The notes beneath the pieces are model-generated. The model saw only the letters and a list, made by a program, of their open reading frames with translations, searched no databases and was not told the DNA's origin. A stretch of DNA of 64,000 bases from Marinifilum sp. D737 (GTDB taxonomy: Bacteria > Bacteroidota > Bacteroidia > Bacteroidales > Marinifilaceae), in the NCBI RefSeq assembly GCF_026672275.1, contig NZ_JANQCD010000003.1, positions 124,001-188,000 of the forward strand. Direction: 5' to 3'. The position numbers and the translations under genes are program-made. How positions within the stretch are numbered: position 1 is the first letter of the stretch; every line of letters starts with the position of its first letter. Shown piece after piece: positions 1-64,000 of the stretch.

Positions 1-1686
1 ATAATTGCTAATCGAGTCGGTACCATCTGTCGCAATAATTTGGTAATGGTGATTCTTGTTGTTCTTTTCAATTAAAAATTCACCATTGCTGTTGGTAAAT
101 CCATTGCGTTCGAAATTTTCAGGCTCACTGCTAACAGATATTTTTACATTTTCTTTGGGTGCTCCTGTTTCCCTGTCCAGAATTTTTATTAGCTCATGCT
201 TTTTTTGCTTAATACTAAGCATTGTAAGTTTGCTTATTGAAATCACTGCATGGTTGTAGATTTCATCTATAGAGCTAATCTTTTTAGATCCTGAGGAAAG
301 CAAAATGTAATTCCCAGCAGGCAGTGCAGGAACATCTACTTCGGTGGTATATTCGTAATAGTCCTTTTTTGGCTGAAGCAAATAGAATTTTGATGCACTC
401 GCTTTTGTTTTCTTCAGTACATTCAATAATAAACTATCCTTTTTATAGGTGGATTTGTTCTTGTAAAAATCGTAGGGAACAGGATAGGCTGAAAGATACA
501 AGCTATCAACACTTTTGAATTGAACTTTGGCAAGAAATGCTTTGTTAGGTATATTGTATTGCTCAGTTTGAAGGGATACAGAGGCTTGTTCAATTTTATT
601 TTTCAAAATGGTACACAGCAATCCTCCATCGGAGTTTGGGTATTGTTTCACAACCGAATTGCAAAGATCTAATGCTTTAATGCGATAGTTTTTTAAGATG
701 GGATCGTATTTGGCATTGTAAGTATTACTCTCCTTGAAATAGTAATCTGCAATTTTGTAATTGATCATGGCCGAAGCCGTATGCTTTGCAAATCGATTGG
801 AAAGTCTGTTTAGTTCCTGGATATACAGTTCTTCTTTGTTCTCGATATTTCCTTGTTCCTTGGCAAAATTTAATCGCTCCAATAGCACATCAACATAGGC
901 TGTTGTATCAGAACCCTCATGAAACAATTCAAGTTCTTGGTACAATAGTAAAGCATTTCGATTCGAGAATAAGCTATCTTTTGTGAGGAATAATTCTTTG
1001 CTAAATTCCTTTGTAGATTTAAACACCACAGGATTGTTGATGTAAAACTGTTCCTTTGGCCTGGTAAAATACCATGTGTTTTTTTGATAATACTGAATGG
1101 CTCGATGCGCAAGAAAATCGTATAAAGTAGGTCTGAATTTGTGAGAAGAGCGGCTTTCTGTTAGGATATCACGATAATCATCAATGGAGATGTTTTGAAG
1201 AATTTCTTTGTTTTTCAGGGATCGTTTGTAATGTAAAACAATTTGTTCCCCAAGAGTATTCATGTCCCATTTTTCAAAGTCCACAGCATTAACGAATCCC
1301 TTAAGTTTTGTCCTTTTGTTTATTTTGTATCGGTTCTTATCCAGGTATTGTTTAAGAAATTGTGCATAAATAGATTCCAGAAGAGCAGAAGTAGGAGCAT
1401 CACTTTCTTTCAAGTGAGCTTCCAGGTTTTGAATAACCTTCTTTTGAGCATCTTCTTCTAACAGCAGGCTAAATTTCGATTGGTAAATAAACCCCTTGAC
1501 AATTTGATCGCTTCGTTTTGATTTTTTGGCTTGCTGAAGAATTTGATTCGTAACTCGGTTTGCACTATGGAATCTTCCTTCTAACTCAAACTGTTCAAGC
1601 TCGGTCCATAATTTATCCAATTCTTTTTGTGCATGGCAGATGTTAATACCTAGAACTAACAAAATTAAGATGGCTAACTTTTTCAC
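1..1686 (-). CDS. Alpha-2-macroglobulin-like MG-domain protein, N-terminal 562 residues
   Basis: Reading the minus strand from a GTG at 1684-1686 gives an open frame of 562 codons that leaves the window without a stop. The nearest upstream ATG in another frame hits a stop after three codons, so GTG is the best start. The product opens with a Sec signal peptide (KKLAILILLVLGINICHAQ). A long helical region rich in Leu, Lys and Glu follows, then beta-strand-rich sequence with an LDRETGAPKENVKISV segment. That segment is typical of the macroglobulin (MG2-type) domains of large Bacteroidota alpha-2-macroglobulin/YfaS-like proteins, which usually run to about 1,900 residues. The thioester region, if present, lies outside the window. 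Such proteins are thought to be periplasmic or surface protease traps. The gene points away from the polysaccharide locus and is probably unrelated to it. The family call rests on general resemblance. Confidence 0.6.
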   Translation of the reverse strand, partial: MKKLAILILLVLGINICHAQKELDKLWTELEQFELEGRFHSANRVTNQILQQAKKSKRSDQIVKGFIYQSKFSLLLEEDAQKKVIQNLEAHLKESDAPTSALLESIYAQFLKQYLDKNRYKINKRTKLKGFVNAVDFEKWDMNTLGEQIVLHYKRSLKNKEILQNISIDDYRDILTESRSSHKFRPTLYDFLAHRAIQYYQKNTWYFTRPKEQFYINNPVVFKSTKEFSKELFLTKDSLFSNRNALLLYQELELFHEGSDTTAYVDVLLERLNFAKEQGNIENKEELYIQELNRLSNRFAKHTASAMINYKIADYYFKESNTYNAKYDPILKNYRIKALDLCNSVVKQYPNSDGGLLCTILKNKIEQASVSLQTEQYNIPNKAFLAKVQFKSVDSLYLSAYPVPYDFYKNKSTYKKDSLLLNVLKKTKASASKFYLLQPKKDYYEYTTEVDVPALPAGNYILLSSGSKKISSIDEIYNHAVISISKLTMLSIKQKKHELIKILDRETGAPKENVKISVSSEPENFERNGFTNSNGEFLIEKNNKNHHYQIIATDGTDSISNY

Positions 1687-2076
1687 GATTGCATGATTTT
1701 TAATGTGATATGGATTAAAAGAGTATCAATCTCATAAATTTTATGTATTTCATAAAAATACAATTATTCATAATGTTTTTATCGATAGCATGATTTTTAT
1801 TTTAAAATAGGATTTATATATAGAATAGGTCTAAACAAATGTGAACTTAATTAAGTGGGAAATAAAGCATGGAATTCTTACCATATGTCATGATTGGTTT
1901 AAGATAAGCTTCCAAAAAGAACCCAGTTTATACCATCTTGAATTCTAAGTAAACTATAGTTTCAGCATGATCAGCTTAATTTGAAGAGAATAATGTGAAG
2001 CAATTGAAGATTGTATGCTTTTAAATTTTTGTAGGAAAAAGCAAACATACCAATTGCAAGCTAAGAACTAAGCGGA
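1687..2076. promoter_or_regulatory. Divergent intergenic region
   Basis: This AT-rich spacer separates two divergently transcribed genes and must hold both promoters. A 12-bp direct repeat, GCATGATTTTTA, occurs at 1691-1702 and 1788-1799. A half-site resembling the palindromes upstream of the GH3 gene (TCTAAAC, around 1830) may serve autoregulation of the Nudix-type regulator. No small gene is evident here. Confidence 0.3.
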
Positions 2077-2781
2077 ATGGAATGTGCGATATTTAGGGGA
2101 TTTATTTCAATTGAAAGTGTTGTGTTGCGTTACGACAAAAACGAACTTCAGGTTCTTGTTGATGAAAGAGCTGTGACACAAAACAGAGGCAATTCAGAAA
2201 GAGAAAACAATGCTTTTATTGCAGCTCAAATTACTGAACAAGAAAAATCACTTCATGAAATGGTAAGTGAAAATCTCAAGGAATTAATTTCTTTTGAGAA
2301 GATATATGTGGAGCAGGTTCAAACACGGATTCAATCCCAATATCCAAAACATATAGAAATCATGTATGATAATCATTCTGAAAATGCTTCCAAACATCCC
2401 GTTGTAATTATTGGCTGCTGTGTATTGGTGGCCTCTTCGGAAAACAAAGCGGATCATGAGAAGGCAAAATGGGTTCCCGTATCTGATTCTAACGAATTTG
2501 ATACTGTTTTACATCCACTTTTACAAGAAGCGCTAACATTCCTGAATCGAAAAATTGAGCAGGATCCCATCGCATTTTATTTGTTACCTGAAAAATTTAG
2601 CCTGAATGAGTTACAGCAAGTATATGAAACGGTTACATGCAGACGCTTGGATAAGAGAAATTTCAGGAAAAAAATTGCTCAACTACAATACTTAACTCCA
2701 TTAAACGAAAAACAGAAAAACGTAAGGCATAAACCAGCAAGTTTGTACTGTTTTAATGGTAGTGCTTTTGAAAGAAATTAA
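2077..2781 (+). CDS. Nudix-related transcriptional regulator (NrtR/AraR type)
   Basis: A 234-residue protein with an N-terminal Nudix-like fold (about residues 8-150) and a C-terminal winged helix (about 165-230). The winged helix contains LPEKFSLNELQQVYE followed by LDKRNFRKKI, a signature of Bacteroidota sugar-responsive NrtR-family repressors. The Nudix box is degenerate: LHEMVSENLKELISFEKIYV lacks the GX5EX7REUXEEXGU catalytic pattern, so the domain probably senses a sugar ligand and does not hydrolyse anything. Members of this family control arabinose, xylose and other sugar genes. The next gene on the same strand is a GH3 glucosidase 165 bp downstream, with two palindromes in the gap, so local control of that gene is likely. 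The inducer cannot be read from sequence. Confidence 0.75.
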   Translation: MECAIFRGFISIESVVLRYDKNELQVLVDERAVTQNRGNSERENNAFIAAQITEQEKSLHEMVSENLKELISFEKIYVEQVQTRIQSQYPKHIEIMYDNHSENASKHPVVIIGCCVLVASSENKADHEKAKWVPVSDSNEFDTVLHPLLQEALTFLNRKIEQDPIAFYLLPEKFSLNELQQVYETVTCRRLDKRNFRKKIAQLQYLTPLNEKQKNVRHKPASLYCFNGSAFERN

Positions 2782-2863
2782 GTCTGAATTGTAGCTGTAA
2801 TTATTTTAAAGTTCTTGTTATTCAGATGAATGATCTGTTTTTTGAAATCAAATTAAGAACCTA

Positions 2864-2892
2864 GTTTAAACCTAAATGAATTTAGATTAAAC
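2864..2892. promoter_or_regulatory. Candidate operator 1 upstream of GH3
   Basis: An imperfect palindrome with arms GTTTAAACCTAAAT and ATTTAGATTAAAC (3-bp centre counted loosely) lies 55 bp before the GH3 start. It shares the GTTTA/TAAAC arms with the second palindrome at 2916-2937. The neighbouring Nudix-type regulator is the obvious candidate ligand, by position only. Confidence 0.4.
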
Positions 2893-2915
2893 CATGAATT
2901 TTGTGCCAATATCTA

Positions 2916-2937
2916 TGTTTAGATTTTGATTTAAACA
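2916..2937. promoter_or_regulatory. Candidate operator 2 upstream of GH3
   Basis: TGTTTA and TAAACA arms surround a 10-bp AT-rich centre, ending 9 bp before the GH3 start codon. Bound protein here would block initiation. Together with the palindrome at 2864-2892 it forms a two-site arrangement. Confidence 0.4.
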
Positions 2938-2946
2938 GTAGCAACA

Positions 2947-5277
2947 ATGAGAAGAAACAGAAAGAAATTACTGGCAATATATTTGGTTGGTTGTATAGGC
3001 TTTTATTCATCATGCAAGAGTAAAAATGATGGAGAAGCAAACTATCTTAATCCAGATTTACCAGTTGATATTAGGGTAGAAAATTTGCTGTCTCAAATGA
3101 CTTTGGAGGAGAAGATTGCCCAAATGTGTCAGTATGTTGGACCTGATCATATCAGAGAGGCAGAGATGGTGATGAGTGAGAAAGACTTGCACGACAATGA
3201 TGCAATGGGATATTACCCGGATTTGTCGGTAGAAGATCTGGAAGATATGACACGCAAAGGAATGGTAGGTTCGTTTTTACATGTGAAAACACCGGAAGAA
3301 GCCAATCATTTACAAAAACTGGCCAGAGAAAGCCGATTAAAAATCCCGGTATTAATAGGAATTGATGCAATTCATGGAAATGCCTTAAATGTAGGAGCAA
3401 CTGTATATCCAACGCCCATAGGAATAGCAAGTACCTGGGAACCGGCTCTTGTTGAGCGTAGTGCTCGCGAAACCGCTCTTGAAATGCGTGCCATGGGTGC
3501 ACAATGGGCATTTACTCCAAACATTGATATCGCTCGTGATGCTCGTTGGGGTAGAGTAGGTGAAACATTTGGAGAAGATCCACATTTGGTTTCAGAGATG
3601 GGAGTAGCCATGATTCAAGGAATGCAAGGAGATAATTTCACCGGAGAAGATAAGGTAATTGCCTGCGCCAAACATTTAATTGCTGGCAGCGAACCGGTAA
3701 ACGGACTCAATGCTGCTCCTATGGATGTTTCGGAACGAACACTACGAGAAGTTTTTCTCCCTCCTTATCAGGCGGCAATTGATGCCAATGTATTCTCTAT
3801 GATGGCAGCGCATAATGAACTCAACGGTGTGCCTTGTCATTCCAATCATTATATTATGACTGAATTAATGCGCAATGAAATGGGCTTCGATGGTTTCTTT
3901 GTCAGCGACTGGATGGATATTGAGCGATTGGTGGATCTGCATTTTGTAGCCGAAACTGAAAAGGAAGCCTGTTATTTATCGGTGGATGCTGGAATGGATA
4001 TGCACATGCATGGGCCAAGATTTCACGAGCCTGTAAAGGAATTGGTTGAAGAGGGCCGACTAAGCGAAGAAAGAATTAACCAATCGGTGCGTAAAATTCT
4101 TGAGGCAAAGTTTCGTTTAGGCTTGTTCGAAAATCCTTTTACCGATTTGGAAATGGCCAAGAAGCAGATATTTGCCAAAGAACACCAGCAAACCGCTCTT
4201 GATATGGCACGAAAATCAATTGTCTTATTAAAGAATGAAGAGATATTGCCTATCAATACAACAAAATATCGAAGAATTCTGGTCACAGGACCCAATGCAA
4301 ATAATCAAACGATTATGGGAGATTGGTCGGCAAAACAACCTGATGAAAATGTGCTTACCATATTTGAAGGTTTGAAACAGGAAGCGCCGGCAAACTGTAA
4401 ATTAAGTTTTTACAATTGTGGCGAGACTTTATTGTCAATTGAAGATTCAAAAATTGTAAAGGCCGCATCACTCGCCAAAAATCATGATCTAACCATCGTA
4501 GTTGTTGGTGAAAATTCCATGCGTTACAAATGGGATGATAAAACCTGTGGAGAAAATACAGATCGTTCAAACATTCAGTTGCCAGGAAAACAACAAGAAT
4601 TAGTAGAGGCTCTGCACAAAAGTGGAAAGCCTGTTGTTGTGGTATTGGTAAACGGGAGACCTTTGGGAGTGGAATGGATTGCCAATAATGTTTCTGCATT
4701 ACTGGAAGCATGGGAACCCGGAAGTTTTGGAGGTCAGGCAGTGGCCGAAATTTTGTTTGGGAAGCTTAATCCAAGTGCAAAACTTCCTATTTCAATTCCA
4801 CGAAATGCAGGGCAAATTCAAACCGTATATAACCACAAACCATCTCAGTATTTTCACAAATACAAAGCCGATGAAAGTAGTGCCTTATTTCCATTCGGAT
4901 ATGGTTTAAGCTACACCAATTTTGAATACAGCAATATAAAACTGAGCAAACAAAGAGTTAAAAAGAATGAAACAGTTCAGCTTTCAGTGCAGCTTACCAA
5001 TGTGGGGAATCGAAGAGGTGATGAAATTGTACAGCTTTATATTCGTGATGAGTATAGCTCGGTAACCCGACCAGTAAAGGAATTGAAGGCTTTCAAAAAA
5101 ATAGATCTTGCACCTAATGAAAGTTCAGTTCTGGAATTCCGGATATCGCCTAAGATGCTTGAATTCTATGATATTAATATGAATAAGAAGGTAGAAGCAG
5201 GCAAATTCATAGTAATGATTGGTGGATCATCGCTTGATGAGGATCTTCACAAGCTGACCTTTGAAGTGATTGAATAG
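2947..5277 (+). CDS. bglX: GH3 beta-glucosidase, lipoprotein
   Basis: A 776-residue glycoside hydrolase family 3 enzyme, expected to release terminal beta-linked glucose from cello-oligosaccharides at the outer membrane or in the periplasm. The signal peptide ends in a lipobox-like YSSC with Cys23. The (beta/alpha)8 domain shows KHLIAGSEP and the nucleophile motif GFFVSDWMD with Asp321. The alpha/beta sandwich domain follows (about 410-620), and the C-terminal fibronectin-III-like domain (about 680-770) carries VQLYIRDEYSSVTRPVKEL. Length matches BglX-type enzymes, which have this three-domain layout. It is transcribed after a Nudix-type regulator and ends against a shared terminator facing HTCS 1. 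GH3 also includes xylosidases, so glucosidase activity is the most likely but not the only reading. The gene symbol marks similarity to BglX, not proven orthology. Confidence 0.88.
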   Translation: MRRNRKKLLAIYLVGCIGFYSSCKSKNDGEANYLNPDLPVDIRVENLLSQMTLEEKIAQMCQYVGPDHIREAEMVMSEKDLHDNDAMGYYPDLSVEDLEDMTRKGMVGSFLHVKTPEEANHLQKLARESRLKIPVLIGIDAIHGNALNVGATVYPTPIGIASTWEPALVERSARETALEMRAMGAQWAFTPNIDIARDARWGRVGETFGEDPHLVSEMGVAMIQGMQGDNFTGEDKVIACAKHLIAGSEPVNGLNAAPMDVSERTLREVFLPPYQAAIDANVFSMMAAHNELNGVPCHSNHYIMTELMRNEMGFDGFFVSDWMDIERLVDLHFVAETEKEACYLSVDAGMDMHMHGPRFHEPVKELVEEGRLSEERINQSVRKILEAKFRLGLFENPFTDLEMAKKQIFAKEHQQTALDMARKSIVLLKNEEILPINTTKYRRILVTGPNANNQTIMGDWSAKQPDENVLTIFEGLKQEAPANCKLSFYNCGETLLSIEDSKIVKAASLAKNHDLTIVVVGENSMRYKWDDKTCGENTDRSNIQLPGKQQELVEALHKSGKPVVVVLVNGRPLGVEWIANNVSALLEAWEPGSFGGQAVAEILFGKLNPSAKLPISIPRNAGQIQTVYNHKPSQYFHKYKADESSALFPFGYGLSYTNFEYSNIKLSKQRVKKNETVQLSVQLTNVGNRRGDEIVQLYIRDEYSSVTRPVKELKAFKKIDLAPNESSVLEFRISPKMLEFYDINMNKKVEAGKFIVMIGGSSLDEDLHKLTFEVIE

Positions 5278-5290
5278 AAATTATAAGAAT

Positions 5291-5327
5291 AAAAAAGAGC
5301 AATAAATATCATTTATTGCTCTTTTTT
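5291..5327. terminator. Bidirectional terminator between convergent genes
   Basis: A perfect 17-bp inverted repeat (AAAAAAGAGCAATAAAT and its complement) with a 3-base loop has A-runs on one side and T-runs on the other, so it can end transcripts from both the GH3 gene and HTCS 1. Confidence 0.85.
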
Positions 5328-5357
5328 TGCTGCCTGCAACAGCTCATATCATATGTT

Positions 5358-8300
5358 TTAGGAGCCATACTTACTTGGACTCACACCATAAAACTTTTTG
5401 AATGAAGTACTGAAATACTTAGGGTCGGAAAAGCCTGTGCTGTAAGCGATTTCACTAATGCTATATTTTCCTGTTTTTATAAGTTCAGCTGATTTTTTTA
5501 ATCTGATAATTTTCACAAAATCCTGAGGAGACTGATCCGTCAATGCTTTTAGCTTTCTGTACAATACTGGTCTGCTCATAAAGAGTTTTTTACTGAACTC
5601 TTCAACCGAGAAATCGGTATTATCAAGATTTTCGTTTACAATATCCATACATTTCTGAATAAATTCCTGGTCGAGTTCATTTTTGTAATTGATTTGCTCT
5701 GTAGTGTCTTCCTGTTTCAAGAATTTCTCTTTCAGAACCTTATGAGAATTCAAAAGATTAGAGATTTTCGATTTTAAAATTCTCAAATCAAAAGGTTTCT
5801 CAATATACCCATCGGCACCTAATTCATAGCCTTCAATTTTGTAATCGGAAGAGGTTAGGGCTGTTACCAGTATAATTGGAATATGACAGGTTTCGATATT
5901 CTTTTTTAAATGATTACAGAATACTCTTCCATCCATTTCGGGCATCATAATATCCGATACAATAATATCAGGTTCTTCTTCTTTGATCAGTTCAAGAGCT
6001 TCTTTACCATTGGAAGCCTGCATAATTTGATACGAAGAGCTTAGTTCTTTTCCAAGAAAGGTATTCAGTTCTTTACTATCTTCTACAATTAAGAGTTTTG
6101 GAAGATTCGTATCTGGTTTTGGTAATTTATCTGCTTTGTTCTCTTTTACTTCAGGCTTAATGGAAGTTCTAAATACGGGAATGTATTTTTCGTCAGTTTG
6201 TTGGTCGATAAAATCGTTGACATTGAAATGCTTATTGCCCATTTTGAACTTGATAAAGAAGCTGGTGCCGGCTTTAGGTTTACTGGTAAAACTAATGGTG
6301 CCTGAATGAGCATTTACCAGTTGTTTCACAAGTAGCAAGCCTACGCCACTGCCGGTTTCCTCCGAGTTAATGGCATTTGTAGCACGGTAATATCTTTTAA
6401 AGATGTTTTCCTGTTGATTTTCAGGAATTCCTATCCCACTATCCTCAACTTTTATCAAACATTGATTACGCAGTAACTCAATGCATATGCTTATTTTTCC
6501 TTCCTCAGGAGTATATTTAATTGCATTGGAAATCAGGTTGTAAAAAATCTTGTCAAATTTTAAGTGGTCATACCATAATTCAATTACTTCCTGGCTTGAT
6601 AGCAATTGAAAATGCAACCTTTTCTTTTCGAGCAGGGGTTGGAATGAACTGGATACTTCGGTCAGGTGTTCTACCAAATTGTGTCTGCCAACCTGCAGTT
6701 GCATCTTTTTCATTTCGGCCTTTTGAAAATCCAGGAGCTGAGTGAAATAGGTTGTGAGTTTATCTACATTTTTAAGAGCCATATGAAGCAATTCCGAATC
6801 TTGCTTAGGCAAATTTTCTCTTGACGAAAGGCTGGTTAAGGGCGATTTTATTAGAGTTAGTGGTGTTTTTAAGTCATGTGCTACATTAATGAAAAACTGA
6901 ATTTTCTCATTGGAGTTCTTTTCTTGAATTCGGATTCGGATAAATTTGAAAATAAAACTAGCAATTCCTAAGAAAAGAATAAGGTAAATAGCATAAGCCC
7001 AGTAAGTTTGCCAGAAAGGAGGTTGTACCTTAATGGTAATTTCTCTTTGTTTTCCATTCCAATCATCTTGCAGGTTACTGGCTCTTACTTTAAATGTATA
7101 GGTTCCGGGATGAATGTTAGTATAGTTGGCTATGGAAGCAGAAGATGAAGGAGTCCATTCATCTTCGAATCCCTCTAATTTCCAAGAGTAACGATTCTTT
7201 ACAGGATTAGTGTAGTTAATTCCTACAAAATCAAAAGAAAAGGAGTTTTGGTGGTAATCCAGCACAATTTCCCGGGTTAGGTCGATATGTTTTGAAAGTG
7301 GTGTATTAGGATTACCTATTGGATATGATTTATTGGATATTTTAAAATCCGTAAAAAATATCTTGGGCGCTATTAGTATTTTCTGAATCTGAAGAGGATC
7401 GAAGGATACAAAACCGCTTTCGCCTCCAAATATCATTTTACCCTGTGAGGTGATGCAAGAAGCTCCAATACTGAATTCTTTAATGGATAAACCATCCGAA
7501 ATATCGTAATTAACAAACTTCCTGCCAGGAGGATTAAAAAGAGACAAGCCATTTGTCGTACTCAACCAAATTTGCTCCTTTTTGTCGGGAAGGATGCCAT
7601 AAATTGTGTTAGAAGGTAAACCATCTTTCTTCGTAAAATGACTGAATTTCTCTGTTTTAGGATTGAAAATATTTAATCCACCTCCTTCTGTTCCAATATA
7701 TACCTTGCCATTTTTATCTTCATAAAAACAAAAACAGGCACTACTGCTAATTGCATCAGGATTATTTTTGTCTGGCACAAAAAGTTTGAATTCCCCATTG
7801 CTTTTATTAAAAAGGTAGAATCCCTCACGACAACCAATATATAGGAAGTTGGAACTTCCTTCATATATATTCTGAACACTATAAATTGGATAAGAAATTA
7901 TCTTTTTCGTAGTTGGATTGTATTTTAACAACTTTCCCCTGATTGAGCCAATCCATATATTCCCATCTCTGTCTTTTAAAATTTCATATACGTAAATGCT
8001 TCCTTCATTTTCTTCCAGCACATGTTTAGGAAATGCTGGCTGAATTTTGCCTGTCGATAAATTTAATTGATCTATTCCGCCACCATAACTGCCAATCCAT
8101 ATTTCGTTATTGCTCACCTGTTCAAGGCTAAGGATTGTATTGCTGCCTATTTGTTTCTTCTGATTTGTCCTGTTGTAAAAGTGTTGCCATTGATTGGTAG
8201 AAGGATTTAATTTGCTGATGCCTTTTTTGGTTCCAAACCACATGTTGCCAAATGAATCTTCAAGAACGGCCCTGCCTGTATTGTTGGCTAGAGAATTTTT

Positions 8301-9362
8301 CTTGTTTACAATGTGTTGTATTGGTTTAAAGGGTAGAAAGTTAGGGTCGTAAATGTTAACGCCTCCTCCGTAAGTAGCAATCCAAAAACGATTTTCGTCG
8401 TCACGCAGCAAATCATATACACCATTACTACTTAAAGAATTAGGTTTATCTTCGTTGTGATTAAAATTTCTCACAATTTCCAAAGATTCGTTGATTATAT
8501 AGGCTCCAAGACCATCAACACCTACAAGATAGTATCCTGAATGAATAGGAATAATTTTTTTAATCCATATTCCATCTGCAATTTCACTGCTAAGACTATT
8601 GCATTTTATAATTTCTTTTTTGGCTAAGTCCCAAATAAAAACTCCATTGTCGATTGTACAGATCCATATTCGGTTTACTGCATCACGAAACAGGTAATTG
8701 CAATACGAATTTGACAATTGGTATTTGTTGGTTTTTAGTTCATTTAGCGGGCTTATTCTATAATTTTTAGCATCTATTTTAAATATCCCATTGCTTGTTC
8801 CAATAATAAAATGCTGTTGATCGAATGGCAGAATAGACAAAACTGGAGTGTTGATCTCTTTAATTTTAATCAAAGAATCTTCTTTTGATTTAAAAATGTA
8901 GGCTGAGTTATCAGCACCTATTAGGAGATTACCCTCACTATCTTCAGTCAATACATTGATACGCAAAGAAGCCAATTCTTTTGCGTTTGTGCCTTCTACC
9001 CTGAAATAAGTATCCTTTTCGGCATCATAGGAAAAAAGTCCATTTAGTGTTCCTACCCAAAGTTTGTCATTTTGATCCACTAATAAGGTTTTGGCAACAT
9101 TTGTCTCCGAATTTAACTCATCTTCAGACATCAGTTTGTAATGTTTAAACTCATATCCATCGTATCGGTTAACCCCATTTCGTGTGCCGAACCAAAGAAG
9201 TCCTTTAGAATCTTCGGCAATAGAGTATACAATATTGTTGCTCAGTCCTTTGTGTATGGTAAGGTGCCTCAGGTCGATTCCTTTAACCGAAAAGCAAACT
9301 GAGATTAAAATTGAAGTAAGTAGTAAGTAAAATTTCTGCATCATATTGGCTAAAATATTCAT
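5358..9362 (-). CDS. Hybrid two-component system sensor-regulator (HTCS 1)
   Basis: A single-chain sensor, kinase and transcription factor of about 1,334 residues that would sense periplasmic oligosaccharide and activate the divergent susC operon. In order: signal peptide, fourteen-bladed Reg_prop beta-propeller (repeats of the LWFGT.NG.NRYDG kind, about 30-690), Y_Y_Y domain (YSWKLEGFEDEW), one membrane helix (WAYAIYLILFLGIASFIF), HisKA with His829 in INVAHDLKTPLTL, HATPase_c with NLISNAIKYTPEEG and GSGVGLLLVK, receiver domain with Asp1137 in IIVSDIMMPEMDG, and a C-terminal AraC-type HTH. The frame remains open upstream to 9464, but those 34 residues contain no signal and interrupt the expected N-terminus. 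The start at 9362 (MNILANMMQKF) puts a hydrophobic signal sequence close to the N-terminus; 9341 is a fair alternative. All phosphorelay residues are present. Confidence 0.93.
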   Translation of the reverse strand: MNILANMMQKFYLLLTSILISVCFSVKGIDLRHLTIHKGLSNNIVYSIAEDSKGLLWFGTRNGVNRYDGYEFKHYKLMSEDELNSETNVAKTLLVDQNDKLWVGTLNGLFSYDAEKDTYFRVEGTNAKELASLRINVLTEDSEGNLLIGADNSAYIFKSKEDSLIKIKEINTPVLSILPFDQQHFIIGTSNGIFKIDAKNYRISPLNELKTNKYQLSNSYCNYLFRDAVNRIWICTIDNGVFIWDLAKKEIIKCNSLSSEIADGIWIKKIIPIHSGYYLVGVDGLGAYIINESLEIVRNFNHNEDKPNSLSSNGVYDLLRDDENRFWIATYGGGVNIYDPNFLPFKPIQHIVNKKNSLANNTGRAVLEDSFGNMWFGTKKGISKLNPSTNQWQHFYNRTNQKKQIGSNTILSLEQVSNNEIWIGSYGGGIDQLNLSTGKIQPAFPKHVLEENEGSIYVYEILKDRDGNIWIGSIRGKLLKYNPTTKKIISYPIYSVQNIYEGSSNFLYIGCREGFYLFNKSNGEFKLFVPDKNNPDAISSSACFCFYEDKNGKVYIGTEGGGLNIFNPKTEKFSHFTKKDGLPSNTIYGILPDKKEQIWLSTTNGLSLFNPPGRKFVNYDISDGLSIKEFSIGASCITSQGKMIFGGESGFVSFDPLQIQKILIAPKIFFTDFKISNKSYPIGNPNTPLSKHIDLTREIVLDYHQNSFSFDFVGINYTNPVKNRYSWKLEGFEDEWTPSSSASIANYTNIHPGTYTFKVRASNLQDDWNGKQREITIKVQPPFWQTYWAYAIYLILFLGIASFIFKFIRIRIQEKNSNEKIQFFINVAHDLKTPLTLIKSPLTSLSSRENLPKQDSELLHMALKNVDKLTTYFTQLLDFQKAEMKKMQLQVGRHNLVEHLTEVSSSFQPLLEKKRLHFQLLSSQEVIELWYDHLKFDKIFYNLISNAIKYTPEEGKISICIELLRNQCLIKVEDSGIGIPENQQENIFKRYYRATNAINSEETGSGVGLLLVKQLVNAHSGTISFTSKPKAGTSFFIKFKMGNKHFNVNDFIDQQTDEKYIPVFRTSIKPEVKENKADKLPKPDTNLPKLLIVEDSKELNTFLGKELSSSYQIMQASNGKEALELIKEEEPDIIVSDIMMPEMDGRVFCNHLKKNIETCHIPIILVTALTSSDYKIEGYELGADGYIEKPFDLRILKSKISNLLNSHKVLKEKFLKQEDTTEQINYKNELDQEFIQKCMDIVNENLDNTDFSVEEFSKKLFMSRPVLYRKLKALTDQSPQDFVKIIRLKKSAELIKTGKYSISEIAYSTGFSDPKYFSTSFKKFYGVSPSKYGS

Positions 9363-9847
9363 CTCAATCAATAAAATTGACTGGTGATCAAACTTGTAAC
9401 AAATATACGGATTGAAGCTTAAACTCGCAGAGAAACAGCGCGAAAAGAACGGAAAACACACCATTGAAGAACGATAGTTAAACCCTGGTATGTGACAACA
9501 GAAAGTATTTTCGTTTCTTTGTTGCAGAAAGAAATGTTAACGCTGTTAAGAAAGGATTTTAGTATTATTCTTTAATCTGGAAACCATGGTGTTTATTGCA
9601 TTACAGAGCCCTTTGTTATTTTATGGCAAAGGTTAGGACATGTAGTTTGCAATTTAAGTTTAAGAAGAAGGTGTGAATGTTGAGTGATTATCTTCTTTAG
9701 GCTCAGAAAAACAGGTTGTTACCATTGGAGGTTTGCTTCGGAATAAGATGGAGAGAACGGTAATTTAAGCTTTTAGAACTATGAATGAACCCGTTTCGAT
9801 TGTGGGATAGCGAATTTAGCAACTGTTAACATTAAATCTAAATTTCA
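9363..9847. promoter_or_regulatory. Divergent promoter region of HTCS 1 and susC
   Basis: This non-coding stretch holds the promoters for the sensor (minus) and the SusC operon (plus). A short inverted repeat TTTCTTT (9514-9520) and AAAGAAA (9528-9534) is the clearest dyad and could be a binding site for the AraC-type domain of HTCS 1, but nothing proves it. No RNA gene or small gene is evident. Confidence 0.35.
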
Positions 9848-12800
9848 ATGAAACGACTTAAAATTATTCTTTTATTTCTGTTTTTGGGGCTGCAATCCTT
9901 TGCACAAAGCCAAATAACAGGAACAATAAGCGGAACTGACGGGTTGACCCTACCCGGTGTAAATGTATTGGTAAAAGGTACATCTGTTGGTACTACTACC
10001 GATATTAACGGAAAATACACGATTGAAGTTCCGGGAACAGAAGCGATCTTACTGTATTCTTTTATTGGTTTTGAAAGTCAGGAAATTCCTGTAGGAAACC
10101 AAAAGGTGATTGATATAGTATTGCAACAATCAACTGAATCACTGGAAGAGGTTGTAGTTGTAGGCTATGGTGAAGTTCGCAAACGTGATGTTACTGGTTC
10201 TATTTCAAAAGTAAAAGAGTCCGAAAACGTTGCCAGACAATACTCCAGCGTTGATGCTCTTTTGCAAGGGCGTTCTTCAGGTGTACAGGTAGTATCTAAT
10301 CCGGGTTCTCCGGGAGCAGCGGTAAGTGTTCGTATTCGTGGTACAAACAGTTTGCGTGGAAACAACGAACCATTATATGTGGTTGATGGTGTTATTATTA
10401 GTTCTGCAGGTGAGGATGTATTGGATGCTTCAACAGATGCCAATGAGCTTCAGGCTCCTCAGAATGGGTTGACAGGTTTGAATCCTCGTGATATTGAAAG
10501 TATCGAAATTTTAAAAGATGCTTCGGCAACAGCAATTTACGGTTCTCGTGGTGCAAATGGTGTAGTTTTAATTACTACCAAGCAAGGTCAAAAAGGCGAT
10601 GGCAAAGCAAAAATTAATGCCTATGGTTCTGTTGAGTTTTCATGGATTTCGAAGAAGTTAGACATGCTTGATGGTGTGGGATATGCGAAATATCGTAATG
10701 AAACTGCATTGTTGGAAGGAAATAAAGTAAACTTCCATATCTCTCCTGACAATAAAGTGTATGACATTACCTATGTAACGGATCCTAATACAGGAATAGA
10801 ATCTCCGGTTATTGCACAGAATCCTATGGAGGATAAAAACTGGCAGGATGAAGTATATGAAATGGGAATTACTCATACCGAAGGTGTAACCGTTAGTGGT
10901 AGAGGTGAGAAGTCGAAATATTATTTCTCGGCTGGTTTTGCTGATCAGAAAGGGATTGTTGAAACTTCGCAAATTCAAAGAGGAGACCTTCGATTAAATA
11001 TGACCAACGAACTAACTGATAAGTTAGAGTTGGATACCAGAGTTTCCATGATGTACCAGGATGGAAGTTTTGCACAATCAGGAAGTAAATCGGGAGGGAA
11101 CCGAAGCTTTACCAAGCAGGTATTGTCGTATACTCCACTTGTAGGTTTTGGAGATGAAGATAGTGATGACCTAGATCTTGATGTTTCAAATCCATATGCC
11201 TGGCTTACTGATTACCAGGATGAAACCAAGGAGCTTAGAATTAATGCTTCATCATCACTTACTTACGAATTGGCAAAAGGATTAAAGTATAAGATTCAAG
11301 GAGGATTGGACTATCGTAATAAAGACAGGTCAAGATTCTGGAATACAGGTGTATTTAAAGGACAGAAGGAAAATGGTGTATTGGCCATGTCTACCCTTGA
11401 TCGCTATTCTTATACAATGGATAACCTGTTGATGTACAACACAAAGTTGAATGAGAACCACCGTATCAATACTACTGTTGGTGTTACCTTCGATGGAAGT
11501 CATGCAGAAGCTTCGGTATATGAGGTTACCGACTTTCCAATTAAATCATTAGGGATAGATGCTCCTGAATTGGGACGTATTATTACCCAGCCATTGGATA
11601 AGATTACAACCGAAGAGTCAATTCTTTCATTCCTGGGGCGTGTGAACTATAGTTTAATGGATAAGTATGTATTTACCGTTAGTTTCCGTGCCGATGGATC
11701 TTCTAAATTTGCCGATGACAACAAATATGGTTACTTCCCGGCGGCTGCTTTTGCATGGAGAATGATTGAAGAAGATTTTGTAAAAGACCTAAACGTTTTT
11801 GAGAATTTAAAATTAAGAATGGGATGGGGACAAACAGGTAACCAGGCCATTGATGCTTATAGTACACTTAAAAACTACAATACGGTATACTATGTAGATT
11901 CCAATAATAATACATCTATCGGAAATGTGGCAGGAAACATTTCAAATCCTGATTTGACCTGGGAAACAACTACCCAATACAATGCAGGTTTGGATATGTC
12001 ATTTTTCAGAGGTCGTTTGAGCCTGGTAACAGATGTTTACTATAAGAGAACAGAAGATCTTTTGCAGGAAATTCAAATTGGTTCTTCCAATGGTTTTACA
12101 ACAATGCCAATTAACAGAGGAGAGATTGAAAACAAAGGGATTGAGCTATCTCTTGATGGAATTATTATCGATAAGAAAGACATTTCATTAAATGTTGGTG
12201 GTCATATCTCCTTTAACAGAAATAAAGTAGTTGAATTGGGCTTGGATCCATCTTCGGTATGGAACAATGGAGTTGAATCGAAAGAGGTATTCTACCTGGG
12301 AAACAATGTTTCTACAGGAACATATTTTAAAGCTCCTGCCAATATTTTTATGGAGGGTAAAGCTGTTGGAATGCTTTGGGGATATAAAACCAATGGGATT
12401 TATCAGAATGAGGCAGCGGCAGCAGAAGGACCAACTTACCAGGGAAATGCTAATGTAGCAGGTGATGTTGTTTTTGTAGATCAGAATGGTGATGGCAATA
12501 TCAATGAATTGGATAGAACCTTTATTGGAGATCCAAATCCTGATTTTACTTATGGTTTTAATATCAATTTTAATTACAAGCGCTTTACTGCCAGTGCATT
12601 GTTCGAGGGAGTGTATGGCAACCAGATTGCCAATGGAAACTCAATGGAGATTGCATTTGCAGAAGGAAACAGTAAAAATGTACTTTCCGAAGCATATTAC
12701 AAAGCATGGCGTCCGGGAGCAGCATCCAGTTCTCACCCAAGAGTTGGTTACGATTTAAATGAAGTGTTCACCGATCGTATTGTGGAAGATGGCAGCTATT

Positions 12801-13027
12801 TCAGAATGAGCAATATCACTTTAGGTTACGATCTTCCGGTAGAATCTCTTGGTCTTAGCAAAGTGAACCTATATGTAACAGGACGCAACCTGTTTACCAT
12901 TACAGATTATAGTGGATACGATCCGCAGGTAACAAGTTTTATGTACGACGGAACCATTATGGGAGTTGACTGGACAGGTACTCCTAATGCCAAAAGCTTT
13001 TTGGTTGGTTTAAATGTAACATTCTAA
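9848..13027 (+). CDS. susC: SusC-family TonB-dependent oligosaccharide transporter 1
   Basis: A 1,059-residue outer-membrane transporter. After a signal peptide (ILLFLFLGLQSFAQ) comes a carboxypeptidase-regulatory-like domain (ITGTISGTDGLTLPGVNVLV), a TonB-box-like EEVVVVGYG, and a plug domain with GRSSGVQVV, VRIRGTNSL and PLYVVDGVI. The rest is a 22-stranded barrel ending in aromatic residue Phe (VGLNVTF). With the following SusD lipoprotein it should form the lidded import complex that moves oligosaccharides of several sugars across the outer membrane using TonB energy. It is the first gene of a three-gene operon and lies 485 bp from its likely regulator HTCS 1. The substrate cannot be read from the sequence; context suggests a sulfated glucan. 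Confidence 0.95.
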   Translation: MKRLKIILLFLFLGLQSFAQSQITGTISGTDGLTLPGVNVLVKGTSVGTTTDINGKYTIEVPGTEAILLYSFIGFESQEIPVGNQKVIDIVLQQSTESLEEVVVVGYGEVRKRDVTGSISKVKESENVARQYSSVDALLQGRSSGVQVVSNPGSPGAAVSVRIRGTNSLRGNNEPLYVVDGVIISSAGEDVLDASTDANELQAPQNGLTGLNPRDIESIEILKDASATAIYGSRGANGVVLITTKQGQKGDGKAKINAYGSVEFSWISKKLDMLDGVGYAKYRNETALLEGNKVNFHISPDNKVYDITYVTDPNTGIESPVIAQNPMEDKNWQDEVYEMGITHTEGVTVSGRGEKSKYYFSAGFADQKGIVETSQIQRGDLRLNMTNELTDKLELDTRVSMMYQDGSFAQSGSKSGGNRSFTKQVLSYTPLVGFGDEDSDDLDLDVSNPYAWLTDYQDETKELRINASSSLTYELAKGLKYKIQGGLDYRNKDRSRFWNTGVFKGQKENGVLAMSTLDRYSYTMDNLLMYNTKLNENHRINTTVGVTFDGSHAEASVYEVTDFPIKSLGIDAPELGRIITQPLDKITTEESILSFLGRVNYSLMDKYVFTVSFRADGSSKFADDNKYGYFPAAAFAWRMIEEDFVKDLNVFENLKLRMGWGQTGNQAIDAYSTLKNYNTVYYVDSNNNTSIGNVAGNISNPDLTWETTTQYNAGLDMSFFRGRLSLVTDVYYKRTEDLLQEIQIGSSNGFTTMPINRGEIENKGIELSLDGIIIDKKDISLNVGGHISFNRNKVVELGLDPSSVWNNGVESKEVFYLGNNVSTGTYFKAPANIFMEGKAVGMLWGYKTNGIYQNEAAAAEGPTYQGNANVAGDVVFVDQNGDGNINELDRTFIGDPNPDFTYGFNINFNYKRFTASALFEGVYGNQIANGNSMEIAFAEGNSKNVLSEAYYKAWRPGAASSSHPRVGYDLNEVFTDRIVEDGSYFRMSNITLGYDLPVESLGLSKVNLYVTGRNLFTITDYSGYDPQVTSFMYDGTIMGVDWTGTPNAKSFLVGLNVTF

Positions 13028-13048
13028 GGATCTATAAAACGAAAAATT

Positions 13049-14599
13049 ATGAAATTAAAGATAAAAAATATACTTTCTTTCATCTTGGTAGGAGCAATGT
13101 TGGGAGCATGTTCCTTAGATGAAGATCCAACTTTTCCTTCAGAAGAATTGCTTTTTTCGGATATTGAAGGAGCGAATACTGTTTTAAATGGTTGCTATTC
13201 CGGATTAGCTGATTTTAATTATTGGGGTGCAGATTTTCATCACCTTACCGATTTGGGTTCGGGAATGTACAACACCAATAAAGATGCAAACTTAAAGGAT
13301 ATTGCAGCTTTAAATCCATACTCTTCTCAAAATTACGTAGAGAATGTTTGGAAAGGATGTTTCAGAGCCATTGAGCGTTGCAATGATTTAATTGCAGGTA
13401 TAAACAAGAGCAGTTTAAGTGAAGATGCTACCAGGGATATGTTGGGACAAGCTTACTTCCTAAGAGCATTTACTTACTTTAACCTTGTTCGTTTGTATGG
13501 TAAAGCACCATTACGTACCGAGCCTGCCAGCAGCGAAAATGTAAATGCAGGATTGAGTTCTTCAGCTCAAATTTATGAACAGCTTATTTCTGATGCTAAA
13601 TTGGCAAAAGAAAATCTGGATGAATACAGACTAGATGGTCGCCCTACAACTTATGCTGCAAGCATGTTACTTGCAAAAGTATATATGACTCTGGCAGCTA
13701 ATCAAACCAGTGCAGAAACAGAATATTGGCAGTTGGCTTACAATGAAGCAATCGAAGTGTATGGAAAATTCTCATTGGTTGCTGATTATCGTAGCCTATG
13801 GTTCGAAGAAACCAGCAACTATACTTCTGAATCCATTTTTGAGATTGCAGGAAATGTTGAAAATACACTTCGTCACCTACAACTTTTTACGGCCAGTAAT
13901 GGTAACCTGGGGAGAAGTGTTTGGGGAAGAATTAAGCCTAATGTGGAAATGTATGACCAGCATGCAGCAGCTTATTCTGCCGATCCAAGAATTGGAGCAA
14001 CTTTCCAGACAGAGTGGTACAAATACAATTCAACAGGAAAAGCTACGCTTCAGAAAACTTATCCTGTTTTCAAAGGCAGACAGAATAAGGATAAAAGTTA
14101 TCCCTTTCTTGCCAAATATTTCATAAAGAACCCAGAATCTTTAAATTATAATACAAATATGAATTTGGTAGCATATCGTTACAGCGATTTGTTATTGATG
14201 CTGGCTGAAATAGAGAATGAACTGAATGGACCTGCCAATGCATATCAATATGTGAACGAAGTATTGGATCGTGCAAGAAATTCGGCAGATACACCTACGG
14301 CTGAACCAACAGACTGGACTGGCTTAAGTCAGGAACAATTCAGAGAAGCAATTATGGCAGAGTACAATTTTGAGTTGTTAGGAGAAGGACACGATTGGTT
14401 CAATGTTCGAAGAAGAGGATATGACTATTTTAAGGAAAAAGTAATTGACGCGCATAACAATACTCCAATCTATAATTTTACTAAATCAAGAGATGTTGAA
14501 TATGCAGACAATGCGAGAACAATGTTGTTCCCAATTCCAGCGTCTGAAATTACGGCGAATCCTAATATTTCTGCCTCAGATCAAAATCCTGGATATTAA
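13049..14599 (+). CDS. susD: SusD-family surface glycan-binding lipoprotein
   Basis: A 516-residue RagB/SusD protein, 21 bp after susC. The lipobox LGAC places the lipidated Cys at residue 21. SusD features include GCYSGLADFNYWG near the N-terminus, VENVWKGCFRAIERCNDLIAGI, the TPR-like AYFLRAFTYFNLVRLYG, and the C-terminal YRYSDLLLMLAEIENEL and EYNFELLGEGHDWFNVRRRG, which are hallmarks of the family. It forms the hinged lid on the SusC barrel and captures the polysaccharide at the cell surface. There is no sign of truncation. Confidence 0.95.
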   Translation: MKLKIKNILSFILVGAMLGACSLDEDPTFPSEELLFSDIEGANTVLNGCYSGLADFNYWGADFHHLTDLGSGMYNTNKDANLKDIAALNPYSSQNYVENVWKGCFRAIERCNDLIAGINKSSLSEDATRDMLGQAYFLRAFTYFNLVRLYGKAPLRTEPASSENVNAGLSSSAQIYEQLISDAKLAKENLDEYRLDGRPTTYAASMLLAKVYMTLAANQTSAETEYWQLAYNEAIEVYGKFSLVADYRSLWFEETSNYTSESIFEIAGNVENTLRHLQLFTASNGNLGRSVWGRIKPNVEMYDQHAAAYSADPRIGATFQTEWYKYNSTGKATLQKTYPVFKGRQNKDKSYPFLAKYFIKNPESLNYNTNMNLVAYRYSDLLLMLAEIENELNGPANAYQYVNEVLDRARNSADTPTAEPTDWTGLSQEQFREAIMAEYNFELLGEGHDWFNVRRRGYDYFKEKVIDAHNNTPIYNFTKSRDVEYADNARTMLFPIPASEITANPNISASDQNPGY

Positions 14600-14687
14600 A
14601 ACAAGTCCGAATGTATGATTGAATATGTGTTGGTCGTTTTTGGCTAGTACCAACGCATATTTATCACTAACCAAAAAATCTGAAAAA

Positions 14688-16301
14688 ATGAAGAATTATA
14701 TACGAACATATTTCATGTTTGCAGCATTGCTTGTACCTGTTTTTACAGCTTGTGATGATTCAAGTGAAATTAGTCCATTAGAAAAAGAACTATCCTTACC
14801 AGTTCTTTCAGCATATGAAACAGTGTCCTCAGGACCAAAAGAGTTGATTCAAACCGCAGAGGCAAATGTTAATGTTGCCATAGGCGATTATTCTTTTAAT
14901 TTGGCAGGAGTTAGTACCGATAGTGGTGAAGATATTAGTGCTGTATCCGATTTGTTTAGCATTGATACTGAAACAGGAGTGATATCGATTAGCTCGACAA
15001 ATGGTAAGAGTGCTTCAGAACTTGCATTTGGCAGATACAGCTTTAGCGTTGGTGTTAGTCATATTGGTGGTGTAGAAGTTTTTGAAAATATTGCTGCCAT
15101 CGATATTGTTGATTTGCCTTTTACCATTGCTTACAATAACAACCAGTTTGAATTGGCTTTCGGACAGTTGGGAGAATTTGCCACAGTTGCAGTAAGTAGC
15201 GACAATGAAAACCTTGAAGTATTAAGCTATGAATTAACGGCGGCTCCGGAAGGTATCGAGATTAATGGTACAACGGGAGCATTGAGTAAAACCTCTAAGA
15301 ATGTACCGGCAGGAGTGCACCAGTTGTCACTAAAAGTTCAAACCAACGAAGGAGTTAAGAACTTTACTAACCTTGTTGAGTTGACCGTAGGTGACCGACC
15401 ACAATTGTATTACACAAACAATGGAGTACAGTTTACAAATGTAGCGATCTCTTCATGGTCTGGCTTTAGTACTGCAATTGGAGGAAAAACTGAAGATCTG
15501 GGTACTGGTTTGTCATACAGTTTAAAGGATACCGATATCCAAGGTTTAAGTATTGATGCCAATTCGGGTGAAATTACACTGGCAGAAGACAGCAATCTAA
15601 ATGAAGGAAACTACACTGTCAATATTACAGTAGTGGATGAAGCTGGTTTTGAAGTAAACTATAATGAACTCTTTACCATTTCTGTAGCCAATAGCTGGGA
15701 ACAGATTGCAATGGATGATATAGATGTATCGGCTTATGCGGATAAAGAAGCTCGTCCGGTGAATGACCAGTATGCCTATTTCGAAACAAGCAAGTTAAAT
15801 GCTTCTGCAGTTGAGTTTATCTCATACAAACATGCACCTGATGGAGGTACAGGTTTTGTTGCCTACGGATGGTCTTTCAATCTTGGTAAGAACCTGGAAA
15901 TTGATGCTCCATTATTGCGCGAAGTTAATATGGATGGCACTTACCGAAAAATGAAGGTTTCCTTTGGAGAAACTTCGGTTGGTAAAATTCAGTCGGATAA
16001 TGTATTAAGAAGGTTGTACTTTGGATATACCAAAACAGAACTTATTGACAATTCAAACTTTGTAGATGCGGAGTGGAACTTATTAATTGATGAGAATAGC
16101 GACAAGTGGGCTGTAAATAATTATAAAACAGATTTTAAACAGATCGAAACAGAATTTGTAATTGATGATCCTGCTCAAGACAAGCTATACTTGCAATGGA
16201 GAGTAACATCTACTACACCAGCAACAGGCTTTACAAGAGCTTGCTTCAATGCTGTAAAGATTGAAGTTGTGAAGAAAACAGCTCCTGTTTTTGAAGAATA
16301 A
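14688..16301 (+). CDS. Putative surface glycan-binding protein in SusE/SGBP position
   Basis: A lipoprotein of 538 residues counted from Met at 14688 (MKNYIRTYFMFAALLVPVFTAC). The frame extends upstream to 14619, but those residues are hydrophilic and the lipobox (FTAC) favours the inner start. After the lipid Cys come three cadherin-like beta-sandwich repeats, each holding a variant of LFSIDTETGVISI, GIEINGTTGALS or GLSIDANSGEITL. A C-terminal domain of about 190 residues (from WEQIAMDDIDV onward) is rich in Trp, Tyr and Phe and may be the glycan-binding module. I do not recognise the C-terminal family. Third place after SusC and SusD, followed by a terminator, matches surface glycan-binding proteins in other loci. 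Function is inferred from position and architecture. Confidence 0.65.
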   Translation: MKNYIRTYFMFAALLVPVFTACDDSSEISPLEKELSLPVLSAYETVSSGPKELIQTAEANVNVAIGDYSFNLAGVSTDSGEDISAVSDLFSIDTETGVISISSTNGKSASELAFGRYSFSVGVSHIGGVEVFENIAAIDIVDLPFTIAYNNNQFELAFGQLGEFATVAVSSDNENLEVLSYELTAAPEGIEINGTTGALSKTSKNVPAGVHQLSLKVQTNEGVKNFTNLVELTVGDRPQLYYTNNGVQFTNVAISSWSGFSTAIGGKTEDLGTGLSYSLKDTDIQGLSIDANSGEITLAEDSNLNEGNYTVNITVVDEAGFEVNYNELFTISVANSWEQIAMDDIDVSAYADKEARPVNDQYAYFETSKLNASAVEFISYKHAPDGGTGFVAYGWSFNLGKNLEIDAPLLREVNMDGTYRKMKVSFGETSVGKIQSDNVLRRLYFGYTKTELIDNSNFVDAEWNLLIDENSDKWAVNNYKTDFKQIETEFVIDDPAQDKLYLQWRVTSTTPATGFTRACFNAVKIEVVKKTAPVFEE

Positions 16302-16362
16302 TTGAATAGAAGCTCTTTTTAGGTCAACGGAAAGATGACTTGAAAAGAAATAAATAAGTAAA

Positions 16363-16406
16363 GGAGAGTTGAGGATGGTTTATTCCATCATCCTCTCCTT
16401 TTTTTT
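16363..16406 (+). terminator. Rho-independent terminator after the SusCD operon
   Basis: GGAGAG and CTCTCC arms with a second GATGG/CCATC stem inside, followed by eight T. It separates the transport operon from the sulfatase run, which therefore needs its own promoter or read-through. Confidence 0.75.
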
Positions 16407-16468
16407 AACCCTTTTTTTTGAGATCCATCTCAAGGAGTGATTTCAAAACAGACCAGAACAATCTAATT

Positions 16469-17956
16469 ATGAAACGAATAAAAAACTCCTCACTTTTGTT
16501 AACTGGCTTACTGGGGCTGGCAGCTACAGAATCCTGTTCCGTTCATCAGGAGGAAGTTAAGCCCAATATCCTATACTTTCTTGTGGATGATATGGGGGGA
16601 ATGGATGCCCATTATCTGGGGTCGGATTTTTATGAAACCCCAAATATGGATAGGCTGGCATCTCAGGGGGTAAAATTTACCAATGCCTACGTTAGCCATC
16701 CGCGTTGTGTTCCATCCCGTTATTCAATAATGACAGGGAAATATCCGGCAAGAATAAACCGTCCGGGGCCAGGAAAAATGAAGCTTGAAGAATTAACTGT
16801 TGCAGAAGGTTTGAAGGAAGCTGGCTACTCTACATTCTTTGCTGGCAAATGGCATCTGACGATGGGAGGAGAAAGTATGCCGGAGAATCAAGGTTTTGAC
16901 TACAATATTGCAGGAGGAAATGCAGGAGCACCTATTTCTTATTTTTACCCCTATAATTCACCTGCACATCACCAGTTTAAAACACCTATCCTGGGACTGG
17001 AAGATTGTCATGAAGACGAATATCTTACCGACAGATTAACCACCGAGACAATTGAGTATTTGAAGCAACATGTTGGCAATCATCCGGATCAACCTTTTTT
17101 TGCTTTCCTGTCTCATTACGGAGTGCATGAGCCTTTTCATGCTAAGAAAGAGTACATTGAAAAGTTTAAAAGGAAATTGGACTCCATTGAATTTAAGCAG
17201 CCAGAATTTATCAGAGAAAGTCATGGATATACTAAAATGAGGCAAGACAATGCTGAATATGCTGCCATGCTTTACAGTGTAGACGAGAGTTTAGGGAGGC
17301 TTATGAAAACATTGGAAGACCTAAAACAAATGGACAATACGATTGTAGTATTTTACTCTGACAATGGAGGATTATCAAATACAGGAACGGAAGTTCGTCC
17401 ATTGGCTACCTCAAATTATCCATTGGCTACCTCAAATTATCCATTGCGAGCCGGTAAAGGTCATTTGTATGAAGGCGGAGTGCGTGTTCCTTTGTTCGTA
17501 AAATGGAATGGAGTGACAAAACCAGGTTCCGTTTGTAATGCATTTATTACGGGTACAGACTTTTTTCCCACTTTTCTGGAGGCAAGTGGAATGAGCTTGC
17601 GCCCACAGGATCATTTAGATGGTCAAAGTTTTCTTTGGGCATTGAAGGGAGAACAGAACCCTAATCCACAACGAGCAATTTACTGGCACAACTGTTTGGC
17701 CAGACCATTAAGAACAGGAGACTACAATAGCACAGCAGTAAGAAGGGGCAAGTATAAGCTTATCGATTTTTATCTGAAAGATTCTTTGGAATTGTATAAT
17801 GTAGAAGATGATATTATGGAGAGCGAGAACCTTGCCGACAAGCTACCTGAAGAGCGAGATGAGCTATTGCAACTAATTCAGCACTGGCGCAAGAATGTAA
17901 ATGCGAATATGACAATGAAGGAGAGTAAAAGTACAGTAAAAGAGTACAATCATTAA
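16469..17956 (+). CDS. S1-family sulfatase 1
   Basis: A 495-residue formylglycine-dependent sulfatase that would hydrolyse a sulfate ester on a sugar. The start at 16469 (MKRIKNSSLLLTGLLG) is chosen over 16418 because it gives a clean signal peptide; Cys in TESC may be lipidated. Metal ligands sit in FLVDDMGGMD, and the modified residue is Cys80 in the PRCVPSRYSIMTGKYPAR signature. Further active-site parts are FAGKWHLTMGG and VVFYSDNGGLS. It resembles the next two sulfatases throughout (shared NILYFLVDDMG, HPRC.PSRYS, GHLYEGG) and all three are probably of an S1_16-like type. Position and target sugar are unknown. It contains an exact 21-bp tandem duplication adding a second ATSNYPL just before RAGKGHLYEGG, absent from its two relatives. 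Confidence 0.93.
   Translation: MKRIKNSSLLLTGLLGLAATESCSVHQEEVKPNILYFLVDDMGGMDAHYLGSDFYETPNMDRLASQGVKFTNAYVSHPRCVPSRYSIMTGKYPARINRPGPGKMKLEELTVAEGLKEAGYSTFFAGKWHLTMGGESMPENQGFDYNIAGGNAGAPISYFYPYNSPAHHQFKTPILGLEDCHEDEYLTDRLTTETIEYLKQHVGNHPDQPFFAFLSHYGVHEPFHAKKEYIEKFKRKLDSIEFKQPEFIRESHGYTKMRQDNAEYAAMLYSVDESLGRLMKTLEDLKQMDNTIVVFYSDNGGLSNTGTEVRPLATSNYPLATSNYPLRAGKGHLYEGGVRVPLFVKWNGVTKPGSVCNAFITGTDFFPTFLEASGMSLRPQDHLDGQSFLWALKGEQNPNPQRAIYWHNCLARPLRTGDYNSTAVRRGKYKLIDFYLKDSLELYNVEDDIMESENLADKLPEERDELLQLIQHWRKNVNANMTMKESKSTVKEYNH
17401..17442 (+). repeat. In-frame 21-bp tandem duplication inside sulfatase 1
   Basis: Two adjacent identical 21-bp units (17401-17421 and 17422-17442) each encode seven residues that read ATSNYPL across the junction. 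Sulfatases 2 and 3 have one copy (VATSNYPLRAGKG, LATTNTPLKAGKG), so this is an expansion in sulfatase 1. The exact identity of the copies suggests a young event. Confidence 0.97.
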
Positions 17957-18039
17957 TTGCTCACTGAGCTGTGAAATACAATTTTGGATAAGATTAAACC
18001 TGTGGTTTTTTATATCTTCTAAGTCTTAAAATCAAAAAA

Positions 18040-19488
18040 ATGAATTACAAAAATATATTGCTTACCGGAATGGTGGGATTGGGATTAACACCAGCCTGTA
18101 CTCCTGAAAAGAAAGAGATAAAACCAAATGTATTGTTCTTTCTGGTTGATGATATGGGGTGGATGGATGCAGGCTATCAAGGCTCAAAATTCTATGAGAC
18201 TCCCAATATCGACAAACTGGCTGAGCAGGGAGTACAATTTACAAATGCCTATGCTACGCACCCAAGGTGTGTGCCTTCAAGGTATTCTTTGATTACAGGA
18301 AAATATCCCGCAAGGGCACAAATGCCTGGACCGGGCGAGGGAAAACTTCGACCTGGAGATGAAGGCAAGCTAAAGGCTGATGAAGTTTGTTTGGCTGATG
18401 CTCTAAAGGCAGGTGGATATTCTACTTTTTTTGCCGGTAAATGGCACTTGGCAACCTCAGGAACATACCCACAGAATGTAGGTTTCGATATCAATATTGC
18501 AGGAGGCCATGCTGGATCTCCAATTTCGTACTTCTATCCTTACAATGACGGAAAACAAGCAGGCAAAAAGAATCCGATAGAAGGTCTGGATGAAGGAACC
18601 AAAGGGGAATATTTGACAGACAGGATTACGGAAGAAACGGTTGAATATATTGAAAGTCAGGTTGCAAATCATCCGGATCAACCTTTTCTGGCATATGTAT
18701 CTCATTATGCAGTTCATGAACCCTTGGAGGCCAAGGAAGAATATGTGAATAAGTTTAAACAGAAACTTAAGACCATGAGCTACGAAGCACCTGAATTCAT
18801 TGAAGAAGGAACTGGAACCACGAAAATGAGGCAAGACGATCCGGTTTACGCAGCCATGATTTACAGCATGGATGAAAGTTTGGGAAGGATTATCAAAACA
18901 TTGGAAAAGCTGGGACAACTTGATAATACCATCATCATCTTTTTCTCTGATAATGGTGGTTTGTCGAACAGAGGTTTTAGGCCTAGAAGGGTAGCTACCT
19001 CCAATTATCCTTTGCGAGCAGGAAAAGGACATTTGTATGAAGGGGGAGTCAGGGAACCTATGATTGTGAAATGGCCTGGAGTTACTAAGGCAGGAACAAA
19101 GACTGATGCAATTGTAACGGGAACGGATTTTTTTCCTACGATTCTGGAAATGGCTGGCTTGCCATTACAACAGGAAGCTCATGTTGATGGGGAGAGTTTT
19201 GCCTGGGCTCTGACCAGGGATAAAGTCCCAAAAAAGGATAGGGCTATTTTTTGGCACTCACCAATCTCTCGCCCTCATGCAACAGGAGATGAGAACTGTA
19301 GTGCCATTAGAAAAGGGCCTTACAAGCTGATTGAGTGGTATGATGAAGGTCGAATTGAATTGTACGATCTGGAAAAAGATATTCAAGAGAAAGACAATAT
19401 AGCAGGTGAAAATCCTAAACTAGTTAAAGAACTCTTAGTGGAACTCACAGACTGGAAAAAAGAAGTGAATGCGTATATAAAGGAATAA
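18040..19488 (+). CDS. S1-family sulfatase 2
   Basis: A 482-residue sulfatase with a short signal peptide and possible lipid Cys (LTPAC). The calcium-binding start VLFFLVDDMGWMD, the formylglycine Cys77 in HPRCVPSRYSLITGKYPAR, FAGKWHLATSG and IIFFSDNGGLSNRG are all intact. Between the signature and the next block it carries a charged PGEGKLRPGDEGKLKADE loop longer than in sulfatases 1 and 3, which may shape substrate binding. It is one of three tandem paralogues and lies 83 bp after sulfatase 1. Divergence between the paralogues suggests that they act on sulfates at different positions, but this cannot be read from sequence. Confidence 0.93.
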   Translation: MNYKNILLTGMVGLGLTPACTPEKKEIKPNVLFFLVDDMGWMDAGYQGSKFYETPNIDKLAEQGVQFTNAYATHPRCVPSRYSLITGKYPARAQMPGPGEGKLRPGDEGKLKADEVCLADALKAGGYSTFFAGKWHLATSGTYPQNVGFDINIAGGHAGSPISYFYPYNDGKQAGKKNPIEGLDEGTKGEYLTDRITEETVEYIESQVANHPDQPFLAYVSHYAVHEPLEAKEEYVNKFKQKLKTMSYEAPEFIEEGTGTTKMRQDDPVYAAMIYSMDESLGRIIKTLEKLGQLDNTIIIFFSDNGGLSNRGFRPRRVATSNYPLRAGKGHLYEGGVREPMIVKWPGVTKAGTKTDAIVTGTDFFPTILEMAGLPLQQEAHVDGESFAWALTRDKVPKKDRAIFWHSPISRPHATGDENCSAIRKGPYKLIEWYDEGRIELYDLEKDIQEKDNIAGENPKLVKELLVELTDWKKEVNAYIKE

Positions 19489-19539
19489 TTTTATAGTGAT
19501 AAAAGTACTAGTTGTAGTAACTGCAAAATATATTAAATA

Positions 19540-21036
19540 ATGAATTTGAATTTTAAATCATTATCCTGTTTAGGACTTGGATTATTGGGTGCCATGGGTG
19601 CCATGGCTGTAAAGAAGGAAAAACCAAATATATTGTATTTCCTGGTAGATGACATGGGGTGGACTGATACGGGTTATCAGGGATCAAAATTCTACGAAAC
19701 ACCAAATATTGACAAGTTGGCACAGGAAGGGGTTAAATTTACAAATGCCTATGTAAGTCATCCTCGTTGTTTGCCATCGCGTTATTCTATTATAACAGGA
19801 AAATACCCGGCTAGAGATTGGGTGCCAGGATCAAATGAGAAACAATTAAAAGGAGGAGAGACTACCTTTGCTGTGCCATTTAAAGAGGCTGGGTACTCAA
19901 CTTATTTTACCGGGAAATGGCATTTGGCTTCCAATGAAAGTTTACCGGAAGATCAAGGGTTTGAAATTAACATTGGCGGAGGTCACGCAGGAGCACCTAC
20001 ATCTTATTTCTATCCATATAATGTAAGGAAGAGTGGAAAACCTGGTAAGGAGCGTCCTATTCATGGATTGGATGAAGGAGTAGAGGGCGAGTATCTTACC
20101 GATAGATTGACTGATGAAACCATTCAGTATTTGAAAAAGCAACATGAGGAAACACCAGAGAAACCATTCCTTGCCTACGTATCGCATTATGCTGTTCATA
20201 CCCCTTTTCAGGCGAAAGAGGAGTATGTGAAAAAGTTCAGAAAGAAATTAAAAACAATGCATTACGATGGACCTGAGTATATCAGCGAGGGTACGGGGCA
20301 AAGAAAAATGCGTCAGGATAATGCTGTTTATGCAGCCATGATTTACAGCATGGATGAGAGTTTGGGCCGTTTGGTGAAAACCCTCAAAGAGTTGGGAGAG
20401 TACGACAATACCATTATCATTTTATTTTCTGATAACGGTGGTTTGTCGAATCGAGGAACAAATCAGCGTCAATTGGCTACTACCAATACCCCATTGAAGG
20501 CCGGAAAGGGACATCTTTATGAAGGTGGAATTCGTGAGCCTATGCTTGTAAGATGGCCAGGAGTAACCAAAGCTGGAACAGAAACAGATGCTGTGATTAT
20601 CGGATCAGACTTTTTCCCAACAATGCTTGATATGGCCGGATTGCCATTGCATCCTGAAGCTCACCTTGATGGAGAAAGCTTTGTTTGGGCATTAAAAAAC
20701 AAGGCAAATCCAAATCCTGATCGTGCATTTTTCTGGCATTCGCCAACAGGAAGACCTCATTCAACAGGTGATTCTAACTGTAGTGCTGTTCGCCAGGGCG
20801 ATTATAAACTGATGGAATTCTTTGACCAGGGACGAGTGGAGCTTTACAATGTGAAAGAAGATATATCTGAAGCGAATAACTTAAGTGAAGAAATGCCTGA
20901 GAAAACGGCAGAGATGTTGGAAACCCTTCATAACTGGAAGAAAGAAATTGACGCCTTTAAAAAAGTAAAGAAGGACAAAAACAAGAAGAAGGGAAAAGGC
21001 AAAGGCAAGAAAGGTAAAAAGGTACAAAGTCATTAG
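19540..21036 (+). CDS. S1-family sulfatase 3 with Lys/Gly-rich tail
   Basis: A 498-residue sulfatase. The signal peptide ends near AMGAMA, with no lipobox, so the mature enzyme should be soluble in the periplasm or secreted. Key parts are YFLVDDMGWTD, Cys77 in HPRCLPSRYSIITGKYPAR, FTGKWHLASNE and IILFSDNGGLSNRG. The last 26 residues are a low-complexity Lys/Gly tail (for example KNKKKGKGKGKKGKK) after a normal sulfatase C-terminus. A strongly basic tail could hold the enzyme on anionic sulfated polysaccharide. The tail is missing from sulfatases 1 and 2, its nearest relatives. Confidence 0.93.
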   Translation: MNLNFKSLSCLGLGLLGAMGAMAVKKEKPNILYFLVDDMGWTDTGYQGSKFYETPNIDKLAQEGVKFTNAYVSHPRCLPSRYSIITGKYPARDWVPGSNEKQLKGGETTFAVPFKEAGYSTYFTGKWHLASNESLPEDQGFEINIGGGHAGAPTSYFYPYNVRKSGKPGKERPIHGLDEGVEGEYLTDRLTDETIQYLKKQHEETPEKPFLAYVSHYAVHTPFQAKEEYVKKFRKKLKTMHYDGPEYISEGTGQRKMRQDNAVYAAMIYSMDESLGRLVKTLKELGEYDNTIIILFSDNGGLSNRGTNQRQLATTNTPLKAGKGHLYEGGIREPMLVRWPGVTKAGTETDAVIIGSDFFPTMLDMAGLPLHPEAHLDGESFVWALKNKANPNPDRAFFWHSPTGRPHSTGDSNCSAVRQGDYKLMEFFDQGRVELYNVKEDISEANNLSEEMPEKTAEMLETLHNWKKEIDAFKKVKKDKNKKKGKGKGKKGKKVQSH

Positions 21037-21092
21037 TAATTATCGACAAATAACTAAGGACTTGTAACGAATTACAATAAAAAACGCAATCA

Positions 21093-22586
21093 ATGAATGG
21101 ATTTAAATATGCAGTTGCAGGCTTAGGGCTGGGGTTATGCTTTAATATGGCGGCCCAAGCTCAGCAATTGCCAAAGCTAGAAAAAATTAAAAAACAAAAG
21201 CCACGTAATGTGATCTTCATTTTGACCGATGATCACCGTAACGATTTCATGGGCTTTACAGGGAAAGTACCTTGGCTGGAAACACCTAATATGGACAAAC
21301 TGGCTAAAGAAGGTGCTCATTTCAAGAATACATTTGTTACCACCTCTTTGTGTTCGCCAAGTCGTGCATCTATTTTAACAGGTCAGTATTCGCATTGTCA
21401 TACAATTGTAGATAATTATGCACCAGATCCTGGCAATCTTGTTTATTTTCCACAATACCTCCAAAAAGTAGGGTATGAAACGGCTTTCCTTGGAAAATGG
21501 CATATGGGTGACCATGGTGATAAACCACAGCCGGGTTTTGATCATTGGGAAAGTTTCAAAGGACAAGGAATCTATTACAATCCCGAATTGAATATTAACG
21601 GGGAGCGTATTCAGTATAAGGACTCAACCTACATTACGGACTTGTTGACTGAACATGCCATCGACTGGTTGGATCACAGAGACAAGGATAAACCTTTTTT
21701 TATGTATCTATCTCACAAGGCGGTTCATGCTGAATTTGAGCCTGCCAAAAGACATAAAGGCAGATACAAAGGAAAAAAAATCACATTGCCTCCAACTTTC
21801 GACCAGACCAAAAATGGTGAATACCAGGATTTAAAATGGCCGGAATGGGTAAAGCAGCAGCGCATTAGTTGGCATGGTGTTGATTATATGTACCATGGAA
21901 ATGCTGATTTTAATGAAATGGTGCAGAAATATTGTGAGACATTACTAGGCGTTGACGAGAGCATTGGTTCTGTTTTGGATTATCTTAAAGAGCATGATCT
22001 TGATGAATCTACCATGGTTATTTACATGGGAGATAATGGCTTTAGCTGGGGAGAGCATGGTTTGATTGATAAAAGACATTTCTACGAAGAGTCGGTTAAA
22101 GTTCCTTTCCTGGTTCGTTGTCCTGAACTTTTCAAAGGAGGGAAAACAATAGAAAAAATGGTGCAAAATATTGATGTTGCGCCTACTATACTGGAAATGG
22201 CTGGATTGAATAAGCCTGAATACATGCCGGGACATTCATTTACACCATTACTGAAAGGTGATGAAAGCAATTGGAGAGATCGTATTTTCTATGAATACTA
22301 TTGGGAGTATGATTTTCCAATGACCCCAACCGTTTTTGGTCTGCGTACCGATCAATACAAATACATTCGCTATCATGGTGTTTGGGATAGAAATGAATTG
22401 TATGACATTAAAAATGATCCCGATGAAATGTACAATTTGATTGATAAGCCAGAACATCAAGAACTGGTGAAAGATTTGGCCAATCAGCTATATGATTGGT
22501 TGGAAAATACCGATGGTATGAATATTCCTTTAAAGCGAACAGTAAAATATCGTTGGGGCGATTATCGTCATGAAAATCAATATTAA
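21093..22586 (+). CDS. S1-family sulfatase 4 (S1_11-like)
   Basis: A 497-residue secreted sulfatase with a signal peptide ending at AAQAQ. Metal-binding FILTDDHRNDFMG opens the domain, and Cys87 lies in TTSLCSPSRASILTGQYSH. FLGKWHMGDHG and VIYMGDNGFSWGEHGL complete the site. The SLCSPSRAS.LTG..SH block followed by an EHGL after the DNG motif is typical of N-acetylglucosamine-6-sulfatase-like S1_11 members, which suggests a 6-O-sulfated hexose as target; this is resemblance, not proof. It lies 56 bp after sulfatase 3 and 19 bp before sulfatase 5, so it is part of one operon. Confidence 0.92.
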   Translation: MNGFKYAVAGLGLGLCFNMAAQAQQLPKLEKIKKQKPRNVIFILTDDHRNDFMGFTGKVPWLETPNMDKLAKEGAHFKNTFVTTSLCSPSRASILTGQYSHCHTIVDNYAPDPGNLVYFPQYLQKVGYETAFLGKWHMGDHGDKPQPGFDHWESFKGQGIYYNPELNINGERIQYKDSTYITDLLTEHAIDWLDHRDKDKPFFMYLSHKAVHAEFEPAKRHKGRYKGKKITLPPTFDQTKNGEYQDLKWPEWVKQQRISWHGVDYMYHGNADFNEMVQKYCETLLGVDESIGSVLDYLKEHDLDESTMVIYMGDNGFSWGEHGLIDKRHFYEESVKVPFLVRCPELFKGGKTIEKMVQNIDVAPTILEMAGLNKPEYMPGHSFTPLLKGDESNWRDRIFYEYYWEYDFPMTPTVFGLRTDQYKYIRYHGVWDRNELYDIKNDPDEMYNLIDKPEHQELVKDLANQLYDWLENTDGMNIPLKRTVKYRWGDYRHENQY

Positions 22587-22605
22587 TAAAGGATAAGGTT
22601 TAGAA

Positions 22606-24048
22606 ATGAAAAAAGAACTTCTATATATGGGGCTTTTGGCTGTAGCAGGAGTGAATCCTGCACAGTCTATGGCCAATGACAAAGCAGAACAAGCAGAAAA
22701 GAAAAATGTACTTTTTATCATGGTGGATGATTTGCGTCCACAATTGGGGTGTTATGGACAAACTCAAATTAAGTCGCCTAATATTGATAAACTTGCCAGT
22801 GAGGGTACATTATTCAGAAAAGCCTATTGTAACTATCCGGTTTGTGGTCCATCAAGAGCCAGCTTATTAAGCGGTCTTCGTCCGAATGCAACTCGTTATA
22901 TCAATAACCAGAGCAGTGTGGAGAAAGATGAGCCTAATATTGTTCCTATTCAAAAAGCTTTTAAGGACAATGGGTATTATACTGTAAGTTTAGGTAAAGT
23001 ATATCACCATAGATTTGATATGGTTGAAGGGTGGACCGAAAGACCGTGGCACGCAACTGACGGAGAAAAACGAAAAGATCATCCGGATGGTTGGCGTGAC
23101 TACCAGGATAAAGACAATCTTGCCCTTTGCAGGGATAATAAGGGGAGAGCAAATTCCTTCGAAATTGGAGAGGTGAAGGATGAGGATTACTTTGATGGAA
23201 AGATTGCCAACAGAGCCATTGAAAAACTGAAGAAGTTCAAGAAATCAGGACAGCCATTCTTTATGACTGTGGGATTTATCAAGCCTCACTTGCCATTTAA
23301 TGCGCCAAAGAAATATTTCGATTTATATCCAAAGAACTCAATTGAGCTGCCAACTAACTACCATGCACCTCAAAATGCACCTGAACAATCACTTCACAAT
23401 TGGTGGGAGTTAAGAGCTTATCATGATATCCCATCAAAAGAGGGGAATTTGACCGATGAGAAAGCCAAAGAAGTGATTCGTGGCTATTACGCCTGTGTTA
23501 GCTATGTAGATGCCATGGTGGGTAAGGTTTTGGATAAACTAAAAGAGTTGAATTTAGATGAGAATACAGTTGTATGTTTAATCGGAGATCATGGATGGCA
23601 ATTGGGAGAGCATTCGTTGTGGTGTAAACACAGTAACTTTAACAAGGCATTGAATACGACCATGATTGTAAAAGCCCCTGGAATGAAAGGTGGTCACGAA
23701 ACAAATTCTTTAGTTGAACTGATTGATTTATACCCTAGTTTTTGCGATTTAACAGGAATTGATGCCCCTGATCATTTGGAGGGAAAAAGTTTTGTTCCTG
23801 TTTTGAGGAATCCTAAAAAGAAATGGAAGGAAGTGGTGTATTCTAAAATGGGTGATGGCTGGACCGCAATTACTCAGCAATACCTTTATACAGAATGGAA
23901 GAATAAAAAAGGCGAGACTACAGAACGAATGCTATTCGATCATAAAAATGACCCGGAAGAAAATGTGAACGTTGTTGACGAAGCGAAAATGAAAAAAGTA
24001 GTGGCGAAAATGTCAACACTTTTAAACCGATATGTTGAAGCAGAATAA
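22606..24048 (+). CDS. S1-family sulfatase 5 (iduronate-2-sulfatase-like, S1_7 type)
   Basis: A 480-residue secreted sulfatase. VLFIMVDDLRPQLGCYG, Cys80 in YPVCGPSRASLLSGLRP, SLGKVYHH, FFMTVGFIKPHLPFNAPKKY and CLIGDHGWQLGEHSLWCKHSNF form the set of motifs shared with iduronate-2-sulfatases. In Bacteroidota this subfamily is much wider than glycosaminoglycan degradation, so the name describes relationship only. The next gene starts 5 bp after its stop, which points to translational coupling. Confidence 0.92.
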   Translation: MKKELLYMGLLAVAGVNPAQSMANDKAEQAEKKNVLFIMVDDLRPQLGCYGQTQIKSPNIDKLASEGTLFRKAYCNYPVCGPSRASLLSGLRPNATRYINNQSSVEKDEPNIVPIQKAFKDNGYYTVSLGKVYHHRFDMVEGWTERPWHATDGEKRKDHPDGWRDYQDKDNLALCRDNKGRANSFEIGEVKDEDYFDGKIANRAIEKLKKFKKSGQPFFMTVGFIKPHLPFNAPKKYFDLYPKNSIELPTNYHAPQNAPEQSLHNWWELRAYHDIPSKEGNLTDEKAKEVIRGYYACVSYVDAMVGKVLDKLKELNLDENTVVCLIGDHGWQLGEHSLWCKHSNFNKALNTTMIVKAPGMKGGHETNSLVELIDLYPSFCDLTGIDAPDHLEGKSFVPVLRNPKKKWKEVVYSKMGDGWTAITQQYLYTEWKNKKGETTERMLFDHKNDPEENVNVVDEAKMKKVVAKMSTLLNRYVEAE

Positions 24049-24053
24049 GAAAG

Positions 24054-25754
24054 ATGAGAAATGAACTGATTAAAAATACTTACCATTGGTCGTTGTTTTT
24101 ATTGGGAGGAATTGCTTTGCATTCGTGTGATGTAAACCAAAACTCACAGGAGAAAGGCTGTGGGCAACCTAATATTCTTTGGATTACTTGTGAAGATATC
24201 AGTCCCAATTTGGGTTGCTATGGTGATTCAGCTGCAAAAACTCCTGTCATTGATCAGCTGGCTGCTGAGGGAGTGTTGTTTACCAATGCTTTTGCTACGG
24301 TAGGAGTTTGCGCACCAAGCCGATCGTCTATCATTACTGGTATGTATCCTGTTTCCCTTGGAACTCATAATATGAGAACCGGAAAAGACATAACAGGAAT
24401 TTCCAAAGGGAATTATAATAAGGAAACGGGTATAGTAGATCCAAAAGGAAACTCAGTACCTCAGTATTCGGCAGTTATTCCTTCTCAGGTGAAGTGTTTT
24501 ACTGAATATCTGCGAAAAGCAGGATACTATTGTACCAATAATGCGAAGACAGATTATCAGTTCGCTGCACCGATTACGGCATGGGATGAAAACGATACGC
24601 AGGCACATTGGCGAAACAGACCCAAAGGAAAACCATTCTTTTCGGTATTCAATTTGAACGTGTCGCATGAATCACAAATTTGGAAGAAGAAAAACGATTC
24701 ATTGCGCATAGATCCAAAGGCTCCCGCCCTTCCTCCTTATTTTCCTGAAGATTCCATTGTGCGAAAAGATATGGCTCGCAACTATTCCAACATTAGTGAA
24801 ATGGATCAACAGGTTGGTGAAATCCTGGAGCAGTTGAAAGAGGATGGCCTGTTGGATAAAACCATTGTTTTTTTCTATAGCGACCATGGAGGCCCTTTGC
24901 CAAGAGGGAAAAGAGCCATTTATGATTCAGGTTTGAAGGTTCCTATGGTAATCAGGTTTCCAAAGCAAAAGCATAGAGGAGTTGTGAACAGGGAAATGGT
25001 ATCCTTTGTCGATTTGGCACCTACCATTCTTTCCCTGGCAGGAGTTGAGGCTCCTGACTATATGCAGGGACAGGCTTTCCTTGGACCATACAAAGCCAAA
25101 GAACCAAGAACTGAAATATATGGTTCCAAGGATAGAATGGATGAGTTTTATGATATGGTTCGTAGTGTTCGTGATACCCAATACCTGTATGTGAAGAATT
25201 TTCATCCGGAATGGTCCTATTACAAGGATATCAAATATCGCAGACAATTGGATATGATGAATCGTTTGTTGGACTTGGAGGCTAAAGGAGAGTTGACTAA
25301 AGAGCAGAAACTCTTTTTTAGGACCAGTAAGCCAACTGAGGAATTGTATGATGTGAAAGCAGATCCTTTTCAACTAGATAACCTGGCTCAGGATCCAAAA
25401 TACAAAGCCATTATGATTAAGATGTCTGCAAAGTTGGATAACTGGCAGAAAGCGGTTGGAGATAAGGGAAATATCCCGGAAGGAGAACTGGTAAGGCAAA
25501 TGTGGCCAAATCTGGAGCAACCTGTTACAGCCAAACCAAGCATTGAAAAAGTGGGCGATGCCTATGAAATACATTGCGCAACGAAAGGTGCATCGGTGGC
25601 TTACCAGGTTACCCGTGATGGGGAAAGCAAAAATACGTGGAAGCATTGGCAGGTTTATCAAAAGCCAATACAATTGAAAGCAGGAGAATGTTTACATGCT
25701 GTTGCAATTCGTATTGGCTACAAACAGAGTTTTGAGAATAAATTGAGGAAATAG
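24054..25754 (+). CDS. S1-family sulfatase 6 (S1_8-like)
   Basis: A 566-residue lipoprotein sulfatase (lipobox LHSC). It differs from the neighbours in opening with ILWITCEDISPNLGCYGD, where the second metal-ligand Asp is preceded by Cys-Glu, a trait of the S1_8 group that includes sulfamidase-like enzymes. The signature is VCAPSRSSIITGMYP with Cys86, and the late motif is FFYSDHGGPLPRGKR. A C-terminal extension of about 80 residues (VTRDGESKNTWKHWQVYQKP) looks like the chitobiase-type beta-sandwich found at the end of this group. It starts 5 bp after sulfatase 5 and ends 3 bp before sulfatase 7. Confidence 0.92.
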   Translation: MRNELIKNTYHWSLFLLGGIALHSCDVNQNSQEKGCGQPNILWITCEDISPNLGCYGDSAAKTPVIDQLAAEGVLFTNAFATVGVCAPSRSSIITGMYPVSLGTHNMRTGKDITGISKGNYNKETGIVDPKGNSVPQYSAVIPSQVKCFTEYLRKAGYYCTNNAKTDYQFAAPITAWDENDTQAHWRNRPKGKPFFSVFNLNVSHESQIWKKKNDSLRIDPKAPALPPYFPEDSIVRKDMARNYSNISEMDQQVGEILEQLKEDGLLDKTIVFFYSDHGGPLPRGKRAIYDSGLKVPMVIRFPKQKHRGVVNREMVSFVDLAPTILSLAGVEAPDYMQGQAFLGPYKAKEPRTEIYGSKDRMDEFYDMVRSVRDTQYLYVKNFHPEWSYYKDIKYRRQLDMMNRLLDLEAKGELTKEQKLFFRTSKPTEELYDVKADPFQLDNLAQDPKYKAIMIKMSAKLDNWQKAVGDKGNIPEGELVRQMWPNLEQPVTAKPSIEKVGDAYEIHCATKGASVAYQVTRDGESKNTWKHWQVYQKPIQLKAGECLHAVAIRIGYKQSFENKLRK

Positions 25755-25757
25755 AAG

Positions 25758-27308
25758 ATGCAAAAAATAAAAAAATACATGGCCTTGGCCTTGGCAACAT
25801 TGCCATTATTGGGACAAGCTCAGGAAAAAAAGAATGTCCTGTTTATTGCAGTAGACGATTTAAAACCCATTTTAGGTTGCTATGGTGATGATTTGGTGAA
25901 AACACCCAACATTGACCGATTGGCCAAACGTGGAGTAGTATTTGCCAATAACCATTGCCAGCAAGCTGTTTGTGCTCCTTCAAGAGCCAGTCTATTGTGT
26001 GGGATACAGCCAGATAAGACAAAAGTATGGGATTTGAAAACACTGATTCGAGATATGAATCCCGATATTTTAACCTTACCGCAGCACTTCAGACAAAATG
26101 GATACTTCACGACCAGTGTGGGAAAAATCTACGACAAGAGAAGTGTGGATGAACATCATGACAAAGTATCGTGGAGCGAAGCTCAAGCCTTTGAAGGAGA
26201 TTATAAATATTACGACGATAAGTGTGGAGAGCCTGCTTTAGGCTATTACCAATTGCCGGAGACCAAGGAAAAAGTAGCCAAATACCGTAAGGAAGCAGAG
26301 GCTATGGGCAAGAAAGGATATGGAATTACCAAATATGCAATTTCCTTTGTTAAGCCAACTACCGAATGTGCCGATGTGCCAGACAATGCTTATGTAGATG
26401 GCGTGTTGGCCTTATCGGCTATCGATCGTTTGGAAAAGCTTTCTAAAAAGGAAGAACCATTCTTCCTGGGTGTTGGCTTTAAGCGTCCACATTTGCCTTT
26501 TGTGGCTCCCAAGAAATATTGGGATTTGTACCAGAGAGAGGAAATGCCATTGGCAAAATATCAGAAAGCAGCTGAGAATGGGCCTCTTTTAGCCTATCAC
26601 AATTCTGGTGAGTTGCGATCTTATACCGATATTCCTCCTTTGAAATCTTTTTCGGATATTGAATCTGATTTGATTCCAGTTGAGAAACAAAAAGAAATGA
26701 TTCATGGATACTATGCAGCGGTTTCTTATATAGATGCACAGGTTGGTAAGGTGTTGAATGCTTTGGATTCTCTGGGATTAACAGAAAATACTGTTGTTGT
26801 CCTGTGGGGTGATCATGGCTGGCACCTGGGCGATCATGGCATTTGGTGTAAGCATACCAATTTCGAACAGGCTACTCGAAGTCCAATGATCATTGCTGAC
26901 GGAGAGAATCATACTGGTGTATGCAAAACACCTACTGAATTTTTGGATTTGTTTCCTACACTTTGCGATTTGGCAAATATTGAAACTCCGGAGCACCTGG
27001 ATGGGATAAGCTTACTACCTGTACTGAAGGATCCGAAGAAAGAGGTGAAACCTTATGCCGTGAGTCAGTTTCAACGAGGAAAGGCAGAAGGTTATGCTTT
27101 CAGATCGGAAAGGTATCGTTATGTGGTTTGGGTGAAAAACATGTTTAGAAATCCATCACAATTTTCAAAGGATTTAATATCTGTTGAAGAGCTTTACGAT
27201 TATGAGAAGGATCCTCTGGAGACCAGAAATGTTGTAAATGATAAGAAATATAGTAAAGTAAAAAAACAGATGGAGAAATACTGTTTGGATTACTTTAAAA
27301 ACAGATAA
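25758..27308 (+). CDS. S1-family sulfatase 7 (S1_7 type)
   Basis: A 516-residue secreted sulfatase with signal peptide ending LLGQAQ. Motifs: VLFIAVDDLKPILGCYGD, Cys72 in QQAVCAPSRASLLCGIQP, FKRPHLPFVAPKKYWDLY, VVLWGDHGWHLGDHGIWCKHTNF. It is closely related over its whole length to the sulfatases at 47316 and 33336, and shares with the former an inserted region (about residues 135-200) between the signature and the HLPF block. The three are clear paralogues inside one locus. The 93-bp gap to the GH9 gene holds paired hairpins. Confidence 0.93.
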   Translation: MQKIKKYMALALATLPLLGQAQEKKNVLFIAVDDLKPILGCYGDDLVKTPNIDRLAKRGVVFANNHCQQAVCAPSRASLLCGIQPDKTKVWDLKTLIRDMNPDILTLPQHFRQNGYFTTSVGKIYDKRSVDEHHDKVSWSEAQAFEGDYKYYDDKCGEPALGYYQLPETKEKVAKYRKEAEAMGKKGYGITKYAISFVKPTTECADVPDNAYVDGVLALSAIDRLEKLSKKEEPFFLGVGFKRPHLPFVAPKKYWDLYQREEMPLAKYQKAAENGPLLAYHNSGELRSYTDIPPLKSFSDIESDLIPVEKQKEMIHGYYAAVSYIDAQVGKVLNALDSLGLTENTVVVLWGDHGWHLGDHGIWCKHTNFEQATRSPMIIADGENHTGVCKTPTEFLDLFPTLCDLANIETPEHLDGISLLPVLKDPKKEVKPYAVSQFQRGKAEGYAFRSERYRYVVWVKNMFRNPSQFSKDLISVEELYDYEKDPLETRNVVNDKKYSKVKKQMEKYCLDYFKNR

Positions 27309-27318
27309 AATGGTATCG

Positions 27319-27371
27319 CCTGCCGGATTGATCCCCCTCCAACTAATTCGGCGGGTTGATATTTTTATCAA
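27319..27371 (+). terminator. Paired hairpins between sulfatase 7 and GH9
   Basis: CCTGCCG/CGGCGGG (one G-U pair) is followed directly by TTGATA/TATCAA around a T-rich loop. There is no long T-run after it, so it may be an attenuator or RNA-stability element and not a full terminator. Confidence 0.35.
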
Positions 27372-27419
27372 TAAAGAAATGGTCTTAAAAGGAAATACAG
27401 AATGGTTAATTACTCAAGG

Positions 27420-29168
27420 ATGAAAAACAAGAATGTGATAAAGGCTTTATTTTGCATCTTCTTATTTCTACTTCCCAGTTTGAATTTTGCGCAGGAAGGT
27501 GGAGAGGATATTTATTTAAATCAGCTTGGTTTTTTGCCCAATGTGGAAAAGATTGCTTCAATTCATGCTGTGGATGAGGGAGACTTTCTGATTCGCAGGA
27601 CTGCAAACAATCAAATTGCATTCTCCGGGCAATTGGAAAAAGCAGCTTACTGGAAAAGTTCTGGTGAGAAGATCCTGATTGCTGATTTTTCAAAACTACA
27701 GGAAGAGGGAGAATACTATTTGGAAGTTCCGGGAGGTGGAAAATCAAGCAAGTTTACCATTTCCAAAGACTGTTTCAAAAAAGTACTAAAGGCTACATCT
27801 AAAGCCTATTATTACTGGCGTTCTGCCTTCCCGATAACAAAAGAATTTGGTGGTGAATGGAACCGTCCTTTAGCCCACCCGGATACAGTGGTGTTTATTC
27901 ATCCCTCAGCTGCATCAAAAAAGAGACCTGCCGGAACTGTAATTAGTGCTCCCGGAGGTTGGTATGATGCAGGCGATTACAACAAGTATGTGGTAAACTC
28001 AGGCATTACCTGTTACAGCTTGATGTCTTCCTATGAATTTTCAAAACAAAGATTCAACTCCTTGAATTTGAATATTCCGGAGTCCAATGACAACATTCCC
28101 GATATTCTAAATGAAGTGTACTATAATCTGAAATGGATGATGAGTATGCAAGATCCGCATGACGGGGGAGTATATCATAAACTAACAACAGCAAACTTTG
28201 CCGGAGAACATATGCCGCACCAGGTAAAGAACAGGAAAAGGTTCGTGGTTCAAAAAACCACAGCTGCAACATTGAACTTTGCTGCGGTGATGGCCATGTC
28301 TCATCGAGTATTAAAAAAGGATTATCCAAAGTTTGCAGATCAATGTTTGCTTGCTGCAGAAAAGGCCTGGACCTGGGCAGGAAGATATCCTGTGACCTTT
28401 TACGAACAGGAAGAACTCAATAAAAAGTATGATCCTGATATTAACACAGGAGCTTATGACAATAAAAAGCTTAAGGATGAATTTGCCTGGGCTGCAAGTG
28501 AACTGTTCCTGAGTACGAAGAATAATGAGTATCTTCATCATGCCATGAATTATTATAAAACAATTCATCATATTGCGGTACCAAGTTGGGGAAATACAGC
28601 CATGCTTGGAATATACTCCTTATTGAATAACAGAAAAAACATTCCTTTTTCAGAGAGAAAGGAGTTTCATATTTTAAATCGAAAACTATTGAAAATGGCT
28701 GATGCCTTGCTTGACTCCTATTTAGAATCGCCAAACAGAACGGCTTTCGGAAATCAGGAGGCTCAATTTAAGTGGGGATCAAATGCCATTGCAGCCAATC
28801 AGGGAATGCTTTTGTTGCAGGCTTGGAGACTAACTGGCAAACAGATGTATTATGATGCTGCTTATTCAAACCTGGACTATATTTTGGGACGAAATGCAAC
28901 CGGATACTGTTTTGTGACTGGTTTTGGTCATCAGAATCCCAAATATCCGCATCATAGAATTTCTGCAGCAGACGGAGTAAAGGAGCCTGTGCCAGGTCTT
29001 TTGGTTGGTGGTGCCAGCAATATGAAACTACCAGCCTTTCAATTTCCATCAAAGTATTCAGCAAAAAGGTATCAGGATGAATACAAATGTTACCTTACCA
29101 ATGAAGTCGCAATTAACTGGAATGCTCCCTTGGTTTTCCTGATTAGCGGACTAAGCAATAACTTTTAA
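27420..29168 (+). CDS. GH9 endoglucanase
   Basis: A 582-residue inverting glycoside hydrolase of family 9, expected to cleave internal beta-1,4-glucosidic bonds. The start at 27420 (MKNKNVIKALFCIFLF) gives a better signal peptide than 27402. An N-terminal immunoglobulin-like CelD_N domain (DIYLNQLGFLPNVEKIA, about 30-110) precedes the (alpha/alpha)6 catalytic domain. The catalytic base motif GGWYDAGDYNKYV has Asp183 and Asp186, and the acid is Glu562 in YLTNEVAINWNAPLV. FVTGFGHQNPKYPHHR is the conserved His-containing block. No carbohydrate-binding module follows. It sits inside the sulfatase operon 10 bp before a GH5 gene, which ties glucan cleavage to desulfation. Confidence 0.93.
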   Translation: MKNKNVIKALFCIFLFLLPSLNFAQEGGEDIYLNQLGFLPNVEKIASIHAVDEGDFLIRRTANNQIAFSGQLEKAAYWKSSGEKILIADFSKLQEEGEYYLEVPGGGKSSKFTISKDCFKKVLKATSKAYYYWRSAFPITKEFGGEWNRPLAHPDTVVFIHPSAASKKRPAGTVISAPGGWYDAGDYNKYVVNSGITCYSLMSSYEFSKQRFNSLNLNIPESNDNIPDILNEVYYNLKWMMSMQDPHDGGVYHKLTTANFAGEHMPHQVKNRKRFVVQKTTAATLNFAAVMAMSHRVLKKDYPKFADQCLLAAEKAWTWAGRYPVTFYEQEELNKKYDPDINTGAYDNKKLKDEFAWAASELFLSTKNNEYLHHAMNYYKTIHHIAVPSWGNTAMLGIYSLLNNRKNIPFSERKEFHILNRKLLKMADALLDSYLESPNRTAFGNQEAQFKWGSNAIAANQGMLLLQAWRLTGKQMYYDAAYSNLDYILGRNATGYCFVTGFGHQNPKYPHHRISAADGVKEPVPGLLVGGASNMKLPAFQFPSKYSAKRYQDEYKCYLTNEVAINWNAPLVFLISGLSNNF

Positions 29169-29177
29169 ATCTATAAC

Positions 29178-30980
29178 ATGTATCGACCGAGAAGACTAAG
29201 GATAAAACTATTTTTGCTATTTATTGGATTTCTATTCCTATCCTCCTCTTTTGCCCAGAGCAAGACGGAAGAAGAGAGAACAAAGGCCTTTGAATTTGTT
29301 CGGGAAATGGGCCGGGGAGCCAATTTTATGGCAGCCAAAATGGAAGGACGTTTTCACTCCAATCATGATTTTCAGCTTTTAAAGGAAAATCATTTTACCC
29401 ACTGTAGAATAGGGGGAAAGCTAAATCTTCATATGGGACAAGCTCCCAATTATGCAGTTGATGCTGATAGAATTGATGATTTAAAGGAGGCAGCAGACAT
29501 GTGTTTGGCAAATGGACTGATCGCGGTGATTGATCCTTTGCACTTGTATAATGAGCATTACAGCGATGATCAGTTACCTGCTCTGAAGAAAATCTGGTCG
29601 CAGGTGGCTCAGGCATTTGCTTCATATCCTACCGATAAACTGGCTTTCGAAATCATGAACGAGCCGCACAAAGGCTACGATTTAAAGAGTATGATTCATG
29701 AAAGTATTGCTGAGATAAGAAAAGTGGAAGGCAATGAAGAGCGATTGGTTATTGTGTCGGGACAAGGATTTACCACAAGGAAAGCTTTAATTAATGCTTT
29801 TGACGACGATGTATTTCCCACTGGCGACCCTTACTTGATTGGAACTTTTCATTACTACGATCCCAAGAGTTTTACCAAGCAAGGTACTTTTGGTGTGACA
29901 ACCCATTGGGGAGAAAATGGAGTAAATGATTCAGGTTGGTCAGTAGTAGAAGAAGCTTTTGACGAGGTAGAGGAAGCAAACAATAGCTGGGCTCAGCGAA
30001 ATCAAACGACTATCTTACCTCTTTATTTGGGAGAGTTTGGCGTGGACAACCAGGCGCCTGACGCCGATAGAAAAAGATGGCTTTCCTGGATAAGAATGCA
30101 AGCTGAAAAGCGTGGTTATTCAACCTCCCTGTGGAACATGTACAATTTGAATAGCAAGGGAATTGGCCCCTGGGAGCGCGAGCAGAAAGATGATCCTTCC
30201 ACAAGATATTTTGAGCAGGATGTGGTTGAGGTTTTAATGACCCGATACGAAATGGAAGATGCCGATCTAAGCGGACAACTGGAAATTGTAGACGAAACGG
30301 AGAATGTTTCGGGAGAACAGTATCTTACTTATTCAAACGCACAGCATGGCGATCAGGCTGTTTTGAATAGTGTTTATATCCCCAAATCAGATCAATATAC
30401 CTTGACCATTCGATATAAAAATCAGGATGAGCAAAATGCAGTTTTAAGCATTGCTGCTTTGGATCAGAATGGAAATAAAGTATCGGAGCAAGAGGAGGTA
30501 TTCTTTCCGTCAACTGCGGATATTGAGGGATGGGGAAAGATTCTTGTGAAGCTTGATTTGGAAGCAGGAGAGGATAATCAGATCAAGCTGACAGGTCTTG
30601 ACCAATTGGAATCATTAAAGCTTGATTACCTCTGTATCTCTCTGGGAGAATATCACGACAGGCTTTATCCTGCGGAACAAAAAGAGGCTGATGTGCCAAC
30701 TGCTGTCATTTCTCCTGCTGAAGAAAGAAAAGTAAACATACAAGTCTATCCAACCATCTTTTCAAATCATACCAATATCTATTCTAATCTGAATGGTGGT
30801 GAGAAAGTCACTTTTCAAGTGAATGATTTATTGGGAAGACCCGTTCAAAAAGGAAGCTTACCTCCTGCGAAGTCGAGTTTGTTGTTGGGCCAAAATTATC
30901 AGAGCGGCTATTACCTGTTGAATTTTGTGGGAGAAGATTGGCGCAAGTGTATCAAATTGGTTAAAAAGTCAGGAATATAA
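29178..30980 (+). CDS. GH5 glucanase with CBM-like domain and type IX sorting tail
   Basis: A 600-residue protein. Signal peptide (LFLLFIGFLFLSSSFAQ), then a GH5 TIM barrel (about 40-350) with acid/base Glu162 in LAFEIMNEPH and nucleophile Glu286 in LYLGEFGVD. A beta-sandwich of about 125 residues follows (YEMEDADLSG to LDYLCISLG), resembling CBM6/35-type modules. The last 75 residues (IQVYPTIFSNHTNIY, DLLGRPVQKG, ending CIKLVKKSGI) form a type A type IX secretion sorting domain, so the enzyme should be exported and anchored on the cell surface. It is the only protein in the window with such a tail and is therefore the best candidate for the first cut of polymer outside the cell. Confidence 0.92.
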   Translation: MYRPRRLRIKLFLLFIGFLFLSSSFAQSKTEEERTKAFEFVREMGRGANFMAAKMEGRFHSNHDFQLLKENHFTHCRIGGKLNLHMGQAPNYAVDADRIDDLKEAADMCLANGLIAVIDPLHLYNEHYSDDQLPALKKIWSQVAQAFASYPTDKLAFEIMNEPHKGYDLKSMIHESIAEIRKVEGNEERLVIVSGQGFTTRKALINAFDDDVFPTGDPYLIGTFHYYDPKSFTKQGTFGVTTHWGENGVNDSGWSVVEEAFDEVEEANNSWAQRNQTTILPLYLGEFGVDNQAPDADRKRWLSWIRMQAEKRGYSTSLWNMYNLNSKGIGPWEREQKDDPSTRYFEQDVVEVLMTRYEMEDADLSGQLEIVDETENVSGEQYLTYSNAQHGDQAVLNSVYIPKSDQYTLTIRYKNQDEQNAVLSIAALDQNGNKVSEQEEVFFPSTADIEGWGKILVKLDLEAGEDNQIKLTGLDQLESLKLDYLCISLGEYHDRLYPAEQKEADVPTAVISPAEERKVNIQVYPTIFSNHTNIYSNLNGGEKVTFQVNDLLGRPVQKGSLPPAKSSLLLGQNYQSGYYLLNFVGEDWRKCIKLVKKSGI

Positions 30981-31006
30981 GTTAGGTTATATATCAATCG
31001 TTTGTG

Positions 31007-31047
31007 CTTTCCCCTAAAACGCTTCTGTTTTAGGGGAAAGTTGTTTG
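31007..31047 (+). terminator. Terminator after the GH5 gene
   Basis: A perfect 14-bp stem (CTTTCCCCTAAAAC and its complement, 31007-31040) with a 6-base loop is followed by TTGTTTGTT. It closes the 16469-30980 operon. Confidence 0.75.
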
Positions 31048-31192
31048 TTGTCTCAGGGGTCCCAATTTTTGAAAGTGAACTTTTGGGATATTGCTGGAAC
31101 CAAAAACCAACCTTCGTGAACGCATTTTTAACTTCAATGCACTATCATTGGAATATTTTTGAGATAGAAGAATCAAAAAACAACAAACAGAT

Positions 31193-33334
31193 ATGGATCG
31201 GAGAGTTTTTGTAAAACAATTTTCATTAACCGTTCTGGGAACAGCTTTGCTTCCCATGGGCTTATCGGCAAAGAATAAGAATTTGTGGGGAAAGAAGATT
31301 ACGCCTCAAATCTTATTTGATGAAGGAAAACTGGATGTGATATTGCCGGAAGAGGCATTTAATCCCATGGGAAATTGGGAACAAAGCTGGAGAATTTGGA
31401 TGCCTTTTAGAGGAAAGCCAGGTGAAGCTTCCGGGTATTTATATGTGACAAGAAATGTTGCAGATCATTCGGGAAAGGTAGAATATGGCGTTGAGCAGGC
31501 AATTTCTGAGAACAAGCAATGGATGCATCTTACCAAGGTTGCCATCAGGGCCAGGAACAATCAATATGGAACTCCTTTGAACTGGGAGGCTGCCACTGAA
31601 TACATTAAAGCTCCTGGAAAAGGCTTTAAGGAAGAAGTTGGTGCCTACCAAAGCTCCGATCTGACAAATGAAAAAGAGGACATCTGTTTGAACTTTACCT
31701 TGCTTGATACGGTTCAGAGAATGAAAATGGAAGGGGTAAAGGAACTGAACTTTACGCTTTTCGATGAACTGGATAAGGAGAAGAAAAATCACAGCATCAG
31801 ATACAAGGAAGATACAACAATTCAAATTGGCGGAAAAACCGTTGAGGTTCATTCTTATGAGCAAATTGGTGAGGGAATGCTTCCCTGGATGTATTATGTG
31901 GATGCCAATGGGCGATTGCTTCTTGCCATAAATGGGATGCGTGTTCTTATTGCCGATGTGGAATGTAAAAGCAAATATCAGGCTTCTTACCCTGAAATTG
32001 GCGAAATCTCCATTGAGAAAAGAGCTGCACTCTCAGGAAGAAGAGGAGAGATAAGAAAGGATAAGCGTCCGAATATTCTGTTTTTAAGTACCGATCAGCA
32101 AACTTGGAATACCCTGTCGGCATTAGGAAACAAACGCTTGAATACTCCTAACCTGGATCGATTGGCAGGCAAAGGAGTCACATTTAGTCAATGTTATAGC
32201 CCAAATCCGATTTGTTCTCCTACACGAGCAAGCTGGATTACGGGATTGGCAAGCAGTGAACATGGGGTAATTAAGAACGGGAAATCGATTATTTCAGGAT
32301 TAAAAACTGTGGGACATTCACTTCGTGATGCAGGATATGAAACCGTGTTTGCAGGCAAGTTACATGTTGGTATTCCTGATTCCTATGGTGAGAAAATACC
32401 CGGTTTCGATAAGGTATTGTGTATGGGAATTGGAGGGAAAGGAACCCTGGGCGATCAGGCGGTTTCCAGTGTGGCTGTTGGCTATTTGCAAAACAGGGAC
32501 CGATTCAAGCCGTTTTATCTTACGGTAAACTTCTTACAGCCTCACGACATCTGTAATTGGATTAAAAGACACAACAAAAATCGCAAGGACAGGCATTTGG
32601 ATTCGGTACTGAATGAATTGCCTCCTTTGCCTGATAATTTCAATGCACTCTTGGAGGAACCTCAAAAAATGATTGTTCCCAGAAAGACGGATTGGACCGA
32701 GACTGACTGGCGCTACTACCTGTGGGCATACTACAGGATGGTTGAGGAAGTGGATGCTGAGATTGGTCGTGTACTGCAAGCTTTGGAGGAAACTGGAGAA
32801 GCTGATAATACGCTTGTGTTATTTAATTCCGATCATGGAGAAGGAAGTGCAAGTCACCAGTCGGTAACCAAAAACTATTTGTACGATGAGGCTTGCCGAG
32901 TGCCGATGATCGTTTCTTATCCGAAAGAGTTAAGAGCTGGAGTTATCGATCATGAGAATTTACTCTCTTGTTTGGATATCGTACCTACTGTATGTGATTT
33001 TGCAGGAGCCAAAGTGCCTGAAAACTGCAGTGGAATAAGTATGCGAAAACTGGCTGCTGGCAAGAAGAGAAAGCTTCGCGATTTTGTAGTGTCTGAGGTG
33101 AATAATGATAAGGGGCGAATGGTAAGAAGCGAGGATTTTAAATTGATCGTTTATCGAAATGATACGAACTATCTGTTTTTCGATATGAAGAATGATCCCG
33201 GGGAGACCATCAATCTGGCTGGAGACTCCAAATACAATCAGCAAGTAAAAGAGCATTTTACCATGCTTGAACAATGGGAGTCGAAACTAAGGAAAGCTCC
33301 ATTTTGTAAGCCTTTTAACACGCAAATCAGTTAA
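31193..33334 (+). CDS. Two-domain sulfatase 8: unknown N-terminal domain fused to S1 sulfatase, Tat-type signal
   Basis: A 713-residue fusion. The N-terminus MDRRVFVKQFSLTVLG has a twin-arginine motif followed by a hydrophobic stretch, unlike the Sec signals of the other sulfatases. Residues about 30-285 form a beta-rich domain of unknown family (blocks such as GNWEQSWRIWMPFRG and MLPWMYYVDANGRLLLAING). The sulfatase begins near residue 297 (PNILFLSTDQQTWNTL), with Cys341 in PICSPTRASWITGLAS, where Thr replaces the usual Ser of C-x-P-S-R but the core C-x-P-x-R is kept. Later motifs are FAGKLHVG and VLFNSDHGEG. It follows a terminator, so it probably has its own promoter, and lies 1 bp before the next sulfatase start. 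Confidence 0.9.
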   Translation: MDRRVFVKQFSLTVLGTALLPMGLSAKNKNLWGKKITPQILFDEGKLDVILPEEAFNPMGNWEQSWRIWMPFRGKPGEASGYLYVTRNVADHSGKVEYGVEQAISENKQWMHLTKVAIRARNNQYGTPLNWEAATEYIKAPGKGFKEEVGAYQSSDLTNEKEDICLNFTLLDTVQRMKMEGVKELNFTLFDELDKEKKNHSIRYKEDTTIQIGGKTVEVHSYEQIGEGMLPWMYYVDANGRLLLAINGMRVLIADVECKSKYQASYPEIGEISIEKRAALSGRRGEIRKDKRPNILFLSTDQQTWNTLSALGNKRLNTPNLDRLAGKGVTFSQCYSPNPICSPTRASWITGLASSEHGVIKNGKSIISGLKTVGHSLRDAGYETVFAGKLHVGIPDSYGEKIPGFDKVLCMGIGGKGTLGDQAVSSVAVGYLQNRDRFKPFYLTVNFLQPHDICNWIKRHNKNRKDRHLDSVLNELPPLPDNFNALLEEPQKMIVPRKTDWTETDWRYYLWAYYRMVEEVDAEIGRVLQALEETGEADNTLVLFNSDHGEGSASHQSVTKNYLYDEACRVPMIVSYPKELRAGVIDHENLLSCLDIVPTVCDFAGAKVPENCSGISMRKLAAGKKRKLRDFVVSEVNNDKGRMVRSEDFKLIVYRNDTNYLFFDMKNDPGETINLAGDSKYNQQVKEHFTMLEQWESKLRKAPFCKPFNTQIS

Positions 33335-33335
33335 T

Positions 33336-34820
33336 ATGAAGAACTTCTTTAACTCAATAATGAAACCAGCATCCGTTTTGGCATTGGCATCTTTGCTGGC
33401 GGTATCCTGTCAAAGCAAAAAAGTACAGGAAATTCATCAGCAACACCCCAATGTCCTTTTTATTGCCATTGATGATTTAAAACCCATGTTGGGTTGTTAT
33501 GGCGATAGTTTGATACAAACGCCAAACATTGATCACTTGGCACAAACAGGAGTAGTTTTTACAAATACTCACTGTCAGCAGGCGGTGTGTGGCCCTTCCC
33601 GTGCCAGTTTGCTAACGGGAATGCGACCTGATTTTACGAAAATATACGACCTGAAGACATTCATACGAGATAAAAATCCTGATATTACCACGCTTCCGCA
33701 GCATTTCAAAAACAATGGATACAGCACCGCAGCAGTGGGGAAGGTTTTCGATGTTCGCTCGGTAGATCAGTATCATGATTCCCTTTCGTGGAGTGAGCCT
33801 TACGAGCTTTTGGAAGGTTCCAACCCAATTGGAGAAGGATGGATCTATTCCAAAAAACGAATTAGTACCGAAGCTCCAGATGTTGCCGACAGCATTACTG
33901 TTGATGGAAAGATTTTGATGAGGGGAAATGAGTTGATGCAGCAATTGTCCGGGCAGTCAAAACCTTTCTTTTTGGCTGTAGGCTTTCATAAGCCACACTT
34001 GCCCTTTGTGGCTCCCAAAAAATACTGGGATCTCTATGATCGAAATGATTTTAAGGTGCATCCTTTCCAGGAGAAACCAGAAAATGCACCAGACTTTGCC
34101 TATCAGCCAGGTTGGGAAATCAGAAGTTTGTATGAAGATGTTCCCAAAAAAGGGAAGATTACAGACAGCAAACAACTGGAGTTGATTCATGGGTATCATG
34201 CCTGTGTTTCTTTTATAGACCAGCAAGTAGGCCTGTTGTTGAAACAGTTGGACGATTTGGAATTGAGAGAGAATACCATTGTGGTATTGTGGGGCGATCA
34301 TGGATGGCATTTGGGCGACCATGACATGTGGTGCAAACACACCAATTACGAGCAGTCTACACGCTCTCCGCTCATCGTTTCCTATGGTTCCAAATATAAA
34401 GGGAGCAATGCTTCACCTACCGAATTTGTTGATATTTTTCCTACCCTTTGTGAGTTAAGCGGTGTGAATATTCCAGCTAAACTTGATGGAACAAGTCTGC
34501 TTTCCATCATGAGTAGAGAAAAGGAAAAGGTGAAAGATGTTGCGGTGAGTCAGTTTCACAGAAATGGGAATCTTATGGGATATGCTTTTAGAAATGAACG
34601 TTACCGTTATGTGGTGTGGTTCAAAAGCAAATTCAAACAAGAGGAGATTGGTGCTTTTGGCGAGGGTATGATAGTTGCCAAAGAGCTTTACGACTATAAA
34701 ATGGATCCTTTGGAAACCTGCAACCTGATTGATGACAGTGCTTACACTTCGGCCAGAAAAGAGATGGAGCAATTGAGCAAAGACTATTTTCAAAAGAGTG
34801 TGAAACTTGTTCAGAATTGA
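33336..34820 (+). CDS. S1-family sulfatase 9 (S1_7 type)
   Basis: A 494-residue lipoprotein sulfatase (lipobox AVSC). Motifs: VLFIAIDDLKPMLGCYGD, Cys85 in QQAVCGPSRASLLTGMRP, VGFHKPHLPFVAPKKYWDLYDR, VVLWGDHGWHLGDHDMWCKHTNY. It is the third paralogue of the 25758 and 47316 group but lacks their inserted region after the signature. It starts one base after the stop of sulfatase 8, so the two are translationally coupled. A strong terminator follows. Confidence 0.93.
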   Translation: MKNFFNSIMKPASVLALASLLAVSCQSKKVQEIHQQHPNVLFIAIDDLKPMLGCYGDSLIQTPNIDHLAQTGVVFTNTHCQQAVCGPSRASLLTGMRPDFTKIYDLKTFIRDKNPDITTLPQHFKNNGYSTAAVGKVFDVRSVDQYHDSLSWSEPYELLEGSNPIGEGWIYSKKRISTEAPDVADSITVDGKILMRGNELMQQLSGQSKPFFLAVGFHKPHLPFVAPKKYWDLYDRNDFKVHPFQEKPENAPDFAYQPGWEIRSLYEDVPKKGKITDSKQLELIHGYHACVSFIDQQVGLLLKQLDDLELRENTIVVLWGDHGWHLGDHDMWCKHTNYEQSTRSPLIVSYGSKYKGSNASPTEFVDIFPTLCELSGVNIPAKLDGTSLLSIMSREKEKVKDVAVSQFHRNGNLMGYAFRNERYRYVVWFKSKFKQEEIGAFGEGMIVAKELYDYKMDPLETCNLIDDSAYTSARKEMEQLSKDYFQKSVKLVQN

Positions 34821-34845
34821 AGCAGGACAGAATTCTAAATACAAT

Positions 34846-34882
34846 AACGCAGATATTGCAATGAGCAATGTCTGCGTTTTTC
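34846..34882 (+). terminator. Terminator after sulfatase 9
   Basis: AACGCAGATATTGC pairs with GCAATGTCTGCGTT (one G-U pair) around a five-base loop, followed by a short T-run. Confidence 0.75.
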
Positions 34883-34936
34883 ATTTTTGAGACTTGTGGG
34901 TATGTTCCAATAATTTTTAATATCGATTAAACTTTC

Positions 34937-35382
34937 GGCTTTGTATGATTTGTAGTGGGTAAATACTATAAGTGCCTAGAGTACTTGGAATACTTGCAGT
35001 ACTTAAAATGAAAATGTTAGAGATAAAAAGATCGTGAGGTGATCTACAATAAACTGCTCAATTTGAGCGGGCTTTGCGGGCATTGGAAGGTCAAGCTGAT
35101 TAGACGCAGAAAACATTTAGAGAGACGGGGAAGCTTCGAAGAATTGAGAAGATCACCCCGCCGAACTTAATGTTTTCAAGTATAAGTAGCTTGAGCTTAC
35201 CCGCCCTAGATCTTTTGCTTCTTTTCCAGCAATGGGAAAAGAAGAGCCATGCGGCTTGAGCAAAAAATAAATCGTTGAGTAATCTATGCTATATGATGGA
35301 ATAATTAATCCAACAGTAAGCAATTTGTAAGGATGATAAAGAACTCTTAAAATGAATTACCCATTGTATTCCATATAGCACC
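34937..35382 (+). mobile_element. MITE-like element, copy A
   Basis: A 446-bp non-coding element bounded by about 26-bp terminal inverted repeats whose inner ends read AGTGGGTAA and TTACCCATT. A second copy lies at 55714-56057 in the opposite orientation. Each pair of matching ends agrees at 23 of 26 positions by my count, and the two ends of one element type agree at about 19 of 26. An internal core of about 185 bp (35093-35276, from GGGCATTGGAAGGTCAAGCT to GCCATGCGGCTTGAGC) is strongly conserved between copies, while the flanks of the core differ. No open frame is shared. It may be a non-autonomous transposon; I could not find a clear target-site duplication. A structured RNA is another reading of the core. 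Confidence 0.65.
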
Positions 35383-35527
35383 AAATTTTTGGAAGAATGC
35401 CCATAAAAATTGAGTGCCAAATTTTCGCTTTGGCTCAAATTATGGGAATTTGAAACTCAAAATATCACTTAACAAGTGTTGTTTCCTTCCCGAAAAATCG
35501 CTTGAAAAACTACTGTTTTTGGTTCAT

Positions 35528-35797
35528 CTATTTTCTTTTAGAGTATTCAAATACATTAGTTGGAAAAGCTAAAAAAGAGCCTTTGTATTTCTGTAGTAGG
35601 CTGGCAATTAGTTTTTTCAAGTAAGCTTCTTTTTTGCGGTCAATCCCGATAGATCGTAAAACCTACCTTTCCGATTCATGAGTGAACCATCTTTCGTCCC
35701 CCTCAATCTATTTTTGCTACTGTTCCTTAAGGTTAAAAACGAGGTCTTCTACAGTGTGCCATCGTTTGTGCCGATAAGGAACAAGGGATAACGAAAC
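35528..35797 (-). pseudogene. Possible gene relic with three in-frame stops
   Basis: One minus-strand frame reads protein-like sequence (LVPYRHKRWHTVEDLVFNL, then EGDERWFTHESER, then IDRKKEAYLKKLIASLLQK) up to a TAG at 35528-35530 but is broken by three TAG codons. The composition is protein-like, which suggests the end of a decayed gene, perhaps of a mobile element near the MITE-like copy. I do not recognise the family and chance cannot be excluded. The rest of 35383-35895 shows nothing else that I can support. Confidence 0.25.
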
Positions 35798-35895
35798 TCA
35801 AAGATAATTGATAAATTTTTCAATTGGCAGAGGTTTTTTCAAGCAAATAGAAATTGAGAGTAAGCAGGCTGGTTGAAGGAAAAAATAACAAATAC

Positions 35896-37611
35896 ATGAA
35901 CGAAACTATAAAAACAAGAAGAAGCACAGGTCTTTTATCAAGATCAGCTAAGAGCTTAAGTTTAGCGATGTTGCCATTCTGTTTATTGGCAGGAGAAAAT
36001 CAGGCGCAGGCTTCTGCATCTGTAAGTAAAAACGGTGATTCGGCAGGGAAGCATATCGCTTCGCAGCAGGAAAAACCAAATATCATCTTTTTTATTGCGG
36101 ATGATATGGAACGTTTTCAATTTAATTGTTTGCCAGAAGGGAAGGGGAAAAACCTAACACCCAATATAGATCGTTTGGCGAAGGAGGGAACTGTGATGTT
36201 CGGACAGCATGTGAGTTCAGCTGTTTGCACGCCAAGTCGTTTTTCTTGTTTGACTGGTCAGTATGCAAGTCGCGCTCAAAACGAAGGGTTTTTGAAGGAT
36301 ACCAAGAGAATGGATGGGGAAACTGTGGTGCAATGGAATTCTTTTATGACACCAAAATCGAATTCAATTGCCAAGCTTTTGAAAAAGCAGGGATATACCA
36401 CAGGTTTTTTCGGAAAAGATCATGTAATTGAGGCAGAAGGTTGGAGAAAACTTCCTTTGGATACGGATCCTACTTCGCCGGATGCTGTGAAAGTACTGAA
36501 ACGCAATGCCAATCTGATTTCCGATGCCATGAACAAGTGTGGTTTTGATTATGCTGGTGCAAATTATTACGATAATCCAAGCTACCTGGGACCTGAAAAG
36601 TTGAGATATCACAATCTGGACTGGATTACTGAGAAGAGTCTGGATTTTATGGATAAAGCAGAGGATCAGCCTTTCTTCCTTTACTATGCTACAACGGTTC
36701 CTCACGGACCAACAAATGCAGAGCAGGCCTGGGATGCGGATCGCAGAATCACCTCAGAAGGAATTTTGGATAAAGCACCTAATGTTCAACCAGCCAAAGA
36801 GACAATTGGTCAGCGTTTAATTGATGCAGGATTGGCAACGCCGGGAAATATTCCTGAAAACAAAGCCAATGTATTGTGGATTGACGATGCTCTTGGTGCT
36901 TTAATGCAAAGGCTGGAAGATGAAGGAAAGTTAGACAATACCATCATTTTCTTCTTTAGCGATCACGGTCAGTATGCCAAAGGATCGGTTTACGAAGGCG
37001 GTGTAAGTAGCCCGTCAATTGTATGGAAAAAGGGAGGATTCAAGTGCGGTAATAGAAACGAGGCCTTGGTTTCAAACATCGACTTTGCACCAACCATCTA
37101 CGATATGGCCGGTGGAAAAGTTGAAAAGGTGAAAGCCTTTGATGGAAAAAGTTTCTTGCCAATTCTGGATGGAAAGAAGGAAAAGATTCACGAGTCGCTT
37201 TATTTCGAAATGGGATTCTCTCGCGGGGTGTTGATGGACAATCACAAATACATTGCTTTGCGCTACCCTGAGTATGCTATGAACTGGAGCATGAAAGAGC
37301 GTCAGCAGAAGTTGGATGACTGGAACAATTTCCGTATCGCAAACAAATTGAAATACCATTTCGATGATGCAAGTCTTCCTTTTTCACACTTGATGTTGAT
37401 ACCTGGAGGTGGTGATGCTGAATACCCTTCAACAAAACGCTATAAGCACTATTACGATGCCGATCAGCTTTACGATTTAAATAAAGACCCTAAGGAACAA
37501 GATAACCTGTATGAAAACGAGGCTTACAGCGCCAAGTTAAAGGGATTGAAGAAAGAGTTGAAAAAGTATTTGAATGACTTACCGGGTATTTTCGGTGAAT
37601 TTAAGAAGTAG
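35896..37611 (+). CDS. S1-family sulfatase 10
   Basis: A 571-residue secreted sulfatase. The start at 35896 ([12 protein letters not shown]) is preferred over 35854. The signal peptide is long and ends near QAQASA. Motifs: [17 protein letters not shown], where the usual Gly after the Asp pair is changed, Cys111 in [32 protein letters not shown] where Lys-Asp-His replaces the usual Lys-Trp-His, and [18 protein letters not shown]. These differences and extra length set it apart from the other eleven, so it probably has a distinct substrate. It lies after a 1-kb non-coding gap and begins the block containing the cytoplasmic glucan phosphorylases. Confidence 0.92.
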
Positions 37612-37628
37612 AAATTAGTTGGTTAGAA

Positions 37629-37663
37629 AAGAGTAGGAACTATTTGTTACGTCCTGCTCTTTG
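37629..37663 (+). terminator. Hairpin between sulfatase 10 and GH94
   Basis: AAGAGTAGGA and TCCTGCTCTT form a 10-bp stem (one G-U pair) with a 13-base loop and only a short T-run. Weak terminator or processing site. Confidence 0.45.
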
Positions 37664-37697
37664 TCCCGAAAATGATCAATCGGCAACAGAAACATTA

Positions 37698-40148
37698 ATG
37701 ACTAAGAAAATGAAGTACGGATTTTTTGATGATGAAAGAAGAGAGTATGTAATTACTCAGCCCAATACCCCATTTCCATGGATCAATTATTTAGGTAACG
37801 AGGATTTTTTCTCCTTGGTTTCAAATACAGCAGGAGGTTACAGTTTTTATAAGGATGCCAAGTTTCGTCGCTTGAACAGGTATCGTTACAACAATGTGCC
37901 AATGGATAACGGTGGACGTTATTTCTATATCAAGGACAATGACACAATTTGGTCGCCAGGGTGGAAACCTGTAAAGACAGAATTGGACAAGTATGAGTGT
38001 CGTCATGGTTTGAGTTATACTAAGATTACAGGTGAAAAAAATGGACTGGAGTCAGAAGTTACTCTTTTCATTCCACTTGGGAATTGGTGCGAAATTCAGA
38101 AAATGAAATTGACCAACAAGAGTGAAGAAGTTAAAAAGTTTAAGCTTTTCTCTTACAATGAGTGGTGTTTGTGGAATGCCGAGGATGATCAAAACAATCT
38201 TCAGCGTAACCTTTCTACCGGAGAAGTTGAGATTGATGGCTCTACATTGTACCACAAAACAGAATACAAGGAACGTAGAAATCACTTTGCGTTTTATCAT
38301 GTAAATGCCGATATCGATGGTTATGATACCGACCGCGAATCATTCATGGGATTGTATAATGAAGCTTCAGGACCACAGGCTGTTTTAGATGGAGCTCCTC
38401 GCAATTCAGAAGCCCACGGATGGTCTCCAATTGCATCTCATTATTTCGAGATTGAGTTGCAGCCAGGAGAAAGTAAAGATTTGATTTTTGTTTTGGGATA
38501 CGTTGAAAATGCAGAAGACGACAAGTGGGAGAGCAAAGGCGTTATCAATAAAACAAAAGCAAAGGCACAGATTGCCAAATTTGATACAGTTGAAAAGGTA
38601 GATGCTGCCCTGGCAGAACTGGCTGCTTACTGGGAAAACCTATTGAGTATTATTACGCTGGATCACGAGGATGATAAGTTGAACCGAATGGTAAACATCT
38701 GGAACCAGTACCAGTGTATGGTTACCTTTAACATGTCTCGTTCTGCATCTTTCTTCGAGGTAGGTATCGGACGTGGTATGGGATTCCGTGATTCAAACCA
38801 GGATTTAATCGGATTTGTACACCAGGTTCCTGAACGTGCCCGTGAGAGAATCATCGATATTGCTTCTACTCAGTTTCCTGATGGAGGATGTTACCACCAG
38901 TATCAGCCACTTACCAAAAGAGGTAACGATGCCATTGGTGGAGGATTTAACGATGATCCAATGTGGTTGATTTTAGGAACTGTTAGCTATATCAAGGAAA
39001 GTGGTGATTTCTCAATTCTTGATGAAATGGTACCATTTGATAATGATGAAAGCCTGGCTCAGCCATTGTTTAATCACCTAACGGTTTCTTTCGATCATGT
39101 GATTAACAACTTAGGACCAAATGGGCTGCCATTGATCGGAAGAGCTGACTGGAACGACTGTTTGAACTTAAACTGTTTCTCAACCAATCCGAATGAATCT
39201 TTCCAAACAACTGAGAACAACACCGAAGGTTCGAAAGCAGAATCATTGATGATTGCAGGTTTGTTTGTTGTTTATGGAAACGATTATATCGATTTGTGTA
39301 AGCAACTGGGCAAAACAGAAGAAGCCGGGCGTGCACAGAAAGCTGTGGATGCAATGAAAGAAGCTGTTAAAGCCAAAGGTTGGGATGGAGAATGGTTCCT
39401 TCGCGCCTACGATTTTCATGGAAACAAAGTAGGATCTGACGAAAATGAAGAAGGAAAGATCTTTATTGAATCTCAGGGATGGTGCTCCATGGCTGAAATC
39501 GGAATCGAAGAAGGCATGGTAGAGAAATCATTAAATAGTGTAAAGGAAAGATTGAATACACCTTACGGTATTGTATTGAATAATCCTGCTTTCAGCAAGT
39601 ATATGATTGAATATGGCGAAATCTCAACTTATCCTGCCGGATACAAGGAGAATGCCGGAATTTTCTGTCACAACAACCCATGGATTATTATCGGGGAAAC
39701 CAAAATTGGTCGCGGTAAGGAAGCATGGAATTACTTCAAGCAAATCTGTCCTTCTTATTTAGAGGAAGTTCAGGAACTTCATAAGGTAGAGCCTTATGTG
39801 TATTGCCAGATGATTGCAGGTAAGGATGCTTACAAACCAGGTGAAGGTAAAAACAGCTGGTTGTCAGGTACAGCCGCATGGAATTTCTATGCAGTTGTTC
39901 AATATATCCTGGGAATACAGCCAGACTATAATGGAATAAAAATAGATCCTTGTATTCCTGAAGAATGGAAAACCTATACTGTAAACCGTAAGTTCAGAGG
40001 TGCAAATTATCAGATTGAAGTGGTAAATCCTGAGGGTGTTTCCAAAGGAGTTAAAGAGCTTTGGTTGAATGATCAGAAATTGGATGCCAATATCGTTCCT
40101 GTAATGGATAAAGGAACCTGTAATAAGGTGAAAGTTGTTATGGGATAA
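37698..40148 (+). CDS. cbp: GH94 cellobiose phosphorylase
   Basis: A cytoplasmic enzyme of about 816 residues, without a signal peptide, that would split cellobiose with phosphate into glucose 1-phosphate and glucose. The start is set at 37698 ([17 protein letters not shown]); 37710 is equally possible, and the frame open from 37644 is not needed. Close resemblance to cellobiose phosphorylases is seen in [41 protein letters not shown] and [15 protein letters not shown], where Asp487 is the expected catalytic acid. Length matches the family (about 810). It saves ATP by making a sugar phosphate directly and shows that cellobiose or a derivative reaches the cytoplasm. It is followed by the symporter that likely supplies it. 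Confidence 0.92.
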
Positions 40149-40194
40149 AAGCAAGAACAAAATCAATGCTTAGTAATAATTAACTATACAGTGG

Positions 40195-40242
40195 ATAGCC
40201 CGGCTTGCGACAGACAATTAATCTGCCTCAGGTTCGGGCTAT
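40195..40242 (+). other. Long hairpin upstream of the symporter
   Basis: ATAGCCCG (40195-40202) pairs with CGGGCTAT (40235-40242) around a 32-base loop that can fold further (CAGAC/TCTG). It lies 43 bp before the symporter start and has no T-run, so it could be a leader structure or a processing site. Confidence 0.4.
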
Positions 40243-40285
40243 TGAAATACAATATAGACAAGACTTTTTAACCAAACGAAATTCG

Positions 40286-41914
40286 ATGAATAACGAAAAG
40301 ATACATATCAAAGAAAAGATTGGATACGGTTTAGGGGATACGGCCTCAAACCTGTTCTTTCAATCCTTCATGCTGTTTCTTCTGTATTTTTATACAGATG
40401 TATTCGGTATTCCTGCTGCGGCAGCAGGAACCATGTTTCTGGTAACCAGAATCTGGGATTCGGTAAACGATCCTTTAATGGGAATTTTATCAGACAGAAC
40501 CAACACCAAGTGGGGAAAGTTTCGACCATATATTCTGTGGTTGGCCATTCCATTTGGAATTATCGGAGTGCTAACATTTACGACTCCTGATTGGTCTGTA
40601 GCCAGTAAAATTGTATATGCATACATTACCTATACACTAATGATGATGGTGTATACAGCTATCAATATTCCTTACTCTGCCTTGATGGGAGTGGTTTCAT
40701 CCAACCCTATTCAGCGTACAAGCTTTTCTCAGTACCGATTTATTTTTGCTTTTGCCGGGGCTTTTATTGTGCAGGGGATTACTCTTCCTTTGGTTCAACA
40801 ATTTGGAGGAAACGATGATTCCGTTGTAATCGCAGAGCAGGTTCAGAATGAAATTGTGATCACTGAAAAAGGAACCGGAACATCTAAAATTGAATTGGAA
40901 GCTACCCTACCTGGCGAAGAACCGGTTGAAGGAAAAATATCACTTTGTGTACTTACTCCTGAAATGTTTGCTGAGGCAGATACTACAAGTGGACTACTGA
41001 CTTTGCAGAAGGGATTTGAAAAGAGAAGCGTATCCGTGACCGATTATATGGAAGGCGTGGATTTGAGCAAGGCTCAACTGAAAGTAAGTGTTGTGAATGA
41101 ACGCAAAGGTTTTATGTGGGCCATGGTGGTTATGGCTACCCTGGCGGTGATCATGTTCCTGATTACTTTTGCGACTACCAAAGAGAGAGTTCAGCCTGCG
41201 AAAGAGCAAAAAACATCACTTAAAGATGACATCAAAGATTTGGCAGCCAACAAGCCATGGTGGATTTTGTTTGTGCTGGGAATCTTTACCTTATCCTACG
41301 TTTCCGTTCGAAATGGTGCCATCATGTATTACTTTAAATACTATGTGGGGAATGATGCCCTGGCCTCAGGCTTTATGATTGCAGGTACCATTGCAACCAT
41401 TGCATCTATCACCTTAACGGAGTGGTTGTCGAAAACCTTCGGGAAAAAGAGAGCCTACATCTATAGCATGATCCTTACCAGTGTCTTAACCGTTGCCTTC
41501 TATTTTGTTGGCAAGGACGATATTGTAGCAATGTTTGTATTACAGGTATTGATCAGTTTCGTATTTGGGCCAACCGCACCTTTGGTGTTTGCCATGTATA
41601 CCGATGCGGCAGACTATTCAGAGTGGAAAACCGGGCGAAGAGCTACAGGACTGGTAATGTCGGCATCAACCATGGCACAAAAGTTTGGATGGACCATTGG
41701 AGGAGCATTGGCAGGATGGTTATTGGCTGCATTTGGTTTCAAGGCCAATGTAGAGCAAGCCGAAGGAGCTTTAACAGGAATTCAATTGATGATGAGTTTG
41801 ATTCCTGCTGCGGGAAGTGTGCTGGCAGCCATCTTTATGCTGTTCTACAAGCTGGATGAGAAATTTTTGGGCGAAGTAGAACAGGAGTTGAAGTTAAGAA
41901 GAGTAAAGGCCTAA
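40286..41914 (+). CDS. GPH-family sugar:cation symporter with inserted periplasmic loop
   Basis: A 542-residue MFS transporter of the glycoside-pentoside-hexuronide family. The start at 40286 (MNNEKIHIKEKIGYGLGD) is typical of the family. SDRTNTKWGKFRPYILW is the conserved cytoplasmic loop between helices 2 and 3, and MYTDAADYSEWKTGRRATGLV is the conserved late motif. It is about 90 residues longer than usual. Between helix 5 (FAFAGAFIVQGITLPLV) and helix 6 (FMWAMVVMATLAVIMFLI) lies a hydrophilic segment of about 105 residues that topology places in the periplasm, with beta-rich sequence such as SKIELEATLPGEEPVEGKISL. Placed between two GH94 genes, it most likely imports cellobiose or a related disaccharide. 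Confidence 0.9.
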   Translation: MNNEKIHIKEKIGYGLGDTASNLFFQSFMLFLLYFYTDVFGIPAAAAGTMFLVTRIWDSVNDPLMGILSDRTNTKWGKFRPYILWLAIPFGIIGVLTFTTPDWSVASKIVYAYITYTLMMMVYTAINIPYSALMGVVSSNPIQRTSFSQYRFIFAFAGAFIVQGITLPLVQQFGGNDDSVVIAEQVQNEIVITEKGTGTSKIELEATLPGEEPVEGKISLCVLTPEMFAEADTTSGLLTLQKGFEKRSVSVTDYMEGVDLSKAQLKVSVVNERKGFMWAMVVMATLAVIMFLITFATTKERVQPAKEQKTSLKDDIKDLAANKPWWILFVLGIFTLSYVSVRNGAIMYYFKYYVGNDALASGFMIAGTIATIASITLTEWLSKTFGKKRAYIYSMILTSVLTVAFYFVGKDDIVAMFVLQVLISFVFGPTAPLVFAMYTDAADYSEWKTGRRATGLVMSASTMAQKFGWTIGGALAGWLLAAFGFKANVEQAEGALTGIQLMMSLIPAAGSVLAAIFMLFYKLDEKFLGEVEQELKLRRVKA

Positions 41915-41934
41915 TTTTTAATTGTAAATTGAAT

Positions 41935-42010
41935 AGGGGCTGCAAGGCGTAGAGGTTTTGTTATTTGGTAGAGTACATTTTGTAGTGGTGTACTCGATTT
42001 GGCAGCCCCT
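41935..42010 (+). other. Structured intergenic RNA element after the symporter
   Basis: A nested fold: outer stem AGGGGCTGC (41935-41943) with GCAGCCCCT (42002-42010), inner stem GAGTACA (41971-41977) with TGTACTC (41989-41995). The outer stem is GC-rich in an AT-rich region. No long T-run follows, so simple termination is doubtful. Confidence 0.45.
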
Positions 42011-42050
42011 CATTCATTTGAATTAGTTCGAACTTGAAAAGTTGAATTGC

Positions 42051-43739
42051 ATGAATAAGAGAGTAATTATATCGATAGGAATTTTCCTGCTGGCAGCTTT
42101 GTCTGTCATGAGTCAGACAATTGAACCTTTACAATCTGTTAAGACAAAGCAGAAGTTGCTTGCTTTCACATTTGATGATGGACCCAATCCGCAGACTACT
42201 GCTGAAATCATGAACTTGTTTGAGAAAGCAGAAGGAAAAGCCACTTTCTTTACCATTGGGAAAAACCTGTCGAAGCATACGGCCTTAGCCAAAGAGGTAT
42301 TGCAAAGAGGGCACGAAATAGGCAACCATAGCATGACGCACAAGCGTCCGTTGGAAACTACCACGGAAGATGAATCGATGCTGGAGATAAAAGGCTTTCA
42401 GGAGATGATACAAAAAGAATTGGGATACTCACCAAGCTTGTATCGTGCCCCTTTTCTAAAGTATGATATGCTGAATAGTGATAGTTTGGAATCTCTTGGC
42501 TTGAAAGCGGTGAATGCTTCCGTTTATGCCAGGGATGCAAAGAAAGATGTACCGGTTGAGGGAATCGTAAAACGAATCATGGAAGGAGTTCATTCAGGGG
42601 CGATTGTTCTTTGCCATGAGAGACAACATACCATCAAAGCATTGAAACAAGTACTTCCTCAGTTAAAATCAGAGGGATATCAGTTTGTCACCGTATCGCA
42701 ATTGCTGTCTTCGGGTGAAGAAAATTCCATAGCAGCCAATCATCCGCTGATTGAGATTAAAGGAAGTAAATATCATTACATCAAGAATGGAGTGATGGTA
42801 TTTCCTCGTCATTCAGCCAGCTTATTGGCAATGTCGAAAACCAAAAGCAAGTTTAGTCCTGTAAAAGCACAAACAAACACGGGTGTTATTGTGTCCTTTA
42901 AAACGGCCAGTCCCAAAGTAAAAATCAACTTTAAAGTATTGGAAGGAGACAATCGAGGACCTGTTTTCGGAATCTACCAAAATAAGGAGTTTGTAAAAGT
43001 CGCCAAGTTTGGAAAAAAGGATGGACCCTTATTGTCATTTGATATAGAATCTGCGCATAAAGCTAAAGAAGTTAGCTATGAAATCAGTCTTCCGAACTGG
43101 TCCAATGTAGGTCTTGTAAATATTGAACTGGAAGAAGGACATCACTTGGAAGAAATCAAATCGGAAGAGAAACCTGTTTATGTGGCTTACGGAAATTCCA
43201 TTACCCATGGTACCGGTCAGCAGGCAAGTCATCAAAGCTATCCTTTTATACTGTCCCGTGAAATGAACTGGGATTTGTATAACCTGGCAGTAGGAGGAGG
43301 GAAAACTTCTGTGCCTATGGCTGAAATGATCAGGGATGACTTTTCCCATATCGATTACATGACCATCCTGATTGGATACAATGATTATAATGGAGAGGGA
43401 ATATCAGCGAAAGCGTACAGCAAAAGATTGGAGAATTTCCTGAAAACCCTACGAGAAAAGCACAGCCTTACCAAATTGTTCTGTATAACACCAACCCACA
43501 CAAAAACTTTGCGCAGTAAAAAGAGTGGGGAGAGTATAGGTGAATTTAGAAAGAGTATGACTCAGGTGGTGAAAGAGTTTCAACAGAATGGCGATCAGAA
43601 TATTTTCCTAATCAGGGGAGAAGAGATTTCCAAACTCGAAGACCTGAAAGATGCCGTTCACTTTAATGTGGAAGGTGCCAAAAGCTTTGGCGAGAAACTA
43701 TCAATAGAATTAAAGAAGAGACTAGCTACTAATAACTAG
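42051..43739 (+). CDS. Fusion carbohydrate esterase: CE4 polysaccharide deacetylase + SGNH esterase
   Basis: A 562-residue secreted protein (signal MNKRVIISIGIFLLAALSVMSQ) with two esterase modules. The N-terminal NodB domain (about 32-215) has AFTFDDGPNP with the Asp pair, HEIGNHSMTH as zinc-binding H-x3-H, and RAPFLKYD. The middle (about 225-365) is a beta-sandwich like the one that precedes the SGNH domain in CE2-type esterases. The C-terminal SGNH hydrolase (about 370-560) has YVAYGNSITHGTG with the nucleophile Ser, the Gly block AVGGGKTS, IGYNDYNG with the Asn, and DAVHFNVEG with the Asp/His pair. Both types remove acetyl groups from sugars, so it should deacetylate the incoming oligosaccharide, by N- or O-deacetylation in the first module and O-deacetylation in the second. 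It sits between the symporter and the second GH94. Confidence 0.88.
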   Translation: MNKRVIISIGIFLLAALSVMSQTIEPLQSVKTKQKLLAFTFDDGPNPQTTAEIMNLFEKAEGKATFFTIGKNLSKHTALAKEVLQRGHEIGNHSMTHKRPLETTTEDESMLEIKGFQEMIQKELGYSPSLYRAPFLKYDMLNSDSLESLGLKAVNASVYARDAKKDVPVEGIVKRIMEGVHSGAIVLCHERQHTIKALKQVLPQLKSEGYQFVTVSQLLSSGEENSIAANHPLIEIKGSKYHYIKNGVMVFPRHSASLLAMSKTKSKFSPVKAQTNTGVIVSFKTASPKVKINFKVLEGDNRGPVFGIYQNKEFVKVAKFGKKDGPLLSFDIESAHKAKEVSYEISLPNWSNVGLVNIELEEGHHLEEIKSEEKPVYVAYGNSITHGTGQQASHQSYPFILSREMNWDLYNLAVGGGKTSVPMAEMIRDDFSHIDYMTILIGYNDYNGEGISAKAYSKRLENFLKTLREKHSLTKLFCITPTHTKTLRSKKSGESIGEFRKSMTQVVKEFQQNGDQNIFLIRGEEISKLEDLKDAVHFNVEGAKSFGEKLSIELKKRLATNN

Positions 43740-43751
43740 AGATTGAAGAAA

Positions 43752-46145
43752 ATGAAGTACGGATATTTTGACGATAAGAATAAAGAATATGTAGTGGAAC
43801 GACCGGATACTCCGGCATCATGGACCAACTACCTTGGAGATACAAACTACGGAGCGATTATAACCAATAATGCCGGAGGATACAGCTTTTACAAATCAGC
43901 AGCTCAGGGGCGCTTTACCCGATTGCGTTTCAACTCAGTTCCTATGGATCAGGCAGGGCGTTACCTGTATTTTCACGACAAGGATTCCAAAGATTTTTGG
44001 TCAGCTTCATGGCAGCCAGTTGGAAAGTCGCTGGAGCAATTTAAAACCGAGTGCCGACACGGAACTGCTTACACAAAAATTAGTTCGGAATACAAAGATA
44101 TCGCTTCGGAAGTAAGTTACTTTGTTCCCAGGGGAAAGGCTTACGAAGCATGGATGGTGAAGCTTACCAATAAGGGCAAGGAGACAAGAAACTTAAGAGC
44201 TTTTCCGTTTGTAGAGTATGCCTGTAACTGGAATGCAGGGGATGATTTGGGCAACCTTCAGTACACGCAGTACATCGCAAACATGTCGGTTGTTGATGGC
44301 ATTATCGATCATGGATCGAATATCAACATGCCTGAAATGCCTGAGGATTTTCAGCAGAAGGATCAGCAGCGCCATACTTTCTTTGCCATGGTAGGTGCAG
44401 AGGTTTCAGGTTATGATACCGATAGGGATGTATTTATAGGCAGATACAATGGCTATGGTAATCCTGAGGTTGTTCAAAAAGGGGAATGCGCAGGCTCACT
44501 GGCCGAAGGAGGAAATCCTTGTGGGGTTTTACAAACAGACATTTGTTTGCAGCCAGGAGAATCTGTTGAGTTCGCCATTGTCATGGGAATTGGTAGTGCA
44601 CAAAAAGAAGGTGCTGAGGTAAAAGAGAAATATGCAGACCTATCGATTCTGAAAAATGAATTGGAAGAGTTAAAGAACTACTGGCACAGCCGTTTGGAAG
44701 TAATGCAAGTTGAAACTCCTGATGCTGATGTTAACAGCATGCTGAACGTTTGGAGTCCATACAATTGTCAGATTACCTATGCATGGTCAAGAGCTGCCAG
44801 TTTAGTATATGCTGGAGTTCGTGATGGTTTAGGTTATCGTGATTCAGTGCAGGATATGTTGGGCGTGATGCATTCGGTTCCCGAAGAGGCAGGAGAACGT
44901 CTGGAGCTATTGATCACAGGTCAGGCTTCAACCGGAGGAGCGATGCCAGTAGTGAAGCCATTCGCACACAAACCAGGACAGGAGAAAGAACCTGAGGCAA
45001 ATGAATACCGTTCAGACGATTGTTTGTGGTTGTTCAATGCCATTCCTGAATATGTAAATGAAACCGGGAATTTTGATTTCTACCTAAAAGAACTACCCTA
45101 TGCCGATAAGGGGAAAGATTCTGTACTTGGACATTTAAGAAGAGCCATTGAGTTTAACCTGGAGCGTTCAGGAGCCCATGGTATTCCTTGTGGATTGGCT
45201 GCCGACTGGAATGACTGTCTGGTTTTAGGCTATAAGGGTGAATCAGTTTTTGTAGCCTTCCAGTTACGATATGGTTTGGCAAAATACATGGAGATTGCTG
45301 GTAAGCTTGGCTTGGAAAGTGAAGTGGAATGGGCAGAACAGGAGTTAAGAATTTTGGATAAGAGCCTGGAAGAGAATTGCTGGGATGAGGACAGATATGT
45401 TCGTGCCTTTAGCGATAAAGGATTCCGTTTTGGAGCCAAAGAGAATGAAGAAGGTAATATTTTCATGAATCCACAGGTTTGGGCTGTGATTAGTGGTCAT
45501 GCCAATAGGGAAAAAGCCGAAAAGGCAATGAATGTTGTTCACGACGATTTGTATACCGATTATGGTATCATGTTGTGTGCTCCACCATTCGAAAAATCAG
45601 ATTTTGATATCGTTCGTGCCGTATTGTTCAACCCTGGAATGAAAGAGAATGCTGGGATTTTCAACCATACGCAAGGTTGGGGAGTGATGGCTGAAAGTAT
45701 GCTGGGAAATGGAAACAGAGCATACAAGTATTACAAGAGCTACTTGCCAGCTGCCTATAACGACAAGGCAGAAATCAGAGAGATAGAGCCTTATGTATAT
45801 GCACAATCAACACATAGTGTTTACAGCAAGCGATTTGGTTCTTCTCGTTTGCCATGGTTGAGTGGAACAGCTACCTGGGCCTATTATGCAGCAACGCGTT
45901 ACCTTTTGGGAATTCGTCCTGAAATTGATGGATTGACAGTAGATCCTTGTATTCCGGATTCATGGGAAGGCTTTAAAGTGCTTAGAAATTTCAGAGGTGC
46001 GGTTTATAACATCTCTGTTTCAAACCCTAATCGTGTGATGAAAGGGATTGCCTGCCTAAAAATAAACGGTGAAATTATTGAAGGAAACAAGCTACCTGTT
46101 GGCGAAGAAGGCAAAGAATATCAGGTGGAAGTAATTATGGGATAA
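43752..46145 (+). CDS. GH94 disaccharide phosphorylase 2, specificity unknown
   Basis: A 797-residue cytoplasmic GH94 enzyme; the ATG at 43752 is chosen over an in-frame TTG three codons upstream, giving MKYGYFDDKNKEYVVERP. Catalytic Asp488 lies in GLAADWNDCLVLGYKGES. It differs from the first GH94 in substrate-site regions: YRDSVQDMLGVMHSVPEEAG, TGQASTGGAMPVVKPFAHKPG and a YRSDDCLWLF block replace the cellobiose phosphorylase sequences, and GYKGESVF replaces [12 protein letters not shown]. This suggests another acceptor or linkage, such as N-acetylated, oxidised or otherwise modified disaccharide; the family includes chitobiose, cellobionate and laminaribiose phosphorylases. It starts 12 bp after the esterase gene and ends 18 bp before a GH5 gene. 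Confidence 0.88.
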   Translation: MKYGYFDDKNKEYVVERPDTPASWTNYLGDTNYGAIITNNAGGYSFYKSAAQGRFTRLRFNSVPMDQAGRYLYFHDKDSKDFWSASWQPVGKSLEQFKTECRHGTAYTKISSEYKDIASEVSYFVPRGKAYEAWMVKLTNKGKETRNLRAFPFVEYACNWNAGDDLGNLQYTQYIANMSVVDGIIDHGSNINMPEMPEDFQQKDQQRHTFFAMVGAEVSGYDTDRDVFIGRYNGYGNPEVVQKGECAGSLAEGGNPCGVLQTDICLQPGESVEFAIVMGIGSAQKEGAEVKEKYADLSILKNELEELKNYWHSRLEVMQVETPDADVNSMLNVWSPYNCQITYAWSRAASLVYAGVRDGLGYRDSVQDMLGVMHSVPEEAGERLELLITGQASTGGAMPVVKPFAHKPGQEKEPEANEYRSDDCLWLFNAIPEYVNETGNFDFYLKELPYADKGKDSVLGHLRRAIEFNLERSGAHGIPCGLAADWNDCLVLGYKGESVFVAFQLRYGLAKYMEIAGKLGLESEVEWAEQELRILDKSLEENCWDEDRYVRAFSDKGFRFGAKENEEGNIFMNPQVWAVISGHANREKAEKAMNVVHDDLYTDYGIMLCAPPFEKSDFDIVRAVLFNPGMKENAGIFNHTQGWGVMAESMLGNGNRAYKYYKSYLPAAYNDKAEIREIEPYVYAQSTHSVYSKRFGSSRLPWLSGTATWAYYAATRYLLGIRPEIDGLTVDPCIPDSWEGFKVLRNFRGAVYNISVSNPNRVMKGIACLKINGEIIEGNKLPVGEEGKEYQVEVIMG

Positions 46146-46163
46146 TCTTACAAATAAATAAGT

Positions 46164-47114
46164 ATGAGACAAAAAATTCTTATTCTAATAGCTGCTCTGT
46201 TTGTATGCGGAGAAGCCCTGGCAAAAGCTCCGGTTAGGAAACACGGAAAATTAAAAGTGGTTGGTCGTCAGTTGTGCGATGAAAATGGTAGTGTTGTTCA
46301 AATCAAGGGGATGAGTTCCCATGGTTTGTATTGGTTTGCACACTGTATGAACAGAAGTTCTATGGAAGTTTTGGCCAAAAACTGGAAGGTTGATGCAGTG
46401 CGATTCGCTTTGTATCCAAAGAACTATAAAGACAATCCGGCCTATTATACCAGGCAAGTTGATGAGTTGGTTGAAATAGCGGAAGAATTGGGGCTGTATT
46501 GTATTATCGACTGGCATGCTATGGATTCAGGAAATCCGAATAAAGTGCTGGATGATGCGAAAGTGTTCTGGGAGCACATGTCGAAAACCCATGCAGGCAA
46601 GGAGCATGTGATTTATGAGATTTGTAACGAACCCAATAAAACAACCTGGGAAGAGGTGAAGAAATATGCAAATGTGATTATTCCATTGATTCGTAAAAAC
46701 GATAAGGAAACCGTTATTCTGGTAGGAACACCTGATTGGAGTTCAAATCTTGCAGCGGCGGCTAAGGATCCTTTGAATTTTGAGAATATCATGTATACTT
46801 TCCATTTTTATGCCAAGAGTCACAAAAACAGGAAGGCATTTATCGAGGCCATTCAACAAATTCCGGTATTCGTTTCGGAATGGGGTACCAGTAGCTACAA
46901 TGGAGATGATGGAAATGATTACGAGAGTGCCAAAATCTGGTTGGATATTCTGGCAGGAAACAATCCGGAGCAGCTTAAAATTAGTTGGATGAACTGGAAT
47001 TTGAGTGACAAACCAGAAGCTTCATCGGTATTTAAACCAGGAAGCGGTGTACGTCAGGAATGGGATCAGTTGACTGAGACCGGGGAGTGGATTAAAAAGC
47101 AGTTTGGGAGATAG
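46164..47114 (+). CDS. GH5 endo-beta-1,4-glucanase
   Basis: A 316-residue single-domain cellulase with a signal peptide (ILILIAALFVCGEALA). KLKVVGRQLCDENGSVVQIKGMSSHGLYWF is split over the typical first strand of GH5_2 enzymes. YCIIDWHAMDSGNP holds the conserved His, the acid/base is Glu156 in YEICNEPNKTTW, and the nucleophile is Glu239 in VFVSEWGTS. MNWNLSDKPEASS completes the site. It should cut internal beta-1,4-glucosidic bonds in the periplasm or outside the cell. It has no sorting tail, so it probably acts on imported chains. It lies 18 bp after GH94 gene 2. Confidence 0.93.
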   Translation: MRQKILILIAALFVCGEALAKAPVRKHGKLKVVGRQLCDENGSVVQIKGMSSHGLYWFAHCMNRSSMEVLAKNWKVDAVRFALYPKNYKDNPAYYTRQVDELVEIAEELGLYCIIDWHAMDSGNPNKVLDDAKVFWEHMSKTHAGKEHVIYEICNEPNKTTWEEVKKYANVIIPLIRKNDKETVILVGTPDWSSNLAAAAKDPLNFENIMYTFHFYAKSHKNRKAFIEAIQQIPVFVSEWGTSSYNGDDGNDYESAKIWLDILAGNNPEQLKISWMNWNLSDKPEASSVFKPGSGVRQEWDQLTETGEWIKKQFGR

Positions 47115-47257
47115 CAGCTATCAGCTATCAGCAGTCAGCGTTCAGTCTTTAGTTGTTTACTAAAAATCATTTACTAAAATTTCGAAGAATCGGATTGAGT
47201 TTTATGACTGAGATTTTTCTTTTAGCTGATAGCTTGTAGCTGACCGCTGATCGCTAT
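47111..47257. repeat. Imperfect long inverted repeat (GCTATCAGC-type)
   Basis: ATAGCAGCTATCAGCTATCA (47111-47130) and following bases are mirrored by GCTGATAGCTTGTAGCTGAC (47225-47244) and beyond, with an AT-rich middle. The left arm overlaps the TAG stop of the GH5 gene. Repeats of this CAGCTATCAGC type look like dispersed chromosomal repeats and may also protect the 3' end of the transcript. Confidence 0.55.
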
Positions 47258-47315
47258 AAAAACACCATTTTAGAGATTAAATTAGACTTAGATCGAATAC
47301 ACTATAACTAAGACC

Positions 47316-48884
47316 ATGAAGAAGCATATCATAAAAAAAGGAATAGGTCTGGCAATGGTAGTAATGCCATTACTAGGGCAAGCACAGGAAAAGAAAAATG
47401 TTCTTTTCATTGCTGTGGATGATTTGAAACCTGTTTTGGGATGCTATGGTGCGGAGCAAATGAAGACTCCCAATATAGATCAACTGGCAAAGCAAGGGGT
47501 TGTTTTTATGAATAATCATTGTCAGCAGGCAGTATGTGCTCCATCCAGAGCTAGTTTGCTAACAGGAGTTCGTCCCGATAGTACCAGGGTGTGGGATTTG
47601 AAAACGAAGATCAGAGATAAGAATCCTGATATTTTGACTTTGCCACAGTATTTTAAAAATCAGGGATACACAACTACAGGAGTGGGTAAGATTTACGATC
47701 GCCGCAGTGTAGATGCAAAACACGACAAGCTTTCCTGGAGTGAGGAATTTGCCTTTAGTGGTGATGAAAAATACAAGAATACAGAACTTGGGGAAGAAGT
47801 TCTGGGTCATTATCAGTCTGCAGAAACAAAGGATAAAGTAGCTTTCTATACTGCAGAAGGGAAAAAGAAGAATAAAAAAAGAGGTGCTTTAAACAAGTAT
47901 GTGATGAAGCACATTAAACCTTCAACCGAATGTGTGGATGTTCCTGATAACGCTTACACTGATGGTGTACTTGCTTTATCAGCAGTTGAAAGGTTGGAGA
48001 GGTTATCGAAAGAGGAACAGCCTTTCTTTTTAGCGGTTGGTTTTAAGAAACCGCACTTGCCATTTGTGGCTCCTAAAAAGTATTGGGATTTGTACGACAG
48101 AAATGAGCTTCCTTTGGCAGCTTATCAGAAGTTTTCTAAAAACGGGCCAAAAATCGCTTATCACAAATCAGGAGAAATTCAGTCGTATAGCGATATTCCT
48201 AAATTGAAGTCTTTCTCAGATATTGGACCAGATCTACTTCCTGAAGAGAAACAAAGGGAATTGATTCATGGCTACTATGCATCGGTTTCCTATATGGATG
48301 CACAGGTGGGAAAAGTGTTGCAAGCCTTGGATTCACTTGGCTTACGAGAGAGTACCATAATTGTATTGTGGGGCGATCATGGTTGGCATTTGGGGGATCA
48401 TGGCCTGTGGTGCAAGCATTCCAACTTTGAACAGGCAACACGTTCTCCTTTGATTTTTTCAGCACCTGAGGCACAGAAAGGAACAAAAGTGAATGCTCCA
48501 TCGGAGTTTGTAGATATTTTTCCAACACTTTGTGAGCTTTCAGGTATCGAAGAGCCGGAACATTTAGCTGGAACCAGCCTTGTGCCTTTACTTAGAGGAG
48601 AGAAGAAATCTGTAAAGGAATACTCGGTAAGTCAGTTCCGAAGAGGAAAAGCAATGGGCTATGCATTCCGTACCGAGAGATATCGTTACGTGCTTTGGAT
48701 GGGAGAAAACTTTAGAACGACACAAGCTTTCAATAAAGATTTGATCGTAGGGGAAGAACTTTACGATTATCAAAAAGATGAATTGGAAACCCGTAACCTG
48801 CTTGGGAATAAAGAATACAAAAAAGTGTATGAGCAAATGAAAGCTACCAGTGTTGATTTTTTCCAGGCTCAATTCAAAAGATAG
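47316..48884 (+). CDS. S1-family sulfatase 11 (S1_7 type)
   Basis: A 522-residue secreted sulfatase, very close to the one at 25758: both share LLGQAQEKKNVLFIAVDDLK, QQAVCAPSRASLL (Cys74 here), the inserted region, VGFKKPHLPFVAPKKYWDLY and VLWGDHGWHLGDHGLWCKH. The pair must be a relatively recent duplication that has been spread over 20 kb of the locus. Differences concentrate in the inserted region (KNKKRGALNKY here against MGKKGYGITKY), which may alter substrate choice. Confidence 0.93.
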   Translation: MKKHIIKKGIGLAMVVMPLLGQAQEKKNVLFIAVDDLKPVLGCYGAEQMKTPNIDQLAKQGVVFMNNHCQQAVCAPSRASLLTGVRPDSTRVWDLKTKIRDKNPDILTLPQYFKNQGYTTTGVGKIYDRRSVDAKHDKLSWSEEFAFSGDEKYKNTELGEEVLGHYQSAETKDKVAFYTAEGKKKNKKRGALNKYVMKHIKPSTECVDVPDNAYTDGVLALSAVERLERLSKEEQPFFLAVGFKKPHLPFVAPKKYWDLYDRNELPLAAYQKFSKNGPKIAYHKSGEIQSYSDIPKLKSFSDIGPDLLPEEKQRELIHGYYASVSYMDAQVGKVLQALDSLGLRESTIIVLWGDHGWHLGDHGLWCKHSNFEQATRSPLIFSAPEAQKGTKVNAPSEFVDIFPTLCELSGIEEPEHLAGTSLVPLLRGEKKSVKEYSVSQFRRGKAMGYAFRTERYRYVLWMGENFRTTQAFNKDLIVGEELYDYQKDELETRNLLGNKEYKKVYEQMKATSVDFFQAQFKR

Positions 48885-48912
48885 TTTAACCAGACAAGAA
48901 ATACGATAAGAC

Positions 48913-50256
48913 ATGAATCGAAAATTGATGTACTGCCTGTCTCTGTCTCTTTTTTTTCTATGTGCCTGTGGAAGCTCTTCCATTGTTGAGGAGGTAACAG
49001 AGACGATTGACGAGAATGTAGATGATGGAAATACCGACGACGATAATGATGAATCATCGGAAGAGGACCGGATTGAAGGAGTGCTTTATCCGGATGAATT
49101 GGTACAAATGATGGGAAAGGGCTTCGATGTTGCCTGGTCCGAATTCAACAAATACATTGAAAATCATGATGAGCTAAAAGTAATTGATATTGCCGGGGCA
49201 GGTTTTACAATGGTGAGAATTCGTGTGAATAAACCAGCTACGGATGAGCTGTTTTCGCATTTGGATGAACAGATTGATCAGTGTTTGAAGCATGGCTTGA
49301 TTCCTGTATTGGCTTTCCATGGACATGATGCTGAAGATGGAGAGGACATGGAACAGGCAAAGCAAGTTACAGTTGATTGGTGGCGTACTGTTGCGGAGCG
49401 ATACAAGGACTATTCCGATTTGCTTGTGTTCAACCTCTTTGTTGAACTGAATGGCAATTTGAAAAAAGACCATCAGCTTTTGAATGAGTTTTATGCTGAT
49501 ATCATTCCGGCAATTCGGGAATCAAATCCTTATCGAATTCTAATTGTTCCACCGGTTGGTTTATCAAAACCTGCCAATTTGCAATACATTCAATTGCCGG
49601 ATGAAACGGACCCTTTTATTATGATGGAATGGCACTGCTATGCTGCCGGGCCGGCTTTGGAAGGGAACAAGCAATGGACCACAGGAACTCCTGAAGAGCG
49701 CCAATTGGTGCTTGATCATTTTGAGGCTGCCAAGGAATACATGAAAGCAACTGGCCGCTCTACCTGGCTGGGAGCCTGGATGGCTGGGAACTACAACAAG
49801 GGAAATGAGTACGATATTCCTGCTCAGGTGCAGTTTGCTACCTTTTTTGTTCGTGAATTGGCAAAGATAGAAGTGCCTTGGTGTATCAATACCGATGATA
49901 AGTTTTACGACTACCTGAACCTTAGGTGGTATCCGGAAGGAGAATATGGTGGAATTCCGGTACGTGATGTCATATTGGATACAGAAAAAGTTGCTCTCTA
50001 TTCCGGCGAGGGATACCAGGGTGAAAGCTTGCGTTTAAGTCCTGGCGAGTACGATGAGGATGAATTGCAGGCAATGGACTTTGACAATAACATTTCATCA
50101 ATTATGGTCCCTTGGGGATTTAAAGTGATTGCATATACCGGGAAAGGATTTGCTGGAACTGCGCATGAATATACAAGGACAACACGCAGTTTTAGCAGTG
50201 AATTGGAGAATACAATTTCTTCATTGAAGATTATCGATTTGGAAACATACGATTAA
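48913..50256 (+). CDS. GH5-like lipoprotein lacking the nucleophile, with beta/gamma-crystallin-like domain
   Basis: A 447-residue lipoprotein (lipobox LCAC, Cys19) with a very acidic linker (about 27-55, Asp/Glu-rich). The TIM-barrel part (about 60-345) follows GH5 order: FTMVRIRVN, IPVLAFHGHD, LVFNLFVELNGN with Glu178, MMEWHCYA. The usual Asn-Glu-Pro is Val-Glu-Leu here. Where active GH5 members have Glu in the strand-7 motif, this protein has WLGAWMAGNY with Ala288. It is therefore probably inactive and may bind glycan. The C-terminal 90 residues (VALYSGEGYQGESLRLSPG and VIAYTGKGFAGTAHEY) form a beta/gamma-crystallin-like pair of Greek keys, which often bind calcium or sugar. It lies 28 bp after sulfatase 11 and is closed by a terminator. 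Confidence 0.7.
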   Translation: MNRKLMYCLSLSLFFLCACGSSSIVEEVTETIDENVDDGNTDDDNDESSEEDRIEGVLYPDELVQMMGKGFDVAWSEFNKYIENHDELKVIDIAGAGFTMVRIRVNKPATDELFSHLDEQIDQCLKHGLIPVLAFHGHDAEDGEDMEQAKQVTVDWWRTVAERYKDYSDLLVFNLFVELNGNLKKDHQLLNEFYADIIPAIRESNPYRILIVPPVGLSKPANLQYIQLPDETDPFIMMEWHCYAAGPALEGNKQWTTGTPEERQLVLDHFEAAKEYMKATGRSTWLGAWMAGNYNKGNEYDIPAQVQFATFFVRELAKIEVPWCINTDDKFYDYLNLRWYPEGEYGGIPVRDVILDTEKVALYSGEGYQGESLRLSPGEYDEDELQAMDFDNNISSIMVPWGFKVIAYTGKGFAGTAHEYTRTTRSFSSELENTISSLKIIDLETYD

Positions 50257-50284
50257 TCGAACTCAGATTTTTAGATTGGCTAGT

Positions 50285-50327
50285 CAGCCCGCTGATTTCT
50301 TAATTGGAATGGCGGGCTGTTTTTTTT
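50285..50327 (+). terminator. Terminator after the GH5-like gene
   Basis: CAGCCCGC (50285-50292) pairs with GCGGGCTG (50312-50319) and is followed by eight T. It ends the block running from 35896. Confidence 0.85.
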
Positions 50328-50423
50328 CGAATTGACAGGTGAGAATAATAGAGAACTTAGTTGCCCCTTGATTCAAATCGTTGTAAATTAATGAGAACAA
50401 AAATGAATTAAAAAGAATCAAAG

Positions 50424-51095
50424 ATGACTGAATATGCTAACCCCAATGACCTGGTGTTCTATGTGAAATATCATATCAAGCCGGAATTTACAAATGAGTT
50501 TCAGGAACGATTAATGGGTGTTGTTGAAAACATGACTCAGGAAGATAGTTTTGTGAGTGCTTTTGTGCACCAGTATGCCGAAAGTGAAGGGCGTTTTTCC
50601 ATGTATGAACGATGGACGGATTCTTCGAAGGATGCTTTTATGACCTATCAAATGGAAGGAAAAGATTATCGAAAAGAATATGAGAAGCGACTGCCTTTGA
50701 TAAGCGAAACTCCCAGAAAGATTCACTTGTTAAAACCATTGGCCTATTGGATTAGTGCAAATGTAAAGCCATCAGAAAATGATTTGATCTTCTATGTGAA
50801 TTTCCACATTAAGCCGGATAAGCTTGAGGAGTGGAAGCAAGCAGCTTTGCAGGTACTCAATAAAATGGCCGAAGAAGACGCCTTTGTAAGTACTTTTCTC
50901 CATCAGGATGCAGAAGATCCTTCCCGATTTACCATTTATGAACGATGGAACGAAGCAAGTATGGAGGATTTTGAAAAGAACCACCTGAATGCAAAAGAAT
51001 ATCGACAGGTATATGAAAACATGCTACCAGATCTGATGCAAAGTATGCGAACTTTTCGAATACTGGAGCCTTTAGGAAGTTGGATAGGGAAATAG
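50424..51095 (+). CDS. Tandem ABM-domain (quinol monooxygenase-like) protein
   Basis: A 223-residue cytoplasmic protein made of two related halves: NDLVFYVKYHIKPEF, FVSAFVHQYAESEGRFSMYERW in residues 5-113 and NDLIFYVNFHIKPDK, FVSTFLHQDAEDPSRFTIYERW in 114-223. Each is a dimeric alpha/beta-barrel (antibiotic biosynthesis monooxygenase, PF03992-like) fold, so the fused protein would fold as an internal dimer. Such domains act as cofactor-free monooxygenases or small-molecule binding proteins. It is isolated between two hairpins inside a sugar locus and its role there is unknown. Confidence 0.75.
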   Translation: MTEYANPNDLVFYVKYHIKPEFTNEFQERLMGVVENMTQEDSFVSAFVHQYAESEGRFSMYERWTDSSKDAFMTYQMEGKDYRKEYEKRLPLISETPRKIHLLKPLAYWISANVKPSENDLIFYVNFHIKPDKLEEWKQAALQVLNKMAEEDAFVSTFLHQDAEDPSRFTIYERWNEASMEDFEKNHLNAKEYRQVYENMLPDLMQSMRTFRILEPLGSWIGK

Positions 51096-51335
51096 CAGTG
51101 AATTGAACCATTCATACCGCCTGACTGAACGGAAAATCTACTATTACTATTATTTCTATTGGTAATTTAGTACCAGCTTTATTGGCTGGTGTTGTTCGTA
51201 TTTTTCACAGCTTGTATTTCGATTTTGAAATATAGTATGTAGTTTTACGCGACAAAGAAACACTTCCCGGTAATAGCCTACACATACATTAAAAAATCAT
51301 ACTCCTTCGCAAGTAAATGCGGGAGGTGATAAAAT
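51096..51335 (+). promoter_or_regulatory. Leader region of the sulfatase-maturing enzyme gene
   Basis: Non-coding, with a small dyad ACCAGC/GCTGGT near 51172-51189 and a second hairpin just before the leader peptide (CTCC...CGCA/TGCGGGAG, 51302-51325). The second stem overlaps the GGAGGTG ribosome-binding site of the leader peptide, so folding would hide it. Confidence 0.35.
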
Positions 51336-51377
51336 ATGAATACAAAAGAAGACTCTGTACTATACAGAAGTTTCTGA
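51336..51377 (+). CDS. Possible 13-residue leader peptide
   Basis: MNTKEDSVLYRSF is preceded by GGAGGTGATAAAAT, an unusually strong Shine-Dalgarno sequence for Bacteroidota, which mostly start genes without one. The stop lies 19 bp before the anSME start. Its site may be hidden in a hairpin. It could control translation of the enzyme gene downstream; there is no direct evidence that it is made. Confidence 0.3.
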   Translation: MNTKEDSVLYRSF

Positions 51378-51396
51378 CGATAGAATAGTAGATGAA

Positions 51397-52605
51397 ATGA
51401 TTAAAAAACAACTAAACTCAGTTTTGATTAAGCCTTCGGGACCAGATTGTAATTTAGGCTGTACCTATTGCTTTTATTTGGAAAAGGCGGGTCTTTATCA
51501 CCAACAGAAGGTTCACCGTATGGATGAGGAAACCCTGGAGATGCTAATCCGCCAGGTTATGGAACAATCAGGACCGGAAGTGTCATTTGGATGGCAGGGA
51601 GGAGAACCTACCTTAATGGGACTGGACTTTTTCAGGAAAGTGATTGAACTTCAACAGAAATACGGAAACGGGAAAACTGTTGGGAATGGTTTGCAAACCA
51701 ACGGCTTATTGTTGAATGAAGAGTGGGCCGAATTCCTAAAAGAGTACAATTGGCTGGTAGGTTTATCATTGGATGGACCACAACACATTCACGATCATTA
51801 TCGTCTTACTCCAAATGGGAAACCAAGTTGGGAGATTGTGTCGAAAAATGCCAAAATGTTATTGGACAAGGGAGTGGCTACAAATGTACTGAGCTGTTTG
51901 ACCGATCATTCAGCGGATCATATCGAAGAGATCTACAATTATCACAAGGAAATGGGCTTCGATTTTATGCAGTTCATTCCTATTGTTGAGACAGATAAGG
52001 AGAACCCCAGGGCGGCTGCATCTTTTTCGCTTTCGCCTGAAAAGTACGGAGAAGTACTTTGTAAGCTTTGGGATCTTTGGATCAATGATTTCCAAAATGG
52101 AATCCCTACTACATCGGTTCGTCATTTCGATTCGCTTTTCCACACCTATGTGGGAATACCAGCACCAGAATGTACACTGCAGAAAGAGTGTGGAGTATAT
52201 ACGGTAATCGAGCACAACGGCGATGTATATGCTTGTGATTTCTTTGTGGAACCTCAGTGGAAATTGGGAAACATCAAGCAAGGGAAAATCATCAACATGC
52301 TAAACTCCAAAAAGCAGCATCAGTTTGGTTGCATGAAAGCCAAATTGCCGCGTAAATGTAAGAGCTGTAGTTACCTGAAACACTGTTTTGGAGGTTGTAC
52401 AAAAGACAGAATCAAAGATCCTATGGACAATGGAATGCCGCGTTTCTGTACTTCATACAAAATGTTCTTTGCTCATGCCCACACCCAACTTCAGGAGATG
52501 GGAAGAAACTGGATTGCCCAGCAAATGCAGATGCAGAGAGAAATGGAAGCTCAGCAAAGCGGAGGAACCTACAATGCTTTCAATGACTTTGTGAAAAAAT
52601 CTTAG
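51397..52605 (+). CDS. Anaerobic sulfatase-maturating enzyme (anSME), radical SAM
   Basis: A 402-residue cytoplasmic enzyme that oxidises the active-site Cys of sulfatases to formylglycine without oxygen, before export. The radical SAM cluster motif is C-x3-C-x2-C with Cys18, Cys22 and Cys25 in DCNLGCTYCFYLEKAGLY. FGWQGGEPTLMG is the SAM-binding Gly-Glu block, and LQTNGLLLN and GLSLDGP are conserved strands. The C-terminal SPASM domain (CGVYTVIEHNGDVYACDFFV, CKSCSYLKHCFGGCTKDR) carries two more iron-sulfur clusters. Since all twelve sulfatases here have Cys-type signatures, one such enzyme can serve the whole locus. Confidence 0.95.
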   Translation: MIKKQLNSVLIKPSGPDCNLGCTYCFYLEKAGLYHQQKVHRMDEETLEMLIRQVMEQSGPEVSFGWQGGEPTLMGLDFFRKVIELQQKYGNGKTVGNGLQTNGLLLNEEWAEFLKEYNWLVGLSLDGPQHIHDHYRLTPNGKPSWEIVSKNAKMLLDKGVATNVLSCLTDHSADHIEEIYNYHKEMGFDFMQFIPIVETDKENPRAAASFSLSPEKYGEVLCKLWDLWINDFQNGIPTTSVRHFDSLFHTYVGIPAPECTLQKECGVYTVIEHNGDVYACDFFVEPQWKLGNIKQGKIINMLNSKKQHQFGCMKAKLPRKCKSCSYLKHCFGGCTKDRIKDPMDNGMPRFCTSYKMFFAHAHTQLQEMGRNWIAQQMQMQREMEAQQSGGTYNAFNDFVKKS

Positions 52606-52700
52606 TATTGATTTGTCATCGGGTGGCCTAAGCCCAATCAAATGCTTGTTGGAAGATCTCCGGCAAATCATACACAAATACAGAGAGTCTAAAAAATAGA

Positions 52701-52740
52701 AGAATGCCGATTCTAAAAATCAGAATCGGCATTCTTTCTT
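52701..52740 (+). terminator. Terminator after anSME
   Basis: A perfect 14-bp stem (AGAATGCCGATTCT and its complement) with a seven-base loop, followed by TTCTT. The remaining spacer to 52916 is AT-rich, with nothing further that I can support. Confidence 0.8.
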
Positions 52741-52916
52741 ATATAAGATTTAATGGAAAAATATACTTGTTTGCTTTATATGTAAAATGTTTTAGTAATT
52801 TTATTGACTGTGTAACTGATAAAACAAAGAATAAAAGAAAAATAAATACAGCTTGATAAGCTAACAAATAAGTTGCCATTCATTGCGGAGTGGACTCAAG
52901 TTTTAAAAATATCTAA

Positions 52917-53327
52917 ATGAATAAAAAAGAAAAACTACTTGCATTGATCCCAGCTTTATGGGCAAGTTTATTTGACACAGTTATAACGATTTTAGGTCAA
53001 TCGAATGATTATTGGAATGGAAATTTAAATATGGCGAACGAAGGAAATCCCATTGGAAACTTTATGATGAAAAACCATGTTTCGGGAATATTTATCGTTT
53101 GTGGACTTTGGATGATCTTGATCGGAATCTTAGGCTACTATCTACCTAGAAAAGTATCTAGAATTTTCCTGTTATTTGTTTTGATAGCACATAGTTGGGG
53201 AGCTTCAAGTTGGATTTCAATGAAATTTGGATTTTGGCCAATAATGGTCTTTATTTTATTTAATGCAATTCTGTTTTGTAAAATTGAAGATATTATTAGT
53301 AAAAAAAATAGAGCTATGGTAATTTGA
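52917..53327 (+). CDS. Unknown membrane protein, about four helices
   Basis: A 136-residue protein with four hydrophobic segments (ALWASLFDTVITIL, IFIVCGLWMILIGILGYYL, IFLLFVLIAHSWGASSW, IMVFILFNAILFC). The loop NMANEGNPIGNFMM carries a conserved-looking Asn-Glu-Gly-Asn-Pro. Small proteins with this NEGNP signature occur widely in Bacteroidota without known function. It lies next to REP-like palindromes and seems unrelated to the sugar genes. Confidence 0.55.
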   Translation: MNKKEKLLALIPALWASLFDTVITILGQSNDYWNGNLNMANEGNPIGNFMMKNHVSGIFIVCGLWMILIGILGYYLPRKVSRIFLLFVLIAHSWGASSWISMKFGFWPIMVFILFNAILFCKIEDIISKKNRAMVI

Positions 53328-53335
53328 ACTGGAAT

Positions 53336-53473
53336 CCCCCTAGCTGGCGCGAGTTTGTAACTCGTGTCTTGCAAAATCAATAACACACAAATCCAGTATT
53401 AAAAATTACAAAGGCAGCAAATGACTACAGTTTCTGCTAAAGCAAAGTAGAGATACAAGCTCGCACTAGCAGG
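53336..53473. repeat. REP-like palindromic repeat pair
   Basis: CCCCCTAGCTGGCGCGAGTT followed by a palindromic GCGAGTTTGTAACTCGTG core starts at 53336. An inverted, more degenerate copy (GATACAAGCTCGCACTAGCA) ends near 53473. A third copy is at 54139-54183. The pattern GCGAGC...GCTCGTGTCTTGCGAA is typical of repeats moved by RAYT-type transposases, but no transposase is in this window. Confidence 0.6.
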
Positions 53474-53502
53474 CGAACGTTGTAGTATATTAAAGATTGA
53501 AA

Positions 53503-54129
53503 ATGGGAATAATAATAGTAATCTTAATTGGAGCAATCATTTTGATTTTGTTTCAAAGAAATTTTAAAATACAAACGTTTCAAACTTTCAGTGAATCTGC
53601 TGGAGAAGATACTAACGAATCAAGCTCAATATTTTTTCACGAAGATGATTACAAACAAGTGGAAATTGTTCCTTCCGAGAATTTCGGTGAATTGATAAAA
53701 CAAGCAGAAAACGTTCAAGACTTTGCAGAGAAACATTTCGACGGGGGTGCTTTTACTGATATAATGATCAGAGAAGAAAATGGATTTAAATTGAAAAACC
53801 GTGGAATTAAACCCAGAGAGCTTGATTTGATTTTGTTAGACTTGCCTATAAATAAATATACTGAGGTTTCAACAGGAATTAGACCAGGAGAAATGAATAG
53901 CGAAAACACTTATGGATATGGGGAAAACTATAACGGAATATTCTTTGATTTCGAATTTGATTCTGTAACTGGAATTTGGATTGTAGGATCGCCAGAAGTA
54001 AAAAACAAAGAGTTCGTTCAAGTTTTAAATAATATCGGAAATAAATGGAACTTATTGCTAATGGATTGGAACTCTCTTGAACTGATTGATTTAAAAGACA
54101 AGGAACAGATTGAAAATTATTTAAATTAA
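53503..54129 (+). CDS. Unknown single-pass membrane protein
   Basis: A 208-residue protein with an N-terminal membrane helix (MGIIIVILIGAIILILFQ) and a soluble domain. The ATG at 53503 is chosen over a TTG at 53497. The soluble part contains GIKPRELDLILLDLP and an Asn/Gly-rich NTYGYGENYNGIFFDFEFD. I do not recognise the family. It lies between two REP-like repeats, which suggests a mobile or recently acquired accessory gene. Confidence 0.5.
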   Translation: MGIIIVILIGAIILILFQRNFKIQTFQTFSESAGEDTNESSSIFFHEDDYKQVEIVPSENFGELIKQAENVQDFAEKHFDGGAFTDIMIREENGFKLKNRGIKPRELDLILLDLPINKYTEVSTGIRPGEMNSENTYGYGENYNGIFFDFEFDSVTGIWIVGSPEVKNKEFVQVLNNIGNKWNLLLMDWNSLELIDLKDKEQIENYLN

Positions 54130-54138
54130 TATGTACTA

Positions 54139-54183
54139 CCCCCTTGCTGCCGCGAGCTTTTAGCTCGTGTCTTGCGAATGCAA
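54139..54183. repeat. REP-like palindromic repeat, third copy
   Basis: CCCCCTTGCTGCCGCGAGCT, then a GCGAGCTTTTAGCTCG hairpin and CTTGCGAATGCAA. It matches the 53336 copy in the same orientation. Confidence 0.6.
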
Positions 54184-54216
54184 ATACATTAATAAAATCC
54201 TTGAAAACACTATTAT

Positions 54217-54330
54217 ATGAATAAGAAAATATTAAAGGTCATAGGAATTATTGTATCCATTGTAGTGGTACTTTTCTTTCTAGATGCTGTTTTAGGAGAG
54301 TTTATAACAGGTTGGAATCATCCAAAATAA
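54217..54330 (+). CDS. Small membrane protein, 37 residues
   Basis: An ATG at 54217 opens a 37-residue frame: MNKKILKVIGIIVSIVVVLF, followed by FLDAVLGEFITGWNHPK. It is one transmembrane helix with a basic N-terminus and a short outside tail. The composition is typical of real small membrane proteins in Bacteroidota. It follows a REP-like repeat; function unknown. Confidence 0.5.
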   Translation: MNKKILKVIGIIVSIVVVLFFLDAVLGEFITGWNHPK

Positions 54331-54474
54331 ATTGACCTAGAGAAAAGATCTCTTTAAATATACTTGCAAGCTATTTACGAGCTTCAAATCCTTAGGCACG
54401 CAAGATGAAAATATCAGTTGATATACTTTAAAATATCAATTAATATCTGAGTATATATCAAGTGGTATTATGTG

Positions 54475-54492
54475 GTATATCAATTGATATAC
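54475..54492. promoter_or_regulatory. Perfect 18-bp palindrome in an AT-rich cluster
   Basis: GTATATCAATTGATATAC is a perfect palindrome. Related half-sites (GTTGATATAC, AATATCAATTAATATC, GTATATATCAAG) crowd 54415-54470. It lies between convergent genes, so it is more likely a protein-binding or structural site than a promoter. Confidence 0.4.
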
Positions 54493-54534
54493 GCAGTGTC
54501 TATGCCAGGGGATCAAGAGTTTGTAATGCACTGT

Positions 54535-55230
54535 CTAAAGGGTCTGAAAGGGTAGACTGTAGCAGGACATCATCTCCCTGTGGTGCTGGTAGCGAACTAC
54601 AATGCGAAAGCGGGCCTCACCGGCAGGCATATCTTCGGGAAGTAAAACCATAAGACTGGAAGCATTTTTATGGCTGATCATTTGAAGCTTAATTGCTTCC
54701 TCTTCACTTTCAAGATACACGCCAACCTGCTCATCATCTTTGGGAAATCGAAAGTTGCTGCCTTTAATTTCCACAACTAGTAAAGCTTTTAACTCCTTTA
54801 ATTCTTCGTTGGTGTGTTTGTTAATTAGTTGATGGATAGAAGGTTTTTTGGGACTCTTGTGTGTTTTTTGAAGCTTTATCTCTTTGCCCAAATCCTTTAG
54901 TGATTTGCCCGGAGATGTGGTAAAACACAATTGGTGCTGCCTGGGATTAAAATAATCACTGGAATTGAGAAACTGTCCCCTGATGCTTGGCTTTATTTTC
55001 ACAAAAGGAAGGTTCACGGTGTAGCCTTCCTTAAGAGAACTTTCGATTGCATGGTTCAGCTCCATGAGAACTCCTTTTGCTTCGGATCTTGTTATGCCTG
55101 ATCCTGGAAAACAGATGCGATCTACAATGCCTTCAAGGTCTACACTTCCGATGCTTTGAACCTTGGCAAGGTAACTATTCTTTAATCCGGTTTTAAGTTT
55201 GTTGGGATTAAGAGCATATTTTATAGTCAT
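54535..55230 (-). CDS. HU-like DNA-binding protein with C-terminal Ig-like (DUF4469-type) domain
   Basis: A 231-residue protein from Met at 55230 (MTIKYALNPNKLKTGLKNSY); upstream codons to 55380 look non-coding. Residues 1-115 match the HU-type DNA-binding domain of Bacteroidota (YLAKVQSIGSVDLEGIVDRI, GSGITRSEAKGVLMELNHAI, GYTVNLPFVKIKPSIRGQF). The C-terminal domain ends with GEARFRIVVRYQHHR, which resembles DUF4469 of the same family. These proteins are common, often near mobile elements, and their exact job is unknown. It is the only minus-strand gene between HTCS 1 and the window end. Confidence 0.75.
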   Translation of the reverse strand: MTIKYALNPNKLKTGLKNSYLAKVQSIGSVDLEGIVDRICFPGSGITRSEAKGVLMELNHAIESSLKEGYTVNLPFVKIKPSIRGQFLNSSDYFNPRQHQLCFTTSPGKSLKDLGKEIKLQKTHKSPKKPSIHQLINKHTNEELKELKALLVVEIKGSNFRFPKDDEQVGVYLESEEEAIKLQMISHKNASSLMVLLPEDMPAGEARFRIVVRYQHHREMMSCYSLPFQTL

Positions 55231-55713
55231 AATTTTAGGATTTATTGATAAAGATAAAAGATTTATCATTTGATAGCAATGGGATGTAAACGGATGTTTG
55301 GGCAGGCTGCAAAAGATTGATGGTCCAGGGAGTTGGGAGAGGAGAAAATTGTTAAAACCCATATGCGCCCTCATGAACATGGCTTATGAAGCTGAACCGC
55401 TAAAAATGGCAGGGCTGATTTTGCCTGTTCTTTGTGCGAATTCCATAAGGAAAAGAAAGATAGGGAGATAGCGCCAGTCCGTGAGCTCAAAACCCCCATG
55501 GCGGGCAATAATAAACTCCTCATTATTGTGGATTCAACCACTTTCAAAGCATCAATATTTTCCCGATGCTCAGTTTTTTTATCCAATTTGCAACTACAGT
55601 TAAGTGTTAGATTTAGATGCGTTATTTTACTAAAAACAACATGCTGTTATGGCCTAAGTTGGTAGCTGGGCTATAAAATGAAGTATTGGTGAAAAGGGCA
55701 ATAAATTAAATAT
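55231..55713. other. Non-coding gap before MITE-like copy B
   Basis: No convincing gene. A 71-residue minus-strand frame (55371-55586) contains SLSFFSLWNSHKEQAKSALP, which looks protein-like, but it has no neighbour support and I cannot assign it. The promoter of the HU-like gene must lie at the left end. Confidence 0.3.
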
Positions 55714-56057
55714 GGTTCTATATGGAATATAGTGGGTAACTAAATCAATCATTACTAGAAAAATTATCCTATGATTCTTTAATTTAACTTTGTTTTGCTC
55801 GAGCCGCATGGCTCATCCTTTTTCCATTGATGAAAAAGGATGCAAAAAATCTAGGGCGCGTAAGCTCAAACTATTTATACTTGAAAAATTTAAGTGCGGC
55901 GGGGTGATCTTCGAACAAGTTCTCAGCTTCCCCGTCTTACTAAAAATTTTTCTGCGTCTAATCAGCTTGACCTTCCAATGCCCACTTTGGAGAATGGAAC
56001 AAGGTAGGTAGATAATAATGAATTTAAAGAATTACCCACTCCAAATCATGCAGAGCC
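55714..56057 (-). mobile_element. MITE-like element, copy B (inverted)
   Basis: A 344-bp element matching the reverse complement of 34937-35382. The left end (GGTTCTATATGGAATATAGT, then GGGTAA) and right end (TTACCCACTCCAAATCATGC, then AGAGCC) match the ends of copy A at about 23 of 26 bases each. The internal core is shared: GAGCCGCATGGCTC..., CTAGGGCGCGTAAGCTCAAA, GGCGGGGTGATCTTCGAA, CAGCTTCCCCGTC, CTGCGTCTAATCAGCTTGAC. It is about 100 bp shorter than copy A, mostly outside the core. A short frame here is not conserved between copies and is not called as a gene. Confidence 0.65.
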
Positions 56058-56111
56058 AGAGATATTTATTGTTCTTCTCACTTTTCTTTTAATAGGAAAG
56101 ATTGTTACATC

Positions 56112-57623
56112 ATGACAAAGACATTTGGGAAGAGAGTGAGTAAAGGAATTTATATTGGCCTGTTATTTTGGTTCTTGATTGCTCACATGCCGGGAGCAGG
56201 GGCGCAAGGCAAATCGTCAAACGCAAAGCCAAATTTTATATTCATACTGGTAGACGACCTGGGATGGGCCGATTTGGCCTGTTATGGATCGGATTTTTAT
56301 GAGACGCCAAACCTCGATAATCTGGCAGCTGAGGGAGTACGTTTTAGCAATGCCTACGCATCGAGTCCGGTATGTTCTCCAAGCAGGGCAAGCATTTTAG
56401 CGGGGAAATATCCTGCCCGTCTTGATCTTACCGACTGGATACCGGGAAGGCAGGCTACACATCGGCCAGGTAAAGGGCAAAAGCTATTGTGCCAGGATTT
56501 TGCTGAAGAAATGAAGCTGGAGGAATACAGCATTGCCGAGGCCTTAAAAGATCATGATTACCATACCTTTTTTGCGGGCAAGTGGCACATTGGAGAGGAT
56601 TCGATTTATTGGCCCGAGCACCAGGGCTTCGATATAAATAAGGGGGGATGGAAAGCCGGATCGCCCAAGGGAGGATATTTTAGTCCCTATGTAAACCCTC
56701 GTTTAAAAAGCGGACCCGATGGGGAATACCTTACCGATAGATTAACCAATGAAGCCATCCATTTTTTGAATGAAAGCAAAGAACAGCCCTTCTTTTTGTA
56801 CCTGTCCTATTACACGGTTCACAACCCATTGAATGCAAAGCCTGAAACCATTGAAAAATATCGCAAAAAGGCGAGCAAACTAAAAGCGCCTCAGAAGGAA
56901 AAATTTGTGGACCGATCGGAATGGAAACAGGTATTGGGAAAAGGAAATTTTAGAGAGCGAATGGTTCAGGATCATGCGGTTTATGCAGCCATGATTGAGC
57001 ATATGGATGAGAATGTTGGCAGGCTGCTGCAGGAGGTAAAGGACTTGAAATTGGATGAGAATACCATAGTAATTTTCACATCGGATAATGGAGGCTTGTC
57101 CACATCCGAAGGTTCTCCCACTTCCAATCTGCCTTTGCGTGCCGGGAAAGGCTGGTTGTACGAGGGCGGCATTCGTGAGCCATTGATTATCAAATGGCCG
57201 GGAGTGGCCAAGGGGGGAAGTGTGAACCACAGCCCTGTGATTGCTACCGATTTTTATCCGAGCATTTTGGAAATGGCCGGAATTGAAGCTATCCCTCAGC
57301 AGCATACCGATGGACTAAGCCTGGTTTCCATGCTGAAAGGAGATGAGGAATTTTCTCGCGATGAGCTGTACTGGCACTATCCGCATTACTCGAACCAGGG
57401 AGGTCGTCCAGCAGGAGCAGTGCGAAAGGGAAAATACAAGTTGATTGAGTTTTATGAGGATATGCAGGTAGAATTGTATGATCTGGACAATGATATTGGT
57501 GAGCAATCAGATTTGTCTGGTAAAAAACCGCAGCTGGTGAAAGATTTAAGAAAGAAATTAAAGGATTGGCGCAAGTCGGTGAAGGCTAAAATGCCACATC
57601 AGAATCCTCATTATCAACCATAG
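56112..57623 (+). CDS. S1-family sulfatase 12 (S1_16-like)
   Basis: A 503-residue secreted sulfatase with signal peptide ending AGAQG. Motifs: FIFILVDDLGWADLACYGSD, Cys88 in SSPVCSPSRASILAGKYPAR, FAGKWHIGEDS and VIFTSDNGGLSTSEG. The opening and the LPLRAGKGWLYEGGIREPL region are typical of S1_16-type enzymes active on many marine sulfated glycans. It lies directly after MITE-like copy B and upstream of HTCS 2, so it belongs to the second transport unit and not to the block before it. Confidence 0.92.
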   Translation: MTKTFGKRVSKGIYIGLLFWFLIAHMPGAGAQGKSSNAKPNFIFILVDDLGWADLACYGSDFYETPNLDNLAAEGVRFSNAYASSPVCSPSRASILAGKYPARLDLTDWIPGRQATHRPGKGQKLLCQDFAEEMKLEEYSIAEALKDHDYHTFFAGKWHIGEDSIYWPEHQGFDINKGGWKAGSPKGGYFSPYVNPRLKSGPDGEYLTDRLTNEAIHFLNESKEQPFFLYLSYYTVHNPLNAKPETIEKYRKKASKLKAPQKEKFVDRSEWKQVLGKGNFRERMVQDHAVYAAMIEHMDENVGRLLQEVKDLKLDENTIVIFTSDNGGLSTSEGSPTSNLPLRAGKGWLYEGGIREPLIIKWPGVAKGGSVNHSPVIATDFYPSILEMAGIEAIPQQHTDGLSLVSMLKGDEEFSRDELYWHYPHYSNQGGRPAGAVRKGKYKLIEFYEDMQVELYDLDNDIGEQSDLSGKKPQLVKDLRKKLKDWRKSVKAKMPHQNPHYQP

Positions 57624-57889
57624 AGAATAACAAATGTAAGGGGAAGGATGCATGGTTTGAAAAAGGATTGCATTCGTTTACCTGTTGGCTCTAAGTGGAT
57701 GGGTTTGAAAGGGGTTGTTTCTTGTTGCGAAGGAGACAGCCACTTTTTGTTACAGCCAATTTGAAATAAGGATGAATTGCATAAATTGGTATCCTCTGTA
57801 AGCTTTGTTATTATTAAAAGTATTAATTTGAACCCATAACCAAAATTCTCTTACCCATTGGAGAATACAGACCGAAAATTTGTGAAACT

Positions 57890-60800
57890 ATGAGAGCATT
57901 TCTTTTCTTATTATTGTTGTTGATTGCAGAACAGCTTCGTTGCGAAAACGAGGTGGTTCGATATTTAACTGTGGAAGATGGGCTAACTCAGAATGAGATT
58001 ACCGGAATTGTTCACGACTCAAAGGGCTTTATGTGGTTTGCCACGCGTGGTGGTTTAAATCGTTACGATGGCTATGAGATCGTACAGTTTAAACCCAGGG
58101 TGGGAGACCCCAACAGCATATCAAATCCTTCTATCGAATGTTTGTATGAAGATTCGAAGGGAAGATTTTGGATAGGAACAAAATCAGGAGGGGTGGACAT
58201 GTATGATCCCAGTAGTGGGAAATTCAGACATTTTAGAAACGATAGCTTGTCAAAGCCTCAGATTGGCGACAATCGCATTGTTTCCATTTTTGAGCAAAGC
58301 AATGGGAACATTTGGTTTGGAGGCTGGACCGGGGGAATAAGCATCTGGAATTCGCAGACCGATTCAATTCAGTATCATTTTGAGAACCATAAGATTTCGG
58401 CCATAAAAAGTGATGGTAGGGGGAATATATGGATAGGAACCAATCGGGGAGTATATCAATATAAGATAGAAGAGAAGAAGTTTGAGAAACTCAAAATGGG
58501 TGCATATAACCGATCGGATATTAATGATCTGGTAATTGATTCGAAGAGAAATGTACTGTGGATTACTGCCTGGGATAAGGGCTTGATCAGGCACGACTTG
58601 CATAGTGGGAAAACGAAGGGATATTTGCCCGGGGATGATTCTGAATTGAAGAAAAGGTTCAACCGAAATTCCTATTCCATACTTCTTGATTCCAAGGGAA
58701 TGGTGCACATGGGAACATGGGGAGGCGGTCTGTTTCGCTTCGATCCGGATTCGGAACAGTTTAGCAAGCAAGTTCTGAAACCTCAGATGCTTGGTGAGTT
58801 GAATACCGATTACGATATTGTTCTTAAGATCATAGAGGATAAAACAGGTACCATTTGGGTAGGTACCGATGGTGGAGGAGTATGTCGTTTGAGTGAGCAA
58901 CCTCCGTTTCAGGGGATTTCGGTGTACAATGAAAGAAGAACAGGCATTGAAAATTACCACATGCTGTCCTTGCTGGAAGATAAAAGCGGAAAGCTATGGC
59001 TGGGCACCAAAGGGGGTGGACTATACCTGTCGAATGACAGGAATAATTTTATAGAGATTAAGCCCAACGATCCTAAGAATGTTGGTCCAGATTACAAGGT
59101 GATCAAGTGCATGTGGGAGGCTGCAGATGGAAAAATGTGGGTAGGAAGTAATTTTGGTTTGCATGAGATCATAAGCAGAAATGGAAATTACTACTTGTCC
59201 AATTACGCCGAAACAGCAAATCTGCAAATCAGAAAAATCTTATCCATACATGAAAAAGATGGTCTTTTAATGCTGGGAACACAGCAGCAAGGCTTATGGG
59301 TTGGAGAAAAGCTAAATACCAAGGAGGAAAACTGGAAGCAGTATTCTACAGGCGCAAACTCTATCCTGCGGAATGAGAGAATTTCTTTTATCCGTACCGA
59401 TAGTAAGAAGCGCACATGGATTGGAACCTACAAGGGAGTTTATTTTTTCGACGAGAAGCCAGGGAATTTTTCAGAGCTGAAGCTGGCAGGGAACAACCAG
59501 CTGAGTAGCGATATTATCTTGTGCTGGTGTCAGTTGGATGAGACAACTTATTTGTTGGGTACTCCAAGTGGATTGAACCTTCTTTCTGAAGGAAACACAG
59601 GTGAATTTCAGGTAGAGCATTTCTATCAAAAGGAGGGTTTGCCCGATGACTATATTCACGCAATAGTATCAGATGAAAACAGGCATTTGTGGATTAGCAC
59701 CAATAGTGGAATCTCCAGGTTTAATCCTGACAGCAAATCATTTAGCAATTACGATGTAAGTGATGGTTTGCAAGGGAGGAGTTTTTCAGAGGATTGTGCG
59801 TTTAAAAATTCCAATGGAGAGATCTTTTTTGGGGGAGCCAGTGGAATCAACTATTTCCATCCTGAAAATATAAAAGACAATACTGTACTGCCCAATCCGG
59901 CCATTATTGGTTTGGAAATGCACAACAAAAGGGTAATGGCAGGCGAGGAGTTGCATGGCAGAAATATTCTCGAAAAAAATATCAGCTATACCGAGGAGTT
60001 GGAGTTAACGCACCGGGAAGGTGAATTCTCGCTGACTTTTGCTGCCCTGGCCTACGATGCACCTGAACGAAATAAATATGCATATCGTCTTTTGAACTAC
60101 GATACAAGATGGAATTATTCAGGAAGCAACAGAACCGTTACATACAACCAGCTAAGGGCAGGGAAGTATGTGTTTGAAGTAAAGGCATCCAACAATCACA
60201 ATGTATGGAATGAGAAACCTGTACGATTGCACATCAAAGTGATACCCGCTCCTTGGAAGTCCTGGTGGGCCATTGTAATCTATATCCTTATTGCTTTGGG
60301 ACTGGTGGCACTAATCAGGTGGGTAGCGGTTCGTCAGAGCAGGATGGCTCATCGCCTGGAGATGGAGAGCATGAAGCTCGATCAGGTGAACGAGTTGAAT
60401 GAAATGAAACTGCGATTCTTCACCAACATTTCCCACGAATTCCGTACACCGCTGACACTGATTTTAGCTCCTGTTCAGGAACTGCTAAAGGGAGAGGACC
60501 TTCCATCCCTTGGACGAAAAAAGCTAAAGGTAATCGAACAGAACTCTAAAAAACTATTGGGACTGGTAGGGCAATTGCTCGACTTTAGAAAAGCAGAAAC
60601 CGGTAAGATGAAAATACTGGTTCGCAAACTGGACCTGATCAAATTCCTGAACCAGGAAATTAAAGCATTTCGATCCTTGGCCGAAAGTAAGAATGTAGAG
60701 TTGTCTTTTGAACATGAAGTCAGTCAGCTGACCCTTTGGTTCGATCCTGAGAAAATTGGGATTGTTCTGAATAACCTGCTCTCCAATGCCTTCAAGTATG

Positions 60801-61963
60801 TTTCGGAGGAAGGACATATCGCTGTAAAAGTGAAGCGGGAAGAAGAGAAAGTGAGTATACAGGTTTGCGACAATGGTCAGGGAATTCCTGAAAGCGATCT
60901 GAAACGAATTTTTGACCGCTTCTACCAGGTAGAAAGCAATCTGAATCGCTCAAGAGGTGGTTCCGGAATTGGCCTGGCCCTTTCGAAGAGGATCGTGGAG
61001 TTGCACCAGGGAGTGCTTGCGGTAAGAAGTACCAGAAATGTGGAAACTGTATTTACCATAGAACTGCTGTTAGGGAAAGAGCAGTATGAAGAAAACCAGC
61101 TTGAAGTGATATCAGAAGCGCAAGAACCTATGGGAGAATTTGTGCAGCCTGCTGTAGATGTGCCTGCACCCAAAAGACAGGTGAAGAAAGAGAAGGGAGA
61201 AAGAGATGTCATTTTAATTGTAGAAGATCAGGAAGATATCAACAATTATATTGCGGATATGTTGGGAGAAGACTATGATGTCATTCAAAAATTTGATGGA
61301 ATAGAGGGATATGCCAATGCCATGCAGAGCATACCGGATATCATTATTTCGGATGTGATGATGCCGGGAATGGATGGATTTGAGCTGTGTGAGAAGATTA
61401 AAAAAGAGGAAAGAACGGCTCATATTCCAATAATACTGCTGACGGCAAAAACAGCCGATCAGTTTAAAATTAAAGGATTGACAACAGGTGCCGATGCCTA
61501 TCTGACGAAACCTTTCAATCCTGAAGAGTTAAAGACAAGAGTCTATTCTTTGCTGAAAAACAGGAAGATGTTGAAAGAATCCTTCAGCAAGAAAGTGAAA
61601 TTGGAACCTACCGACATAGAAATCTCATCCTATGAGGAAGACTTCTTAAACAAAGCCGTACAAATTGTAGAAAAACAAATGCACGAAGCCGATTTTAATA
61701 CAGAAGTACTGGCCTCTTCTCTAAACATGAGCAGCTCCACCCTGTATCGAAAATTAAAACAACTTACAGGGATGTCAACCAGTATTTTTATTAGAACGAT
61801 TCGTTTAAAAAGAGCAGCTCAATTGTTGGCAGATCCACAAAAAACGATTGCAGAAATTTCGGTGCAGGTTGGTATTTCTGACTTGAAATATTTCCGCAAA
61901 TGTTTTCGGGAATTATTTGGTAGTTCGCCATCCGACTATAGGCAAAATATTGAAAAACAATAG
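57890..61963 (+). CDS. Hybrid two-component system sensor-regulator (HTCS 2)
   Basis: A 1,357-residue sensor of the same design as HTCS 1. Signal peptide (MRAFLFLLLLLIAEQLRC), beta-propeller repeats (DSKGFMWFATRGGLNRYDG and others, about 22-660), Y_Y_Y domain (YAYRLLNYDTRW), membrane helix (WWAIVIYILIALGLVALI), HisKA with His849 in FTNISHEFRTPLTL, HATPase_c (NNLLSNAFKYVSEEG, GGSGIGLALSKRIV), receiver with Asp1155 in IIISDVMMPGMDG, and an AraC-type HTH ending SSPSDYRQ. All phosphorelay residues are present. It lies upstream of the second susC in the same direction, which it probably controls. Propeller sequence differs from HTCS 1, so the two sense different ligands or different sizes of one ligand. 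Confidence 0.93.
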   Translation: MRAFLFLLLLLIAEQLRCENEVVRYLTVEDGLTQNEITGIVHDSKGFMWFATRGGLNRYDGYEIVQFKPRVGDPNSISNPSIECLYEDSKGRFWIGTKSGGVDMYDPSSGKFRHFRNDSLSKPQIGDNRIVSIFEQSNGNIWFGGWTGGISIWNSQTDSIQYHFENHKISAIKSDGRGNIWIGTNRGVYQYKIEEKKFEKLKMGAYNRSDINDLVIDSKRNVLWITAWDKGLIRHDLHSGKTKGYLPGDDSELKKRFNRNSYSILLDSKGMVHMGTWGGGLFRFDPDSEQFSKQVLKPQMLGELNTDYDIVLKIIEDKTGTIWVGTDGGGVCRLSEQPPFQGISVYNERRTGIENYHMLSLLEDKSGKLWLGTKGGGLYLSNDRNNFIEIKPNDPKNVGPDYKVIKCMWEAADGKMWVGSNFGLHEIISRNGNYYLSNYAETANLQIRKILSIHEKDGLLMLGTQQQGLWVGEKLNTKEENWKQYSTGANSILRNERISFIRTDSKKRTWIGTYKGVYFFDEKPGNFSELKLAGNNQLSSDIILCWCQLDETTYLLGTPSGLNLLSEGNTGEFQVEHFYQKEGLPDDYIHAIVSDENRHLWISTNSGISRFNPDSKSFSNYDVSDGLQGRSFSEDCAFKNSNGEIFFGGASGINYFHPENIKDNTVLPNPAIIGLEMHNKRVMAGEELHGRNILEKNISYTEELELTHREGEFSLTFAALAYDAPERNKYAYRLLNYDTRWNYSGSNRTVTYNQLRAGKYVFEVKASNNHNVWNEKPVRLHIKVIPAPWKSWWAIVIYILIALGLVALIRWVAVRQSRMAHRLEMESMKLDQVNELNEMKLRFFTNISHEFRTPLTLILAPVQELLKGEDLPSLGRKKLKVIEQNSKKLLGLVGQLLDFRKAETGKMKILVRKLDLIKFLNQEIKAFRSLAESKNVELSFEHEVSQLTLWFDPEKIGIVLNNLLSNAFKYVSEEGHIAVKVKREEEKVSIQVCDNGQGIPESDLKRIFDRFYQVESNLNRSRGGSGIGLALSKRIVELHQGVLAVRSTRNVETVFTIELLLGKEQYEENQLEVISEAQEPMGEFVQPAVDVPAPKRQVKKEKGERDVILIVEDQEDINNYIADMLGEDYDVIQKFDGIEGYANAMQSIPDIIISDVMMPGMDGFELCEKIKKEERTAHIPIILLTAKTADQFKIKGLTTGADAYLTKPFNPEELKTRVYSLLKNRKMLKESFSKKVKLEPTDIEISSYEEDFLNKAVQIVEKQMHEADFNTEVLASSLNMSSSTLYRKLKQLTGMSTSIFIRTIRLKRAAQLLADPQKTIAEISVQVGISDLKYFRKCFRELFGSSPSDYRQNIEKQ

Positions 61964-62012
61964 ATAAGTATGATTGAGTGAAGGTTTAGCCCTTCGCACT
62001 TGCAATAAATAA

Positions 62013-62077
62013 CCCCTTTAAAATAGATTGATTTCCCCCTTGTTGATGAAGTATTAGATTCTAAAAAGGGGCGTTTT
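62013..62077 (+). terminator. Terminator after HTCS 2
   Basis: CCCCTTTAAAAT at 62013 pairs with a CTAAAAAGGGG arm ending at 62071, followed by GCGTTTTT. The loop is long (about 40 bases) with extra pairing inside. It would insulate the sensor gene from the susC operon. Confidence 0.5.
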
Positions 62078-62114
62078 TCAGAGATCTTGCAAGTAGAAAT
62101 TATTTGTAAGGAAA

Positions 62115-62240
62115 ATGAATAAATCAAACTCTTTTACAGGTCAGAAAAGTGAATCGAGAAAGCTTAAGCTACTTAATTTTATTGCGTACATCTTTTTGAT
62201 CGCAATTCTGGCTGTAATCTTTATTGCAATTTTAATCTAA
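62115..62240 (+). CDS. Small membrane protein upstream of susC 2, 41 residues
   Basis: MNKSNSFTGQKSESRKLKLL is followed by one transmembrane helix (NFIAYIFLIAILAVIFIAILI) that ends exactly at the stop. AAGGA lies just before the ATG. Its stop is only 9 bp before the susC 2 start codon, so it would be the first gene of the transport operon. Nothing like it precedes susC 1. It may be a real small partner of the outer-membrane machinery or a translational leader. Confidence 0.5.
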   Translation: MNKSNSFTGQKSESRKLKLLNFIAYIFLIAILAVIFIAILI

Positions 62241-62249
62241 TTACTAGTT

Positions 62250-64000
62250 ATGAAAAAAACTATGCGAAAACTAAGTCTTCTGGTTGTAGTATTGTGTGCT
62301 TTTGTCTCTATGCTACATGCACAAACACTTACTGTGTCCGGGAAGGTTTCAGATCAATCCGGACTAGGTTTGCCCGGAGTAAATGTCGTCATTAAAGGAT
62401 TTACAAGTGGAACGGTTACCGATTTTGATGGCAATTATACCATTGAAGCGGAGAAAGGAAATGTTTTGCTATTCAGTTTTATTGGATACAAAAGCAAGGA
62501 AGTACTGTGTTCGACCGAATCAAAAATCGATGTTGTTCTCGAAGAAGAAACCATTGGTGTTGATGAGGTTGTTGTGGTGGGTTATGGAACCCAGAAAAAA
62601 GCGAATTTAACGGGTGCTGTTTCTTCCATGCGAATTGATGATGCAGTGAACCAGCCTGTGACCAATACCACCCAGTTGTTGCAGGGTAAAATGACAGGGG
62701 TTCATTTAACTCAAGGAGGTGGACAGCCTGGTAAGGATGCTGCAACCATTCACATTCGTGGTATTGCTACCAACGGAGAATCGGGACCATTGGTTTTGGT
62801 TGATGGAGTGGAAAGAAGCCTTGGAGATGTAGCTCCATCTGATATTGAAAGCATTTCTGTATTGAAGGATGCTGCTTCGGCGGCTATTTATGGTAGCCGT
62901 GCGGCAAATGGTGTAATTCTGATTACTACAAAAACGGGTGAAGTCGGTAAATTAAAGGTAAAATACAATGCCTACTATGGCTGGCAGGAAGCTAGTGTAC
63001 TTCCAAAGATCATGGATGCGGCAACCTATGCAGAATTGATCAATGAAGCTACGGGAGAAGTAAGATATTCAGATGAAGAGATTGCGAAAATCAAAGATGG
63101 ATCGGATCCTGATCGTTATTCTCAAACCAACTGGGCAAAAGAGATTTTTAGAACGAGTCCGGTAACCAACCATTACCTGTCTTTTTCGGGAGGATCGGAA
63201 AAAACTTCCTATGTATTCTCCATGAACTATATGGATCAGGAAGGGATCATGCTTGGCTCAAGTGCCAAACGATACAATATGAGAGCTAAAATTGACTCTC
63301 AAATTAAGAAGTGGTTGAAAATTGGTGTGAACATCGATGGAAGTGTGAAAAATATCAAGTCTCCATTGGATGATCTATCGGGAGATGGTGGTATCATGAG
63401 AAGAATTTATTTTGACACACCAGTGGCTCCGGTAAAATATTCAAATGGCGATTGGGCAGTACAGGATGGGAGTGAAGCTTTCTTTATTAAAAACGTAGCT
63501 TTCCGTTCTCAATTGGGTAAAAATGAAGATGATCAGTACCGTTTGAATGCCAAGTTTTATGCGAACCTGAATTTGTTAAAAGGCCTGGAATTCAGAACCA
63601 ATGTAGCCTACAGTTATTATAACGCATTGGGAACCAAATTTTCGCCAATATTTTCATTGAATGATCTGGATGGGAATCCTGTTGTGACCAACGAAATTAA
63701 TACCCTGAAAGACAATTCAGCCACATGGCACAGACTTTTGAATGAGAACATTTTAAAATACAATGTGGATTTCGACAAGCACTCCATTAATGCTTTATTG
63801 GGACATTCCATTGAGACCTATCGCAAAGATGCCATGAACAGTCAGATCAGTGGATTTCCAAACAATGAGATTCATGAGTTAAATGCAGGTTCTATCGATC
63901 CAACGGTATCTGGTTCTGCACAGGAGTTGAAGCTACAATCTTTCTTCGGACGTGTAAACTATGCATACGATAGTAAATACCTGTTTGAGGCCAATCTTCG
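62250..64000 (+). CDS. susC: SusC-family TonB-dependent transporter 2, N-terminal 583 residues
   Basis: Runs off the right end. Signal peptide (SLLVVVLCAFVSMLHAQ), carboxypeptidase-regulatory-like domain (VSGKVSDQSGLGLPGVNVVI), TonB-box-like DEVVVVGYGTQKK, plug with GKMTGVHLTQ, IHIRGIATNG and PLVLVDGVERSL, then SVLKDAASAAIYGSRAANGV, the standard SusC signature, and the start of the barrel. It differs clearly from susC 1, so it should carry another oligosaccharide or size class. A SusD gene is expected just beyond the window. Confidence 0.94.
   Translation, partial: MKKTMRKLSLLVVVLCAFVSMLHAQTLTVSGKVSDQSGLGLPGVNVVIKGFTSGTVTDFDGNYTIEAEKGNVLLFSFIGYKSKEVLCSTESKIDVVLEEETIGVDEVVVVGYGTQKKANLTGAVSSMRIDDAVNQPVTNTTQLLQGKMTGVHLTQGGGQPGKDAATIHIRGIATNGESGPLVLVDGVERSLGDVAPSDIESISVLKDAASAAIYGSRAANGVILITTKTGEVGKLKVKYNAYYGWQEASVLPKIMDAATYAELINEATGEVRYSDEEIAKIKDGSDPDRYSQTNWAKEIFRTSPVTNHYLSFSGGSEKTSYVFSMNYMDQEGIMLGSSAKRYNMRAKIDSQIKKWLKIGVNIDGSVKNIKSPLDDLSGDGGIMRRIYFDTPVAPVKYSNGDWAVQDGSEAFFIKNVAFRSQLGKNEDDQYRLNAKFYANLNLLKGLEFRTNVAYSYYNALGTKFSPIFSLNDLDGNPVVTNEINTLKDNSATWHRLLNENILKYNVDFDKHSINALLGHSIETYRKDAMNSQISGFPNNEIHELNAGSIDPTVSGSAQELKLQSFFGRVNYAYDSKYLFEANL

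Follow-up and report, generated by a model that had tools for sequence, protein, structure and literature searches.

The two inverted-repeat elements in the window (the whole 64,000-nucleotide stretch of Marinifilum sp. D737 DNA analysed here) are probably independent insertions of a Marinifilum MITE whose arms were moved in trans by an ISL3-type transposase and whose core has been kept as a folded RNA. The window lies on contig C64 of a draft genome that totals 5.08 Mb in 130 contigs, and we refer to the two elements as A and B. MITEs are usually regarded as ends plus filler; here, the filler is conserved, pseudoknotted on one strand, and found again across the class Bacteroidia in carriers whose ends differ.

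The first-pass annotation had read A and B as an inverted pair of non-coding elements, and their coordinates, opposite orientation, and membership of one family all proved correct. Element A (34937 to 35382, plus strand) is a complete copy of the long-arm subtype, 446 bp in length, and element B (55714 to 56057, minus strand) is a complete copy of the short-arm subtype, 344 bp in length; no open reading frame of at least 80 amino acids overlaps either one. Terminal inverted repeats (TIRs) of about 26 bp had been proposed, and we verified them at 26 bp, with about 88% identity between the TIRs of A and B, an inner end AGTGGGTAA, and an outer end GG(C/T)TCTRTATG. When compared with the family consensus, the left TIR of A (GGCTTTGTATGATTTGTAGTGGGTAA, 34937 to 34962, plus strand) matches at 24/26 positions and the right TIR (35357 to 35382, minus strand) at 23/26, while the TIRs of B match at 25/26 (GGTTCTATATGGAATATAGTGGGTAA, 55714 to 55739, plus strand) and 23/26 (GGCTCTGCATGATTTGGAGTGGGTAA, 56032 to 56057, minus strand). 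The 8-bp target duplications that flank A (AAACTTTC at 34929 to 34936 and AAATTTTT at 35383 to 35390) agree at only 6/8 positions and those that flank B (TTAAATAT at 55706 to 55713 and AGAGATAT at 56058 to 56065) at only 5/8, as expected of older insertions. The conserved core, which had been given as 185 bp, is 86% identical between A and B over 195 columns. It spans 35071 to 35263 on the plus strand in A (contig positions 159071 to 159263; covariance model R1, E 1.5e-48) and 55795 to 55990 on the minus strand in B (contig positions 179795 to 179990; E 1.8e-53). Here and below, the E-values of R1 are rough owing to a short calibration, and A, B, and the other training copies match the model by construction.

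A count of copies, which the annotation had proposed as a check, revealed that the pair is not a chance likeness, with many further copies and about 34 core sites in the genome. BLAST with A returned 41 matches in the own genome, including some that are fragments of a single copy, and the covariance model of the core gave 42 matches, which were reduced to 34 sites (25 of them above 60 bits) once eight opposite-strand duplicates were removed. The true number may be higher, since several draft contigs end inside cores, mostly at a 58-nt insert where the assembly seems to break (L002, L003, L025, L027, and L028, near the ends of C63, C11, C89, C48, and C64). From the own genome and its relatives, 159 nhmmer rows were reduced to 118 distinct ones and then to 80 near-full cores. 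Two TIRs flank 28 of these 80, and among the 28, the target duplication is exact (8/8) in eight and 7/8 in four. These exact 8-bp duplications in two-TIR copies identify the elements as MITEs. The nested copy L013 (own genome, contig C41, about 81900 to 82400) has an exact 8/8 duplication, TAAAATAC, at its inner TIR; it scored 3/8 in the count of 28 because the outer TIR was used there. At this locus, a core-bearing MITE sits inside another element with the same ends, between the outer TIRs. The same ends were also seen without a core in L033, L052, and L054, while L046 holds a core remnant only. Element-free sites, which the annotation had suggested looking for, were found in relatives for three other copies (L016, L108, and L021) as well as for A and B, the latter two in the sister species M. 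flexuosum. The MITE-like reading of the pair is therefore borne out by TIRs, exact 8-bp duplications, many copies, element-free sites, and a nested insertion.

The annotation had further suggested that recombination between A and B could flip the 20-kb block between them, or that joint movement of the pair could have brought it in. The two elements are inverted and have TIRs in common, in keeping with a composite unit that moved, or can flip, the block as one. Comparison with relatives lends support to neither proposal. M. flexuosum carries most of 37185 to 55713 in the same order and orientation but has neither element: it is colinear with the window over 37185 to 52802 (with gaps of 106 and 146 bp) and 55373 to 55713 at 88 to 93% identity, and 35388 to 37400 aligns to it at 95%. 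The stretch from 52802 to 55373 did not align and is variable. A gene for an HU-like/DUF4469 protein (54535 to 55380) was noted inside this variable stretch. At the sites fetched from M. flexuosum, A had no match longer than 11 bases and B none longer than 10. Inspected by eye, the B site there is clean, with a single 8-bp target, ACAAATAT. At the A site, the aligned flanks are separated by about 204 bp of a 41-bp tandem array, whose last unit, again by eye, matches the left flank of A and continues into the right flank, with AAACGTTT at the target position. The array comprises 5.8 units in M. flexuosum (L328:559-796), and the window genome shows one unit at A. M. breve shares B at the same site (L113; flanks 97.7 and 94.3% identical), and the A and B cores differ by 14%. 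A close pair is also what chance would give: 34 random copies on 5.08 Mb yield 4.3 expected adjacent pairs less than 20.8 kb apart (probability of at least one, 0.99), and 25 copies yield 2.4 (0.92). On the strength of the element-free colinear block, the shared B, and these expectations, two separate insertions that happen to lie on either side of the block offer the best account of the bracketing, and a composite unit is extremely improbable. Because M. flexuosum holds the block without A or B, we rejected a composite transposon as its origin, and the case warns that close MITE pairs should not be taken as transposon borders. As for gene content, sulfatase genes of one Pfam family flank A on either side (33336 to 34820 and 35854 to 37611) and B on the right (56112 to 57623), and 51397 to 52605, within the block, encodes a radical SAM/SPASM protein.

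What sets these elements apart is the core, which on one strand has the architecture of a 130-nt bulged hairpin, a second hairpin (HP2, helix 6), and a 3' H-type pseudoknot. In A (plus strand), the long hairpin, with the foot GGGC/GCCC and a variable tip, occupies 35078 to 35206, HP2 35218 to 35244, and the pseudoknot AGCC-A-TGC-GGCT-TGA-GCA 35245 to 35262; in B (minus strand), the corresponding positions are 55854 to 55983, 55814 to 55842, and 55796 to 55813, the pseudoknot coordinates being read off the sequence in both cases. We examined this fold in an alignment of 49 distinct standard-length cores (A1) with a hand-set structure of 52 pairs. Pairing was observed in 91.1% of 2544 cells. Changes on both sides occurred in 21 of the 52 pairs, compared with 11.1 after shuffling, and double changes in 113 cells, compared with 27.7; none of 500 shuffles was as high on any measure, though related copies inflate such shuffle tests. 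When the partner was slid by 1 to 3 columns, pairing fell to 32 to 66%. On the GGGCATTGG strand, 121 G.T cells were counted against 12 A.C cells and 215 other mismatches among 2548 cells, and within pairs that have a Watson-Crick consensus the count was 50 G.T against 11 A.C. Since G.T far exceeds A.C on this strand, we took it as the folding strand. Single copies also folded better than their shuffles, with z scores of -5.2 for A and, for B, -5.7 when the core-sense strand was folded and -3.6 when its complement was. The covariance search proposed by the annotation thus recovered one conserved fold with compensatory changes, the hallmark used here for a functional RNA and established by shuffle-based tests, together with matches to the model across the class. 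The compensatory changes and the class-wide recurrence strongly support the annotation's inference, drawn from core conservation, that the core has a function beyond the end sequences.

The pseudoknot at the 3' end gave a second test of the fold. The last 18 or so nucleotides of the core follow the pattern AGCC-N-xyzC-GGCT-NNA-Gz'y'x', in which the spacing (one base, none, and three bases) agrees with that of a classical H-type pseudoknot. Across 67 distinct ends, the second stem is Watson-Crick in 194 of 201 cells, and among its pair sets are TGC/GCA, TCC/GGA, TAC/GTA, AGC/GCT, and TGT/ACA. Because these ends were picked by an AGCC-like and GGCT-like stem (two further ends could not be parsed), covariation here tests the second stem only. 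For this stem, the 27 distinct combinations paired at 75 of 81 positions, compared with 57.7 (sd 2.5) when shuffled, and none of 2000 shuffles was as high. We then applied a strict, all-Watson-Crick H-type test to other genomes, with 29 distinct tails kept from 34 rows after removal of two from the own genome (L206) and three in which the second hairpin could not be parsed. Ten of the 29 tails passed, whereas 300 shuffles gave 0.8 on average and never more than 4; the remaining 19 failed, and the tail may have been lost or changed in several lineages. A further contact is suggested between the linker (CUUGAU) and the HP2 loop (AUCAAG), for which the mean longest match was 4.89, against 4.34 (sd 0.12) in shuffles, with none of 1000 as high; this test used 38 distinct pairs, and 41 of 46 modules gave a row. 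The linker-loop pairing is imperfect in A and B and was therefore excluded from their structure.

The core is not confined to one kind of carrier. Cores without two recognisable 26-bp TIRs comprise decayed TIR copies, some of which keep one TIR, and at least two other groups. The first, with CCGG before the last stem, has 11 copies at eight sites when orthologues are merged; by eye, the right arm ends in some form of a motif like AATCAAGGATTGAAAATT in all 11, and the left arm does so too in some. At one site of this group, filled in L011, L114, and L142 and empty in L133, the insertion consists of the core with about 59 bp upstream and 37 to 39 bp downstream. The second, the CTGC group, has five copies at two orthologous sites (L009, L135, and L145; L086 and L134), which end 18 to 30 bp from the stop codon of an opposite-strand gene. 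Found with several kinds of ends, the core is thus common to different carriers. With regard to the neighbouring genes, both could be called in 70 cases, and in 44 of these the upstream gene points into the core (p 0.04, from mechanical open reading frames with orthologous sites uncollapsed; of the 80 cores, nine had no 500-bp flank and one had no right neighbour), a weak bias in orientation.

The cores are themselves targets of insertion. The tips of the long hairpin vary, and nested palindromes are inserted there. Within cores, frequently in the linker or at the tips of hairpins, we observed perfect palindromes (TCCCGATAGCTATCGGGA, TCCCGAAGCTTCGGGA, and TCCCGAAAGCTTTCGGGA) as well as a unit of about 58 nt bounded by TCCCGA...TCGGGA, and their occurrence in L018, L020, L022, L023, L024, L025, L027, L028, L030, and others marks a nested family of small palindromic insertions. 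Another repeated insert of about 50 nt (CCGACCGAAGGGAGCTCATGAATTCC...) was seen in the second hairpin of L005, L017, L105, L106, L118, and L139.

Repeats of this kind are common in Bacteroidetes genomes. An exact scan of named genomes with one core motif returned 58 stretches, 56 from Marinifilum, one from a Labilibaculum MAG, and one from a MAG labelled Winogradskyella. BLAST with the B core gave matches in 23 of the 56 family genomes, which represent 6 of 17 genera. The core model reached further: with the best eight candidates per genome scored, it matched at E of 0.001 or below in 56 of 296 genomes of the class (the own genome included), covering 43 of 165 genera, and strong full-length matches came from several families (G086, E 9e-23; G142, 7e-19; G247, 3e-17). 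The class alignments share the foot, the inner motif UUAGUAAGACCGG.AAGCU...GAAGAUCA.CCGGCCG..CUUA, the U-rich linker, and the second hairpin, while other members of the class keep foot, linker, and second hairpin but have a different inner hairpin (CUGUUUGAG...CGAGUUU). Many of the near-threshold matches in the class seem to rest on the second hairpin and the linker alone, and some of the weaker ones seem to cover no more than the second hairpin and the tail. No match to B was found in the plasmid and phage collections searched. Two contigs of the IMG/VR viral collection (L360 and L361) contain the core's type I inner motif.

We also asked which transposase could move the arms. The annotation had proposed searching for a transposase with the same ends, and none was found in the own genome, where the search with PF01610 (ISL3 transposase) gave no match in the 130 draft contigs. 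PF01610 was matched in 18 of the 56 family genomes, one of them a sister Marinifilum, whose ISL3 locus (L153) has no such ends, with a best score of 18/26. Among 30 ISL3 loci, the best TIR scores were 20/26 and 20/26 at L168 (G032; also the overlapping L177), a decayed ISL3 insertion sequence of 1346 bp from another genus of the family, whose 8-bp flanks match at 5/8 only; the pattern search for ISL3 ends was too loose for use beyond this locus. In another family of the order, one genome (G291) contains six elements of 314 to 316 bp with ends GGCTCTATG...GTGGGTAA, of the same kind as those of the Marinifilum MITE. Four of the six have exact 8-bp target duplications, and the core fold is present with a different inner hairpin; PF01610 gave no match in this genome either. 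From the resemblance of the ends, we infer that an ISL3-type transposase moves the arms in trans.

We hypothesize that an ISL3-type transposase, without a match in the own genome, would have moved the arms in trans as DNA, and that the core would be transcribed by read-through from neighbouring genes and then fold as RNA. It would have been kept because the folded RNA benefits the carrier or is tolerated by the host, and its most plausible role would be to bind a conserved protein or to shield the end of a transcript. The covariation and strand asymmetry suggest that the core most likely acts as a folded RNA, although much of the same covariation would be expected if this strand folded as single-stranded DNA. 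The main alternatives for the core are a role as single-stranded DNA, a role as terminator, and a functionless relic. As a single-stranded DNA element, the core would resemble REP sequences and be copied in its folded form by a Y1 (RAYT) tyrosine transposase, with its RNA-like features a by-product. All five Marinifilum genomes searched contain Y1 genes, the strand asymmetry fits single-stranded DNA as well, and Bacteroidetes TnpA_REP genes of subclass 2.6 are reported to be flanked by atypical secondary structures that have further genomic copies (PMC6006769). What makes this explanation quite improbable is the location of the cores, none of which lies within about 1.5 kb of Y1 at 27 Marinifilum loci or at 30 loci of other core-bearing genomes (a few of these 57 loci overlap or are cut by contig ends); moreover, 3 of 16 core-bearing genomes are without a Y1 match. 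The MITE copies have TIRs and 8-bp target duplications, and to our knowledge Y1 elements have neither. With the core at 0 of 57 Y1 loci, we rejected RAYT/Y1 mobilisation. As a separate observation, one Y1 gene of M. flexuosum (L191, G036:C2 near 803175) adjoins repeats of about 120 bp (CGGTGCGCTGCACC...CTATAAATATTACGCAACTCTGTTGC...) that are of another kind than the core; similar stretches occur in L030 and L142, and these may be RAYT-linked repeats of Marinifilum.

A terminator role would make the core a transcription insulator, in which the long hairpin and T-rich linker end transcription in the sense orientation and so render insertions harmless. The foot-plus-linker pattern is present in 58 of 83 rows, where the next 12 bases hold 6 to 9 T, and the tendency of upstream genes to read into the core points the same way. 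We nevertheless consider this explanation unlikely: a simple terminator scan, which allows loops of 3 to 8 only and would miss a bulged hairpin, passed over the long hairpins of A and B; UAGA or UUGA precedes the U run in the linker; and a terminator has no need of a conserved pseudoknot. If the core were instead the relic of an old insertion sequence or of a palindrome-prone insertion, its covariation would reflect gene conversion and shared descent. The inflation of shuffle tests by related copies is consistent with such decay, as is the partial foldability of the other strand, seen in the eight opposite-strand model matches. Yet much of the pairing is lost once structures are slid, one strand shows a large excess of G.T over A.C, the pseudoknot stem co-varies in Marinifilum and in other genomes without being a simple palindrome, and, judged by eye, sequences of the internal loops reappear in other families of the class, all of which makes a mere relic distinctly unlikely. 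A guide RNA of the TnpB type (omega RNA), or a relative of one, was weighed as well. In omega RNAs, a 3' pseudoknot is followed by non-conserved sequence, a layout that the core and its variable downstream sequence resemble; with the Cas12f1-like/TnpB C-terminal domain (PF07282) in 0 of 14 core-bearing genomes, this identity is highly improbable. On the absence of PF07282 from all 14, TnpB omega RNA was rejected.

Returning to the folded RNA as our preferred reading of the core, a broader formulation can be offered, to which we commit ourselves only tentatively. The core may represent a new structured RNA family, spread through the class, that ends in a 3' pseudoknot and in many genera adds a linker-loop contact. 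It would be a module with interchangeable inner hairpins that is shared by unrelated carriers, rides more than one DNA transposon system, and has its fold under selection, perhaps as the partner of an RNA-binding protein. The transposon ends around it are ISL3-like TIRs in Marinifilum and in the other family of the order described above, and of other kinds elsewhere. If the core is an RNA, it would be a many-copy structured RNA of Bacteroidia with no match over threshold in Rfam release 15, and it would provide a direct way to ask whether an RNA function accounts for the retention of mobile DNA elements.

The element was also compared with several known systems. At the cores tested, no Rfam release 15 family scored above its gathering score, and a known Rfam family was therefore rejected; the matches above that score, one RNase P and one tRNA, both lie away from cores, and sub-threshold matches touch the right arm of A, parts of the B core, and one second-site core of L211. 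A search of the open-licence literature found no description of the element. The Bacteroidetes candidate RNAs in Rfam (6S-flavo, Flavo-1, Bacteroidales-1, and others, as far as given in the cited part of PMC2864571) are likewise structured RNAs of the same phylum, but the tested cores have no match to them over the gathering score. The BrickBuilt MITEs of Porphyromonas gingivalis are also elements of Bacteroidota with TIRs, no internal transposase, and a non-coding interior; unlike in the Marinifilum MITE, that interior consists of 23-nt repeats, the TIRs resemble those of ISPg1/ISPg9 (AAGACCTTTGCA-type), and the description, in the section cited, mentions no pseudoknotted core (PMC4596501). 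REP/BIME sequences with RAYT of Bacteroidetes subclass 2.6 are, in the portion of PMC6006769 cited, dispersed folded elements of the same group of hosts, whereas the core is larger, often lies within elements with TIRs and target duplications in Marinifilum, and adjoins no Y1 gene at the 57 loci examined. The pneumococcal BOX and enterobacterial RU elements, likened here by description only, are small, dispersed, foldable, non-autonomous repeats as well, though of different hosts. The ends may be related to those of ISL3 insertion sequences and the MITEs derived from them, with the TIR pattern GG(Y)TC...GTGGGTAA at both ends of L168 and 8-bp target duplications in the MITE copies, even though the best autonomous match is broken and reaches only 20/26 per TIR and PF01610 gave no match in the own genome. 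The interior is where the two part: the 30 ISL3 loci give a single core match (L172, E 0.0014), whereas the Marinifilum MITE holds a conserved structured core.
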